A stretch of 64,000 bases of DNA from Boletus sp. NGJ (Eukaryota; Basidiomycota; Agaricomycetes; Boletales; Boletaceae). Shown piece after piece: positions 1-64,000 of this stretch. A model generated the notes under the pieces. The model had not been told where the DNA came from and made no database searches. It saw nothing but the letters and a program-made list of their open reading frames with translations. The position numbers and the translations under genes were made by a program. The stretch is from positions 124,001 to 188,000 of the forward strand of contig JAGTXK010000134.1 in the NCBI GenBank assembly GCA_019096195.1, in the 5' to 3' direction. Each line of letters starts with the position of its first letter. Position 1 is the first letter of the stretch.

Positions 1-549
1 GTGTGCCAAGTGTGAAAACCAGTTGGTTAGGAAGAAGTGTGATCAAGTCTCTACTACCTGACTTCACAGATTCAACTCTGTATGTTTGCTGGTTGTTCTG
101 AGACCTCTGATAGCACTACAGAGCAGAGACTTGATTGGAGGCTGCCAAGGAGACTGACTGGGCTTTGATCTGTCTTTTCTTTCTTGCTGTTACCTTTCAC
201 TTTGTCTCAGGCATTTTGCCTTTATCTCTGTCATACTCCTGTCCTGGTTGCCTTTTAGTGAACTCTTGGCACTGCTGTGTAAAACAGAGTGATTGGTGTG
301 CATCCTTGACTACCTTTCTGAAGACTGGCCATACCTGGACCCTTTCTCTTGAACCTGGACCCTTTCTTCTTTGGATTTGGATATTTTCTCTTGGACTTGA
401 ACTTTTCCACTTGGATCTGGATTTTGCCCTATCTGGACTGTGTCACATCTTCAATCTTCAATCTTTGACTAAGAATGTAGGTATTTCTACATGCATACTT
501 TATTGACATATTGTATAAATTTTTGCTTAGGTCTTCACCTCTCACCTCC

Positions 550-1521
550 CCCAACATGCCCAATCTGCTGCTTGCCAAACTGAACGTGATCAACATCTGC
601 TTGGTTTTCCTCCTTTCCATTGTTGTCCTCATCCTGTAATACAACCAATACCTGCTGCTTTGATGGTGAGTTTATTTTGATATCTTATAATTATTTAAAA
701 GCTAACTTTGAATTCTAGATTTATCCTCCTGTTCCTGTTGATCAATATCCTGGAATTCCCTATCATTAGATTGCACATCATGACATGCAACATATACATT
801 AGAATTGTATGTCTCCTCCTAATGATGTGCCACCACCACCACCACCACCACCATTTCCACATCCAATGTTGCCACTCTTTCCTCAGCCACCTATGCTGCC
901 AAATCAACAACAATCCTATCAAGCATTTGTACCACCCCCTCCACAGCCTCAAAATTTCCCTCAAATGGGTGCTCGGATAGATTACAATGCTTGACTTTTA
1001 GAAGGATTCAATCGTACTCATAACAGGCAACGCAATCAAAGACAAAATCGCTCCTCTGAACTGTATTCTGATTCTGGTCCTGCTCAGCCTCTTCCACAAA
1101 ATCCACACATTTTCGACATGAGGCAGAAAACCAGAGATATCAGCAAGTTTAGCAACAACAACAACAACATGAGCATTTTACGAGATTACAACAATTACAA
1201 CAGGAGCAGCAAGATCATCATCACCAATTGCAGTTGCAGCAACAGCTATTACTGAGGCAAGAAATGGGGCATCAATAAAGGCTTAGGATATTTCATCAAG
1301 AGGCATTGCATCAGCAAGAGTTATATCACCAGAGAATCATGGAGGAGCTACAACAAGTATTTCAAAGACAAGAGCTAGATCATCAAAAAGTTGCTGCGGA
1401 GCAGCATCAAGCATTGCAAAGACAGGAGCTAGATTATCAAAGACTTATTCAGGAGCAGCAAGAAGAGGAGGAGCATGGACAGCAAGAGCAACAAGCAGTT
1501 AGGCAATGTCAATGCCAATGA
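550..1521 (+). pseudogene. Decayed Pro/Gln-rich protein gene, unknown function
   Basis: A reading frame beginning near 550 encodes a Gln/Pro-rich stretch, is split by a good intron at 666-718 (GTGAGT to TCTAG), and continues with a run of eight prolines encoded by a CCA microsatellite (about 831-853). A long Gln/Glu-rich segment then carries heptad-like repeats of the type QRQELDHQK (about 1150-1521), probably coiled coil. Several in-frame stops (for example in positions read as CAG to TAG and CGA to TGA) and at least one frame change between about 1100 and 1300 show it is broken. A solo LTR at 1557 sits just past the last recognisable codons, so the 3' part may have been displaced. I do not recognise the family. 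The low-complexity composition makes any homology claim unsafe. Confidence 0.5.
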
Positions 1522-1556
1522 TATGGTCTTTATTCCTCGCATGGCTCTTTGATAGT

Positions 1557-2565
1557 TGTTACGCTGGGTAACAATGTGACACATTCCTGTATAATCAACC
1601 CTGTTTGATTATAGGACTAGCAGGACTTGAGGGGAAAATACCTCCAGAGGCCCAATGATTCCTCTGACTGGGGACTGCTGCTAGCTTTATGTAGAGTCCT
1701 GTCATTACCTCTATGACCAATGGCGGAGTCTTGGATTTACCAACGGTGGCACAATCCTCCGAGAAGAAAGGGCAGACTGGATGCGGAGGCCAGCGACTAA
1801 GTGTCCTGGGCTTACACGGCCTAATGCCAGTGGCGGAGTCCCAGGCTTACAGGGTCAGTGGCGGAGTCCTGACCAATACGAGTTGACCTCTGTCAACGAA
1901 GGGTGGTGATAGAGTCCCGACCTTGCACGGACCAACCTCTATTGGTCATTGGAGTTGCTGAAGGTTTAGGAGTGAGTAATAGCAATGATGGCACATAAGT
2001 GCGAAGTGATGAGAAGGATGATCACTAGCATGAGGGCAATCACCTCCAGAGCAGGAGCGAGGCTTCTAAGGTGAAGTGGAACCAGTAGCGGGAGAAGCTA
2101 GTCGATTACATGAGAAGGAGTGTAGATCTAGGTTAGAGTTACATGAAGGGCCCACATCCCTATTTATAGACCTTGCCCATCTAGGGCAGGCTTTGTATCG
2201 AATATAGTAATCGTAAGTCACAGACAAGAGATTACTATAAGAGGATCAAAGCATCAGTCAAAATGGAGGGAATAGGAACACTGGGCTGTGTACGAGAGAG
2301 CACAGCTGGGGAGGCAATGTCTATGATCAGATCAAGAAGGCAGAAGGCATATTAATGAAATAGGAAAGGCAGTGTCCAGACTACACGGGTAGCTTCCAGA
2401 AAAGGGAGTTATGAATAACTTCCTGGAAAGGAGGTTCTGGATGGGGTGATGCCTGAGTCAGTGTCACAGGGGAATCCCTGGTCTGAGTCAAAGAATAGAT
2501 TATCCCACAGTCCTACAGGAGGTGAGGGAAGGGGAAAAGATGTACCCCCTTCGGTAACCGTAACA
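1557..2565 (-). repeat. Solo LTR, Ty3/gypsy-type family G1 (about 1.0 kb)
   Basis: A 1,009-bp block beginning TGTTACG and ending CGTAACA matches, in opposite orientation, the LTR-like block at 4581-5571, and matches the block at 51265-52272 in the same orientation. Flanking pentamers are ATAGT and ACAGT, which agree at four of five positions, so they look like an aged target duplication. No internal coding region lies beside it, so it is a solo LTR left by recombination. The related LTR at 34781-35715 sits next to gypsy pol, which is the basis for the family assignment. Confidence 0.82.
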
Positions 2566-4580
2566 ACAGTGGTTTGGAGGATTCCCCAGTTCCATTTCAT
2601 TGGTTGCAATTTCCTGTCCACCTGGCCTATGCTATGATCATAAGTCACAAGGATAGACACTGAAACATGTTGGTATCAACTTGAGGTCACCTGTTTTCTC
2701 TCATAAACAGCTGTATGTGGCACTTTCACATTGTATCCATCCTAGAAATATCAAGGTTCTATTTCCTGATGATCAAGAAGATACCAAAGTTACAAATGTA
2801 GTTTGGAATGAAGTATTTAGAAACTTGGAAATATGATTCGTACTATACTTTGTAACAACATTGCTATTTAACTTGAAGAAGAAAACATATACTTAGAGAT
2901 TTCAACAAAGTTTAAGAACGTTTCAACAAACTCAGGTGATTGTGCTGAAGGCACAACAGCATGAATGAACTCTATCCAATAAAAATTGCATGATTGTGCC
3001 GAAGGCACAACAGCCTGGGTGAAAGCGCTAGTGGTTATGATAAGGGGAAGGAAGAGTGAATTGGAGAGAACATTTTTGGATGTTGTTTCTTACAGTATGT
3101 CAAGGTGGACATACTTCATGAGAAACACATCAACAAAAGCAGAGGAGCTGTAGTTGCAAAAGCCACAAGGAAGTAGATGTATTAGAAAAAAAGCAACTCA
3201 CTTAAAAACAGATCCTTGTCAACCACAATTCTTCCCCAGTGACTTGTAACATTGCCAACTTGGTAGATGATGGAAATAGAGAATTCAACCTCATCATGAA
3301 TATCCATATCTTTGGCTGTAGGAGTGAGGACCTGCAAGATAGTTGACAGTAAGAACTACCTCCATATGAGTACTTTGCCCACTGAGAACCCCCAGATAGG
3401 TCCAGTCTTCTTGGTTGTCAAATGTTAGATAGTGATGAGAATAGGAATGAAAGGGACCGGTTTTGTCCTGGACACTAGAAGATGGTGAGGAAATAGATAT
3501 GATCTTGCAGTGTTGATAGTAGAGAGATTACCAAGCTTCTTAAACTTTGCAGGATACTGAGTCTGGTGCCATCACCTACACCCATAAAACACTCCTCAAT
3601 ACACCTTAGTTGATTGCCAGTCAAGGTGCACAAACTGAGGTTGATCTAGTCATCTTAATAGGTAATGCTCTTATTTAATTTCTTAATGATCTCAGCTTTG
3701 TGTTTGGCTAACCATGCAGCATGCTTATCTTTTAGCAAATTGAACACAGTCTTGTTGAACTCTTTCCAAAGTTTGACTACACAAATAGCAATTTTATGAG
3801 TAGGTTTACCCAACTCTGAATAGATAGCAAGCATACCATTGTTTGCAATCCCTTTGATACATGCTCTCAACTTCAATTAATAGTACCCATTAGCTGGATT
3901 TGTTACAGATCATATTATTTTTCCCTTTATTTCTACTATTTTTTCTAATTTTATACAACAACTTTTGCATTTAGCCCCTATAAATAGCCTCTATAATCCA
4001 ATCCTCATAAATGCTCAAGTCCATCCATAGATCTAGACCCACAAACCTCATGCCATTCTCATGCTATTCCTTATAACTCATCCTAGGTCTAAATCGCCTT
4101 ATATATGCTTATAGAATCACACATGTTAGTCTAGATCTCCTTATGCTCACCTCATGCCCCTATCAATGGCTCATCCACCTCATGTTAGCCTCACTGATCA
4201 TGTATATAGCATAGCATATCAATAGATCTACACACCCAAGTCAAACTAACATTCTATGAATGTTGAAGTAAGTTCATATTGAGCTGACATTGATGGGGAG
4301 TGTGAGCAACAATTTCGATCCTGGGTTTGTTGACGGAATTACTAAACATACACATGGTATTCAGGCCTGAATGTACCTTGTTGTTAACATAGTATATTTC
4401 CCAATGGCCCACTATAGTGTTAGCTGGCTGTCAAGGGTGAAACAACTGATTTGCCTTGGAACTGCTGTACTGACTATCTGGTGACTTTGTCCAACAGACA
4501 TATCACCTTATCGTGTGTAAAACAATGTGAGCAGTAGTAATCGGACCCTGTGGTAAACACATGTCATCAGACAAGTGTGG
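2566..4580. other. CpG-poor intergenic region, no supported gene
   Basis: No complete gene is visible. The minus strand keeps a short open frame at 3655-3876 (73 residues, Lys-rich, with a run reading VVKLWKEFNKTVF) that looks like a coding exon remnant. Minus-strand sequence at about 3200-3600 also reads as short interrupted peptide segments, perhaps other exons of the same decayed gene. Two near-identical short hairpins (TTGTGCYGAAGGCACAA) occur at 2940-2956 and 2994-3010. Nothing else could be supported. Confidence 0.4.
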
Positions 4581-5571
4581 TGTTACGGTTACCGAAGGGG
4601 GTACATCTTTTCCCCTTCCTTCACCTCCCGTAGGACTATGGGACGACCTATTCTTCAACTCGGACCAGGGATTCTCCAGGGATTCCCCCGCAACCCCAAC
4701 ACAGGCATTGCCCCATCCGGAGCCTCCTTTCTAGGCAGTTATTCGTAACTCCCTTTTTAGGAACCTACCTCGTTTGGTATGGACACCGCCTCCCTATTTC
4801 ACCTGATGTATGCTCTCTTCCTTTTTGACCCGATCATAGACATTGCCTCCTCAGCTATGCTCTCTCGTGCATAGCCCAGTATTCCTACCTTCCCCTTTTG
4901 ACTCATGCCGTGATCCGTTTATAGTAATCTTTTGTCTACAACTAACGATTACTATATTCATTATGAAGCCTGCCCTAGACGGGTAAGGCCTATAAATAGG
5001 GACGCGGGCCCTTCATGTAACTCTAACCTAGATCTACACTCCTTCCTGTGTAATCTACCTGCTTCTCCCGCTAAAGGTTCCACTTCACCTCAGAAGCCTT
5101 CTCCCATGTTCTGGAGGTGATCGCCCTCGTGCTTGTGATCATCTTACTCATCATCTTGCACTTGGGCGCCGTCGTTGCCGTTACAGGCTCCTAAAGCTTC
5201 AGCAACTCCAATGACCAACAGAGGTTGGTTGTCATCAGTCAGGACTCCGCCACTGACCCAGCAAGCCCAGGACTCCACCACCGGCACTAGGCTCAGTAAG
5301 CCCAGGAGAACTAGCTGACGGAAGGCAACTGTCTCCTGGCCTGTGCACCAGTCTGCCCATCTTTTTTAAGGATCACGCCACCGTAGTAAATCCAAGACTC
5401 CACCATTGGTCGTAGAGGTAACGAGAGGACTCTACATAAAGCTAGCAGTTGGTCCCCAGTCAGAGGAAACCTTGGGCCTCTGGAGGTAGATATTTCCCTC
5501 AAGTCCTGCTAGTCCTATAATCCAACAGGGGGATTATATGGGAACGTGTCACATTGTTACCTGGCATAACA
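4581..5571 (+). repeat. Solo LTR, Ty3/gypsy-type family G1
   Basis: This 991-bp block starts TGTTACGG and ends GCATAACA. It is an inverted relative of the blocks at 1557-2565 and 51265-52272. Flanking pentamers are TGTGG and CGTGG, one mismatch apart, and that mismatch is a C/T difference at a CpG. It retains more CpG than its surroundings, which suggests a relatively recent insertion. No internal region is attached. Confidence 0.85.
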
Positions 5572-6152
5572 CGTGGTATGTTAGTATTACATTTGACAGA
5601 TGTCTATGGGACCCAGATTAATATCAACTCGACACAACTAAAGTTTTCATTGGGTTATGTGAGTAAGGGTGTCTATTCTGCCATCATGCCAGTACTCAAG
5701 TAAGGTGTGCTTGTGTGAGTGACACATGATAGGTTGAATGCAAATGAAGCACAAGTAGAAACACTTACCCAGCATGGCTGACAATGTCAATAGTATAATA
5801 TACCACATGCCCGATGCTTGTCAGAGCACATGTTCTTGGATCACCTGCTTTTTTACACCATAGTGCTCAAGAATGTTGAAACCAAAACATTATATATGCA
5901 TGATGTGGCAGGGTATATGATGACAGTATGCATTGATCACACAGTAAGCAGTGTAGTACTAATAGGTGGGATGATAGAAGGGAGTAGGAGACAATGTATT
6001 CACATATGTAATTAAATTGCAGTAAAAGAGAGGGGAGGGTAAGGAAGGACTTGGAAGGACATCCAAAGGCAACCAACAATAACAAGGAGGTCAAAGGAAA
6101 TGCTACAGCTGCAACAATAAGGGATGGGGGAATGTTACAACCATGCAAGATC
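5572..6152. other. Intergenic, nothing recognised
   Basis: No coding potential with recognisable features was found between the solo LTR and the 3' end of the minus-strand gene remnant. Open frames here are short and low in information. Confidence 0.4.
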
Positions 6153-7240
6153 CTAGTGAATAGCTTTCTGCCACTTGGAAGCACTTCTCCTATCTGATGG
6201 ATGCAAAGATGCTGTTCTGTTCTCAGCCAGGAAATGTTCAAGGTCTGACTGGAGTGAGTTAGTGAAGAACCTGTTGAACATGAGTTACAAAACAATGTTA
6301 TGATCAATATGTGGACTTACTTTTCCCAAGTTTGCTTCCAGGATTCCATGCCAGACTTGTGCTGAACTGCTTCACACATCTCATTGAGGAGTTCATCAAT
6401 AAACTCCCAGAACTGGTTGCAAAACCAGGTCCGGGTCCCATTGTTACCAGGCTCATCACCAGCAGGGGTATTAGAATCCTCTTGAGTGTCTAACCTAGCA
6501 ACTTTCTTGGCTAGGGATTTGTCCACCATGGTGCTGAAAAGTATGTAGTTTTATTGCTGAATAGCATCAGCAATGGGTAAGTGGAATATGCACAGCTTAC
6601 TAAAAATGCAAACTGTCCCCATTGCACCAATGTGACATCAATGAAGTCATGCCCAGCAAGAGACTTCGCAGGGTCAGATATGTGGTGGTTCTTTGAGATG
6701 TTGACTATGATCTGTGATAGTGACTATACAGTTAACTTCTAAGCAAATTAAGGGATTTCATATCTTTGTCTTAATCTGAGATCACTGCTTGGTCAAGACG
6801 ACCTTCATAAGAGTGTTGACATAGATCATTAGTTGAGCATCTTCCATCACCAAGGGTGGGATGTTGAACACGGCAAGGTTCTTCTTCATGAAGTCCTAAA
6901 GTAAGTTGGAAGGCAGTCAGCACAGTATATTGAATGGAGCGACAACATGCTAGTACAAACCCAAATTTAATCATTGATACAGTTTAAATAGTTGTAGACA
7001 GAAGCACTGTCCAGAGTCAATCCTGAAGGACGTCCTGCATGTGCAGAGGTGAGTTTTTTTACTTAATAAGAAATGTGATTACCTTGAACTCTTCTGACTT
7101 GATAAAGGAATGGGCTTTGTCTTTCATCTGTTCATGCTCAAGCCAAAGGTGTTTCCTGAAGATCATGATGAGCATCTTGGGTACATCAAGCTGGGCACTC
7201 TATTAGTATATGCTGACAGAGATAGAAGCACTCACCTCTG
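6153..7240 (-). pseudogene. Decayed member of a repeated agaricomycete gene family, unknown function
   Basis: Read on the minus strand, several exons with clean small introns can be followed. One ends at a splice site near 7235; one is 7199-7083 (39 codons, helical, KMLIMIFRKHLW); one starts at 6895 and reads DFMKKNLAVFNIPPLVMEDA until a stop at 6784-6782. Another is 6529-6321, ending at a GTAAGT intron (6320-6271), and the last runs from 6270 to a TAG at 6155-6153. The 6529 exon carries the motif FWEFIDELLNEM, and the final exon begins FFTNSLQSDLEHF. I remember this order (FW-x-[FY]-[IV]-D then FFT-x-[AS]-L-x-x-D) from multi-copy agaricomycete proteins with no assigned function. The stop at 6784 and broken upstream exons indicate a pseudogene. 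The 6529-6153 part alone could still encode about 108 residues. Confidence 0.5.
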
Positions 7241-7709
7241 CAAAGGTAGTGAGTGCATCCTTGGATAGCTCAAGGTCCTTGCACATCTGGATGGCACAAC
7301 AGCATTTATGCCTCCCTTGATCTTCCCACTCAAGTGCTTGTTCAGCAGAGTCAGAGTGCTCTTGCCAGCATTGAGCAGGGTTGGGGGTTCAAAGATGCTA
7401 GACTGTTTACCAACAGATGAACTGGGTGGAAAATAAAGTCAGTTAGAATTATTGTAGGTTCCTTTACCTGCACTAGTGGCAGCAGGTGTTGGCCCTTTGG
7501 TGTTGCTGCCAGATCTGGGGGCATGCTCAAGTCAGAATCATGCAAGGAGACTCATACTGAGATGCTGGATGGTCAGTAAAGGGCAACAATGAGGTTGTAG
7601 TCATGACAGTGTTTAACAATATTCATGGTGTTTTGGAACATTTGGCTTTCATTGCACAACATGTACATAATAGCATAACATAGTACTGAAATGCAATAAG
7701 AACTTGTTC
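7241..7709. other. Further remnants of the minus-strand gene, not resolved
   Basis: Minus-strand sequence upstream of the recognised exons contains the end of one more exon (reading SKDALTTFAE before the splice at 7235) and an interrupted 64-codon frame at 7351-7545. The start of the gene was not found. Confidence 0.3.
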
Positions 7710-8063
7710 CAGTGGCTCAAAAAACTGTCTGCATGTTTGGTCATTTTTCACTAAATGTGTTATTCCCCAATAACCCCTAATCCTTACCCTAACATATAGG
7801 TGTATGAAATAAAGCACTGACCCTTGGCTTTCTATCCATCAAGGTTTTAAGACATATGAATAAGAATTGATGAACTGGCAGCCATTTCAAAACAATGACT
7901 CATTCGGACAGTTTTTTGACTCTAAGTTTTGATTACATATATTGGACCCTAGCATGCTGTAATATGATTACATACATTTGGTAAGGCTTCTATTATGTCA
8001 CCATTATGTAACTGAGTGTCAGACAACATATATAAACCCCATCATTCCATGTTTACTTTCCCC
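7710..8063 (+). repeat. Tc1/mariner end fragment (same family as 13534-15140)
   Basis: This stretch begins with the terminal CAGTGGCTCAAAAAACTGTC and runs through the long inverted repeat and the non-coding leader up to just before the transposase start, as in the left end of the full copy at 13534. The match stops near 8063 and no right end is present, so it is a truncated left end. It cannot encode a transposase. Confidence 0.85.
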
Positions 8064-8949
8064 CATGCTAGAACCAAGGGTTGTAAAAAACCAAGGTCCC
8101 GAGCTCACACCCCAGTTGCATCACAAGGGACAGGAACCCAAACTCAAGGTGTACCCACATTAACCCTTTTCAAATCACTGCTGATTCTAGATTTTTATCC
8201 ATAGGCATAACTCCATGTCAATTAGGAAGAGTGTGCAAGACTCCACTGCCCCCTGATGCAGAGGCATCAACTCTGGGACCTTGGCCGATCAGAAAATAAC
8301 TATATATGGCCATTTACTCCTCACATTATTTTGTAAATAGCTCTGACAATATGATTTACAATTTTGCAAAAAAGTTCGAAATACAATGCTAAGAACACTA
8401 CTGAGGGGCCGAGCATTCCCCAGACGTTGCCCCCACATCTTCCTCCTCCTCCTCCTCACCCAAAGCCCACTCTCCAGCAACTGTCTCCTCTGCAGCCATG
8501 CTCTCCGTATCTATGGCATTGTTGTCCTCGGCTTGAATGGTGGTGATAGTTGGCATGGATACTGTCAATCTGGGTGTGGATTCCCCAGAAAGACCGGCCA
8601 CCTTGGGATCAAAGATTGATGGAAGCTGTGGGAATACTTGGGGAGGCCCCCAACTTCCCTCTGAGATTGCGCCTAGGCCACCGCCCCATGTGACAGTCGT
8701 GGCAACCCAAGTGTGAGGCAGCAGAGCTCAACAGGGAAGGGGGGCAATCAGCCAAGGGGGTGAGCCCTCAGTTGAAGGAGGGCGGAGGGGAGTGTCAGTA
8801 CCATCGAGTTCAGATCCTGCAGCTTGCTGGCCGAGGGGTGGAGTGGGGGAGGAAGGGGAGCCAAGTGCAACTGACTCAGTAACTGTGTTGAAGAACGCTG
8901 AGAATGGTGCCCCATTGATGGCTTCATCACCAGCCTGCTGATGAATGTG
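8064..8949. other. Region downstream of the Zn2Cys6 gene; 3' part of that gene possible
   Basis: Minus-strand open frames at 8398-8601 and 8748-9203 are Ala/Ser/Leu-rich and may include 3' coding or untranslated sequence of the neighbouring minus-strand Zn2Cys6 gene. No independent gene was recognised. Confidence 0.3.
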
Positions 8950-10404
8950 TTGGAATGGGAATCACATTGTTGTGGATGAAGGACAAACCGTATCACATGC
9001 AGTCCAACCCCGGTGGTCTCTGAGCTTGGTGATGACCTGGCTGAACGTTTCCAATGAGTCGGCCATTGCATTGACCCAATCCTCGAGGCGTGAGTGACTT
9101 GCTTGCAGCAGGTGGTGGCTGGCCTGCAGTTGCCAGTGTGCTTGAAGCAGACTCTTATAGTTGCCAGTGTCAGCAGGCTCAGTGCGGCCAGACCGAGCGT
9201 CATCTGATGTTCCAGCAGTGGACAGTCCAGGTGCTTGCATGGCTAGTACCGATTTCTTCACCCTGGGAATCACCACACCTTCAAGGACTATGTACAAAAC
9301 ATTAGTGGGCTGAATATTGCAAGTGTGCATGACTTACCTTGGGCTGGCTTCGATCATTTGGCATTCTTTTGTGGGGGGCCAACCTTGATGGTCAGCGCTG
9401 GCTTATAGGCTGAGGGTGGTCCATGGCATGGGATGCGAATGGCTGGTAATGGTGTGGGGGTGGGTGGTGGTGGTGGGGCATTGCATCGAACCTTTGACCG
9501 AGGTGGGCGAGTGCAAGACTTGCTGCGTTCCTGCAGTTTCTTCGTTCTCTCCAAGAATGGGGATTGGCAGGTAAGGGAACTCAACTGTTGGCACAGTCTT
9601 GCCAGGGAACAGCATACCTTCCACTGGTGGCACTGGACACAAGCATGGCCAGGATTTGGGGTGCACCTGTTGCCACATCGTTTGCAGGCGGCACATACTT
9701 GCTTGGAATTGCCCTCATCCTCCATCTCTTTGGTGGGTGGTGGTGGCCGCAACCTGCCCAGCGAGCGTCCATGAGATTTACCTATCCCTGATGCATCTGA
9801 TGGCTTGATGCGTTGCCTTGAACAACCTTGCTCTTCAGAATCGGTTTCTGGTGGGTCAATTTGCCAGGCCTTGCCCTTGCCTTTGTCCACCTTCTTCGGT
9901 GCCATCTGCACTTTTTTGATGTCAATGTCATCACCATCCTGTGTTGTCCTGACAGCCTGATTTTCAGTGTCGAGCAGCTGTTCTAATGGCCAAGTGACCT
10001 TTGTGGAAGATGTTGCAACCTTGTTTCCAGAATCAACTTGGCCGACATTGAGCCATGGATGATCTGGGTGACTGGAAATGTCATTCTTCAGGATCCTGCT
10101 CCAGTCCAGCCATCGGCTGTTCTGATACTGTGACATCTTGATGTCACAGGCAATGGCCAGGAGAGGTACCATCTCAGCACCACCTGCCACAGCTCAAATT
10201 GTGTCCTAGCACAAATGTTAGTTAGGCTGTTATGGTATGAGAGATATGATCATGCATCAATTGGCCCATGATCTCAGTAATGGCCTGGTGCCATGCTGCT
10301 GTCTGGGCAGCAGCTCCCTCAGTTGTTCCAAGCACTTTCGTTTTGAGAATGTGTTGGATGGCGGCTGTGGCGTCGTCGACAATGGTTTGAATGGTGGAAG
10401 ACAT
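8950..10404 (-). pseudogene. Zn2Cys6-type zinc cluster gene, copy A of a divergent pair
   Basis: The start at 10404 (MSSTIQTIVDDATAAIQ) is chosen because copy B at 55132 begins almost identically. After an intron (about 10235-10175) a long exon runs to 9354. Near its end is a cysteine cluster with spacing C-x2-C-x6-C-x7-C-x2-C-x6-C (reading CAACKRCGNRC, then CVQCHQWKVCC), which fits the fungal Zn2Cys6 binuclear cluster DNA-binding domain. It is followed by a basic, Pro-rich tail. A third exon after the GTAAGT intron (from about 9341) encodes an amphipathic helix-rich segment (LLQAHWQLQASHHLLQ). A TGA near 9355, where copy B reads a sense codon in the same context, truncates the product before exon 3. 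If translated it would be a DNA-binding protein with the cluster unusually far from the N-terminus. The partner is the divergent gene starting at 10761. Confidence 0.6.
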
Positions 10405-10760
10405 GGTGGTGAATGGTGATGCAGAATGGGATGGAAAGAGAAGTGTGGGGCATGGCAAGTTTACCGCCCACTCCACTGCTGACCACATGTGTCACCACGC
10501 CCGATCTAACTTCATCCCATCCCTCCCATTCCACTTTTCCACCATATCTCGGAACAGAGTCACAATGCAAAAGCAAGTTCGGTTCACAATTCCAGGTGAG
10601 TGTGACGTTCCTGTTCTAAAAAAAATTTCCATTTAAAAAAAATCGAATTCATATGCCACTTTGGTCACCATCAGGCTCGGCCAACAGCAAATCAGACTCC
10701 ATTGGTAAGTGATTGGCCTTGGAATTGATTGGTAATTGACCACATTTTAGATCTAGAGAG
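10405..10760. promoter_or_regulatory. Shared intergenic region between the divergent pair, copy A
   Basis: The two start codons at 10404 (minus) and 10761 (plus) are 356 bp apart, so this is probably a bidirectional promoter. Copy B has the equivalent 460-bp gap at 54672-55131. No TATA box or operator was confidently identified. The region is AT-rich on the plus-gene side. Confidence 0.45.
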
Positions 10761-13283
10761 ATGGCAGATGCATCAGATCTGTCGTGGTGCATTCCCACCC
10801 CGCCTCCATTCCATCCTTACCCGCCATCACCGATGACGACTGACTTTAACGATTTTGCTGACACCTGCTTACCAACCCCACCCCCTTTGTGATGCCTGAC
10901 ATCCAGCCAGACATGTTCGCAAGTGCCCACGTTCCAACTCCTCCTCCATTTCTACTGAACAACATTCACATCCCAATGCCACCAAGATTCATTCCAATGG
11001 CCAAAGACCCTCTCCCCTCCATTCCACAAGAGACGGCACAGGCTGGTATCCCTCAGCAGTTGCCTTGCCCAAAAGGCAAGACACATCTACCCACCCAAAA
11101 GCATCAATCAGGTGAGCCAGAGTGGAATGTTCGCATATTGCTTGGTCATGATGCAAGACAAAAGTGTCAGGCAGAGACCATGCAGACCATCAATCAACAC
11201 CATGAGTTCAATCATGATCTCACCTCCATGATGTATATCTCATTACCTTGTCCAAATCTAGTGGCTGCAAGAAATGATGCCGAGCATGATTAGTTCGCAA
11301 AACAGGGCGTCAACATAGATGGAATTCTGGATTTCGGTGAGTGCACAATTAAAGTGTAAATGGCTCATTCTGACAATATTGACAGTGTTTGAAAATGCAT
11401 CCATGGTTGATCGCATGGTGGAGCAAGTATCCAGTGTTCAGCATAAACTGATCGAACATCCGCTTGCTCAGGTGGTGATGGAAATGGCCAGAGCCCTTCA
11501 TTCGGGCCTCTTGGTGAAGAATGGAATTGTTTCAGACCCAGGTAAGGTTATTGAATATGCTGGAATATATTCAAGAGCAGCATGTGTAAGAATAGAATAG
11601 ACATATACGCTAAATCATAGCATGTAGATATGGTGTTCATACAATGAGGAATATGTGGATGCAGTTCAAGGCCACAAATGAGCTCAGTCTATTGGCACAT
11701 TCATGCATGACCTTTGGTCTGCTATGCAGCAGTCAGTAATCCCTGCTATTCTCAGTCTCACCATATGTATCCAGGTAAGTACCCACCCTGCTTGGCCCCA
11801 CCATATACATCGAGGTCAGTCACACCCACACCACTTAGTGTGGTCATATACATCGGTCACCTCTACCCTGCTTGGTGTGGTCGTATCCATTGATGTCAGT
11901 CACCCTCACACTGCTTGGTGTGGTCATATCCATCGAGGTCAGTCACCCTCACACTGCTCAGTCCCGTTATACATATTGAGGTCGGCCATGCTCACACTGC
12001 TCGGTTTGGTCATATCCATTAGTACTTGGTCACCCCCACCCTGCTCAGTCCTGTCATACATATCGAGGTCTGCCATGCTCACACTGCTCAGTGTGGTCAT
12101 ATACATTGGCACTTGGTCACCTCCACCCTGCTCGGTGTGGTTGTATCCATCAAGGTCAGTCACCCTCACACTGCTTGGTCCCGTCGTACACATTGAGGTC
12201 GGCCATGCTCACACCGCTCAGTGTGGTCATATACATTGGCACTTGGTCACCTCCACCCTGTTTGGTGTGGTTGTATCCATCAGTACTTGATCACCCCCAC
12301 CCTGCTCGGTCCTGTCATACACATTGAGGTCAGCCATGCTCACACCGCTCAGTGTGGTCGTATACATTGGTACTTGGTAACCTCTCCCCTGCTCGGTCTC
12401 AGTCGTATCCATTGAGGTCAGCCACCCTCACCCTGCTCGGTGTGGTCATGCATACATCGGTACTTGGCCACCCCCGCCCTACTTGGTCCCACTGTATACA
12501 TCGAGGTCGGTCACCCTCATACTGCTCGGTGTGGTCATATACATCGGCCCTCGGTCACCCCCAACCTGCCTGGTCTTGTCATATACATCGAGGTCAGCCA
12601 CGCTCACACCGCTCGGTCCTGTCGTATATATCGGTGCTTGGATCACCCCCGCCCTGCTCAGTCCCATTGTATGCATTGACCTCAGTCTTACTCACCCCAC
12701 TGGGGGCTGTTTCGTATCCATCGATCCTTCATCTAGTTACCCTTTCCAGGGCCTTCCATATCCTACGTATATGCATGTTAGGTGGGCCCAGCCGGGTCTC
12801 ACGCATCTCATATATCTCAGGCCCGTCACAGTATCATCTGTACATGTCAGGTGTTTTGCAAGCAGGCTCACCATATGCTATGGGTGAATGTCACCACATG
12901 GGCTCCAAGGTTATCATCAATGACCCAACTAAAGGTGACGAGCTGGCTACTATTTGTACCAAGGTGCATGCATTGTTGAGTATATGCGCATACATTCATG
13001 TTTTTGGTTGATTAGATGAATGGTCACATCATGAGTGTACGCTCAACTGACGCAAGTCATCTCAAAAACTCCATCCCACACTATGCTTTGCTAGATACAA
13101 CCAAGCCGACTTCACTTGATCCACCTATTATCGCCTCGAGCGATCAGGCTGAAATGGGTTTAAATCATCCAATCTTAGCTCGTTGGCTTTGCCCAGCAGA
13201 CCAACTTGAGGTGTTTGACAAGGATTCTCAAAAGTACATACAAAGCATTCTCTTCCTTAATGTTCAATTGTATATTTGCTTGT
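10761..13283 (+). pseudogene. TPPPF-repeat / DUF6698-like gene, copy A, 5' part
   Basis: The start at 10761 reads MADASDLSW and is followed by repeats of the motif [IL]PTPPPF, as in copy B. A conserved segment reading NVRILLGHDARQK (about 11130-11170) and another reading HKLIEHPLAQVVMEM (about 11440-11490) match copy B at 54.1 and 53.75 kb. An exon ending TICIQ is followed by GTAAGT at 11775, which opens into the minisatellite. After it come exons at about 12900-12960 and 13015-13230 separated by a GTGCAT...GATTAG intron. The latter exon reads HPILARWLCPADQLEVFD, resembling the start of the agaricomycete DUF6698 domain. In-frame stops upstream show decay. The gene resumes at 20264 beyond the copia insertion. 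Function is unknown. Confidence 0.55.
11777..12740 (+). repeat. Minisatellite inside an intron of the DUF6698-like gene, copy A
   Basis: About twenty imperfect units of roughly 40-60 bp follow one another. Each combines CATATACAT or GTATCCAT, CGAGGTCAG or TTGGTCACC, and CACACTGCTCGGT-like segments. It begins directly after the GTAAGT splice donor at 11775 and ends before the next recognisable exon, so it appears intronic. A homologous array lies at the same place in copy B (about 52880-53560). Long open frames across it are by-products of unit lengths near multiples of three and are not genes. Confidence 0.8.
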
Positions 13284-13533
13284 TGACAATATTCATCCAT
13301 GATCAAGTTCTGAACCATTTCGGTTCTGTCACTTCTGAACCTGGAACCACATCCTGGAACCACTGGTTCCGAAGGTGCTTCTGACATTTTCCCATGCCCT
13401 TCCACAGGTTCCGAGACTATCATCCCGCAGCAGTTCCAGAACTGCTTCCGGAACTTTCCCACACTCATTCCAAACTCAGAATGAGCTTTTATTACAGTTA
13501 AACTTTCATCATTTCTTAGCCAATACTTACATA

Positions 13534-15140
13534 CAGTGGCTCAAAAAACTGTCCGCATGTTTGGTCATTTTTCACTAAACATGTTATTCCCAATTAATCC
13601 CTAATCCTTACCCTAACATATAGGTGTATGAAATACAGCACTGACCCTTGGCGTTCTATCCATCAAGGTTGTAAGACATATGAATATGAATTGATGAACT
13701 GGCAGCCATTTCAAAACAATAACTCATTCGGACAGTTTTTTGACTCTAAGTTTTGATTACATATATTGGACCCTAGCATGCTGTAATATGATTACATACA
13801 TTTGGTAAGGCTTCTATTATGTCACCATTATGTAACTGAGTGTCAGACAACATATATAAACCTCATTATTCCATGTTTATTTTCCCACCATCACCATGAA
13901 ACCCATTTCCATCTCTTAAAGAAACAATATCATCTCTCTCTCCTCTCATGGGCTTTCCTCTAGGAAAATCTCTGCCCAAACTGGCCTAGGGAAGTCTACA
14001 GTATGCCAAGTGCTTCAGGAACTCCAGCCAGAGAAGACTAGGCTTCTTGGTGGCTGTCCTTCCAAGCTTACCTCTACCAACAAAAGAGCTATTGTCCAGC
14101 AAATTATTACTGGCAAGGCCAGGAATGCTGTTCATGCTGCCCAATACATCAATACCATTATTGATACCCCTTTCTATCCTCAGACATTAGAAATACTCTC
14201 AAGGAAGCCTCCTTAAAGGCTGTGGTAAAGAAGAAAAAGCCACTGCTTTCTAGTGGTCACAAGAAAAGAAGATTAGCCTTTGCTCTCAAGTACAGCATTG
14301 GACTGTGGAGGACTGGAAGAGAGTTATATGGTCAGATGAGACCAAGATCAATAGGATTGGGTCAGATGGGCAAGAGTATGTGTGGAAAAAGAAAGGAGAG
14401 GGGCTAATTGCTAGAGAGATCCAAGGCACAGTCAAGTTTGGAGAAGGTTCACTGATGGTATGGGGCTGCATAGGGTGGAATGGAGTGGGGATTTTGAGTG
14501 AGGTGGAGGGGAGAATGGATGCTGAACAGTATGTGGCCATATTGGAGCAGGGGTTGCTACAAAGCATGGAGGAATCTGGAATTCCAGAAGATGACATTAT
14601 CTTTCAACAAGATAATGATCCCAAGCATACCTCTAAAAGAGCCCAAAGATGGTTTGAAGAGCAAGGAATCAAGCTTCTGGACTGGCCTGCACAATCTCCA
14701 GACCTTAATCCCATTGAACATACTTGGAATCACCTCAAGATATGCCTCTTAGGTTATGAAAATGCTTCTACAGGTATTCATCAATTATGGGAAAGAGTAG
14801 TGGAGCAGTGGGGAAAGATTGATGAGGAACAGTGTCAGAAATGGATAGAAAGTATGCCTAGAAGGATTGAAGCAGTTATCAAGGCCAAAGGAGCTCATAC
14901 CAAGTACTAGATACCTAGATAAATTTAGAGTCAAAAAACTGTTCAAATGAGTCATTGTTTTGAAATGGCTGCCAGTTCATCAATTCTTATTCATATGTCT
15001 TAAAACCTTGATGGATAGAACACCAATGGTCAGTGCTTTATTTCATACACCTATATGGTAGAGTAAGGGTTAGGGGTTATTGGGGAATAACGCATTTAGT
15101 GAAAAATGACCAAACATGCAGACAGTTTTTTGAGCCACTG
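13534..15140 (+). mobile_element. Tc1/mariner DNA transposon, copy 1
   Basis: A 1,607-bp element starts CAGTGGCTCAAAAAACTGTC, ends with its reverse complement and is flanked by TA on both sides. Inverted repeats are long, roughly 200-230 bp per end, with a conserved inner block reading ATGAACTGGCAGCCATTTC. It encodes one DD34E transposase reading frame, which is broken. It sits in the copia 5' LTR, so it is younger than that insertion. A nearly identical copy in opposite orientation lies at 28012-29619, and an end fragment at 7710-8063. Confidence 0.94.
13896..14910 (+). pseudogene. Tc1/mariner transposase (DD34E), copy 1, frameshifted
   Basis: The N-terminal part carries a helix-turn-helix (ISAQTGLGKSTVCQVLQEL, about 13960-14030). 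The C-terminal DDE domain is continuous from 14305 to 14910, with catalytic Asp in WSDETK, the second Asp in FQQDNDPKHT and Glu in LNPIEH. The Asp-to-Glu spacing is 34 residues. A TAA lies eight codons after the start at 13896. The frame is lost near 14190 (about one base missing before the segment reading KEASLKAVVKKKK) and again near 14295 (before HWTVEDWKRV). Without these the protein would be about 340 residues, the family's usual length. The same lesions are present in the second copy, so this copy was probably mobilised by another element's enzyme. Confidence 0.92.
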
Positions 15141-18100
15141 TATATTACATGCTTCTTTTGGACCCATTCACACAATGTTACACATAACATAAGACAAGTA
15201 TACCTTTACCCATAGTATATATAGTCTTCACTCACTGACACACACCTCAGTAGTTTTCACCCTTTTAGGCAGCAGCTAAGTCTTGGGCATTCCTGCCCTT
15301 TTCTAGATTCTGTCAGATTATGAGCCCTGTTGGCACAAGCTAAACAGCAACACTCAGTGACAACTCAACTCCACCTCGCACATCCCTTAGTGCACCTCAG
15401 TTCATCACAAACTCACTTCCACACCTTCCACCATGTCTCCCTCAGACACCGTTCATCCAGAGGAAACCCTCACCAGACCAAACAATTACGAAATCTGGAA
15501 GGTTCGCATCTTGGCAAAAGTTCATGCTGAAAAAGTTTTTGGTGTTACTGCCAGAACAGACGTAAAGCCCATTGTTGGCTCACCAAGCATCACTACTGCT
15601 TCCAATGTTCATGAATGGCAGCAATATGACAAGAAGGCTCATGCCTGCTCCAGTGTCAAGGAACTCTTTGACGCTCTCGTGAAACTCCACAAAAGCTCAA
15701 ACATCTCCTCCGCCTTTTACCTTTTCCAACAACTCTTCAATAGTACATGGAATGGGACCTCTGCCGTTGCTGAACACATTTCCACACTCTGAACAGTGGA
15801 AGCTCATCTCGCTGGAATGAAGTTCTCAGTGGATGACAAAGTCCTCTCATTCATCCTCCTAAACTCCCTTCCGAAACCTCCGGAATGGGAAATGTTCAAA
15901 TCTTCTGTTGTCAACACGGTGAAAGATAGCAAACTCACCTTTGATGCCATTGAAACCTGGATCACCACAGAAGATGCAGAACTATATCCTTTCGGCCATT
16001 CCAAGTCGGCCATGAAAGCTTCCAGTCATTTCAAACCATCTACTCACCCCTCAAACACCTCTTCCTGATGTGAGCACTACCTTTCCTTGACATATAACTC
16101 GTCTGACTGCAACACCTACAAAAAGTGGGTCCCTGAGCTGAGAAAATGAGCGTCCAGGAAGTCAGAGAAAGGAAAGGATAAGGTGAATGCAGTGGAGGAA
16201 ACCCCAGATCCTCCAGATATGGTGAATATAGCTAGAGAACATGTATTTCGCTCCACAATGCAATGTGTTCATGCCTATTTGTCATCTGAACCAAAAAGCA
16301 GTGGGAGCAACACACTAATCATTGATTCTGGAGCATCTTCACACATTGTCCCTTACCACTCTTGGTTTCGAACATACTAACCACTACACCCTCCTCGTTC
16401 TGTAACACTTGGAGATGATTCCAACACTATGGCCATAGGAATTGGAACAGTACCACTCATCTCACAAGTGTCTGGAACCACCTATGAGATAATCCTATCT
16501 GAGGTTCTTCTGATTCCCGAATTCCGAATCTCCCTCATTTTTGTGAACTGACTTGCTTCTGCTGGCCTTTCCACTACCTTTCTGGCCAATTCCAACATGT
16601 GCTATGTTTGGAAGCACCAGAACACCATACTTGTCACCACACAAAAAAATGGACTATACCATGCAAGGGTTAATCCAAATGATCAGAAGGAAGCAGCACA
16701 TGCCATAGTGGACATAAATCTTCTACACCGATGCATGGGCCATGTCTCTGTTCACTATATTCAACAGATGGTGAAATCTGGACAACTCCAAGAGATAGAC
16801 ACACTTAGCGGCTCACTGACATTTTGTAAAGCATGTGTCCTTGGAAAGATGAAGAAACTGCCTTTTGAACTCCAAGATGGACCTTGCACCATTCGCCCAC
16901 TTGAAATGATCCACACAGATGTTGGAGGCCCAATAACTCCAAGGTCCTGGGAAGGCTACAGATTTTGGATTGTCATCATAGATGACTTCACTCGTTTCCC
17001 TTGGGTCTACTTCATGAAACACAAAAATGAAGCACTTGGGATCTACAACCAGTGGAAAACAGATGTCCAAACACTCCTTCGCACTGAGATAGGACAAGAG
17101 GACTTCTCAGAATCCTATGTCAAGTTTGTCAGAAGTGATGGAGGAACCGAGTACATCAACAAGGCATTCCGAAGTCAGTTCCGAACCGATGGAACACTTC
17201 ATGAGACCTCGGCTCCATATACTCTGGAACAAAATGGATTAGCAGAACAGATGAACCAAATCCTATGTACTCTTGCAAACACCATGCTGGAAGAATCCAA
17301 ACTTCCAAAGTCTTTCTGGGCTGATGCAATGGCCACTGCTGCTTATGTTACTGCACGTAGCCACTTCCAGACTTGATGAAAAGGTACCCTATCAAGTCTT
17401 CTTCAATTGACAAGTTGATCCCTCCTTCTTCCAGCCCTTTGGATGTCCAGCATATGCCTACACGCCAAAGGAACAATGAGGAGGAAAATTCCAATCACAT
17501 GGAAAGAAATGCATTATGATTGGATACACATATGGACAACAAGCCTATAAGCTTCTGGACATAGAACATCAAACCATCATCTCCAGCCGACATGTTATTT
17601 TCAATGAAATCAGAACCATCTCCGGAACTGAGTCAGCTCCATGGAATGGTCCTGCTGTTGAGGGACAGTGGGAGGGCCTAATTCCAGAGCATCTTCGTCA
17701 ACCAGAGGATAATAGTGGAGATGATGATGACCATTGTCCACCTAATTCCAGGCCAGTGAGAGAAGATGCAGTTTGAGCAGATATTCCTGAACGACCAGCA
17801 AGTCCTGCCATAGCAGAGCTTGCAGATCAATTTGAACAACTTCATCTGGATACACTGCATCTCCCAGCTCCTCCAGCTATTCCAGCTGTTTCAGTCCTTC
17901 TAGCTGTTCCAGTTCCCCCAGCTGCTCCAGCCCCTCCTATTCCTACACCTGTCCCAGCTCATCCTCCTGCTCAACAAGCAGCTGATGTATGTAAAAGTAA
18001 TCGACCACGATGACCAGCAAACAAGAACAGAGAATATCAGCATACTTTGGATGAAGAGACTACAAGACAAGCCCATCAACAACAGAAACAAGCAGAACAC

Positions 18101-19845
18101 TCAGAACCACCGGAACCACCACTGGAACATCTGGAACCACCACTGAAATGTCCAGAATCACTGGAACATGTGGAAGATGAACCCAATATCCCAGGAGCAT
18201 TTTCAGCATCCATAGAAAACATGAAGGACTTCATATTTGCTGGTTCTGCAAACTCAAACTCAAATGAACCCCTTCCTAGAACACTCAAGGAGGCTTACTT
18301 TGGAGTACATACAGAGCTCTGGAAATCGGCAGTGGACAAAGCCTCAATTCCAATCACATTTATGAAACTGCTCTCATTCCAGAGGAGGTCATCCCTATCA
18401 CTTCCAAACCTGTCTTCCGCATCAAATGAGACCAAAGTGGAAATGTGAAATGATACAAGGTTTAGATAGTTGCATGAGGATTCACCCAAAGGGAAGGAGT
18501 TGATTACCAGGAAGTCTTTGCCCCAGTAGCAAATCTCAATTCAGTCTGTATTCTGATTGCCCTGGCTGCAAAACACAACCTAGAGTTGGATCAGATGGAT
18601 GTCTCCACAGCATACCTGAATGGAGAACTTGAGGAAGATTTATACATGCTACCTCTAGATGGTGTTCCTATCCAACCCGGATATTGCTGGAAGCTCCGAT
18701 GTTCCCTGTATGGGCTCAAACAGGCTGGACAAACTTGGAACAAAACCCTGGATTAAAAGCTTGGAGAACTTGGCTTCACTCGTTTGAATGCAGAGACATG
18801 CCTCTATGTCTACCGAAAGGACAAACAGGTCTGCTTTCTGGTGGTCTATGTTGATGACCTACTTCTAGCTACCAGCTCTCAGAAGTTCATGGATTCTGTC
18901 AAAAAGAAACTTTCTTCCAGTTTCAAAATGTGGGATCTTAGAAAAGCCAAGTACATCTTGGGAATTGAAATCAAGCGCAATCGTGAGCTTTGAACCATTT
19001 CTCTATCCCAATCACAGTACTCCCAGACAGTCCTGGACTGTACTGGAATGTCAAACTGTAAGCCTGTATGGACTCCGATGGCACACAATTCCCACCTCTC
19101 TGCAACTGATCCAGAGGACGACCATAGCATTCCAGAAATGGTCATTGAAGGACGTCAAGTCTCTTACCTCACCATCATTGGGTCCTTGATGTATCTCATA
19201 CTCAGAACATGTCCAGATATTGCATATATAGTTGGGACACTTAGTCGGTTCAGTGCAAAACCCAAACTGGTTCATTGGGAAGCAGCAAAGCGAGCACTCA
19301 GGTATATCCAAGCCACAAAGAACATGGAACTCAGATTTGATGGAACTGAAATCTCAATGGACTTGGACTTCCATGGATACACCGACGCTGGGTGGTCTCA
19401 GAATCCTGACAACTCCCAATCCACTGCTAGTTTTCTTTTCATGAGCAATTGTGGGGCTATCTCCTGGTCCAGTAAACAACAAAGCATGGTTGCACTCTTC
19501 ACTACCAAGTCAGAATACATTGGACTTAGTAACACTGGACAGCATCTTGCATGGCTTCAGACCTTTTGATGAAATTGGACATACACAAAAGGATCCAACT
19601 GAGCTATTCTGTGACAATCAAGTGGCTATAATCCTATCCCATGATCCACAGTTCCAAGCACGAACCAAGCACATCCAATGGAAGTACCACTTCGTCAGAG
19701 ATGACCTCGTCGAAAAGGGGGAAGCAATTGTTCACTATGTTCCAACTGGAGACATGGTGGCAGATATACTTACAAAACCACTTGTAAGAGATCAACACTG
19801 GAAGTTCGTTAAGGCTATGGGACTACGGTTATACTCGAGTGGGAG

Positions 19846-20257
19846 TGACAATATTCATCCATGATCAAGTTCTGAACCCAGAAGTGCCATCCTGGAACCA
19901 CATCCTGGAACCACTGGTTCTGAAGGTGCTTCCAACATTTTCCCATGCCCTTCCACAGGTTCCAAGACTATCATCCCGAAGCAGTTCCGGAACTGCTTCC
20001 GGAACTTTCCCACACTCATTCTGAACTCAGAATGAGCTTTTATTATGGTTAGACTTTCATCATTTCTTAGCCGATACTTACATATATTACATGCTTCTTT
20101 TGGACCCGTTCACACAATGTTACACATAACATAATACAAGTATACCTTCACCCATAGTATATATAGTCTTCACTCACTGACACACACCTCAGTAGTTTCC
20201 ACCCTCTTAGGCAGCAGCTGAGTCTTGGGCATTTCTACCCTTTTCTAGATTCTGTCA
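19846..20257 (+). repeat. 3' LTR of the copia element
   Basis: This 412-bp LTR begins TGACAATATT right after a purine-rich tract (CGAGTGGGAG) and ends TCTGTCA, followed by the CTTGT target duplication. It matches the two halves of the 5' LTR. Confidence 0.9.
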
Positions 20258-21376
20258 CTTGTAGAGCTCAGAAAGATCTGGCATTGGGTGTGATACCCAT
20301 GTGGGCTGAGGACTTTCTGTCTGTCTTTTGGTCTGGAGAGATGCCTGGTGGTGATTATGACCCAGACGACATGCTTCATGAACTGTTCAAAAGTTATTTT
20401 CTTGTGTGGGTAAGTCACTTGTTCATCTATTTTGATGTGGGCCCGAAATGTGGAACCTTTTCAGATTGGTCGACATATTTTCTTAGGTCCATCCCATGCT
20501 ATTGAACATGACTCCCGTCGTGGGTGTTCATGCAATGCAGTTTTGCATGACATGACGACTGTACAGGCAGAGCACATTGCATATATTTGTATTCAAGTAA
20601 GTGCACTGCTCATTTCGGTTCTTATCATTTCTCATTGGTCTTATTTGAGGCACGCTTCGGAATCTCTTCCCTGGATCAATGGAACGAGATAGATGGCAAT
20701 CTAAACTACCTCACGATGTACGGAGTCATTGTTCGTTTCATCCAAGAGCCCATCGACACAAGTTGGAGGGATGACTTGCTAAAATGGTGGAACGTGTATG
20801 CTTCCATTTTCTTACCACCAACGAATTTCTATTCTAACTAGTTTTGTAAAGGCAAATGTTCAATGATGAGAAAGGACGCCATGCTTCCTCGACGACAACT
20901 ACAAATAGCAACTCTGCACCTCGCATGAGCACAATGGAATGAATGTGCGCTCAAGTCGAAGCACGCCGTCGTGCAGCAGAGACATCTCAGCATGTCAATA
21001 CTTTTGCCGAACTGGATCCTTCCCTTTCTTCCAATGCTCCACCTGTGAGCGATCCTCTGTATCCCTTAGTTCCTTCGCCATCCAGTCAAGCTCTGGTAAG
21101 CCACCCTATCTCCAGTATTAATACTATATTACTCAATCCACACAGTTGTCGACCATTTCCACTGATCCTCCAATGACCCTGCCCAGGCCCTCCCACAGAG
21201 CACCACCCATGGTCCACAGTCCTTTAACGGACAAGGAAGAGCTTGCACAACTCCCACTTACCCCCATGACAAACAGGAGAACAACTATCTTGAAGGCAAA
21301 GGGCAAGAAAAGGGCTGTGGCCCTAGACGAGGGAGAGGGTGGTCGTGCCAAGAGACCCAAGCGCACCCGCAAGTAG
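20258..21376 (+). pseudogene. DUF6698-like gene, copy A, 3' part
   Basis: Coding sequence resumes at 20264 after an AG acceptor formed by TGTAG just outside the copia element. The exon reads LALGVIPMWAEDFLSVFW and YDPDDMLHELFKSYFLVW and ends at a GTAAGT near 20409. Exons follow that read IGRHIFLGPSHAIEHDSRRG, HDMTTVQAEHIAYICIQ (ending at GTAAGT, about 20596) and ARFGISSLDQW with LLKWWN. This series (YDPDD, then ARLHDMT-like, then RFGISS, then LLxWWN) is what I recall for DUF6698. The C-terminal exons end with a Lys/Arg-rich tail and a stop at 21374-21376. The 3' part alone shows few lesions. Function of the domain is not known to me. Confidence 0.6.
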
Positions 21377-22194
21377 AGGTTTGTATCTTTCAACTATATT
21401 TCTGTCATACTAATTTTCCTTTGTTCTTGCTTTCGCCAGGTCTCTACTGTTTGTTTTTTCACCTATCCAATTCGTTTCACTATGGATTCACTGTCTTCAA
21501 CTGTCACACTCTGAGTATCAGTCTCAAACCTCCTGCTGCATTCTTGTCCATTCGCATATCCGATTCCCCCGCATTCCAGCATTCGACACATTCAGCCTGT
21601 ATTTGTATTTGTATTGTGCTCGCACCAATGTCTTGTGCTTCACACCACGTTGCATCATGGTCCGTTGACTGGTAATATTCTAGGCTAGATACTAGATCAT
21701 GTATTCTCCTCACTGGGAATATAGTCTATTATATGGCAATATCACAATTGTACGAAAAGTGAATCTTGATAATGTGAACACACTGGCACCAGTACTAGCA
21801 GGCTGTATATACTTGATCAATGAAGATGTGCTCTGATATGCAGTCGGAATTTTGATATGGGCTGTCGGGATTACACCAGTTGGACAGATGCGCGACCTCT
21901 GATCGACACAGCAGTTCCTCGAAATGGCCGGATAAGCTCTATTGGTGTTCTGACAGCTCTCGGGGCGCGCTACCGTGTCGATATGGCTTGACAGCATTTA
22001 TAAGGGAATATCACGTTTATGCAATTTTTGTGATGTCATGGCACACACATTGATCAATCGACATCTTAAACAGCGCCGCATCACATTCAGTGGCAATATG
22101 GCCTCGGGTGCGGCCCAAACGTATTACACTATGCTATGAAACGTTTCTACGCACGGCTACATCCACACGCTGACCCGATGTTTACGGTACTTTC
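21377..22194. other. Intergenic; boundary into a CpG-rich block
   Basis: No gene is supported. CpG becomes frequent from about 21.85 kb. Sequence at about 22080-22170 matches sequence at about 41660-41755, downstream of the other G1 peptidase copy. Read as a unit, this suggests an old tandem duplication of peptidase genes. Confidence 0.45.
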
Positions 22195-22227
22195 CTAGTA
22201 CTCTCTGGTGCCACCCTGATAACTCAT
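22195..22227 (-). pseudogene. 5' remnant of the gene starting MSYQGGT
   Basis: On the minus strand an ATG at 22227 opens a frame reading MSYQGGTREY and then a stop at 22197-22195. The same start occurs upstream of the second peptidase copy at 39712, where the exon is longer. It therefore appears to be the duplicated 5' end of a neighbouring divergent gene. Too little remains for a function. Confidence 0.4.
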
Positions 22228-22603
22228 CTGCGTGACCCATGCATGATCAATACATACTTCAGCCGTTTACAGTAATCTAAAACGAAGATGAAGGCACGCG
22301 GCGGACAACTCGAACGTGTTTCATCGGTCATGGCACGAAACAGAACAGGTTGGCACTCAGGAAACTATTCGATTCCCCAAGAATATACCTGTTGAAGCGG
22401 GGGGGGGCTGTAGGAGGTCCAAGGGGTTCATGCTGGGAGATGCCGGAGTAGCCGTTGGCCTGCCCGCATCTCTCTCTAGCTGGTCCACTGTCAATGAGAA
22501 CATCAGAACGTGTGCCGAGTGTATAATGGTTGCAGGATGGTCTCTGTATTTCGGGCTCTCGTTGTATCGACGATTCACAACTCCGTCATCCATCATCTCC
22601 ACC

Positions 22604-23115
22604 ATGATCTCCAAGTTTGCCCTGCTCGGAAACCTTTTGCTCGCCTCGTCGGCTCTGGCTGTTCATCCCTCTCAGCCCGGGGCTCCCCTCGATCACCGTG
22701 ACAAGAATCTCAGCGTGTCGAGTCGCGTGCTGGCGATACCTTCGAGAAAGTGTCGAGCTATAGCTGGGCTGGTTCTGTGTTGAGTAGGGTTTGTATCATC
22801 CCCATGGATCGACCATCCATTGCCGACAGGGAAATTTCACCGCTGTCACTGGTACCTTCACCCTTTCAGGCAATAACGGTGGTGCCGACGGTGTGAACTG
22901 CCAGACCATTGATAAAAGTGTCTCGTACCATGGTGAGCGACATCGAACTTTCAGTCCGAATTGGTTTTCATCATTCGTGCATCAAATAGCTTGGTATCAC
23001 TGGGTCCGACCCAGCTACCCCTACCGTTTCCCCGGCATCACCATCGGTGCTGGTGACGTTGTCACGGCCGCACCGTCATGGTGGCCTCTACGAAGTCTGG
23101 TAGAGTGATGATGGA
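22604..23115 (+). pseudogene. G1 (eqolisin) peptidase pseudogene
   Basis: The start at 22604 gives MISKFALLGNLLLASSALA, a secretion signal nearly identical to that of the copy at 40439. Later segments match the family: YSWAG (frame lost before it), VTGTFTLS, and WYHWVRPSYPYRFPGITIGAGDVV (read across 22991-23065). The central segment holding the WIGFDG motif is missing by internal deletion. The frame is shifted in exon 1 near 22735, and the C-terminal half with the catalytic Glu is absent after about 23070. Introns like those of the intact copy remain visible (about 22790-22830 and 22933-22989). It lies in a CpG-rich block, so it was probably lost recently or by deletion, not by C-to-T decay. 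Confidence 0.8.
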
Positions 23116-24176
23116 GAATAGGACCGCTCGCGAGACTTCCTCACAGCCGCTCACTTCTTCTTATCGTTCACTCTTCCTCCTGCACACAATCTACATACAA
23201 CATCTACACGCCCTGTTTGCATGCCTTGCGCAAACATCTGCACCAATTCCCAATAATCCACCGAGAGTGCTGCATCCACGGCCGACAGCGGTATGAGATG
23301 ACGCATTTTCTCGCTCCGATTTCGAGGACATTTGCTAATGTACCCGACCAACTCGACTGCCGATGCACTGCTCCATCACCTTGAGCCAGGGTGCGCATGA
23401 ACCCGCAAATTTGATGGCTAGCTAATTTCAACCCCGATGGTCGTCGTAAGAATGAAAAAAGGGCGTGTCAGCACACAATACCATCGAGAGAGAGAGCTCG
23501 CGCATGCGACTCACTACACGTCAGACATCCTCCTCGCTCGTGTTCTTTATTTGGCTTTCCACCCGCGTCGGTGAGCGTGACGCCCATCACGCCGCCTCGA
23601 CAACAGCAGACACTCGACCCGAGATTGAAGCACCGGAGTGAGGAGTCGGGGTGGGTTCCAGATGCGATCAGGATGGCGAATGGACTGGGTGAAGTGCATG
23701 TTTGAGTGTCGACGTGGACGTTTGGGAGGGGGCTTCCTCGTATTGCCATTTATTGTAAGGCTATCACTGCGTACGTATTATAGCCCTTGCTTTGCTCTGT
23801 AGATTGCAATACTAGCTTCATTGCGAGGAGCAGACTGGAGGCCGTTATCCGATCCATTACTCCTCCGCAACGCCAAGTCACCGACAACCTAACTAAAGTA
23901 CAAAACAGCAAAATGCAAAATTTGTAGCAATATTATACATACAGAAATCTCTGGTGGGGCTAGATGTCATTCCCGGTCCCATGTCGACCGTAGTGTTGGA
24001 GAATAATGTCCAAAAGCAGCGTTGTAAGCACTGTAGTGGGATGTGGTAAAGACAGTCGGAAATGACCGGCCAGATGGGATGCGCCGCGTGCATGTCCCCT
24101 CGCAAACCAGCCGCACATCCAAGACGTGACTTGAAGCATTGGGTCCACCTTGTCCACGTCCACCCTACAGTCGTAC
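23116..24176. other. CpG-rich region without a recognised gene
   Basis: Minus-strand open frames at 23151-23351 (ending in a short Lys tail), 23468-23749 and 23893-24265 may be exons of a host gene. No family motif or clear splice structure was found. Parts of 24.0-24.2 kb may be 3' untranslated sequence of the lysine-rich gene that follows. Confidence 0.3.
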
Positions 24177-24444
24177 TCACGAGAGACAATCCAATTCGTC
24201 CGGTTCGCTGTCTGCACATCGCAAATGTCGTACCGCGCTCGCCTTGATCCGCTCGAGCACCTCACGCGGAGGTCCTTTCGATGTCTTCGTGCGAGAAGGT
24301 GCTTCTATGGCTAGCTTTAGACGCGGTCCATTGGGTTCGTCCTTGACGCTTGACTTGGCTTCACTTTTGTGTTTCTTGTCGGAATGGTTCTCCTTCAATT
24401 TTTGGGACGACGAATGAGGACTACAGGTTTGTCAGCGCGAATCG

Positions 24445-25973
24445 TCATCGTGTGGCATGCTGAAAGACGTGCCCTGTGTCGGAAAATTTGACAACTTTCC
24501 GAGGCCGGTCGTCGTAGTTATCCTCCTTTTTCCGTTTCTTCGGTTTGGAAGCGCGCTCGGGAGGTCGCTCGTCGTCGTCTTTGTTCACAGGTTTGACGAT
24601 GTCCTGGTGCTCGGCTCCGCCCTTTCCTTTCCTTTTACCCGTGACTTTGGGCTTTTCCTCCTTAATCGTATGCGGTGTGGGCTCGGCGGCATTTTGGGGT
24701 TTCGCAGATGTCGAGCTCGCAACCTTTCCTTTCTTAGCGGGGGGTGATGTTACATCGTTGTCGTCCTCGCCCTCGTCATGTAGTACCAACCGTTTCCTCG
24801 CTTCGGTTTTTGGGTGCTTATCACCCTGCGACTTTTCCTCTCCATCCTCCAATGTCCTCTTCCGCGAACTCTCTGTGCTTGCAATCCTTTCTGTATTGAC
24901 GCGTGTGGCAGTCTTTGAATTGGACGCTTTCGAACCGTCCACACGGAGTATAGCCCGTTTTCTGACAATTGGTACATCGTCGTCAGTTTCGTCATCATCC
25001 TCGTATCGTGTGTTCCTCTTTGGATTGGATTTGGCTTTGTGAGGGACGTCGACGAGCGTTTGGTCGTCGTCTGTATGCGTGCATAATAGTGCGCGAAAGG
25101 TCGTATCAAGGATCAAATACATACCCGAAACGAGTACCTCCACCACATCCCTTGCGCGATTTGATTTCGCTTTGGCTTGTGGTTTCGTTTTCATTTTTTG
25201 ATTTCCGTCCGAGGTAGATGGAGCAGCGTGGCGTGGCCTGCCTTTTCCTTTCGACGTGGACTTAGACTTAATGGTGGTGTCAGGAGGGGTTTGCTCCGTG
25301 TCAGAGCCTGGGTCCACAATAAAGAAATCTCAGGACGGGGCAAATGCGTGGAAAGGGGGTCATACCCGGTGCATTCTTTTTGCCTTTCGCTGGCTTGCTA
25401 CGGCGGTTCGGAGCAGGCTTTGTAGCCGTATCGGCTGAAAGCATTGCAACCGTGTCTATGCACACAAAATTAAGCACGAAGAAAGCCAGATCTCACCTTC
25501 TGGTTCTACAGCTTTCGCCTTCCGTTTCCGGGACGCTGGCGGCTTAGACTTGGAACTCCCTGTATGCATTCTCGAACCATGAACTCGGATATGAAATACG
25601 TTAACGAACCAGCTACAGCCTGACTTTCCTCGGTGATGGTGGTCGCGCCCGTTTTGTGCGTTGGTGATGCCTGGCGAACCTTAGAAGACGAAAGACGCCT
25701 TCCGGCGACATTCTTTGGACGCGCTTTGGAGGGCGATTCACCAGAGACAGCGCGCGCAAGAAGGATATCAACAAGTGGGTTCAAGTTGGACGGTACGAAC
25801 GCCCTGCCAAGTCAGGCTGCACGTCAATGCGGGGCACGGCGAATAAAAGAAAGGGGCACCAACCCGCCGCGATCACGAAAGCGGGCTTGTAGTCGTTTCA
25901 GACGCTGAGCTTTGCTGTCCCCTGCAGAGACGCCGAGCTTGGCTTGTTGTTCGGCAATGGCGGTCGGGAGCAT
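24445..25973 (-). CDS. Lysine-rich, probably nuclear protein, six exons, host gene
   Basis: The start at 25973 (MLPTAIAEQQAKLGVSAGD) opens a frame whose exons join in phase: 25973-25864, 25803-25610, 25559-25497, 25455-25366, 25307-25125 and 25070 onward to a stop at 24445. The introns are 49 to 60 bp with GT and AG ends. The N-terminus has a short conserved-looking region (LNPLVDILLARAVSGESPSK, about residues 45-64). The rest is disordered and highly charged, with many Lys/Arg clusters such as RKRKAK and KPKKRKK and acidic runs such as YEDDDETDDD, typical of nuclear or chromatin-associated proteins. Minus-strand sequence at 24398-24177 is also coding-like (KENHSDKKHKSEAKSS to DELDCLS), so a further intron near 24.4-24.5 kb could extend the C-terminus. 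I do not recognise the family. It appears intact and is the clearest host gene here. Confidence 0.72.
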
Positions 25974-26025
25974 CGCCGCGTCGTTCTGACCAGAGTTCAG
26001 AATCTAGAAATACAGACCCTAATGT

Positions 26026-26031
26026 CACGTG
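26026..26031. promoter_or_regulatory. CACGTG E-box upstream of the lysine-rich gene
   Basis: GTCACGTGAT lies about 55 bp upstream of the start codon at 25973, on the promoter side. A related GTCATGTGAC lies at 26045-26054. CACGTG is a common basic helix-loop-helix site. Use in this gene is inferred from position only. Confidence 0.35.
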
Positions 26032-26080
26032 ATAGTTTTATTCGGTCATGTGACAGGGGAGCCTCGGCATGCGCAGGGGT

Positions 26081-26098
26081 CGATTGGTCGACCAATCG
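26081..26098. promoter_or_regulatory. Perfect 18-bp palindrome with two inverted CCAAT boxes
   Basis: CGATTGGTCGACCAATCG is identical to its reverse complement and contains CCAAT on both strands. It is about 110 bp upstream of the start codon of the lysine-rich gene. CCAAT is the site of the HAP/NF-Y complex in fungi, and a back-to-back pair may bind it in either orientation. Confidence 0.5.
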
Positions 26099-26409
26099 GG
26101 ACCCATCGACCTATAATTCGAACTCCGCTCGGCCGTGACCGAAGCGACCTTTTGGCGTCAGATGACGCGTGCGCACGGATGGCTGTGCCCCGAGGAGGGA
26201 AATTTCGCTAAGGTCGAAAAGATGTTGTCCGTGGGGGGTATTGGGGGAAGAAATGTCAATTCCTTTGTCGAGGCTGCTCGAGCAGGGCTGGGTAAGGAAA
26301 TGACACAAAACTAGCATGTATTGCAAAGGTAACTAAGCCATATTACTGGTACTAACTTGCAAGAAAGGTGTGATGGGGACAAAGTGGGTGTGAATGACAA
26401 AATGCCATT

Positions 26410-26795
26410 ATGTGACCATCATGATGGATGAAACAGAATGAGAAAGACATACATAATAATGGAGACAAAGTGGAATGTGACCGTTGTGATAAACAAAATG
26501 AAATGAGAACTTAGGCTTCAGGCTTGAGGTAGTTGATGCACAGATAGTCAACACCCTCATGCTGGATGATGTGATCACTTGGAACAGATCCATTGACCTT
26601 GAAACCAGGCTAGAGCTTGAAGAGAGCAATGGTGAGATTGCCATCTATGTCCATAGGAACAATGAGACATGCTGCAAGCATCATCAAAAACACCTGGGCC
26701 TCAACGAGCAACATGCTCAGCCCAGTGGTTGAGTCTAAGACCACAATCTTGTAGACTTCATGTACCATCTTGAGGAATGCCAGTGGATGGAACAT
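26410..26795 (-). pseudogene. Unrecognised minus-strand gene fragment
   Basis: The minus strand reads MFHPLAFLKMVHEVYKIVVL and onward for 61 codons, meets a stop, then continues in the same frame with PGFKVNGSVPSDHIIQHEG and VDYLCINYLKPEA to a stop near 26515. Reading through one stop in a coherent frame suggests a decayed C-terminal exon. It lies just left of the satellite-armed element and was probably cut by it. The family is not recognised. Confidence 0.4.
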
Positions 26796-28011
26796 TATCC
26801 CATCTATGCATCAGTAAATACAGGATTTCATCATAGTGCTCATAGTGCCATAGTAGTTTCATAGATAACTCATAGTATTCATAATATCATAGTATTGAAA
26901 GTGTATTCATAGTATCCATAGTATATTCATAGTGTGCATAGTATCATAGTATCATAGTACGATAGCATTTCATAGTGTTCATAGTGTTCATAGTGTCATA
27001 GTATTGAATGTGTATTCATAGTATTCATAGTATATTCATAGTGTTTATAGTATCATAGTGTCATAATACCATAGCATTCATAGTACATCCATAGTAGTCA
27101 TAGTCATAGTAGTAATTTTAAACTAAACCTAAACCTAAACCTAAATCAAAAGTATGCAAAAAGTGTAGTCAAAGGTGTAGTCAAATGTTGTACAAAAAGT
27201 GTAGGAAAGAGTGTAATACAGTGTAGCAAAAATACGCATCAAATGTAGCAAAAGTGTAGCAAACAAAGTGTAGTAAAAAAAAGCAAACAAAGTGTACCAA
27301 AAGTGCACACCAAAGTGTAGTAAAAGTGTAGTCATAAAGTGTACCAAAAGTGTAGACCTACATTCAAAAAATATCCAAGTCCATTTTCCCACACTTAGTG
27401 TTAAAAAAGTGGACATTGTTTGCCAATGTTTGTGCCACCATTCTTATATAAACAAGCCAGACTTCAAAAACTTTCCCACACTCTCTTGTTTCTTAATTTT
27501 ATCCTTCTCTACTTATTACATAAAGTCAACACTTTACTTTATAAATCATTAGGATTGGGATTAGGATTGGGATTGGAACTGGGACTGGGATTGGGACTAG
27601 GATTAGGATTAGGGTTAGGGTTAGGATTAAAATTAGAATTAGAATTAGAATTAGAATTAGTAGAATTAATATTTGATTGAATTTGAAATTAGAATTGGCT
27701 TGAAATTGAATTAGAATTAGAATGAGAATTAGAATTGCTAAGCCACTATGGAAGCACTATGTATACTATGGCATCACTATGACCATACTATGAGACACTA
27801 TGAGAATACTATGAGAATACTATGACATCACTATGACCACTATGAAAGTACTATGAGAATACTACAAGACACTGAGAATACTATGACAGACTATGGCTAC
27901 ACTATGAACAGACTATGAGACAATGTCATAGTACTATTAAACCACTATCCAGTTGGACCCTCACTATGAGCACTATGTTACTGTCCAGCACTGGACAGCA
28001 CTGGACAGCTA

Positions 28012-29619
28012 TAGTGGCTCAAAAAAACTGTCTGCATGTTTGGTCATTTTTCACTAAATGCGTTATTCCCCAATAACCCCTAACCCTTACTCTACCATAT
28101 AGGTGTATGAAATAAAGCACTGACCATTGGTGTTCTATCCATCAAGGTTTTAAGACATATGAATAAGAATTGATGAACTGGCAGCCATTTCAAAACAATG
28201 ACTCATTTGAACAGTTTTTTGACTCTAAATTTATCTAGGTATCTAGTACTTGGTATGAGCTCCTTTGGCCTTGATAACTGCTTCAATCCTTCTAGGCATA
28301 CTTTCTATCCATTTCTGACACTGTTCCTCATCAATCTTTCCCCACTGCTCCACTACTCTTTCCCATAATTGATGAATACCTGTAGAAGCATTTTCATAAC
28401 CTAAGAGGCATATCTTGAGGTGATTCCAAGTATGTTCAATGGGATTAAGGTCTGGAGATTGTGCAGGCCAGTCCAGAAGCTTGATTCCTTGCTCTTCAAA
28501 CCATCTTTGGGCTCTTTTAGAGGTATGCTTGGGATCATTATCTTGTTGAAAGATAATGTCATCTTCTGGAATTCCAGATTCCTCCATGCTTTGTAGCAAC
28601 CCCTGCTCCAATATGGCCACATACTGTTCAGCATCCATTCTCCCCTCCACCTCACTCAAAATCCCCACTCCATTCCACCCTATGCAGCCCCATACCATCA
28701 GTGAACCTTCTCCAAACTTGACTGTGCCTTGGATCTCTCTAGCAATTAGCCCCTCTCCTTTCTTTTTCCACACATACTCTTGCCCATCTGACCCAATCCT
28801 ATTGATCTTGGTCTCATCTGACCATATAACTCTCTTCCAGTCCTCCACAGTCCAATGCTGTACTTGAGAGCAAAGGCTAATCTTCTTTTCTTGTGACCAC
28901 TAGAAAGCAGTGGCTTTTTCTTCTTTACCACAGCCTTTAAGGAGGCTTCCTTGAGAGTATTTCTAATGTCTGAGGATAGAAAGGGGTATCAATAATGGTA
29001 TTGATGTATTGGGCAGCATGAACAGCATTCCTGGCCTTGCCAGTAATAATTTGCTGGACAATAGCTCTTTTGTTGGTAGAGGTAAGCTTGGAAGGACAGC
29101 CACCAAGAAGCCTAGTCTTCTCTGGCTGGAGTTCCTGAAGCACTTGGCATACTGTAGACTTCCCTAGGCCAGTTTGGGCAGAGATTTTCCTAGAGGAAAG
29201 CCCATGAGAGGAGAGAGAGATGATATTGTTTCTTTAAGAGATGGAAATGGGTTTCATGGTGATGGTGGGAAAATAAACATGGAATAATGAGGTTTATATA
29301 TGTTGTCTGACACTCAGTTACATAATGGTGACATAATAGAAGCCTTACCAAATGTATGTAATCATATTACAGCATGCTAGGGTCCAATATATGTAATCAA
29401 AACTTAGAGTCAAAAAACTGTCTGAATGAGTTATTGTTTTGAAATGGCTGCCAGTTCATCAATTCTTATTCATATGTCTTAAAACCTTGATGGATAGAAC
29501 ACCAATGGTCAGTGCGTTATTTCATACACCTATATGTTAGGGTAAGGGTTAGGGGTTATTGGGGAATAATGTGTTTAGTGAAAAATGACCAAACATGCGG
29601 ACAGTTTTTTGAGCCACTG
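28012..29619 (-). mobile_element. Tc1/mariner DNA transposon, copy 2
   Basis: This is an inverted, nearly identical copy of 13534-15140, flanked by TA (28010-28011 and 29620-29621). The left terminal base reads T where C is expected (TAGTGGCTC), a C-to-T change. It is inserted into copy L of the satellite-armed element, whose sequence resumes at once on the other side. Confidence 0.94.
28243..29257 (-). pseudogene. Tc1/mariner transposase (DD34E), copy 2, frameshifted
   Basis: The translated segments (a 68-codon N-terminal frame, a 61-codon frame and a 201-codon catalytic frame with WSDETK, FQQDNDPKHT and LNPIEH) are identical to those of copy 1, and the stop after the start codon and both frame losses fall at the same places. 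A shared set of lesions means both copies descend from one already inactive source. The enzyme must have been supplied in trans when at least one of them moved. Confidence 0.92.
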
Positions 29620-29636
29620 TAGTCCTGTTTTTACTG

Positions 29637-29839
29637 TTGTATTGACTTGCACAATGTTTTCAAATCTGACACAGAAACAAATTATAAGCTTTATTTTGTT
29701 GAAAAGTAAAATAGTTTGATTGTAGTTGATGTTTCTGATGTTCTGGAACACATGATCATGATACTGAATATATTTTGCAATTCAACAAGTAGAATTAGCA
29801 AGAATAAGCCAAATTAAGACATGTGTAATTTTACTGATG
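29637..29839 (-). repeat. Short MITE, copy 3 (left end missing)
   Basis: About 203 bp match the inner and right part of the MITE at 39266-39511, ending TTTTACTGATG. The first 40 or so bases are absent. The sequence abuts copy L of the satellite-armed element at the shared word TACTG, so the two have been joined by recombination or deletion. Confidence 0.75.
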
Positions 29840-30300
29840 TGCGCAATCACCACATTTGTGATTCAAGGTTGACTTTTCTGGACCAGGGTACATGATGGTC
29901 TTGTAGTGGAAGCAGGTAGGGATCTTATATGGCTAATGGGTAGCAGGCAGATCACAAATCAGCACTGAACAAATGCCAATAATAAATAGTATAAAAAGTG
30001 CTTACCTTTTTGCCTGTTGCAGTATTGGCCTTAAATGAGGTTGATGATGAAGCAATGGTGTCGCTAGAATGCTTCAGTGTGTAGTTTGGCTGGAAGTACA
30101 TTGTATGAATGAGCATTGTGAGAGTGAACAAATAGTACTTACACTTGAAGTCATTCCTCAGGACTCTTTCAATCAATCTTGCCTCCATCTTGCCTAGCTT
30201 ACAAAGCAGGGTGAGGGGATTTTTCCATCACCACCGCAGTACTGAGGTTCTGGACCAACTGGTGATTGTACTCCTCTGTTGTGTCAATCCATTTCCTTGA
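29840..30300 (-). pseudogene. Minus-strand exon remnants, family unknown
   Basis: Minus-strand reading gives MEARLIERVLRNDFK (from 30188), followed after a possible intron by TIASSSTSFKANTATGK (about 30065-30010). Upstream sequence reads DTTEEYNHQLVQNLSTAVVM. These look like exons of one decayed gene, but stops intervene and no family was recognised. Confidence 0.3.
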
Positions 30301-30505
30301 TGTTATGACCTTCGTAACTGGTGACATGTTACTGTGTAATTGACCTTCCTAGTTGATTACTAGACTAGCTGGACTTGAGCAACTGGCTCCCTAGGCCCAA
30401 GTTTCCTAGATATGGGGACCGACAGCTAGCTTTATGTAGAGCCTCCTCCTCTTAGAGAGAGTGAGGGACGTCCCTATGACCAATGGCAGAGTCTTGGGCT
30501 TTGAG
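30301..30505 (-). repeat. Inverted LTR fragment, gypsy family G1
   Basis: About 205 bp starting TGTTATGACC match the first part of the minus-oriented G1 LTRs (compare 1557 onward), including the words TAGCTTTATGTAGAG and CCTATGACCAATGGC. It stands in opposite orientation to the LTR at 34781, directly left of the truncated gypsy internal region. Confidence 0.65.
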
Positions 30506-33500
30506 GATAGTGATGCCTGTCATCCTATCGTTCTACAAGGAAACCCTTCTTGTAGAGGCCTGTGTTGATGTTGCCACAGAGAAGACAATTACCAAATTAC
30601 CTCCCTCCTGCCTTTACAACCACACCATTGAGTTAAAAGACTTGTTTATCCCGAAACAAGCCAAGGCGTACCCCTTAAATTCACTGAAACAACAAGCATG
30701 CAAAGAGTTCATCAATGAACACCTCAAAACTGGGAAGATATCTCCATCAAAATCTCCCCAGGCCGCCCCTTTCTTCTTCATACAGAAGAAAGATGGAAAA
30801 CTCCGCCCTTGCCAAGACTACCGATACCTCAACAGCCACACAATCAAGAACACTTACCCCCTTCCCTTAATTTCTGATCTCCTGGACAAATTAAAGAGAT
30901 TGTCGATCTTTACCAAGTTCGACATATGACAGGGCTACAATAATGTCTTGATTAAATCTGAAAATCAGTGGAAAGCGGCTTTCCTTACTCTTTTTGGGCT
31001 GTTCAAACCAAATGTGATGTTCTTTGGAATGTGCAATTCCCTGGCAACATTTCAGACCTTCATGGATGATCTCTTTAGAGATTATATTGTGGAGGGATGG
31101 TTGGTAATCTACATGGATGATCTGTTGATACACTCTTCAGATCAGATAACTCATAACAAGAGGACACAGAAGGTCCTAGAATGCTTCCGACAGCATGAAA
31201 TGTACCTTAAACTGGAGAAGTGTACCTTCTCAGCTGAAGAAGTTGAGTATCTTGGAATGATTGTAGGGAAGGACAGCATCCAGATGGACCTGGTCAAGCT
31301 CAATGCCATCAAACAATGGAAACCCCCAGTGAATGTAAAGAACGTCCAGTCCTTCATCGGATTCTGCAACTTCTACAGAAAATTCATCCCCTCTTTCTCC
31401 AACATCACATGTCCACTGCTGGACCTTACAAAGCAGACAATGTTCTGGTCCTGGGGAGCCCTTCAAGAAAAGTCATTCAGAACCCTTCAGGCTTCATTCA
31501 TGAAAAAACCCATCCTCGCTTTCTCCGATACCTCAAAACCCTTCACCCTTATGACTGACGCTTCCCTCACTGCATCAGGAGCAGTACTCATGCAGAACAA
31601 CGACAACGGAGATATGCAACCATGCAGTTACCTCTCCCAGACTTTCTCTCCAGCTGAGAGAAATTACAACATCTATGACAGGGAACTATTGGCTGTTATA
31701 CGTGGATTAAAAGAATGGCGGCAATACCTCCTTGGATCCCCCCACCCTGTGACAGTGTTGACTGATTACAAGAACTTAATGTTCTTCAAGGAATCCTGAC
31801 AACTATCCTAACGACAAGCATGTTGGCTTTTGTTCCTCCAGGACTACAATATGATCTATTAAGCTTTACCTGGAATAAAAATGGCCCCTGCTGATGCTCT
31901 GTCTCGTCGTGATGAAGTAGACACTTCCAAGGACAATGAAGATGTTCAACTCCTCCCATCCGAAGCATTTGATTGTCAGGTATGAATGATCGACCTGGCA
32001 CTAGCTGAGAAAATCAAGGGATCCTCTCAAGACAACCCCCTGATACTCTCCACCTTACAAAGCATGGGACAAGGAGAACCCCTCTTCATCTGATCAAAAT
32101 TGGAAGACTGGACCTTTGACAATGGCACTGAATATATATTCCAGACCCAGCTCAGCAGGAGCTGGTATTCTCCATCCATTCCTCTTTCAAAGGAGGACAT
32201 GGAGGACACCTTTGAACCATTGCCCTCCTGGCCAAAGATTACTAGTGGCCTGGACTCACCACATTCGTCCACAAATATGTTGCTGGTTGCATGACCTGTC
32301 AAAGTAACAAGGTCCAAACACACCCTACAGTTCCCCCAGTCACTCCATTAGTCTTTGAGAGACACCGCCTTTTTCAGAATCTATTAGTGGATTTAATCAC
32401 CAACCTACCCCTGATGGGGGGTTTCGATTCAGTCATGGTCATGGTTGACCATGGGCTTAGTAAGGGGGTAATTCTCGCCCCTTGCACAAAAACAGTAGAC
32501 ACAGCTGGGATAGCCCGTCTTTTCTTTGAAAAAGTCTTCCTATGGTATGGTTTATATGACAAACTGGTTTCAGAGCATGGTCCACAGTTCACATCTGCAT
32601 TCACTCAAGAGCTTGCTAGACTCTTGAACTATGATGTCGCCCTCTCCACAGCCTACCACCCACAGACGGACGGCGAAACGGAACGATACAACCAGAAACT
32701 AGAAACCTACCTACGGATATTCTGCAACAGCCAACCACAGAGGTGGTTGGAACTATTACTCATGGCAGAGTTTGCTTATAACTCCACAACCCACTCAGTC
32801 ACCAGAAAATCACCCTTCTCCTTGATCCTTGAATATGAACCAAGAGCATATCCTTCTATTGGAAAAACCTTCCTACCGGCCGTAGAGAAAAGACTCTTTT
32901 TCCTAGAGGAAGCAAGATGAGAAGCAGAAGCAGCACACAAACTGGCACAGATACAAATGAAGGAGAGGATTCACTCTTGCTTCAAATCATGGAAGCTTGG
33001 AGATAAGGTATGGCTGGACACCAAGAACCTAAAACTCCAAATTCCATCCTGGAAGCCTTCTCCGAAACGCACTAGACCATTTGAAATTACTCAAGTGGTA
33101 TCCTCTGTGGCATTCCGACTCAAGTTGCTGAAACAGTGGAAGATCCACAATGTGTTCCATGCATTCCTACTTTCCCATATCGGGAAACTATGGAACACAG
33201 TCCCAATTTCACTCAATCACCACTGGAACTCATCGGAACAGAAGAGGAGTATAAAGTGGATAGCATCATAAACCATTGGGAAAAACTGGGAAGAAGGCAG
33301 TACTTAACCCACTGGAAAGGGTATTCTGCAGCAGAATGAACTTGGGAACCAGAGGCCAACTTGGGAAATGCCAAGAAAATACTCTCAGAGTATAAAACCT
33401 GACTCAAACTCTGAATGAGATCCATGCCCCAAAACAACACCTCTCTGTTCATACTTCTTGCCCGTGTATCTGCTGCCCTCACCCAAGCTTGCCTCCAGAA

Positions 33501-35715
33501 ATAGTACCCCAACCTCAACATTCTCCAGCATATCAACACCCACTCTTGCTTCTGCCAAATCGACTACTGTCTATACCACACCAATTGGTAGATGGCAGTC
33601 GCCCCTCTCAGTATGCCTTAATTGACTCTCCCCCATCCACCGATGAAACCTCTATGCATCTGTGCTTGATGATTCCATTGAAATCAGGACCCTCCAATCC
33701 ATCCCCTTCTTCTCTTGTGATGACTCCCTTGTCCAACTCGTCACTCTTTACAGATCCTATTCCTCACTTTGATCCATTCTTGCCAGGGCCACCAAGAGTT
33801 CGACAAGTTCCCATGTCTTCAATGCCCAGCAGATCGCCAAAGAAGAGAGGGCAATGGAAAGCATCATCGAGATTCACGAACTTATTCCTGACCTCCTTTT
33901 CATCGAAGGATTCAACTATTCCCTTGCCCTTCTGCCCATCAACACCTGTGATCGCCTCCTCCACACCACTCTCCTCTCCCTCTCAACAGAGGAAAGTTAC
34001 CTTTTCTTTGCCCCCTCGTTGACCACCACACCCTCCTACCCTGCTCCATCTCAATGAGTCTCTTCCATTGTAGAGTGACCCCTGGAGAATGTCAATGGAA
34101 TCAGAGGTGTTAATGGAGTTGATAAAAACTCTCCAGAGACACAGAGAGCCCAGTCCTCCAATGACACAATTGTCGCCTCCCCTTCCTCCATGACCTCCAA
34201 TCCATCCTCCCGAGGAACCGCCACAGTACCAGTCCTCCCAATTCCTCCCCCAGCCCTTTTCTGTCAGACCAGGACTCTCTGTTGGCGAGGAGCCCTGGTG
34301 TTCTCAGCCAGGCTCCCCTCTCGCCCCAACAACCAAGGTCTTCTCAACACACTGGGGGACGCTACAACAAGGAGCCCTCCTTCTTCCTCCATTCCCATTC
34401 CTGGGGCTGCCACAGGCACCTCTCCTACTAACCATTCCAACTCAATGGTTGGTAATCCCCATCCCCTGTCCCACACCCGACCAGCTCATCACCATTGAAC
34501 TCCTGTCCCCAGCCTCTGCTGTTTCGAATGCAGACATCAAGGTCACCTTTGGCCCGCCTGCCCCTACTACCGGTGCCCCTACTGTTGGGTGGTTGCCCCC
34601 AACCATCCATAGTATGCTTGCCCACAAAGAGCTTGCACCTACTGTGGTGGAAGAGGGCATGGTTACCAGACCTGTCCCAGCCAGGGAGTCTTTGATGACT
34701 CCTAGGACCTTACCAACTATGAGGAGAACAAGGAGGATAGAAGTTCTTGAGATGGAACTTCAAGACTATGAAGAGGGTAATGTTATGGTTAGGGAAGGGA
34801 GTACATCTTTTTCTCTTCCTTCACCCCCTCTAGGACTGTGGGATGACCTCTTCCTCAACTCTGACCAGGGATTCCCCCACAACACTGACACAGGCATCAC
34901 CTCATCCAGAACTCCCTTTCTAGGAGATATCTGTTTCAGCCACAACATAGCCCCTTTTCCATTTCATTCATATATGTATTTCACCTCTGATTTGATCAAT
35001 AGACATTGCCTCCTTGGCTGTGTTCTCTCATACACAGCCTAGTATTCCAACTTCCTCATTTAACTGATGTGTTGATCTCTTATGGTAATATTCTATTTGC
35101 AACTTAATATTACCATATATGATAGAAAGCCTGCCCTAGATTGGGGAGGTCTATATATATGGGTGTCTGCCCTCCATGTAACTCTAACCTAGATCTACAC
35201 AACTTCCCATGTAATCTACCTCACTCTCAGTTCCACTTCACCTCAGAAGCCTGTGCCCGCTCTGGAGGTGATCACCACAGTGCTTGTGATCGTCTTCCTC
35301 ATCACTTCACACTTGTGTGGCCTTGTTGTTGTCCGCTCGCGTCACTAGCCAACAGCAACTCCAATGCCAACAGAGGTTGGCCCATATAAGCCCAGAACTC
35401 TGCCACTGGCACCCATATAAGACCAGGACTCCGCCACTGGCACCTGTATTGGTCAGGACTCTGCCGCTGACCCCGTATAGGATAGGTCTGCCCTTCTTTC
35501 AGATTGCGCCACCACCCTCAAAGTCCAAGACTCTGACATCAGTTGTAGAGTAGCAGCTCCAACCCCAAGGGAGGCTCTATGTTAAAGCTAGCTGTCAGTC
35601 CCCAGTCTGAGGAACCTTTGGGCCTTGAAAGGTATTTTCCCCTCAAGTCCAGCTAGTCCAGTAATCACACAGGGTTGATTACTCGGAAACATGTCACTTG
35701 TTACCCGGCGTAACA
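30506..35715 (+). mobile_element. Ty3/gypsy chromodomain retrotransposon, 5'-truncated fossil
   Basis: Parts in order are reverse transcriptase (FIQKKDGKLRPCQDYRYL near 30780; YMDDLL near 31110), RNase H (TDASLTASGAVL near 31555), integrase (about 32340-32920, with an HPQTDGETER segment) and a chromodomain-like C-terminus (about 33240-33350). A 1.4-kb Pro/Ser-rich stretch without recognised domains follows, then the 3' LTR at 34781. Gag, protease and the 5' LTR are missing. It is broken, with somewhat fewer than ten interruptions in what remains, and is old and CpG-poor. Confidence 0.85.
34781..35715 (+). repeat. 3' LTR of the truncated gypsy element (family G1)
   Basis: A 935-bp block starting TGTTATGG and ending GCGTAACA is clearly related to the three solo LTRs of the window. 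It ends about 20 bp before the Plavaka-like coding remnant. Confidence 0.85.
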
Positions 35716-35735
35716 ATTATGCTCACTTGTGTTAG

Positions 35736-37110
35736 GTTTACCTCCCAGCAATCAAAGGCCATGTCCTGTGTGACATGGTATGGGCAATGCATGCACTCCT
35801 TGAGTTCTGCTATCTTGTGCATTGCAGCACAATTATCAATACTACACTAATTGCCATCAACGATGCATTGAAGCACTTCCACCAATACTGCAAAGTATTC
35901 TACCCAGATATTGTGTTCACTTTCTTACTTCCTTGCCAACATGCAATGACACACTATCCTGATCTTATTCATCCCTTTGATGCTCCAAATGGCTCATGTT
36001 CTTTAATCACTGAGTCAAAGCATATCAAAGCTGTCAAGCAGCCATATAGATGGTCGAATAACCACAATGCACTCAGACAAATGTTAATAACCAACCAACA
36101 ACTAGACAAGTTGGCATGGTGTTACATTGACTTCAATCAGCACAAAATGCTCAACGGAATGTGTGTGTCTTATGTTTTAAAAGATTTAGGTAGATAATAC
36201 TTCATTATATGTTTATTGGCTGATTTGCTAATGTCGTGCTTGTACATAGCACAAACAAATCAGCCTAATGTGGGGCAAACATAGGGCTGCCCCAATCCCA
36301 CCAATGATACCTCTCAGATACAAGAGTATGATGACAGTTTCCCTGTGAATGAACCGACTTGTATAGATGCACAAGTCGAGCTGGCATGCACTATTCATAA
36401 GTACTCAACCTACCTCATGACTATATTTGGCTTGATGTCACTCTTCCAGAATGAAAGCATGCATAAACAGTGGCTGAGCTAAGCCTTGAGCTTAGGATAC
36501 CACAATTGCGCAAGCTTATCCAGTGGTTCCTATTCCAGATGTTGAACTCTGAAGATCCCCATGACTTAGCTAACATCCCTCTTCATGAGTGCCCTATGTA
36601 TGACAGCAAAGTCAAGGTTTTCAATGCTGTGTCAGCCATGTTCTGTGCCCCCAGTGATATTAGTGGGGTTGATGGGATGCAGTGTGAGATGATCTGATCA
36701 TGCCCATCATGGAGGCATGGTCCTCAGCAACTGGATTGTGCATTTGTAACTACTGACCTCAAAGTTCAGGAAATGAGAGGGATGGATGTTGTGCACATTC
36801 GTGCCTTTTTCTCATTCAAGACTCAGGATGGACAGGACTATCCTTGTGCTGTTGTCTGATGGTTTATTCTCTCAGATGAAATTGATTAAGATATAGGGAT
36901 GTGGACTGTATGTCCAGGCTACAATACTCGCCATCAGCCTGACATTTCAGTTATCCACATCAACACCATTTACTGTGCTGCTCACCTAATCCCAGTATAT
37001 GGAACAAATGAGGTCCCTCTAGAAGTTGGACCAGCCATTCCTATGATATTTTTCACTCTTATTATGTGAACAAGTACACTAACCATCATGCTTTCGAAAT
37101 CACCTCTTAG
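35736..37110 (+). pseudogene. Plavaka-like transposase, C-terminal remnant
   Basis: The frame opens with YLPAIKGHVLCDMVWAMHAL and continues LEFCYLV, CSLITESKHIKAVKQPYRWS and LITNQQLDKLAW to a stop at 36197. Further downstream, in pieces, come IPLHECPMYDSKVKVFNA, APSDISGVDGMQ, FFSFKTQDGQDYPCAVV, DIGMWTVCPGY and IYCAAHLIPVYG, ending YVNKYTNHHAFEITS and TAG at 37110. This order of motifs is what I recall for the C-terminal half of Plavaka-type transposases in agaricomycetes. Several in-frame stops (for example after CAVV and before the MWTV segment) and lost intron boundaries mark it as dead. The catalytic half is missing, cut off at the gypsy LTR. Confidence 0.72.
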
Positions 37111-37311
37111 AACACACTATTCATATATCTGTGCCAAATTTGATTGCTGTGTGTCCATTTCATATAGCCCACTGGCATATGCATGGTCTTGGAATACTAA
37201 CTGTGAGCCTGTGTTTGGACAGTCTGCCCATCAAAGAGACATATTGCACCAGCCCAATTGCTTGTCACTTCAACCTATAAATCCTGAGATTGCAGAGAAC
37301 ATGTGGCACCT

Positions 37312-37625
37312 CATGCATGGATCCATTAGCCCTTACTTTATCACCAATGTCAAGACACAAAGGTCCGTCTCCCCATCTTGACCTCAACCCCCTCAATTTC
37401 CTGACATGAGTGTTTACATCCCACTAACTACATTGCTTCTTCCCCACTCCTCCTGACAACAGCATCCCCCTCCCTTTCCCATGATCATTGTCAGGCCAGT
37501 GTGCTCAAGGAGGGCTGTATAATCAAGGACGAGATTGAGATCACAAAGGGCATGCAGTGCATCATGCATGGGTTCACCAGCCCTTACTTTATCACCAATG
37601 TCAAGATACAAAGGGTCCATCTCCT
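37312..37625 (+). repeat. Pair of about 62-bp direct repeats
   Basis: Sequence at 37312-37375 and 37564-37625 is nearly the same (shared core TAGCCCTTACTTTATCACC versus CAGCCCTTACTTTATCACC). It may mark a small duplication 3' of the transposase remnant. No function is apparent. Confidence 0.6.
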
Positions 37626-38037
37626 TGATTCAATAAGTCCACCACTGTGCCAGATAATGGAAGGGCATTTCACTTTGAATTGTTCAATGGTTAGCCTATG
37701 ATTGGCTGTTGGATGGATACTATACTATACAGCTAGTACTAACTTTGTGATACAGTATTTGAACTTTGTACTACTTTAGTACTTTATGAAACTCAGAGCA
37801 TGATGAACATGTCACACTTTAGTGCTTTGCGGACTTTGACTGCTTTAGCTCATGGAATTACTTTACAAAATTGTCAAAGTGCCTTAAAGTTATGTAAAGT
37901 AATTTGAGGATTTGCTGATGTGAAAAGTAGTGCCATGTACTGTACAATGCACTATTGCTACTCAGATTGAAGGGAAAGCATGGGCTATACTGAAGGTCAG
38001 GTTGAAGCCTTGAAGAAGCATTGAGGATGAAGGGCAA

Positions 38038-39125
38038 CATCAGTAAAAACAGGACTAACTGTCCAGTGCTGGACAGTACTGGACAGTAACACAGTGCCCA
38101 TAGTGAGGGTCCAACTGAATAGTGGTTTGATAGTACTATGACAGTGTCTCATACTCTATTCATAGTATGGCCATAGTCTGTCATAGTATTCTCATAGTAC
38201 TTCCATAGTGGCCATAGTATTCTTATAGTACTTTCATAGTGGTCATAGTATTCTCATAGTGTCTCATAGTGTCTCATAGTATTCTCATAGTACTTCCATA
38301 GTGGTCATAGTGATGCCATAGTATACATAATGCTTCCATAGTGGCTTAGCAATCCTAATTCTAATCCAATTTCAAGCCAATTCTAATTTCAAATTCAATC
38401 AAATATTAATTCTATTAATTTTAATTCTAATTCTAATCCCAGTCCCAATCCCAATCCCAATCCTAATCCTAATGATTTACAAAGTGAAGTGTTGACTTCA
38501 TGTAATGAGTAGAGAAGGATAAAATTAAAAAACAAGAGGGTGTGGGAAAGTTTTTGAAGTCTGGCTTGTTTATATAAGAATGGTGGCACAAACATTGGCA
38601 AACAATGTCCGCTTTTTTAACACTGAGTGTGGAAAAATGGACTTGGATATTTTTTTTGAGTGTAGGTCTACACTTTTGGTACATATTGTGACTACACTTT
38701 TACTACACTTTGGTGCGCATTTTTGGTACACTTTTGGTACACTTTGTTTGCTACACTGTACTACACTCTGCTACACTTTTGTTTGCTTTTTTTTACTACA
38801 CTCTATTTGCTACACTGTACTACACTCTTTCCTATACTTTTTGTATAACATTTGACTACACATTTGACTACACATTTTGTGCACTTTTTGACTACACATT
38901 CTGTATGCTTTTAATTTAGGATTAGGATTAGGATTAGGATTAGCTTAAAATTACTATTATGACTATGACTACTATGAATGTACTATGAATGCTATGAAAT
39001 GCTATGATACTATGATACTATGATACTATGATACTATGAACACTATGAATATACATATACTATGGATACTATGAATACACTTTCAATACTATGAGCACTA
39101 TGATGAAATCCTGTATTTACTGATG
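38038..39125 (-). mobile_element. Satellite-armed non-autonomous DNA element, copy R
   Basis: This 1,088-bp copy is inverted relative to copy L and uninterrupted. It starts CATCAGTAAAAACAGGACT and ends with the complement of CATCAGTAAATACAGGATT, giving inverted ends of about 19 bp. AA lies on both sides, consistent with a 2-bp target duplication. Next to the left end is a short hairpin (ACTGTCCAG TG CTGGACAGT). The arms hold CATAGT arrays in opposite orientation; the middle has (AGGATT)n telomere-like runs, GAATTA runs, a TACACTTTTG-type array and a unique core. No coding capacity was found. Confidence 0.8.
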
Positions 39126-39265
39126 AACCATATGTATGTGCCATCACTGGCACTGGCACCCAGGCCTCCAAACTGGGATTGGGTCTCAGCTGAGGCAGAG
39201 ATTGTTCTGTGGTCTGTGTCAAGCTGGTACTCTAGCTGATATAATGGCTGTGCTGTTTACCTCTA

Positions 39266-39511
39266 CATCAGTAAATTTACATGCATCTTATTCTGTCTTA
39301 TTCAACTTATTGACTTGCACAACATTTCCAAATCTGACATAGAGATAAATTCTAACCCTCATTTTGTTGAAAAATAGATCAGCTTGGTTGTTGTTGATGT
39401 TTCTAATGTTCTGGAATGCATTATTATGGTAATGAATGAATATATTTTGTAATTTGACAAGCAGAATTAGCTAAAATCAGCCAGATTAAGATGCATGTAA
39501 ATTTACTGATG
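39266..39511 (-). repeat. MITE with CATCAGTAAA ends, copy 2
   Basis: This 246-bp element has perfect terminal inverted repeats of about 26 bp (CATCAGTAAATTTACATGCA and onward) and TA on both sides. It shares its first ten bases with the 1.1-kb satellite-armed element. It is inserted in the second exon of the minus-strand gene beginning MSYQGGT, truncating it. Confidence 0.85.
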
Positions 39512-39524
39512 TAGTGACACCGGC

Positions 39525-39712
39525 TAACAACACACAGAGGATACCAAACTGGCTCTTACTGATGTGTGTGAGGAGCTTCGAGGTTGTGGCGACATATCCC
39601 GTAGCAGGTGTTGCCACGGACGTGGCCTTTCGTAGCTTATAGGGGACTCGTGGTACCCCCGATGCTGCCAGTAATCCGAGTCTTTGGTACCAGTGCCGCC
39701 TTGATAACTCAT
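39525..39712 (-). pseudogene. 5' end of host gene starting MSYQGGT, cut by a MITE
   Basis: The exon from 39712 reads MSYQGGTGTKDSDYWQHRG and continues Pro/Arg/Ser-rich to SSSHTS. It then meets a GTAAGAG donor near 39559 with an acceptor TTAG near 39525, just before the MITE insertion. No continuation is visible beyond the MITE. The same start codon context is found at 22227 beside the other peptidase copy. The family is unknown. CpG content is high, so this belongs to the host-like compartment. Confidence 0.45.
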
Positions 39713-40438
39713 CTGCGTGACCCATGCAGCGTCAATACTTCAGCTGTTGATCTAAAACAAAGATGAAGGCACGCGGCGGACTTATCTCGAACGTGTTTTA
39801 TCCGTCAGAAGTCCACATGGGAATCACAGCTGCAACTGGATTCGCATGCAGCGTGTTCATTCCTTGGATGATGGCGACAAACGAAGTTATCAATATTAAT
39901 GATAGGGCATGATTACAACGTTACTATAAAGTACTACGAGCATGTTTGTTTCTCGACTTGTCATTATGAAGTACCTTCAACTGAGCACGATAAATTTCAG
40001 CCACCGACCACGCACCATATGGCAACGAAGCCGGCAAAACTCTATCGATCAGAACAGCGCCTATACGCATCCTGTGCGGCTCGATCCGATAATGGCACCA
40101 GATGCGACGTAAAAGTAAGACATGAAACGGTTCCCAGCACAGCTGCACCAGTGCACTACAGAACCATTGAAGCTGCCCAGATAACCCACCCGCATATACG
40201 GCAGCTTTTAATAAGACCAGAGTGTCAATCAATCTAAAAAGGAGATGCCAGTGGTGGACATCTCGAACACGTTTTATCAGTGACAGGTGCACAGGGCATG
40301 GAGCAAAGCGGGTTGGTACTCAGGGAATCATCTCATTTTCCCGGGGGAACTGTCTTTTCACGAGACACATAAAGGTTGCGGGGTGCTCTCTCTGTATCAC
40401 AGTATCGATTCACAGCTACATTATCCACCATCCCCACC
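39713..40438. promoter_or_regulatory. Intergenic region between the MSYQGGT gene and the G1 peptidase
   Basis: This 726-bp gap corresponds to 22228-22603 in the other copy. Both share a block near the minus-gene start (words ATGAAGGCACGCGGCGGAC and CGAACGTGTTT), and the second half of this gap carries an additional, diverged version of it (about 40205-40290). The region was therefore partly duplicated again. It presumably holds both promoters. Confidence 0.45.
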
Positions 40439-41378
40439 ATGATCTTCAAGATGGCCCTCCTCGGAAACCTTTTGCTCGCCTCTGGGGCTTTGGCTCTTAA
40501 CTCTCCTTCCTCTCCGCTGGGGGCTCCCCTTGTTCGCCGTGGCGACTCGGAGAGTCTCCCGGGCCAGTCACTATCTCTCAGCAGTGTCGAGTCGCGTACT
40601 ATCTACAACACAGTGCAAAGTTCAAGTTGGGCTGGTGTTCGGGTTCACGCCAATCATGTTCGTATCATCATCCCGTGATCCGAGATCATGTCGGAACTCA
40701 TTTTTTTTGCTAACGTCCTAAGGGGGATAATATCACCTATGTCACTGGTACCTTCACCATCCCCAACATTTTCAGCGATAACAGTTCTGTCTCGATTTGG
40801 ATTGGTTTTGACGGTGCAGGCTGCCCAAACAGTGCCCTCCGGGCTGGTGTCAATCTCTTCGTGAATCGCGAAGTGTTCACGTCCTCTGGTGGGAGATGTC
40901 AAACTTCAGTTTGAATTGGTTTTCACTATTCATGTATCGAACAGTTTGGTACCAGTTTGTCGCTTCCGGCGTCTACATTTTCCCTGGAATTACCGTCAGC
41001 GCTGGTGACGAAATCAGGATCACCCTCGTTGCGGTGAATGCTACTTGGGGTGTAGTGATGATAGATAATCTGACCGCTGCGGAGTGTAACGCGCTGGACG
41101 TCTTCCCACAGGCACCTCAAACTTTTTGCCTGGAGAGTGCTGAATGGATTGTCGGCTGTCCGGGTGTGACAGGATCCTTCGCGAACTTTGACAACGTGAC
41201 CTTCACTACCGCTATGGCCGCTGGCACCTACACCACCTATACCCCGTCTGAACCTGCCAGTGGTGTTATCTTCTACGACCTTGTGTTACAGACTGATAAC
41301 TCAAACCGAACTCTTCTTACATTTGTCAACGCCGCAGGATCTAGCCTCCTCGTTCAGCGCCTTCAAGATTCAACTTAA
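40439..41378 (+). CDS. Secreted G1-family (eqolisin) glutamic peptidase homologue
   Basis: Three exons (40439-40657, 40723-40888, 40945-41378) join in phase to give 272 residues, the usual size for the family. The first intron ends with a canonical branch site (GCTAAC) before its acceptor. Residues 1-19 (MIFKMALLGNLLLASGALA) form a signal peptide, and a propeptide runs to about 35. Core motifs follow in order: SSSWAG (about 62-67), VTGTFTIP, WIGFDG (99-104), the strand corresponding to ILQTG but reading ALRAG (111-115), FPGITVSAGDE, AEWIVG and DNVTF. Eqolisins use a catalytic Gln/Glu pair. Glu195 in AEW is kept, but Arg113 (codon CGG, 40840-40842) stands where the Gln is expected. The frame is otherwise clean, so the product is probably secreted but perhaps not an active peptidase. 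Confidence 0.86.
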
Positions 41379-42140
41379 ACAGGTGACGATGGGCCGGTGG
41401 GTCGCTTCTTGTGACTCGGAAAACGAGCAAGTTGTAACCATTTATGCCGATAGTGTTATTTGTGTATTTTCTAGGAATTCCTGGACCTTTCGGACCAGGT
41501 CTCACTTTACGCTCACCTCGGTTCGTCCGCGAACTCCTGTTTTTTATATACCTCCTTCAACAATCAGGTTCCGCACGCCACTTCGATCGGTGCCCGCACG
41601 TTTGTTTTCTGGATTATAGACACTTACTTTCGATCTCTATAAGTTCAATGACAACATGTTAAGCAGCGCCGCCGCATCACACATTTCGGTCGCGATAAGT
41701 GATACCGGGTGCGGCCCAAAAGTATGCCATGAAACGTCTCCAAGTACGGCTACTAGTACACCAGCACACTGTGGGAAGTAAATTCCCTGAATAGCAGTAC
41801 TTTAGGTACTGAAGGACCAAATCCAGCATCGCCCCGGCTGAAAATTCGTGGAATTAATTTCAGTACAAATGAGTAAACCCCAAATTCAGTATCGCAAGTA
41901 CTGAAAGTCGAAGGAATTAATTTCAGTACAAAGCAAATGCACTCAAATTCAGTACACTCGAAGCTGGGCATGAAGTTAAGCACTCATTTGCATACAAGCT
42001 GCGACTCATTGCCCTCTCCAAACTATGCCTCGAAGGGACATCGGAGAAAAAGAACAAATCGTGGTCCGTTGACATCCTTCCCGTATCATAGTGCATCATG
42101 TGGAATAACAACGCGCCACATCCATGGCAACTCCCGCTAC
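41379..42140. other. 3' flank of the peptidase gene with a TTCAGTAC motif cluster
   Basis: Sequence at about 41660-41755 is homologous to sequence upstream of the other peptidase copy (about 22080-22170). At about 41797-41965 the octamer TTCAGTAC or its complement GTACTGAA, with close variants, occurs about six times, and GGAATTAATTTCAGTACAAA occurs twice about 65 bp apart. No gene is supported. Confidence 0.55.
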
Positions 42141-42157
42141 TAGTGTTGTTCAGGCCC

Positions 42158-43575
42158 GGCCCCAAAGCCAGGGCCGAGCCTGGCCAGGCCCATAGTGGCT
42201 TATGGCTCGGCTCAGCTTATTGTGGGGCCGGGCCGGGCCCCTAGGCCGCAGCTCAGGTGGCTGATGGCAGTGGAGTTTGTTGACTCGGGGTATCACTACA
42301 AACGGTCTACTGGTACTCGACCCTGCCCAGAAACTGAACCACATCCGCTCGAATTGGGGCGAAGACTTGCTCCCCGATGTGATGCAGCACATCGAGGACA
42401 TTGTGAGCATTACAATTAAATACATCATTTTTGGTACTACTGTAACATGAGATGGAAAGTACAAGAACTGCTACGACGTGCTGTACAATGATAGGTTGGG
42501 GTCTTCGCAAGCAACAGGCCCGAAAATTGCAAAAACACGATCACTCAACACACTGGTCCTCATAACACCCCTGAACGTACCACTAGCGACGGAATGCAGC
42601 GCATCATCGAAACGAGCGCGCTACGTCGACATGGAGAGCCAGGAGGTGGAACGACCGAGCAGGTGAAGTCGGAGGTCGTTGAGGTCAATCCGGTCCACCC
42701 AATGGTTATTGACAGCGCCGGAAACGATGGGATAGGTCCCGTGAACACCAGGATCGAGCACGACGTCGAAACGAGTGCACTATGTCGAGATCCAGGGCTA
42801 GGAGGCCAACTGGACAAGGAGGTGACGAGGACGAAGTGCAGTGCCAAAGCAAATGCAATGGAGTCCTAAGGCATGTGATGCGAGGCAGAAAGGCCGGCGC
42901 AACGAGCGACGCACGCTACGACTCGAAACGAGTTGAAACGCGATCGCTAGCTGACCACGAAGCGAGTCAGCACGGAAAGAGGAAGCGCAAGGTGACAGAT
43001 GCACCTGAGCCACCAAACCCACATCCCAAGCATGCCAAGCGACCTACCGAGCCTCCAGATCCACCGCGCCATCGAGGACAACAGAGACCGCACCCTACCA
43101 GAGTCAGCCACACCCAGATCGAGAAGACCTATTTACCAGGTCGAACAGATGCATTGAGGCCATATCGGAGCGACAACACATGTTGCATATGGTGTACAGA
43201 GGCCGAGGAAAGGACCCGAAAGCGCGAGACACGAAGATAACGCCGCCAGAATCGATCGAAGCCGACCACGCACGCACTAGCGACTACGAGTCGCAACTTG
43301 CCTTATTTGGGCACCGCTCGAGTACAGTGCGACGCGACACATATACGGACCACTAGTAAGCCCCAGTGAAAAGTGGTTATGGCGGGTTAGGTCGCAGAGT
43401 GTTACCTTATGTATTTGGCTGAAATTACATGCTGATACCTGATCTGATCTGTTTGGCACGACACGACCATCGATGCACACGACGCGGCGCAACAATTACT
43501 TCAAAGTTGCCAAAATGCGCGCACCACAAATGCGTGCGCCTTCGCTGCGACGCTGCAGAAAGGTGTGCTGCATTA
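42158..43575. other. CpG-rich left part of the TIR-bounded segment, no recognised gene
   Basis: Open frames at 42594-42869 and 42782-43240 (plus) are Pro/Lys/Arg-rich and overlap. DNA around 42610-42650 and 42765-42805 is a diverged direct repeat (words CGAGCGCGCTACGTCGA and CGAGTGCACTATGTCGA). This could be a 5' region of the transposase gene, but no function is supported. Confidence 0.3.
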
Positions 43576-46500
43576 ATGGCTACAAGACCGTTGCGGTCTT
43601 GTAACTTTTGCAGAACACCCTCTCCCGCCTACATGGCACAGTACAACTGTGTCTGTGTGCGATTCGGATTCGGCCAACCTCACCTTGTCTCAAAGGTAAC
43701 CTGGTATCGCCATTTTCACGCTGCCGGGACAGACGAGGAGCGACAACGCATACGAGAGGCCAGAGACTCTGGAAGTAATCCTCGCCCGAGAGGTAGACAA
43801 CGTACCAACCTCCCGAAGCGAGCTAGAAGCCCAGATGGTGCCAGTGAACCCCTGCACTCGCCGAAACGTGTTCGAGAGGTACGTTGTCAAATCTCCTTTC
43901 TATTGTTTTCTCTCTAATGTACCTCCAGATGAGTCGTTCTCCAGATCCGGCGTTAGATTTTGGTTCCCCCGACCCAGAGCCTCAAAGTCCTCGTTCACCG
44001 CGCAGTCCTTCTCGTTCACCCCGGAGTCCCCCTCGCAACCATCCTGTTGTTTATCAACGGAGGACACGTCCGCTCATCGCCCTGGATGACCTCGCCCAAT
44101 CTACGACATTCAAGCCCATGGTAGACTCCATGGCATTCGTCCAGGCACTTGCAACTGCGTCCACCACGGACCTGGTAGCGAAGATCAGTGACCAAGCCTT
44201 GGAGAGGCTTCATAACCCCCCCAACATCCCTCTCGTCATTGAGAGCGCTGGGATCCGCCACAGTATATCAACATACCTCGCTCTCGAGCACGCTTCACAA
44301 GATGCGTATGATCGCATCACCCGTTCACTCAAACGAAATCTTGGCGATGCCCAGGCTGTCAACGACATCCAGAGTTATTACAATGTTGAGAAACTCATTG
44401 CTACCTACACAGGTGTCGAGCCCATCCGGCACGATATGTGCCCCAACTCTTGCCTCGCCTTCACCGGTCCATTCGCTCACCTTGACGCATGTGAAATCTG
44501 TCACACATCTCGCTGGAATGAACAAAAGCTGCAGGGAGCTTACGTTAGAGTTCCTGCACAACAATTCACAACTATCCCAGTTGGCCCACAGCTCCAGGCA
44601 CGCTATCGCAGTCCTGAAAGTGCTCAGGCGATGCGCTATCTTTGGGAACGTGCACAACAGACCTTGAATCAATTCCAGCAGTCGAGAACCATTCCAGTTC
44701 TCGATGACATAGCGGTTGGATGGGATTTCCTTGGTGCTGTCCTCGACGGAGACATAAAGGAACATGACGTCGTTCTCATGGTATCCCTAGATGGTGCCCA
44801 ACTATTCGATAGCAAGGAATCCGATTGTTGGATGTACATATGGGTTATAGTCAACTTATCTCCTCAGGTCGGCTACCGCAAATTGCACGTTCTCCCTGGT
44901 GGCTTTATACCTGGTCCCAACAAGCCGAAAAACCTAGATTCCTTCCTCTTTCCCGGTATGCACCACCTCGCAGCGCTCCAACGCGAGGGACTGTCTATAT
45001 GGGACGCTCTCACCGACTCCCGGTACATCTCGTACCCATACCTTCTTTTTACAACAGCAGATGGTCCAGGACTCGTTTATTGGGACGGGATGGTAGGGCA
45101 TAGTGGCAAGAATGGCTGTCGGCTCTACTGTGGTATTCTAGGTCGTCGCAAAGAACGCGTAAATCATTACTACCCAGCACTCTTATGCCCCCGAGATCAC
45201 GTTCCCACTGCAAGTAGCCATCCTGACATTGATGTATTTGACCTGCCTGATGGTGGTTCGGCCGAATATGCAGATAACCTCAAACGGATTGTGTCTGTGC
45301 GCAACCAAACACAATGAGACCGCACAAAGACCGATACTGGTCTAACGAAACCCCCGCTTATCCTCGGACTTCAACCAACTCGCTCGCTTGGCGTCCCCCT
45401 CTGCATGACAACAGATATTATGCACCTTGCTGGCAACATTTCCGACCTCTTTATTTCTCTCTGGCGTGGCACTATCGATGTTGGTCCTGGTGATGACAAG
45501 TCCACCTGGGACTGGGCTGTTCTGCGAGACCAGAATGTTTGGGCAACTCATGGCACGCAAGTTGAGAAAGCTGGGTACCACCTTCCAGGATCATTCGATC
45601 GCAAGCCTCGCAACATCGCCGAGAAACTCAATACGCAATACAAGACATCCGAGTTTCAGCTATATACATTCGGACTTGCCCCAATCCTTCTCCATTCACT
45701 TCTCCCGCTGAAGTATTGGACCAATTTCTGTAAGCTCGTTCGTGGCTTCCAAATTATCTGCCAGTACAGTATAACCTCTCAGCAACTTCAAGACGCCCAT
45801 GTACTTCTCTGCACCTGGGAGCTCGAATTTGAGCTCTTCTACTATCAGCTCAAACATGAACGTCTTCATTTTGTTCACCCAGTTGTTCATCAAGTCGTCC
45901 ATCTTGTCTCGGAAGCCATTCAGAAAGGTCCGCCGATTTGCTATGGAACGTACTATTGGAAACCTCGGACAAGAGATCCGCCAGCCCTCGCACCCTTATG
46001 CCAATCTTGCTCAAGAAGGTGTCCGCCGTTGTCAAGTGAACACCCTGTTATCTGTCATTCCAGAGCTCGATGGTCCGTCCAAGACTCTTCCCTACGGTTC
46101 TATTGACATTGGTTCAGGCTATGTGCTCCTTCGCAAGTGAGCCAGGTACACTGAAGCCATCCGGAACTTCCTCCCTGTTGGGCAAGAAGTTCCGCGCATA
46201 GTTAAATGGGCTCGTCTTCTCTTGCCCAATGGACAGATTGCTCGCTCAGCATGGAGGGAAGCCCTCAAGGCACCCGACCAGTTGCGCGTGTCTCGCAATA
46301 TAAAGGTACAATTTACACTCAGCATTGGATGATGCTAGCTACTACTAAGTACTTTGACAGTTTACTTTAGACAGAAAAGTTCGTGTTGGAGAAGTCCAGT
46401 ACTTCACGCAGCTCGCTACGACCACTCTGGCAGGAGGGTGGAGTTTCCGAAATGTTGCTATTGTCAAACTCTACTCTGAGCCTCATGGTGAGCTATTGAA

Positions 46501-46695
46501 GCAATCTGCTCAAGTCCTCACTGCCTTGATACTATTGGACACAATCACTGTGGTGGATGTCAACACCATCGATAGTGTTGTTGCAATGGTACCCACAACA
46601 CTGACCTTACCATCCGGTATCGAGGAAGAGCGATTTTGCATGGTTGAAAAGCCTGGGCTTAATATTTCTAATCTTGCTGCATCCTACAGTATTTA
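43576..46695 (+). pseudogene. Tnp2-like long transposase pseudogene
   Basis: Exon 1 (43576-43878, MATRPLRSCNFCRTPSPAYM) is joined in phase through a 50-bp intron (43879-43928) to a long exon. It continues with a Cys-rich motif (CPNSCLAF, then CEICHTSRW), MVSLDGAQLFDSKESDCWMY, VLPGGFIPGPNKPKNLDSFL, YWDGMVGHSGKNGCRLYCG and TDIMHLAGNISDLFISLWRG. This matches the agaricomycete transposase family I know as Tnp2-like (CACTA-related). A TGA at 45315-45317 interrupts the frame, which continues in register. A frame change occurs near 45.93 kb before ERTIGNLGQEI, and another TGA lies at 46138-46140. After a further intron (about 46305-46370) the C-terminus runs to a stop near 46695. CpG is well kept, so it died recently. 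Confidence 0.8.
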
Positions 46696-46817
46696 GTTGG
46701 ACAATGGTGATGATGATGATGACCATGGTGACGATGTAGAGTAGTTTCAATCTGTTTCCCTTGTGTTGAACTTGAATACAAAGATATCAATTGGCGCATT
46801 CTGAGCAAACCCGACCA

Positions 46818-47059
46818 CATCAGTAAAATTACACATGTCTTAATCTGGCTTATTTTAGCTAATTCTGCTTGTCAAATTGCAAAATATATTCAATACCATG
46901 ATCATGTGTTCCAGAACATAAGAAACATCAACTACAATCAAACAATTTTACTTTTCAACAAAATGAAGCTTAGAATTTGTTTCTGTGTCAGATTTGGAAA
47001 TGTTGTGCAAGTCAATAAGCTGAATAAGACAGATTAAGATGCATGTAATTTTACTGATG
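46818..47059 (+). repeat. MITE with CATCAGTAAA ends, copy 1
   Basis: This 242-bp element begins CATCAGTAAAATTACACATG and ends with the near-complement (GCATGTAATTTTACTGATG). CA lies on both sides. It is inverted relative to copies 2 and 3 and sits between the transposase pseudogene and the minus-strand gene ending at 47076. Confidence 0.82.
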
Positions 47060-47075
47060 CAACAAGTAGCTTGAA

Positions 47076-47849
47076 CTATTCTACAGAACGGAGACGTTTA
47101 ACATGCTGCTGATTCTTCTCGTTCATCTCCTCTATGAACTCATGCATTGCTCTAGCCTCTTGTACAATGAGTGACTCATCAAAAGAACAAATCATATATT
47201 TTGAGGTTGCGCCAACTGGTGGAGGTCCAAGGCCTGTGCGAGTAAGCATCTTACAGGGCGAAACATGGCATCTGGAATAAACAGTTCAGCTGGAAACCTT
47301 AGAGCAAGATAAATATGCATCCAACAGTTGTTGTGGAGTCATCAATGTCAATAATTGGGGCATTGGTCTTGACTGTATCCTCAAATGGAATACCTTTGAA
47401 AGGGTCTGCCTCATTGCAATCGGTTTTGGCATCGCTACAGTTGAATTAATACATGCGTCACATTAAAGACAACAAGAGATACATACATATCCATGGCAGC
47501 GATATCCTCCAAGTCTGCCATGTCAGTGTACTTGCTCTCAGATTCAGTTTGGGTTTGACTATGAAATGTCAAAATATGTATATGAAGTTAAATTGATATG
47601 GTACTTACGCGTCCTCTTTATTAACTGCATCTCGTTTGATGTGGAGAACAATGTGCTTTTGTGATCGGTTGAGAATAAACATAAGGATTACAATGGAGCA
47701 CTTACCTTTACACCTGGTTGTTGACCATTCAGAGTAAATGTGTAAAGATTCCACTGAGGATTAATGTTGTCCACATCGACCATGATCACATCACTGGACA
47801 TATTGAGGACAGGGGCTTTCTGAATTTGTTGTGGTGACATCTGTGACAT
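47076..47849 (-). pseudogene. Unknown gene, minus member of a divergent pair
   Basis: From the start at 47849 (MSQMSPQQIQKAPVLNMSSD) exons 47849-47706, 47655-47609, 47558-47487 and 47434 onward join in phase through introns with GTAAGT or GTATGT donors. They read QWNLYTFTLNGQQPGVK, HIVLHIKRDAV, a Ser/Glu/Asp-rich linker, and PFKGIPFEDTVK. The fourth exon's frame meets a TAA near 47301. A second frame in the same place reads MHIYLALRFPAELFIPDAMF, and a third carries MLTRTGLGPPPVGATSK and a helical tail to a TAG at 47078-47076. The gene therefore seems to have lost frame about twice near its 3' end. No family is recognised. It shares a 154-bp intergenic region with the gene at 48004. Confidence 0.45.
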
Positions 47850-48003
47850 GCTTGGTCAAGAGGACGGAAGTTATTGCATTAAGGTTTGGTGGCACTGACA
47901 GGGTCTGGAATTTGCCGAGTCAGAATGCCCCTATGCTGATAGGTTCTACACGTACTCTACTCTCTACACTACCACTACCCCCATTTTTCTGCTCCATTAT
48001 ATC
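47850..48003. promoter_or_regulatory. Short bidirectional intergenic region
   Basis: Only 154 bp separate the two start codons. A CT-rich tract (CTCTACTCTCTACACTACC) lies near the plus-strand start, as is common in fungal promoters. No other element was identified. Confidence 0.4.
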
Positions 48004-49905
48004 ATGAACTCGTTCAATTTTAACTCTTTCACCCAAGGTGGTGATCTAACAGCACAGAAGAATGTCTTTGGTTATGCTAACAGAGATGTTGACATGCTTA
48101 GATATGCTGGCACTGCCCCACTATTCTCGGCAGTAAACACTACCAGTGTGTTTCAGGTATGTTTCATTTTAGATTTAAATCTCTCACAAGTTCACTAGAT
48201 CATCAATTCGGAACATTCAAGGTGCATATATGCAGTAGGAAGTTGCTGCTCTAAAGAAATGCTGCAGCATACTTGAGAAAGAGTTGCTCAAGGTTACAGT
48301 TGAGTGTGATACTGTCAAGTATGTAGTCCTAGTCCATTATAGCTCAATTGACGAACCGGTTTTATTTAGGGCATTGTTTGACCAGCTCTTGACAACACTT
48401 GGTTCAAATCCTTGCACAGGGCCTATGAAAAGCCCTGAAAAGTACCCAAACATAAGGTTCTGGGTACAGGCAGCCTATAATGAATGGTCGAATACACCAG
48501 AAGCGCTCTTCCACCCCCAGTTCAAATTCGCTTGGCTTGAAAATGAGCAAGGGAATACCATTTCAGAAGATACCCTCAAGGCCATACAGAAGAAGATACG
48601 CGCAGCATGGGTTGACCTTTCCAAGAACCACAATGCACCGAGGAGCTGGGGTTGGAAAGCTCCCTCGTCAGCAAAAGAGTTTGTATACCAACTCATTTAC
48701 AGGGTGTTTCCATTCATGGAGCTGTGTGAGAATGACTGGAAAGTTGAGTTCCTTTGTTCGCTTGATTATCCAAGTTGGGTCCAGAATAATTTGGACGCTA
48801 AGGGGAAATTGGCTGAGGACAAAGAGATGGAAGCCAAGGACAACAGCAGCGGTGCAGGTCATTTGATCATGGGTGCGAACAAGAAGCGCAAGGGAAGGCA
48901 ACTCAAATCTGAACCAGCAGAAAAGAAGTTAAAAGGTAAGACGAACTATATCTATGAACATATACTAACTTAGTCTTAACAGGCTCAGACTCAGAGTCAA
49001 TGTTCGCAGGTCTCAGTAGTAGTGACTCACCAACTGATTCACCTGTTCCCAAGTCGTCAGAAGGTGATATGGCCTCTGGTTTGGTCTCATACTCTCCCAC
49101 AGCTGTTCTGAAGTCATTACCTCCTCCACTGCCCTCATATCCAGCAAGCACCTTTCGGGATTCAGATCCACCTACAGTCACACTGCTGCCTATTGAGCTA
49201 CTAGCCTCACCTCCAGCCATACTACTGCCTGATGAGCTGGAACATGTGAAGATATCAACTCCACCCACATTGCCAAGAGTGCTGGTCTCCAATCCACCAA
49301 GTTGGACGAATATACCAGGGAGTGATCTGGTGTCAGATGAGGGCATTGTCAAAGTGGACTCAGATCCTGTAAGTGAGGCAGTCAACTCAGAGTGAGTGCT
49401 GTTTGTTGTCAATCCACTGTGAGTAGTAGTACTCCATTGGCAGAACAAGAACACTAACTTGCTACTTATAAAGGGGAATACTCACCAAGACATCCTTGAA
49501 AATCAAGATACCTGCTATACCCCCAGTACCAATGACTGCCAACAGTGAAGGGAAAACCAGCGAAATTGCAAGTCAGGTGAATGACAAGACCTCTGCTGGT
49601 GGCAAGTGCAAAGGCACCACAAGTCATAAAATGCGCCCAACAAAGAACAAAACCGGATAGTAAGTAACAATTCTTCTTCTAATTAATCGCTGACTATGAT
49701 CGCCAACAGCAACTTATGTGCTTGGCACTGGCTCGCACATGGTAACAAGAACAAATCAAGCGATGAGTTCTGCCAGTACTGGAACTCCCTCAATGAGAGC
49801 CAACACAATGTAAGTAATAACAAACTATGTATCATCTTATTAATTTGTTTGTTAGGCATATAAAATTGAGGGCAATAGAACTGGTAATGTCATGTCCCTT
49901 CATAT
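48004..49905 (+). CDS. Unknown gene of a repeated agaricomycete family, plus member of a divergent pair
   Basis: Exon 1 (48004-48156, MNSFNFNSFTQGGDLTAQKN) ends at a GTATGT donor. A short exon reads EVAALKKCCSILEKELLK, and a long exon (about 48350-48935) contains the conserved block IRFWVQAAYNEWSNTPEALF, ISEDTLKAIQKKIRAAWVDL and LCENDWKVEFLCSLDYPSW. An intron at 48936-48982 leads to a Ser/Pro-rich exon. A last exon at about 49710-49808 reads NLCAWHWLAHGNKNKSSDEF and ends at GTAAGT. I recall the AYNEWS...W...DYPSW layout and an N[LY]CA-x-[HD]W segment from multi-copy agaricomycete proteins of unknown function. Exon phases around 48.25-48.35 kb and 49.39-49.47 kb were not fully resolved, so completeness is uncertain. 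Confidence 0.5.
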
Positions 49906-50605
49906 TCAGAATGCACTAACCTTCACACAGAGCACAACAGGCAAATGGGGTAAAAAAGCATTCCAAGGACCCCTGCATTAGAGATTTCAAGACACTCTGA
50001 CATTCCCTACATTCCTCATTTTCAACGTGCCTGCCCCCTTCTCACATGGATCTGCTGGACTCTACACACCATTTTGTAGGCATGGTCATATGTGTATTGT
50101 AGACAGGAATTGTACTCTAGCTTAGAACAGATGTGAGCATAATAGCGCATGTATTTCTGAGGTCTGCTAATTCCGAGAGCACAGAAACAAGCAGAAGTAA
50201 GCAGAAATCAGCATGTAGTATGTGCCGGGACATACAGATAGGAGCTGTTATGAGCATGTGTCAGTCAGATAAACACCGTGCAGGAAATATGTTGTAGTAT
50301 GGTCACACATGCACACATAAAAAATAGCATTGCACAGCAGTTGTAGTCACTTCATAGCATGCAATGGAGTTTCATTTTATTAGAGAAAAGTGCTCCCTCA
50401 GGACCTTGTATACATCACACAGGAAAACATGTCTGGACATCCCTGGACATCTCCGACCATAATCACTTTTTACTAGGAGTAAGCTGTGGCCCAGACCAGG
50501 CCCAAGCCAGGGCTCACAGCTCAGACAGCTTCAGGCTCGGTCCAGAAAATCCTAGGCCTGAAGCCTTACCAGGCCGGGCCCAAGCCCTGGCTTTCAGGCC
50601 AAGCT
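49906..50605. other. Intergenic, right part of the TIR-bounded segment
   Basis: No gene is supported. The last 140 bp are GC-rich, with GGCCC/GGGCC words that continue into the terminal inverted repeat at 50606-50622. Confidence 0.45.
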
Positions 50606-50739
50606 GGGCCTGAACAACACTACCCACTACGCTGACCTAGACACCATAATAAAAATATAATCTATATATTTATTAGGCTCTGGATGATTACCTCTGCACT
50701 GCATAACCTCTCCAACTGCCTTTCCAAAAGACAGCGTTG

Positions 50740-52760
50740 TTCAACACCTCAATAAGGATGGTGATCATTATCTTGGTTTCAGGGCTGTTGTCCATCTCCC
50801 ACATTGTCCTCGCGTTATGGTACTACTATCATGCACTACTCTCTGTCTTCAGTCGTCTTGAGGCTATTGAACTCCCTCGCTTTCTCAATGATACCGGTCT
50901 CCTACCAATCTTACCCACTCATCTGACTTGTGCATACTATCTGCCATCTTGCTTCCCCATCTCCTGTCTTGAAAGCCGATGACATCTGATTTCTTTGACC
51001 TCAGCGGATATACCAATTCTTCCACCAGAAGCGATGACACATGCTTGTGATTCACTACTTCCCATCCTTGAGGAGCTACCAGGATTGTGTGATGTTGCGG
51101 AGGAACCGGAATCAATTGATAAGCTTGACACTACTCGCAGTGACGAAGCCTTGTGCAGAAATTGGATGTGTGGGGAATCAGATGACAGGCACATCGTTGT
51201 GAACCTCCCTCACCACGCTAAGTCTCCAAGTGACTCCTGCTGTTCCAGAGCTATTTCTGGTGAATGTTATGCTGGGTAACAATGTGACACGTTCCTGTAT
51301 AACCCCTGTTGGATTATAGGACTAGCAGGACTTGAGGGATCACTCAACCTCCAGAGGCCCAATGGTTTATTTTGACTGGGGACCAACTGCTAGCTTTATG
51401 TAGAGTCCTCTCGTTACCTCTACGACTGATGGTGGAGTCTCGGATTTACCATGGAATCCCAATCCTATAAGAAGGGTGGGCAGACCAGTGCGCAGGCCAA
51501 GGAGCAGTAGCCTTCCGTCTGCTGATTCCTTGGGCTTATTGGGCCTAGTATCGGTGGTGGAGTCCCGATGTACGAATGCCGGTGGCGGAGTCCCGGGCTT
51601 GCTGGGTCAGTGGCGGAGTCCTGATTGACGACGACCAACCTCTTGTTGGTTGTTTGTGTTGCCGAAGCTTTTAGGAGCTGGTAACGGCAATGATGGCACA
51701 TAAGTGCGAAGTGATGAGTAGGATTATCACGAGCACGAGGGTGAGCACCTCCAGATCATGGGAGATGGCTTCTGAGGTGAAGTGGAACCTTTAGCGGGAG
51801 AAGCAGTAGATTACACGGGAAGGAGTGTAGATCTAGGTTAGAGTTACATGAAGGGCCCACGTCCCTATTTATAGACCTTACCCATCTAGGGCAGGCTTCA
51901 TAACGAATATAGTAATGTTTAGTCGCAGACGAAAGATTACTATAAACGGATCAAGGCATGAGTCGAATGGGGAAAGTAGGAATACTGGGCTATGCGTGAG
52001 AGAGCATAGCCAAGGAGGCAATGTCTATGATCGGGTCAAAAAGGAAGAGAGCATGTATCAGGTGAAATAGGGAGGCGGTGTCCATACCAAACGGATAGGT
52101 TCCTAAAAAGGAAGTTACAAATAACTTCCTAGAAGGGTAGTTCTGGATGGGGCGATGTCTGGGTCGGTGTCGCGGGGGGAATCCCAGGTCAGAGTCGAAG
52201 AATAGGTCGTCCCATAGTCCTATGGGGGGAGAAGGAAGGAGAAAAGATGTACCCCCTTCGGTAACCGTAACAGTGAACTGCAAAATGGACGCTTGAACAT
52301 ACTAGGTGTTTGCTCGCCACCAATATTTAGGAAACAGTGTAATTTTGAAGGATTTCAGGATCCACAGACTTCTTGTCTGAATACCATGGAACTCAACACT
52401 GCAACTATAGCACCCAGAGAGGATCTTGATGGTGATCAACTGCTGATGATTGCCACGTTTTGCACATATTCAACACTACCAACAGCAACTTTTGCCCCTC
52501 CTTCTCCATTGCCATGGACAGATGTGATCTCACTCTCACCCTCTCCAATTAGTCAACAACACCACTGTTGTCCATTTGAAAGAGCCAGAGTTGTTCGCTT
52601 CCCTGGTCATTCAAAGTCTCCCCGATTGCAAGTCAACAAGGTTGAAGCAAATCTCATGTGTAATGTACCACCTTCTCCTCCGAAACATGCATTATATCAA
52701 GCCCATGTGGTCACAATCCCCATAGCATATGGTGAGCCTGCTTGCAAAAGGCCTGACATG
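50740..52760 (+). pseudogene. Unknown plus-strand gene split by a solo LTR
   Basis: Coding-like sequence precedes the LTR (50995-51259: LPPEAMTHACDSLLPILEEL, then DKLDTTRSDEALCRNW) and follows it (52332-52769: NTMELNTATIAPREDLDGDQ, then VVRFPGHSKSPRLQV). A plausible intron with donor GTGAAC just at the LTR target and acceptor ATTTAG at 52330 separates the parts. I could not fit the reading phases of both sides, so at least one frame is lost. A hydrophobic segment at 50761-50830 (MVIIILVSGLLSISHIVLAL) may belong to another frame. No family was recognised. Confidence 0.35.
51265..52272 (-). repeat. Solo LTR, Ty3/gypsy-type family G1, perfect target duplication
   Basis: A 1,008-bp block starts TGTTATGC and ends CGTAACA, flanked by GTGAA on both sides, a perfect 5-bp duplication. 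It matches the blocks at 1557-2565 (same orientation) and 4581-5571 (opposite). No internal region is present. Confidence 0.9.
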
Positions 52761-54671
52761 TACAGCTGATCCCATGGCAGGCCCGAGATATATGAGGCCT
52801 GTGAGACATGGTTGGGCCTGGCTGAAATGGACATACATAGGATACGGAAGGGCCTGGAAAGGGTGAATAAATGAAGTGTCAACATAAACAAAAGAGCCTC
52901 GAGTGGGGTGAGTGTGACCGATATCAATGGATACGAGGGGCACTGAATAGGGTGGGCATTACCAAGTGCTGATGAACACAAGGGGACTGCACAGGGTAGG
53001 CATCACTCACCTCAATTCACAAGAGGGGACCGGACAGGGTGGGTGTGACAGAATGCCATGGCATACAAGGGCACCAGACAGGGTAGGAATCACCTACCTC
53101 AATGGATATGAGAGGGCCAAGCAGTGTGAATGTGAGCAACTGCTGATGCATACAAGTACACCAAGCAGGGTGGGTATCACTTACCTTGATGTATATGGGG
53201 GGACCGTGCAGAGTGAGTGGGTCTGACTACCGATGCATACAAGGGGACCAGACAGAGTAGGCATTGTCTACCTTGATGTATACAGGGGACTGAGCAGTGT
53301 GAGTGTGGCCAACTGTATATGGAGGGACCATGCAGGGTGAGTGTGGCCGAGTGCTGATGCATACAGAGGCACTGAGCAGGGTAGACATCGCTTATAGTGA
53401 TGTATATTGGGGGACCAAACAGTGTGAGTGTGACCGAGCACCAATCCATACGATGGCACTGGACAGGCTGGGCCTTGTGTACCGGGCTACATATGATGGT
53501 CCCAAGCTGAGTGGGTGGGACCAACAGCCATGTAGGTCTTGATAATATGCTAAGGGCCCTGAGTGATGTGAGTGAGCAAGACTGAGACCTCTTCCACATA
53601 TGATTTATACAGTATCTATGTCATTTTACACACACTGCTCTTGGATATAATCTAACATGTCTAACAACCTAACCTGGGTCTGGAAAAGTTCCATCCTCCA
53701 CTGTGAAGCTCGAATGAACGACTCCATGGCCATTTCCATCCCCACCTGAGCCAGTGGATGTTTGATCAGATGATGCTGAACTCTCGTTGACCCCTGCAGC
53801 ATGCTATTGACTGTGGCAGCATTTGCAAACACTGCAGATCTCATCAGAGTTTGCTATTTAGAGGACTTCTGTGCACTCACCGAAATTTGGAATGTTCTGT
53901 ATTTTAACCCCCTCTCTGACCAGCTGATCATGCTCTGCATCGTTACTTGCAACTGCTGCATGCAGATGCATGATGAAATGTACACTTCACATATGGAATA
54001 AGAATTCTGCTTACCCTGACCTTCCATAATTTCCATGGTCTGAGCCCACTTCTTCTGTCTTGCCTCATGACTGAGCAGGACCCGAGCATTCTGTTGTTTC
54101 TTTTTCGGAATTGGCAGACTGGTTTGCATTTTGGGGGGGGGCTGGTTGCTGGGGGCGTTTCACCATTATGGCCTTTTCCCATCAGGAGGAATGGAGGAGG
54201 TGTGGGGATATGCAGCAACCCAAAGTCGTTGTTTGGTTGAAATAGTGGAGGGGTTGGCAAGCGGGCACCAGAGAAGACATCGGGATGAATTCCTGGCATC
54301 AATGTCAAACACATCGATACAAAGGGGGATGGGGCTGGTGTGTGTGCGCCTGTGGAAGGGACTTGGCCTTTGGCTGTCAGCACAAACAGAGGAGGGGTGG
54401 GGATATGCAGAGACATCATGTCATTGTTCAGTTGAAAGGGTGGAGGGGTTGGCAAGTGGATACCTGAGAAATCATCATTGTCAACACCTCGCATTGATAT
54501 TGAAGGCTCCAATGTGAAGGGGGGTGGGGTTGATATGCAGGCACCTGCAAAATTGTCAATGTTGGTCATCATTGACAAAGGTTGGTAATGATGGAATGGA
54601 GGCAGGGTTGGAATGTGCCATGGTAGCATTGAGTTTATGCCACGGGTGTCTGATGCATCCTCCATATCCAT
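52700..54671 (-). pseudogene. TPPPF-repeat / DUF6698-type gene, copy B, 5' part
   Basis: The minus-strand start at 54671 reads MDMEDASDTRG. The long first coding block holds about eight repeats of [IL]PTPPPF or close variants separated by Asp/Asn-rich spacers. It then reads NARVLLSHEARQKKWAQTME (about 54095-54035) and HHLIKHPLAQVGMEMAM (about 53770-53715), matching copy A. The minisatellite follows, and homology to copy A ends near 52.7 kb, before the DUF6698-like region, so the 3' half is missing. Frame changes exist between the blocks. The TPPPF repeat number is larger than in copy A. Confidence 0.55.
52880..53560 (-). repeat. Minisatellite in the TPPPF/DUF6698-type gene, copy B
   Basis: Imperfect units of about 40-60 bp (words GTGAGTGTGACCGA, GATGCATACA, GGACCATGCAGGGT) occur about fifteen times. 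In the gene's orientation they correspond to the copy A array at 11777-12740 and lie at the same position relative to the flanking conserved segments. Confidence 0.75.
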
Positions 54672-55131
54672 GTCTAAAATGACATTAAATGCCAATCCAA
54701 ACCTGGGCCAATCACATACCAACAGAGTCATTCTCAGTGTAAACTGAGACTGACATTTGATTGCTTGTGACCAAGGCCACATCTGCTTTGGAACCACATA
54801 AATATTTCTCTACACTGAGTATAGTTGCACATACCTGGGATCCAGAATTGAACTTGCTTTTGCATGGCAAGTAGGTGCCGAAACAGAGGAAAGATAGAAT
54901 GCAAGGGAAGGATTGCTAAAGGATTTAAATTGGATGTGGTGATGTGTTTAGTTGCCGGCAGAGTGCTCGATTATGTGTGGAAAATGTGGACAATAATGCA
55001 ATCAGTGGTAATTGCTGACAAATAATGGCAGAGAGCCAATCGGTGGAAACTTCTGATTGGCATTTGAGTACTAAAGTGACCTGCACCCCACTCCTCTCTG
55101 TCCAATTCATTCTCCACCAGTTTGAACCATC
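54672..55131. promoter_or_regulatory. Shared intergenic region between the divergent pair, copy B
   Basis: The 460-bp gap between the start codons at 54671 (minus) and 55132 (plus) corresponds to 10405-10760 in copy A. No specific site was identified. Confidence 0.4.
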
Positions 55132-56245
55132 ATGCCATCCACCATTCAAACCATCCTTGATGACGCTACCACTGCCATTTGCAAGATTCAAAAGGCCAAG
55201 GTGCTTGGAACGACTGAATGAGGTACTGCACAGGAAGAGGCATGGCATCAGGCCATCACCGAGATTAAGGGTCACCTGGTACATGATCACAGTTCTATAC
55301 ACTGACCAGCTAATGAATGAATTTTTAGGAAAGGATTCAGGCACTCACAAGTTCTGCTGAGAGTATTCCTCTACTGGCCATTGCCTGTGACATCCAACTC
55401 AAGGAATATGAGCACAGTCATTGGCCAGATTGGCTCAAAATTCTCAAGTGCAACATCACTGGTTGATCTGACCACCCTTGGCTCAAGGTCAGTCTTGTCG
55501 ATACCAGGAATGTGGTTGCCACTGCATTGGTAAATGTTGCTTGGCCCTCCAGACAGCCCATCAACACTGAGGATGGGAAGGCAGGGCAAAAGCTGGTCGA
55601 TGAGGACCCTGACATGGACGATGCACAGATGGTGCCGAAAAAGCCTGCCGTGGGGAAAGGTAAGGCTTGGGAGATTGACTCACTGGAAACTGAGCCTGAG
55701 CCACACAGATGATCAAGACACTGCATTGACGCCTCAGAAGCTTCGACCAGTGGCAGGACATGGGAACACTCTGCAGGAAGGTCTCAGCTGCCCTCGTCTG
55801 TGGCAGATGTCAAGAGGTGAACACTGAGCAGGCATGTGACACCTGCAAACGCTGGGGTTATACCTGCACTCCGAATCCTGGACATGCCTGCCTGGAATGC
55901 CACCAATGCAAGGTACACTGCTCTCTGGCAAAGAAGTGCCAATTGTTGCCCTCTCATGTTCGCCGATCTCCATCATTGGATGCCACACAGAAACGGTGGG
56001 GACACAGTCAGTCACACGGTCAGCCACCTTGGTTGAAGCCTCGACGCAGTTCCCCTGCATGCCTTGCCACCCCAATCACCCCCCGTGCCAACCCATCCCA
56101 CACCAAGAACATCCAAATCCCTGAACCTGCAGTGTCCTTGCCCATTGAGCTAGCCGCCAGCTTGAAAATTGGCCCTCTAACAAAGAAGGTCAGACAATCT
56201 AAACCAGCCCAGGGTAAGTGGTCATTGTTGTACTCAATTGTTTGA
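55132..56245 (+). pseudogene. Zn2Cys6-type zinc cluster gene, copy B
   Basis: The start at 55132 reads MPSTIQTILDDATTAI, as in copy A. A TGA follows after KVLGTTE (about 55220), where copy A has a Gly codon. After an intron (donor GTACATG near 55279, acceptor near 55349) an exon reads ESIPLLAIACDIQLKEYEHS. The cysteine cluster (about 55835-55930) has the same C-x2-C-x6-C-x7-C-x2-C-x6-C spacing (CDTCKRWGYTC, then CLECHQCKVHC). The frame containing it runs from 55760 to the donor GTAAG at 56215, where it reads KKVRQSKPAQG. Frame changes between 55.45 and 55.76 kb and the early stop mark it as decayed. The product would have been a DNA-binding protein like copy A. Confidence 0.6.
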
Positions 56246-56324
56246 TGGAATCATACACCCCATAGTCCTCAACACGGTCATGATACTGAGGCTGATGAAA
56301 TTGGTACTAGTCACCCAAGCACCT

Positions 56325-56804
56325 TGTTATAATATATGAAATTTTCAAACTTTTCATATGAACACTTACTTTTCATTTTCATCAATCTTTTTCTTCATAA
56401 GTCACATGACTGTGCATGTAACTGTGGGAACATATCACATGACAGGTCTAGAACCTATGACATCATATGACATCACACCTCATGTGATCCATGACTCTTT
56501 AATTTGCGCTCTTTCTCACACAGCCCCTTTAATCTCCATCTTACTATACTTAGTAATTTATCACACGCACTGCTTGGTCCATGCGCATCTCTCTTATGTA
56601 TATAAAGTAGCACTTTGATGACTGGTAACCCCAGTCTAATCCACTTGTATTTTTCCTCCAACAACTCATTAGCTTTGGCCACTCTGGTCATCATAGGGTT
56701 GGGAACAGTATGGACTAAGACTCCCCACCTCATTCATTGAGCCAGGCTTTGTGTAACCTGTGAACAGTTCAAGCCTTGTGGTTTGTGCCGAAAGGTTCAT
56801 AACA
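56325..56804 (+). repeat. 5' LTR of the outer gypsy element
   Basis: A 480-bp LTR, recognisable by alignment to the reverse complement of 57185-57666 across its whole length. It is more diverged from the two nested LTRs than they are from each other. Confidence 0.85.
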
Positions 56805-57184
56805 CTTGGATTAGACTGTATACACAATGCTTGGACTCCAGAGCCAAGGAGATTATACACGGGCCCAGCGTTTAAGGGACATCTGAAGTCTTCAGCACGT
56901 GGAAGCTTCAGCACTTGACGCTGACAAGTATAGTACTCGGCAAAATACTAGTTATATATGCTTGTCCGGCGTCATAAATACGGATAAAGTTGCTGCCAGG
57001 CATAGTGCACTAGCCCCACTTCTTAGGTGGTTGCTGACCTAAGCGTACATTGATTCTACGATAGTGAATCCAGGTTCACGTGATTACCTGTGACATCACG
57101 CAGTGCGATAGGAGATTTTATCTTGACTTATCTCTATGCACACCTGCTGGTAGTAAAGCAGTTATACTCCGGTCCCCCTACCAC
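56325..57184 (+). mobile_element. Outer Ty3/gypsy element (family G2): 5' LTR and leader, interrupted
   Basis: The 5' LTR is 56325-56804 (TGTTATAATA to TCATAACA), inverted relative to the LTRs of the nested element and of the same family. A leader follows from CTTGGATTAGACTG and is cut at 57184 by the nested element. It resumes at 63615 and reaches a gag-like start near 63866 that is open to the window edge, so the rest of the element lies outside. It is more diverged and poorer in CpG than its nested relative, hence older. Confidence 0.85.
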
Positions 57185-57666
57185 TGTTATGAGTCCTTTC
57201 GGAAAACACACCACAAGGCTCGGAATGCGTTGCAGGCTACACGAGTCCTGGCTGAACGAATCAGGAGGGGAGTCTTAGTCCTGGATATTCCCAACCCTAC
57301 GACGGCCTGAAGACCGAAGCTAATGGATTGTTGGAGGAAGATACAAGTGGATTAGACTGGGGTACCAGTCGTCAAAGTGCTAGTTTATATACATGAGGAG
57401 AAGTGTGCACGGACCATGCTGTGCGTGTGATAAATTACTACGTATGGTAAGACGGAGATTAAGAGGGCTGTGTGAGAAGAGCGGAAATTAAAAGGTCGTG
57501 GATCACATGAGGTATGATGTCATATGACGTCATAGGTTCTAGACCTATCATGTGATGTGTTCCCACGGTCACGTGCACAGTCACGTGACTTATGAAGAAG
57601 AAGTTTGAAGAAAATGAAGAAGTAAGTGATCGTTTGAAAAGTTTGAAAATTTCCCATATTATTACA
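57185..57666 (-). repeat. 3' LTR of the nested gypsy element
   Basis: A 482-bp LTR, TGTTATGAGT to TATTATTACA on the plus strand, with the purine tract of the element directly adjacent (reads CCCCCTCTTTAAG on the plus strand). Confidence 0.92.
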
Positions 57667-60600
57667 CTACCCCCTCTTTAAGACTCGAATTCCAGGCGAG
57701 TCGTTGTTTTTTCGTTTTCGGTGAAATTTTCATAAGGCGAGAATAAAGAAGCGAATGCTGATAACGATAAGACCACGAAGCTTGCGTGGTGCGGAAGGGT
57801 TAAGACGATGGAAATCTTGTACTGCATCCGGTGCAGTTACGTGAATGTCTTCAGATTCCCAAGTTCGATCGGTTTCGTCGTAACCTTTCCAATGAACCAA
57901 ATATTCTATTTTGCCTTTCTTCAACCTGGAAGCGGCGATATAATCAACTTCGAATTGCTCTTCTCCTTCTTCGTCAATTTCTATAGCGTCTGGTCGAGAT
58001 TTAGGCTGTCCAGGCAGCGTATCTCTATATGGTTTGACGCGAGAAATGTTCACAGTTGGATGGATGTGAACCGAATTAGGTAGTTTGAGCGTTACGGCGT
58101 TAGGAAGTACCCGAGTGATGACGTAGGGGCCAATCCATTTTTGTGTGAGTTTTTTCGCCGTATAAGGAAGTTTTAATTTATCGGTTGAAAGCCAGACTTG
58201 CTGACCAATAGAATATTCGTGGTGCTGTAGATCGTTTTTTATCGGAAGAGGTGATCATCCTCTCTCGTGTAGCTTCCAGCGCTTCTTCAATCTCCTTATG
58301 ATTTCGCCCAATTTCGTCTGCAAAACCCGTGAGATTCCCTTCGAAACCCATTCGCGGTATGTAGTTTCGTGTGACTTTAAAGGGGATTTCTCCAGTGGCT
58401 GTAGTGACGGTGTTGTTGTGAGAGAATTGGGCTAATTTCAACCATTCGACCCATTCGTTTTGTTTCTTTCCGGCATACGCGCGGAGATACTGCTCGAGAT
58501 CTCGGTTAACGCGTTCGGTTTGTCCGTCTGTTTGCGGATGGTATGCCGTAGAGATTTTTTGTTTTATACCAAGAAGCTTGCAAAGCTCTTGGGTGAAAGC
58601 AGAAACGAATTGTGGTCCTCGATCTGATACGAGGGTAGAGGGAAGTCCGTGTGTTGACCAGACGTGGTCTCGAAATAGGATAGCTAGATCTTTCGAAGAA
58701 CAAGTATCGTATGTTGGTATAAAAATAACTTCTTTTGAAAATCTGTCCACTACAACGCATATAGCCGTAAAAGATTGTGATGGCGGTAAGCCTGTGATGA
58801 AATCTACTGATAGATCTTCCCATGGTCTTTTTGCCGCGGGAAGAGGAATGACTTTTCCTGCCGGTGCATTTTGCTTACCCTTCGTGAGGGCGCACACTTG
58901 GCAGTGATCTACGTAAGTTTTTACGTCCTTTGTGACTCCTGGCCACGAGAAATATCGAGAGAGAGTATGTATAGTTTTTGAATGACCGCCGTGTCCTGCA
59001 ATGGGCGAGTCATGGCATAATGTAATGATTTCTGTACGTAAAGATTCAGGTACGTAGATTTGATCTTTTTCGTTTTTGAATAGATTAAGTTCTGAGTAGA
59101 AAAGGAAATTGTTTATAGCGTCGACGTTATGTTTTTTGGATTCTTTTTGTATTTTTGTCATAAGATCAGAAGAAAGAGAAACGTGGTTTATAAATATGGA
59201 AGGAGGGAGAACGGTGACGTTTTGATTGTGATCTACAACTGCGTCACCGTGATCTGGTCGTCGAGATAAAGCATCGGCTCTTCCATTGGACGATCCAGGT
59301 TTGTATACGAAAGAATAGTTAAATTCTTGAAGAAGTGCGTGCCAACGTGCTTGACGTCCGCTAAGCGTTTGAGGCTTCTTCCAGTATTCGAGGTTCTTGT
59401 GGTCGGTCCAGATTTCAAATCCTTCGCGACCTATTAAATAGTGACGCCATTCTTCTAATGCGCGTATAACTGCAAGCAGTTCTTTATCGTAGATAGGGTA
59501 GTTGCGCTCTGCGCTGTCAAAAGAGTGAGAGATAAAGGCGACTGGTCGCCAATTACCATCGTTGCATAATGTGGAGAGCACTGCTCCCGTGGCGATGTCT
59601 GAAGCATCGGTTTCCACACGCATTTCTTGATCGCGGTTAGGATACGCGAGAAGTGGTGCTTCCGTGAATTTTCTTTTTAGGTTGGTGAATGCTTCTTGTT
59701 GATCTGGACCCCATTTGAATGGAACGTCTTTCTTGGTAAGATCGTTCAAGGGTCGTGCGATTTGCGCGAAGCCTTCGATGAATCGTCTATAATAATTACA
59801 GAGTCCGAGAAAGCCTTGAAGTTGCTTCAAGCGAGTAGGAATTGGCCAGTCCATGACCCCAGCTACTTTCTTCGACTGCATTTCTACCCCCTCTTTAGAT
59901 ACCACCATCCCTAGGAAATCTACTTTTGTCTGCCGAGAAGGTACACTTTTCTGGTTTTACGTAAAGGTCGTTTTCGCGGAGACGGCGTAAAACTTCCTTT
60001 ACAACTTCTTCGTGCTGTTCTTTTGTCTTTTTTGAGGTAAATATCATGACGTCGTCGATGTAGATGACGACTACGGCATACATGTCGTTAAATATATCGT
60101 TCATCATAGTTTGGAATGTAGGAGGGGAGTTCGTGAGTCCGAAATACATAACGGTGGGTTCGTATGCTCCAATAGGGGTAACGAATGCTGCTTTCCATTC
60201 GTCGCCTTCTTTGATGCGGACATTGTTATAGCCCCATCGGAGATCCATAGCCGTAAATAGATCCGCATTTTTGAGTCGATCAATTAATTGCGGAATGAGA
60301 GGGAGTGGATACGAATTCTTGATTGTTCCTTCGTTTAGATAGCGGTAGTCCATAACCATTCGTTTTTTGCCGTCTTTTTTAGGAATGAAGAAGACGGGAG
60401 ATGTCTGTGGAGATTTGGAGGGTTTGACGTAACCCTTTTTGACTTCCTTTTCGATAAACGTTCTGACTTCTTCCATCTCGATGTCCGAAAGGGGAATAAC
60501 ACGTCCTTTCTTGGGGATGAAGTCTTCTTTGAGATCGATTGCGTGATCCCAATGTTTTCGTAAGGGCATCCTTTGTGATTCTTTCTCCGAGAAAACATCT

Positions 60601-63130
60601 AGAAACTCGTGATAGGTTTTAGGGAACTTTTTCTTTTAGTCCTTCTTCTATCGTACGTAGTTGAGCCGGCTCGTAAGAAGAAGTGGGTCCTAGGCCCATA
60701 ATTTTACAGTATGAGGTACATCGAGGAAACGTAATTGTCTGTTTTACCCAATCGATGTCAGGGTTATGACGATATAGCCAGTCATACCCGATGATCATTC
60801 GATGAGTGCCTAATTTAGATATATAAGCGTCTATGACTTCGTAGTGTCCTTCGATTTCCACCATCAGGGTTACCGCATGACGGATCGGTCCGATTGCTCC
60901 TTCCGAACCGTCAGCGTTATGTATCTTAATGGGGTTGTCGATGGTATAGAAAGGTATTCCGTGTCTTTTTACATAGTCCTGATCGATAAACGTATGCGAC
61001 GCTCCCGAATCCAGGAGGGACTGGAAACGGTAACGCGACCACTGGCCGTTAACGTTGCACGATACTGTGGTTTCGAGAGAGAACTCTCCACCATAGGAAA
61101 GCGTAGATGCTTGGTTTAACGTGACCTTTGTGGGTTTATATATATTCGATATTTTTTGTTGTTTTACGAGGGAATTAAGTACACTTAATTCTGGTGCCAC
61201 GCTCAATTGAGACGCCCTCGCAGATTTCATAGATAATTTACGTAGTACAGCGGAGAGATCAGAGATAGGGAAATCGGTATGTGTACATGTCGTAAGAGAT
61301 GATGAAAGAGAGAATAAGTTCTTGCCGCTGAGTTCCCTCTGCACTCATTGGCGCTGTCCATTTAAAGCCTGAGCAGCTCGGGCTTTTGCTTCTACCTCGA
61401 ATTTGTCTCTGATAGTACGCTTCCGCCTCATCGGTAACGTAAGTCCTTGCTGCTACGCTTGGTGCCGCCGTAGCTACGGGAGGTTGCGGGAGAGGTCGTT
61501 GCGCATATGCGCGAGATTGGGATTCGTTAAAAAACGTGGGGATACTCATTTTCTCCCTGGTTTTGCTCGACGTACGAGCCTTGGTTCCAGTCCCAGATCT
61601 GGCGTTGCATGGGCGGACGACCTGTCCTTTTGAAAGGGTTCGTCGGGCAGTTGGGTTTGATGTGGCCGGGCTTGCCACAATGGAAACAGGTGCGAGTTTC
61701 CTTGGAGGGTCCAGCCTGCTGGACACCTATCTCCATGGGCGCGCCGCGACCCGGTTGCGTTCCTACTGCCGTGTAGGTAGGACGATATGAATTTTGTGGG
61801 GGTTGCCCACGGGGAGGAGGGAAGGATGATGCGCGGTTGAGATCTGTGAGGTGGACCACGCTCGTTTACGATCTGCTCGAATGCCCGCCCTATGTACTCT
61901 GTAGTTGATGACTAGATCTTCGTAGTCAAAATTGCGAGCGGGGCTGTTCAAGACGAGATCGTTCGTAGATTTTGTAGTCTACCGCCTTTTTCAGTAGAAC
62001 TGCGGCGTGGTGGTCGTCGATGTACGACTCTTTCCTTAAGATCTCGAATCGTTGGAGGAACAGGTCGATAGGATGACCATTCTGTTTTAAGGTCTCGAGT
62101 TTCCTTAAAGACTCGTGGGCCAGAGTGTCGATGCAGAAATGGGTTTTTATCTGCTCCTGCAACCTGTTCCAAGTGGGCCATGCAGTCGGCTCCTTTTGCC
62201 GGCTAGCACGACCCCGTTTGCGTCCGTCTCGATGGTAGCTTCCTCATCGAGGTAGTGCTCCATGATGAGTTGCGCGAAGGCTTCCGCTTTTCCTTCGAGA
62301 CGGGAGAGGACCGCGATGTCCATAATCTTGTTGTTTTTCCATGTTCTGGGCGTCAACCCAGAGACGGAGCTTGATCCACCAGGGGCGGAATGATGACCTT
62401 GTGCCGTCCCATTTCCCAGGATCGGCGATCTTCTTTCGTGATGTTGTCCTTGTCGCGCTCCTGCGTGAGGTCGGCGAGTTTCTTGACCAACTCGTCGATG
62501 TCGACTCTAGACATATCGTTGGTTGGGCCTTAGGAGGGATGCGGGGCGGAGGTAAGAGCGGAAGTATTGGATGCGGTATAAGGGCGAATGCGGAGGATGG
62601 GCGGAGAGGTCTGACTTTGTCGGGGTTTCTTGTGTAGGTTTTCCTTTTCCTTCGTCGGTCTTCTTTCAGAACCTTACTGCCAGATATCTTGCAATCCGGC
62701 TCTGGGGTTCCTACGCCTTCGTAGGAGTCGAAGTATAGATCGTTAAAAATGGTGGGCGACGGTGGTAGGGGGACCGGAGTATAACTGCTTTTACTACAAG
62801 CAGGTGTAGCACAGGAGAAAGGCGAGATAAATCCCCCTAACGCTACTTCGTGACGTCACAGGTGATCACGAGAACCTGGGTTCACTATCGTAGAACCAGC
62901 GTACGCTTAGGTCGGCAACCACCTAAGAAGTGGGGCTAGTGCACTATGCCCGGCAGCAACGTTATCCTTATTTATGACGCCGGACGAGCGTATATTCAAG
63001 CGTTTCGGCGAGTGCTTTTCTCGTCACCGTCAAGTGGTGAATACTATGCAGATGTCCCTTAAAACGCTGGGCCCGCGTATATCTCCTTAGCTCTGGAGTC
63101 CGAGCGTTGTGTATCGCAGTCTAATCCAAG

Positions 63131-63614
63131 TGTTATGAGTCCCTTTCGGAAAGCACACCACAAGGCTCGGAAATGCGTCGCAGGCTACACGTGTCCTGGC
63201 TGAACGAATCAGGTGGGGAGTCTTAGTCCTGGATGTTCCCAACCCTACGACGGCCTGAAGACCGAAGCTAATGGATTGTTGGAGGAAGAGTACAAGTGGA
63301 TTAGACTGGGGATTCCAGTCGTCAAAGTGCTAGTTTATATACATGAAGAGAAGTGCGCACGGACCATGCTGTGCGTGTGATAAATTACTACGTATGGTAA
63401 GACGGAGATTAATAGGGCTGTGTGAGAAGAGCGGAAATTAAAAGGTCGTGGATCACATGAGGTATGATGTCATATGACGTCATAGGTTCTAGACCTGTCA
63501 TGTGATGTGTTCCCACGGTCACGTGCACAGTCACGTGACTTATGAAGAAAAGTTTGAAGAAAATGAAACGTAAGAGATCGTTTGAAAAGTTTGAAAATTT
63601 CCCATATTATTACA
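63131..63614 (-). repeat. 5' LTR of the nested gypsy element
   Basis: A 484-bp LTR nearly identical to 57185-57666. The sequence next to it inside the element (CTTGGATTAGACTGC on the minus strand) is the same primer-binding-site region found after the LTR of the outer element. Confidence 0.92.
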
Positions 63615-64000
63615 ACCACCATTGCCCACCATTTTTAACGACCTCTATTTCGACTCCTACAAAGGCATAGGTGCCCCAGATCTTGGTTGTAAGATACTGG
63701 GAAGTAAGGCACTGAAAGAAGACCGACCTAGGAAAAGGAAAGTTTACCAAAGAAATCCTGACAAAGTCAGACCTCTCTGCCCACCCTCCACATTCGCCCT
63801 ATATTGCATTGCCCACTTTCGCTCTTACCTTTGCCCAACCTCCCTCTTGAAATCCGTAAACAAATATGTCTCGTCTAGACATTGACGAGCTCATTCAGAA
63901 ACTCGCTGACCTCACACAGGAATGCAACAAGGATAATATCACAAAGAAAATTGCCGACCCTGGAAAATGGGATGGCACAAGGTCCACCTTCCACCCATGG
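63615..64000 (+). mobile_element. Outer gypsy element (family G2), leader and start of gag
   Basis: Sequence after the nested element continues the outer element's leader and matches, in the opposite orientation, the leader of the nested element at about 62510-62770. A gag-like frame starts near 63866 (MSRLDIDELIQKLADLTQE) and is open at the window edge. Confidence 0.85.

Follow-up and report, generated by a model that had tools for sequence, protein, structure and literature searches.

TET-carrying Kyakuja elements of Agaricomycetes, which produce 7-bp target duplications, are described in the main text of Kojima 2025 (PMC12730594), where Iyer et al. 2014 are cited as the first to link KDZ and TET. 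According to the consulted parts of the respective papers, TnpA of En/Spm recognises subterminal repeats and is required for transposition (PMC2613891), and VANC binds short motifs in the tandem arrays of VANDAL elements and causes a loss of methylation (PMC5735166).

Here we analysed a stretch of 64,000 nucleotides from Boletus sp. NGJ (the window; C133:124001-188000 of the host assembly, which has 32.8 Mb in 141 contigs), in which a divergent pair of genes, one with a Zn2Cys6-like cysteine cluster (Zn) and one with TPPPF repeats, is present twice. We found that this pair almost certainly belongs to a KDZ element. With moderate confidence, we interpret both genes as accessory to a Kyakuja-like KDZ transposon that carries TET, has multiplied in the host and is now largely decayed, and whose Zn protein may bind the terminal arrays of the element. 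The term Kyakuja-like is used here on account of the 7-bp target duplications, not of a transposase tree.

Two decayed copies of the gene pair in the window

Self-comparison of the window confirmed two divergent Zn/TPPPF pairs in opposite orientation and homologous at the DNA level (64-77% alike), as claimed in the first-pass annotation. Segments 9475-10450, 10790-10888 and 11266-11619 of copy A aligned with 56055-55086 (64%), 54615-54517 (77%) and 53951-53599 (73%) of copy B, respectively, and the array at 12156-12904 aligned with 53437-52700 (68%). Copy A (about 8065-12905) is the truncated right half of a KDZ-type transposon whose left half is missing, as judged by homology to other copies, which set in at 8064 in several loci and stopped at 12905. 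Its right-hand terminal segment (12730-12905) is common to many copies according to the genome matches. The left edge adjoins a remnant of 357 bp (7710-8066), named Tc1-like by eye and of the same kind as two elements at 13532-15142 and 28010-29621, which are 99% alike, lie in opposite orientation, have inverted ends of about 220 bp each and were also classed as Tc1-like by eye. Copy B starts at 52699, is opened by insertions from about 56324 and runs past the window end (64000) to C133:204660. Its full span was set at C133:176699-204660 because both ends carry a 7/7 target duplication (TTATATC, at 52692-52698 and, outside the window, at C133:204661-204667). KDZ and TET matches of copy B lie beyond the window edge, and five query pieces for KDZ, CxC2 and TET found no match inside the window.

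The Zn gene of copy A occupies 8398-10404 on the minus strand in several exons, according to start and stop positions, frames and dN/dS, its 3' limit being deduced from a stop past the acidic tail in one 311-aa frame of locus L010. In copy B, the 5' part of the gene (55132-56242, plus strand) contains an early in-frame stop. The TPPPF gene lies at 10565-11540 (plus strand) in copy A, where its frame is interrupted, and at 53650-54865 (minus strand) in copy B, with approximate 3' limits in both cases; the two copies of the pair are thus decayed. The Zn start codons reported previously (10404, minus strand, and 55132, plus strand) were retained, but TPPPF starts earlier than had been proposed, at a conserved ATG (10565 in A, 54865 in B) that opens a short conserved first exon, MQKQV. 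Owing to this earlier ATG, the gaps between the two genes measure about 160 bp (A) and 266 bp (B) instead of 356 and 460 bp.

The six cysteines (9609-9695 on the minus strand of copy A; 55835-55921 on the plus strand of copy B) have exactly the same spacing in both copies, CX2CX6CX7CX2CX6C, so that the shared Zn2Cys6-like arrangement noted before was corroborated. This spacing fits the Zn(II)2Cys6 (PF00172) pattern, CX2CX6CX5-12CX2CX6-8C. The best PF00172 score, 14.2 bits (E 0.047, in L004), was below the Pfam cut-off of 21; the remaining Zn pieces had no PF00172 match in Pfam, and a PDB profile search with the Zn alignment returned no match. By eye, the Zn protein also shows a coiled-coil-like stretch and an acidic tail.

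No Pfam family, PF20414 (DUF6698) included, was matched by the TPPPF pieces. The DUF6698 gene was found just outside copy A as two pieces matching PF20414, 13028-13243 (plus strand; E 3.9e-10) and 20462-20793, between which an element whose repeated ends are LTR-like is inserted (13284-20257). The first-pass annotation had treated TPPPF and DUF6698 as one gene and had extended the unit to 21376, which takes in this unrelated LTR element together with the DUF6698 gene. A single TPPPF-DUF6698 gene is ruled out, as the unit ends at 12905 and no PF20414 match was among those listed at copy B in the genome-wide search. Our search for literature on DUF6698 found none. Across the host genome, DUF6698 matches were located within 1.5 kb of 4 of the 40 listed element ends (13028 in copy A, C37:99936, C106:5881 and C42:30499), against 0.18 expected under uniform placement, in a count based on 50 places hand-picked from 116 PF20414 matches. 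The window also holds a frame with a tnp2-family transposase domain (43848-45317; PF02992, E 1.4e-8), which represents a different DNA transposon.

Linkage, ends and gene content of the KDZ element

In the host assembly, the Zn query produced 46 matches at 34 places and the TPPPF query 37 matches at 28 places, matches being merged when on the same strand and within 2.5 kb; these numbers are minimum values, and stops occur in many of the matches. A divergent TPPPF match was present within 3 kb at 26 of the 34 Zn places and absent at the other 8, and only 2 of the 28 TPPPF places had no Zn partner. The count of divergent neighbours that had been proposed as a check thus came out, in the host genome, in favour of two genes that spread together, but they do so as part of a KDZ transposon and not as a self-contained pair. 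KDZ was detected downstream of Zn, on the same strand and within 25 kb, at 20 of the 34 Zn places (C3 counted twice). It was not in place at 14, copy A among them; for 5 of these 14 (C106, C11, C17, C71 and C82) the contig ends no more than 7 kb away on the KDZ side. Against a fixed unit, 9 of the 33 KDZ places had no Zn match within 25 kb, the orientation of the pair with respect to KDZ is reversed at C17, and KDZ lies on the unexpected side of the pair at C109.

When 20 loci were compared in pairs, homology extended beyond the Zn gene wherever the contig was long enough, and it had an abrupt limit next to TPPPF, which is 12905 in copy A. The Zn/TPPPF pair is therefore the right half of a DNA transposon of 13-28 kb, ordered as end array, TET, KDZ/CxC2, unnamed frames, the divergent Zn and TPPPF genes, and end array. 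In L030, the far half encodes a KDZ transposase (PF18758; E 3e-25, 89.6 bits against a curated cut-off of 26.6) and CxC2, the KDZ-associated cysteine cluster (PF18803; E 5e-23, 81.7 bits against 27); it also includes a TET/JBP gene of the CcTET (AG) type (PF12851; E 2e-10, 40.7 bits against 34.9). A broader PF18758 search yielded 88 matches, many of them from other KDZ lineages. The further open frames between KDZ and Zn are similar in L010 and L018, and no Pfam domain was matched by them. The TET piece of L030 aligned with CcTET of Coprinopsis (E 2e-16) and retains the HxD motif together with the distal His and the Asp337 position, residue roles being those given for CcTET (HxD, distal His, Asp337, Gly331) in the main text of PMC12730594. 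At the position of CcTET Gly331 this piece (L030:2402-2974) has Arg, where Kyakuja elements have Gly or Ser according to that text.

Among the seven copies for which both ends were read, four (C97, C101, C33 and copy B) are flanked by 7/7 target duplications and C68 by one of 6/7; C3 (4/7) and C114 (1/7) have none, which counts against our interpretation, and the best of 42 wrong end pairings reached 5/7. Common ends and target duplications, whose search had been recommended in the first-pass annotation, accordingly exist, but at the limits of the larger KDZ element. The last 201 bases of the copy A end matched 40 scored places (out of 66 candidates), some being the inverted counterparts located at the other end of a single element. 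The outermost ends read GGGCTC and ATGTG and carry inverted repeats, of 230 bp at 89% in C97 and of 1.1 kb at 82% in C101. In four copies (C101, L023/L029; C37:71 kb, L026; C42:30 kb, L043; C129:22 kb, L042) the two kinds of end have changed places with respect to the genes, as would be expected had the interior been inverted between them.

The terminal arrays consist of 43/44-bp units with a CGG core and span 11769-12730 in copy A and 52850-53610 in copy B; the array core, CACCCTGCTCGGT, was matched 23 times in A and 14 times in B with up to 4 mismatches. At up to 3 mismatches, the window contained 70 core matches, compared with a mean of 22.5 and a maximum of 31 in shuffled windows; because shuffled windows match too, single core matches mean little and it is the regular spacing that constitutes the evidence. 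In each of the three copies examined (C97, C101 and C133:56-74 kb), regular 43/44-bp arrays stand at the two ends in inverse orientation to each other. The array had been taken for an intronic minisatellite, which is ruled out by these inverse arrays at both element ends and by its position 3' of, and outside, the last conserved TPPPF exon; it is the terminal array of the transposon. A separate inverted pair in the window (26809-28011 and 38056-39125; about 1.1 kb, 78% alike), rich in short tandem repeats with ATTAGG/TTAGGA runs, possibly represents the repeat-rich ends of another element of roughly 12 kb.

Constraint, CpG decay and the proposed role of the pair

All dN/dS values were obtained by the Nei-Gojobori method, from pairs that are not independent and with ratios raised by decay after insertion. 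For Zn, the median was 0.42 (range 0.32-0.85; 85 of 91 pairs with dS below 1.5, from 14 sequences), with about 0.35 between subfamilies and 0.77 between copy A and its C33 relative. KDZ and TET gave medians of 0.32 (6 pairs, 4 sequences) and 0.24 (3 pairs), and TPPPF one of 0.69 (15 pairs, 6 sequences). All six cysteines of the Zn cluster are kept in 15 of the 19 covering rows, that is, in 14 of 18 distinct ones given that copy A appears twice, and lost cysteines read Tyr; L016, L020, L021 and L027 had no covering row. The 11-sequence Zn alignment was picked by cysteine pattern, so the invariant cysteines in that alignment are no test. As judged from sequence comparison, the Zn protein is under constraint and TPPPF is only weakly constrained. 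Because of the ratio of about 0.35 between subfamilies and the persisting cysteines, we conclude that Zn was selected during the spread of the element.

CpG dinucleotides are depleted in both copies, with observed/expected ratios of 0.35 (A genes), 0.27 (B genes), 0.50 (A array) and 0.23 (B array), the whole window having 0.54. By comparison, the ratio was 1.08 at 22-26 kb and 0.93 at 40-46 kb, a segment which includes the tnp2 transposase frame; the decay is not limited to KDZ elements, since 48-50 kb is also low (0.30). Between copy A and its C33 relative we counted 234 differences over 2,397 columns, among them 77 CpG transitions and 17 transversions, and 17 of 95 CpG sites are in common. 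The CpG in the array core often reads TG or CA, a replacement that is the usual trace of deaminated methylcytosine. This CpG decay suggests that the copies were formerly methylated.

Since the element also encodes a transposase and a DNA-modifying enzyme of TET type, we regard the pair as part of the transposon's own kit. KDZ, in keeping with the role of this transposase family in moving elements, would move it. The Zn protein would be the element's own DNA-binding factor, with the 43/44-bp units of the two end arrays as its targets; these units contain CGG, a triplet that fits a protein of Zn2Cys6 type. That it binds the arrays is proposed tentatively, by analogy. Such binding might, on the model of TnpA in En/Spm, serve to assemble the transposition complex. 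On the model of VANC in VANDAL, it might instead act with the TET enzyme to keep methylation off the element, and both roles may apply. For TPPPF we envisage a rapidly evolving partner whose expression would be driven from the short gap that it shares with Zn, or it may be cargo. A more specific version, which we consider doubtful, is self-targeted demethylation, in which the Zn protein, with TPPPF as a bridge, would bring the element's own TET to the CpG-bearing 43/44-bp arrays at its two ends and spare the rest of the genome. If true, the element would erase its own silencing marks in a sequence-specific manner.

Other explanations place the pair differently. An independent mobile or selfish module of two genes would account for the strong linkage of Zn and TPPPF, but homology extends past the Zn gene in loci neither cut by contig ends nor rearranged (20 loci, pairwise), and the sharp ends and target duplications are found at the limits of the larger element; such a module is ruled out in the copies examined and very improbable overall. 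It is extremely improbable that A and B derive from one segmental duplication, as the first-pass annotation had considered. Recent events of this kind, of at least 9 kb, do exist in the host (C133:31-41 kb versus 64-74 kb, 98% and inverted; C50 versus C35, 99%), but A and B are just 64-77% alike, and B is bounded by two ends and a target duplication of its own; we therefore reject this origin. For the transposon taken as a whole, a DNA-binding protein in selfish service remains a plausible idea.

Within the transposon, the pair might instead be captured cargo with no role in transposition or silencing. The weak constraint on TPPPF (dN/dS 0.69) and the KDZ places that have no Zn match within 25 kb (9 of 33) agree with this, but the ratio of about 0.35 for Zn between subfamilies and the persistence of its cysteines do not, and we consider cargo unlikely. 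Alternatively, the Zn protein could leave the arrays alone and act through the divergent gap as a regulator of transcription of genes of the element (or the host). The shortness of the gap and the divergent arrangement would suit such a regulator, as would the coiled-coil-like stretch followed by an acidic tail (by eye), which resemble those of many fungal activators; against it stand the regular arrays of CGG-core units at both ends, and we judge it quite unlikely. Accessory genes serving the KDZ transposon through its terminal arrays remain our preferred interpretation. A caution applies to annotation: where a genome of this kind has gene models with a Zn cluster or TPPPF repeats, these may belong to transposons and not represent host regulators.

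Comparison with known systems

TET-carrying Kyakuja elements have been published, and we found no description of a Zn/TPPPF pair within them in the literature searched. The pair was undescribed in titles and abstract openings on Kyakuja, Dileera, KDZ transposons of Agaricomycetes and DUF6698, and the main text of PMC12730594 makes no mention of a Zn-cluster/TPPPF pair, zinc, Zn2Cys6 or tandem repeats; the supplementary transposon sequences of that work may contain these genes unnamed. How a fungal transposon TET is aimed at its own DNA is not settled in that main text, and the present element offers a testable candidate, namely a protein that is under constraint and of DNA-binding type, combined in a single element with CpG-bearing arrays at its two ends.

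The element resembles Kyakuja, as described in the main text of PMC12730594, in its KDZ transposase, its CcTET-related TET/JBP gene and its 7-bp target duplications. The two Laccaria families described there have CA..TG termini and lack TIRs, whereas long inverted arrays ending in GGGCTC/ATGTG are found here. With fungal Zn(II)2Cys6 regulators (PF00172) the Zn protein shares the exact cysteine spacing, followed by a coiled-coil-like stretch and an acidic tail, but its sole matching piece scores below the Pfam cut-off and its cluster has a central position.

CACTA En/Spm with TnpA, as far as the consulted part of PMC2613891 describes it, likewise encodes a second protein of DNA-binding type and has repeats of a motif at each end; there, however, the transposase belongs to another superfamily, and Zn binding to the arrays is here only predicted. 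Tandem arrays, an additional protein that is possibly array-specific, and a link to methylation are shared with VANDAL and VANC. In that system, according to the part of PMC5735166 consulted, binding and demethylation by VANC were measured, whereas for the Boletus element both are inferred and the element codes for its own TET.
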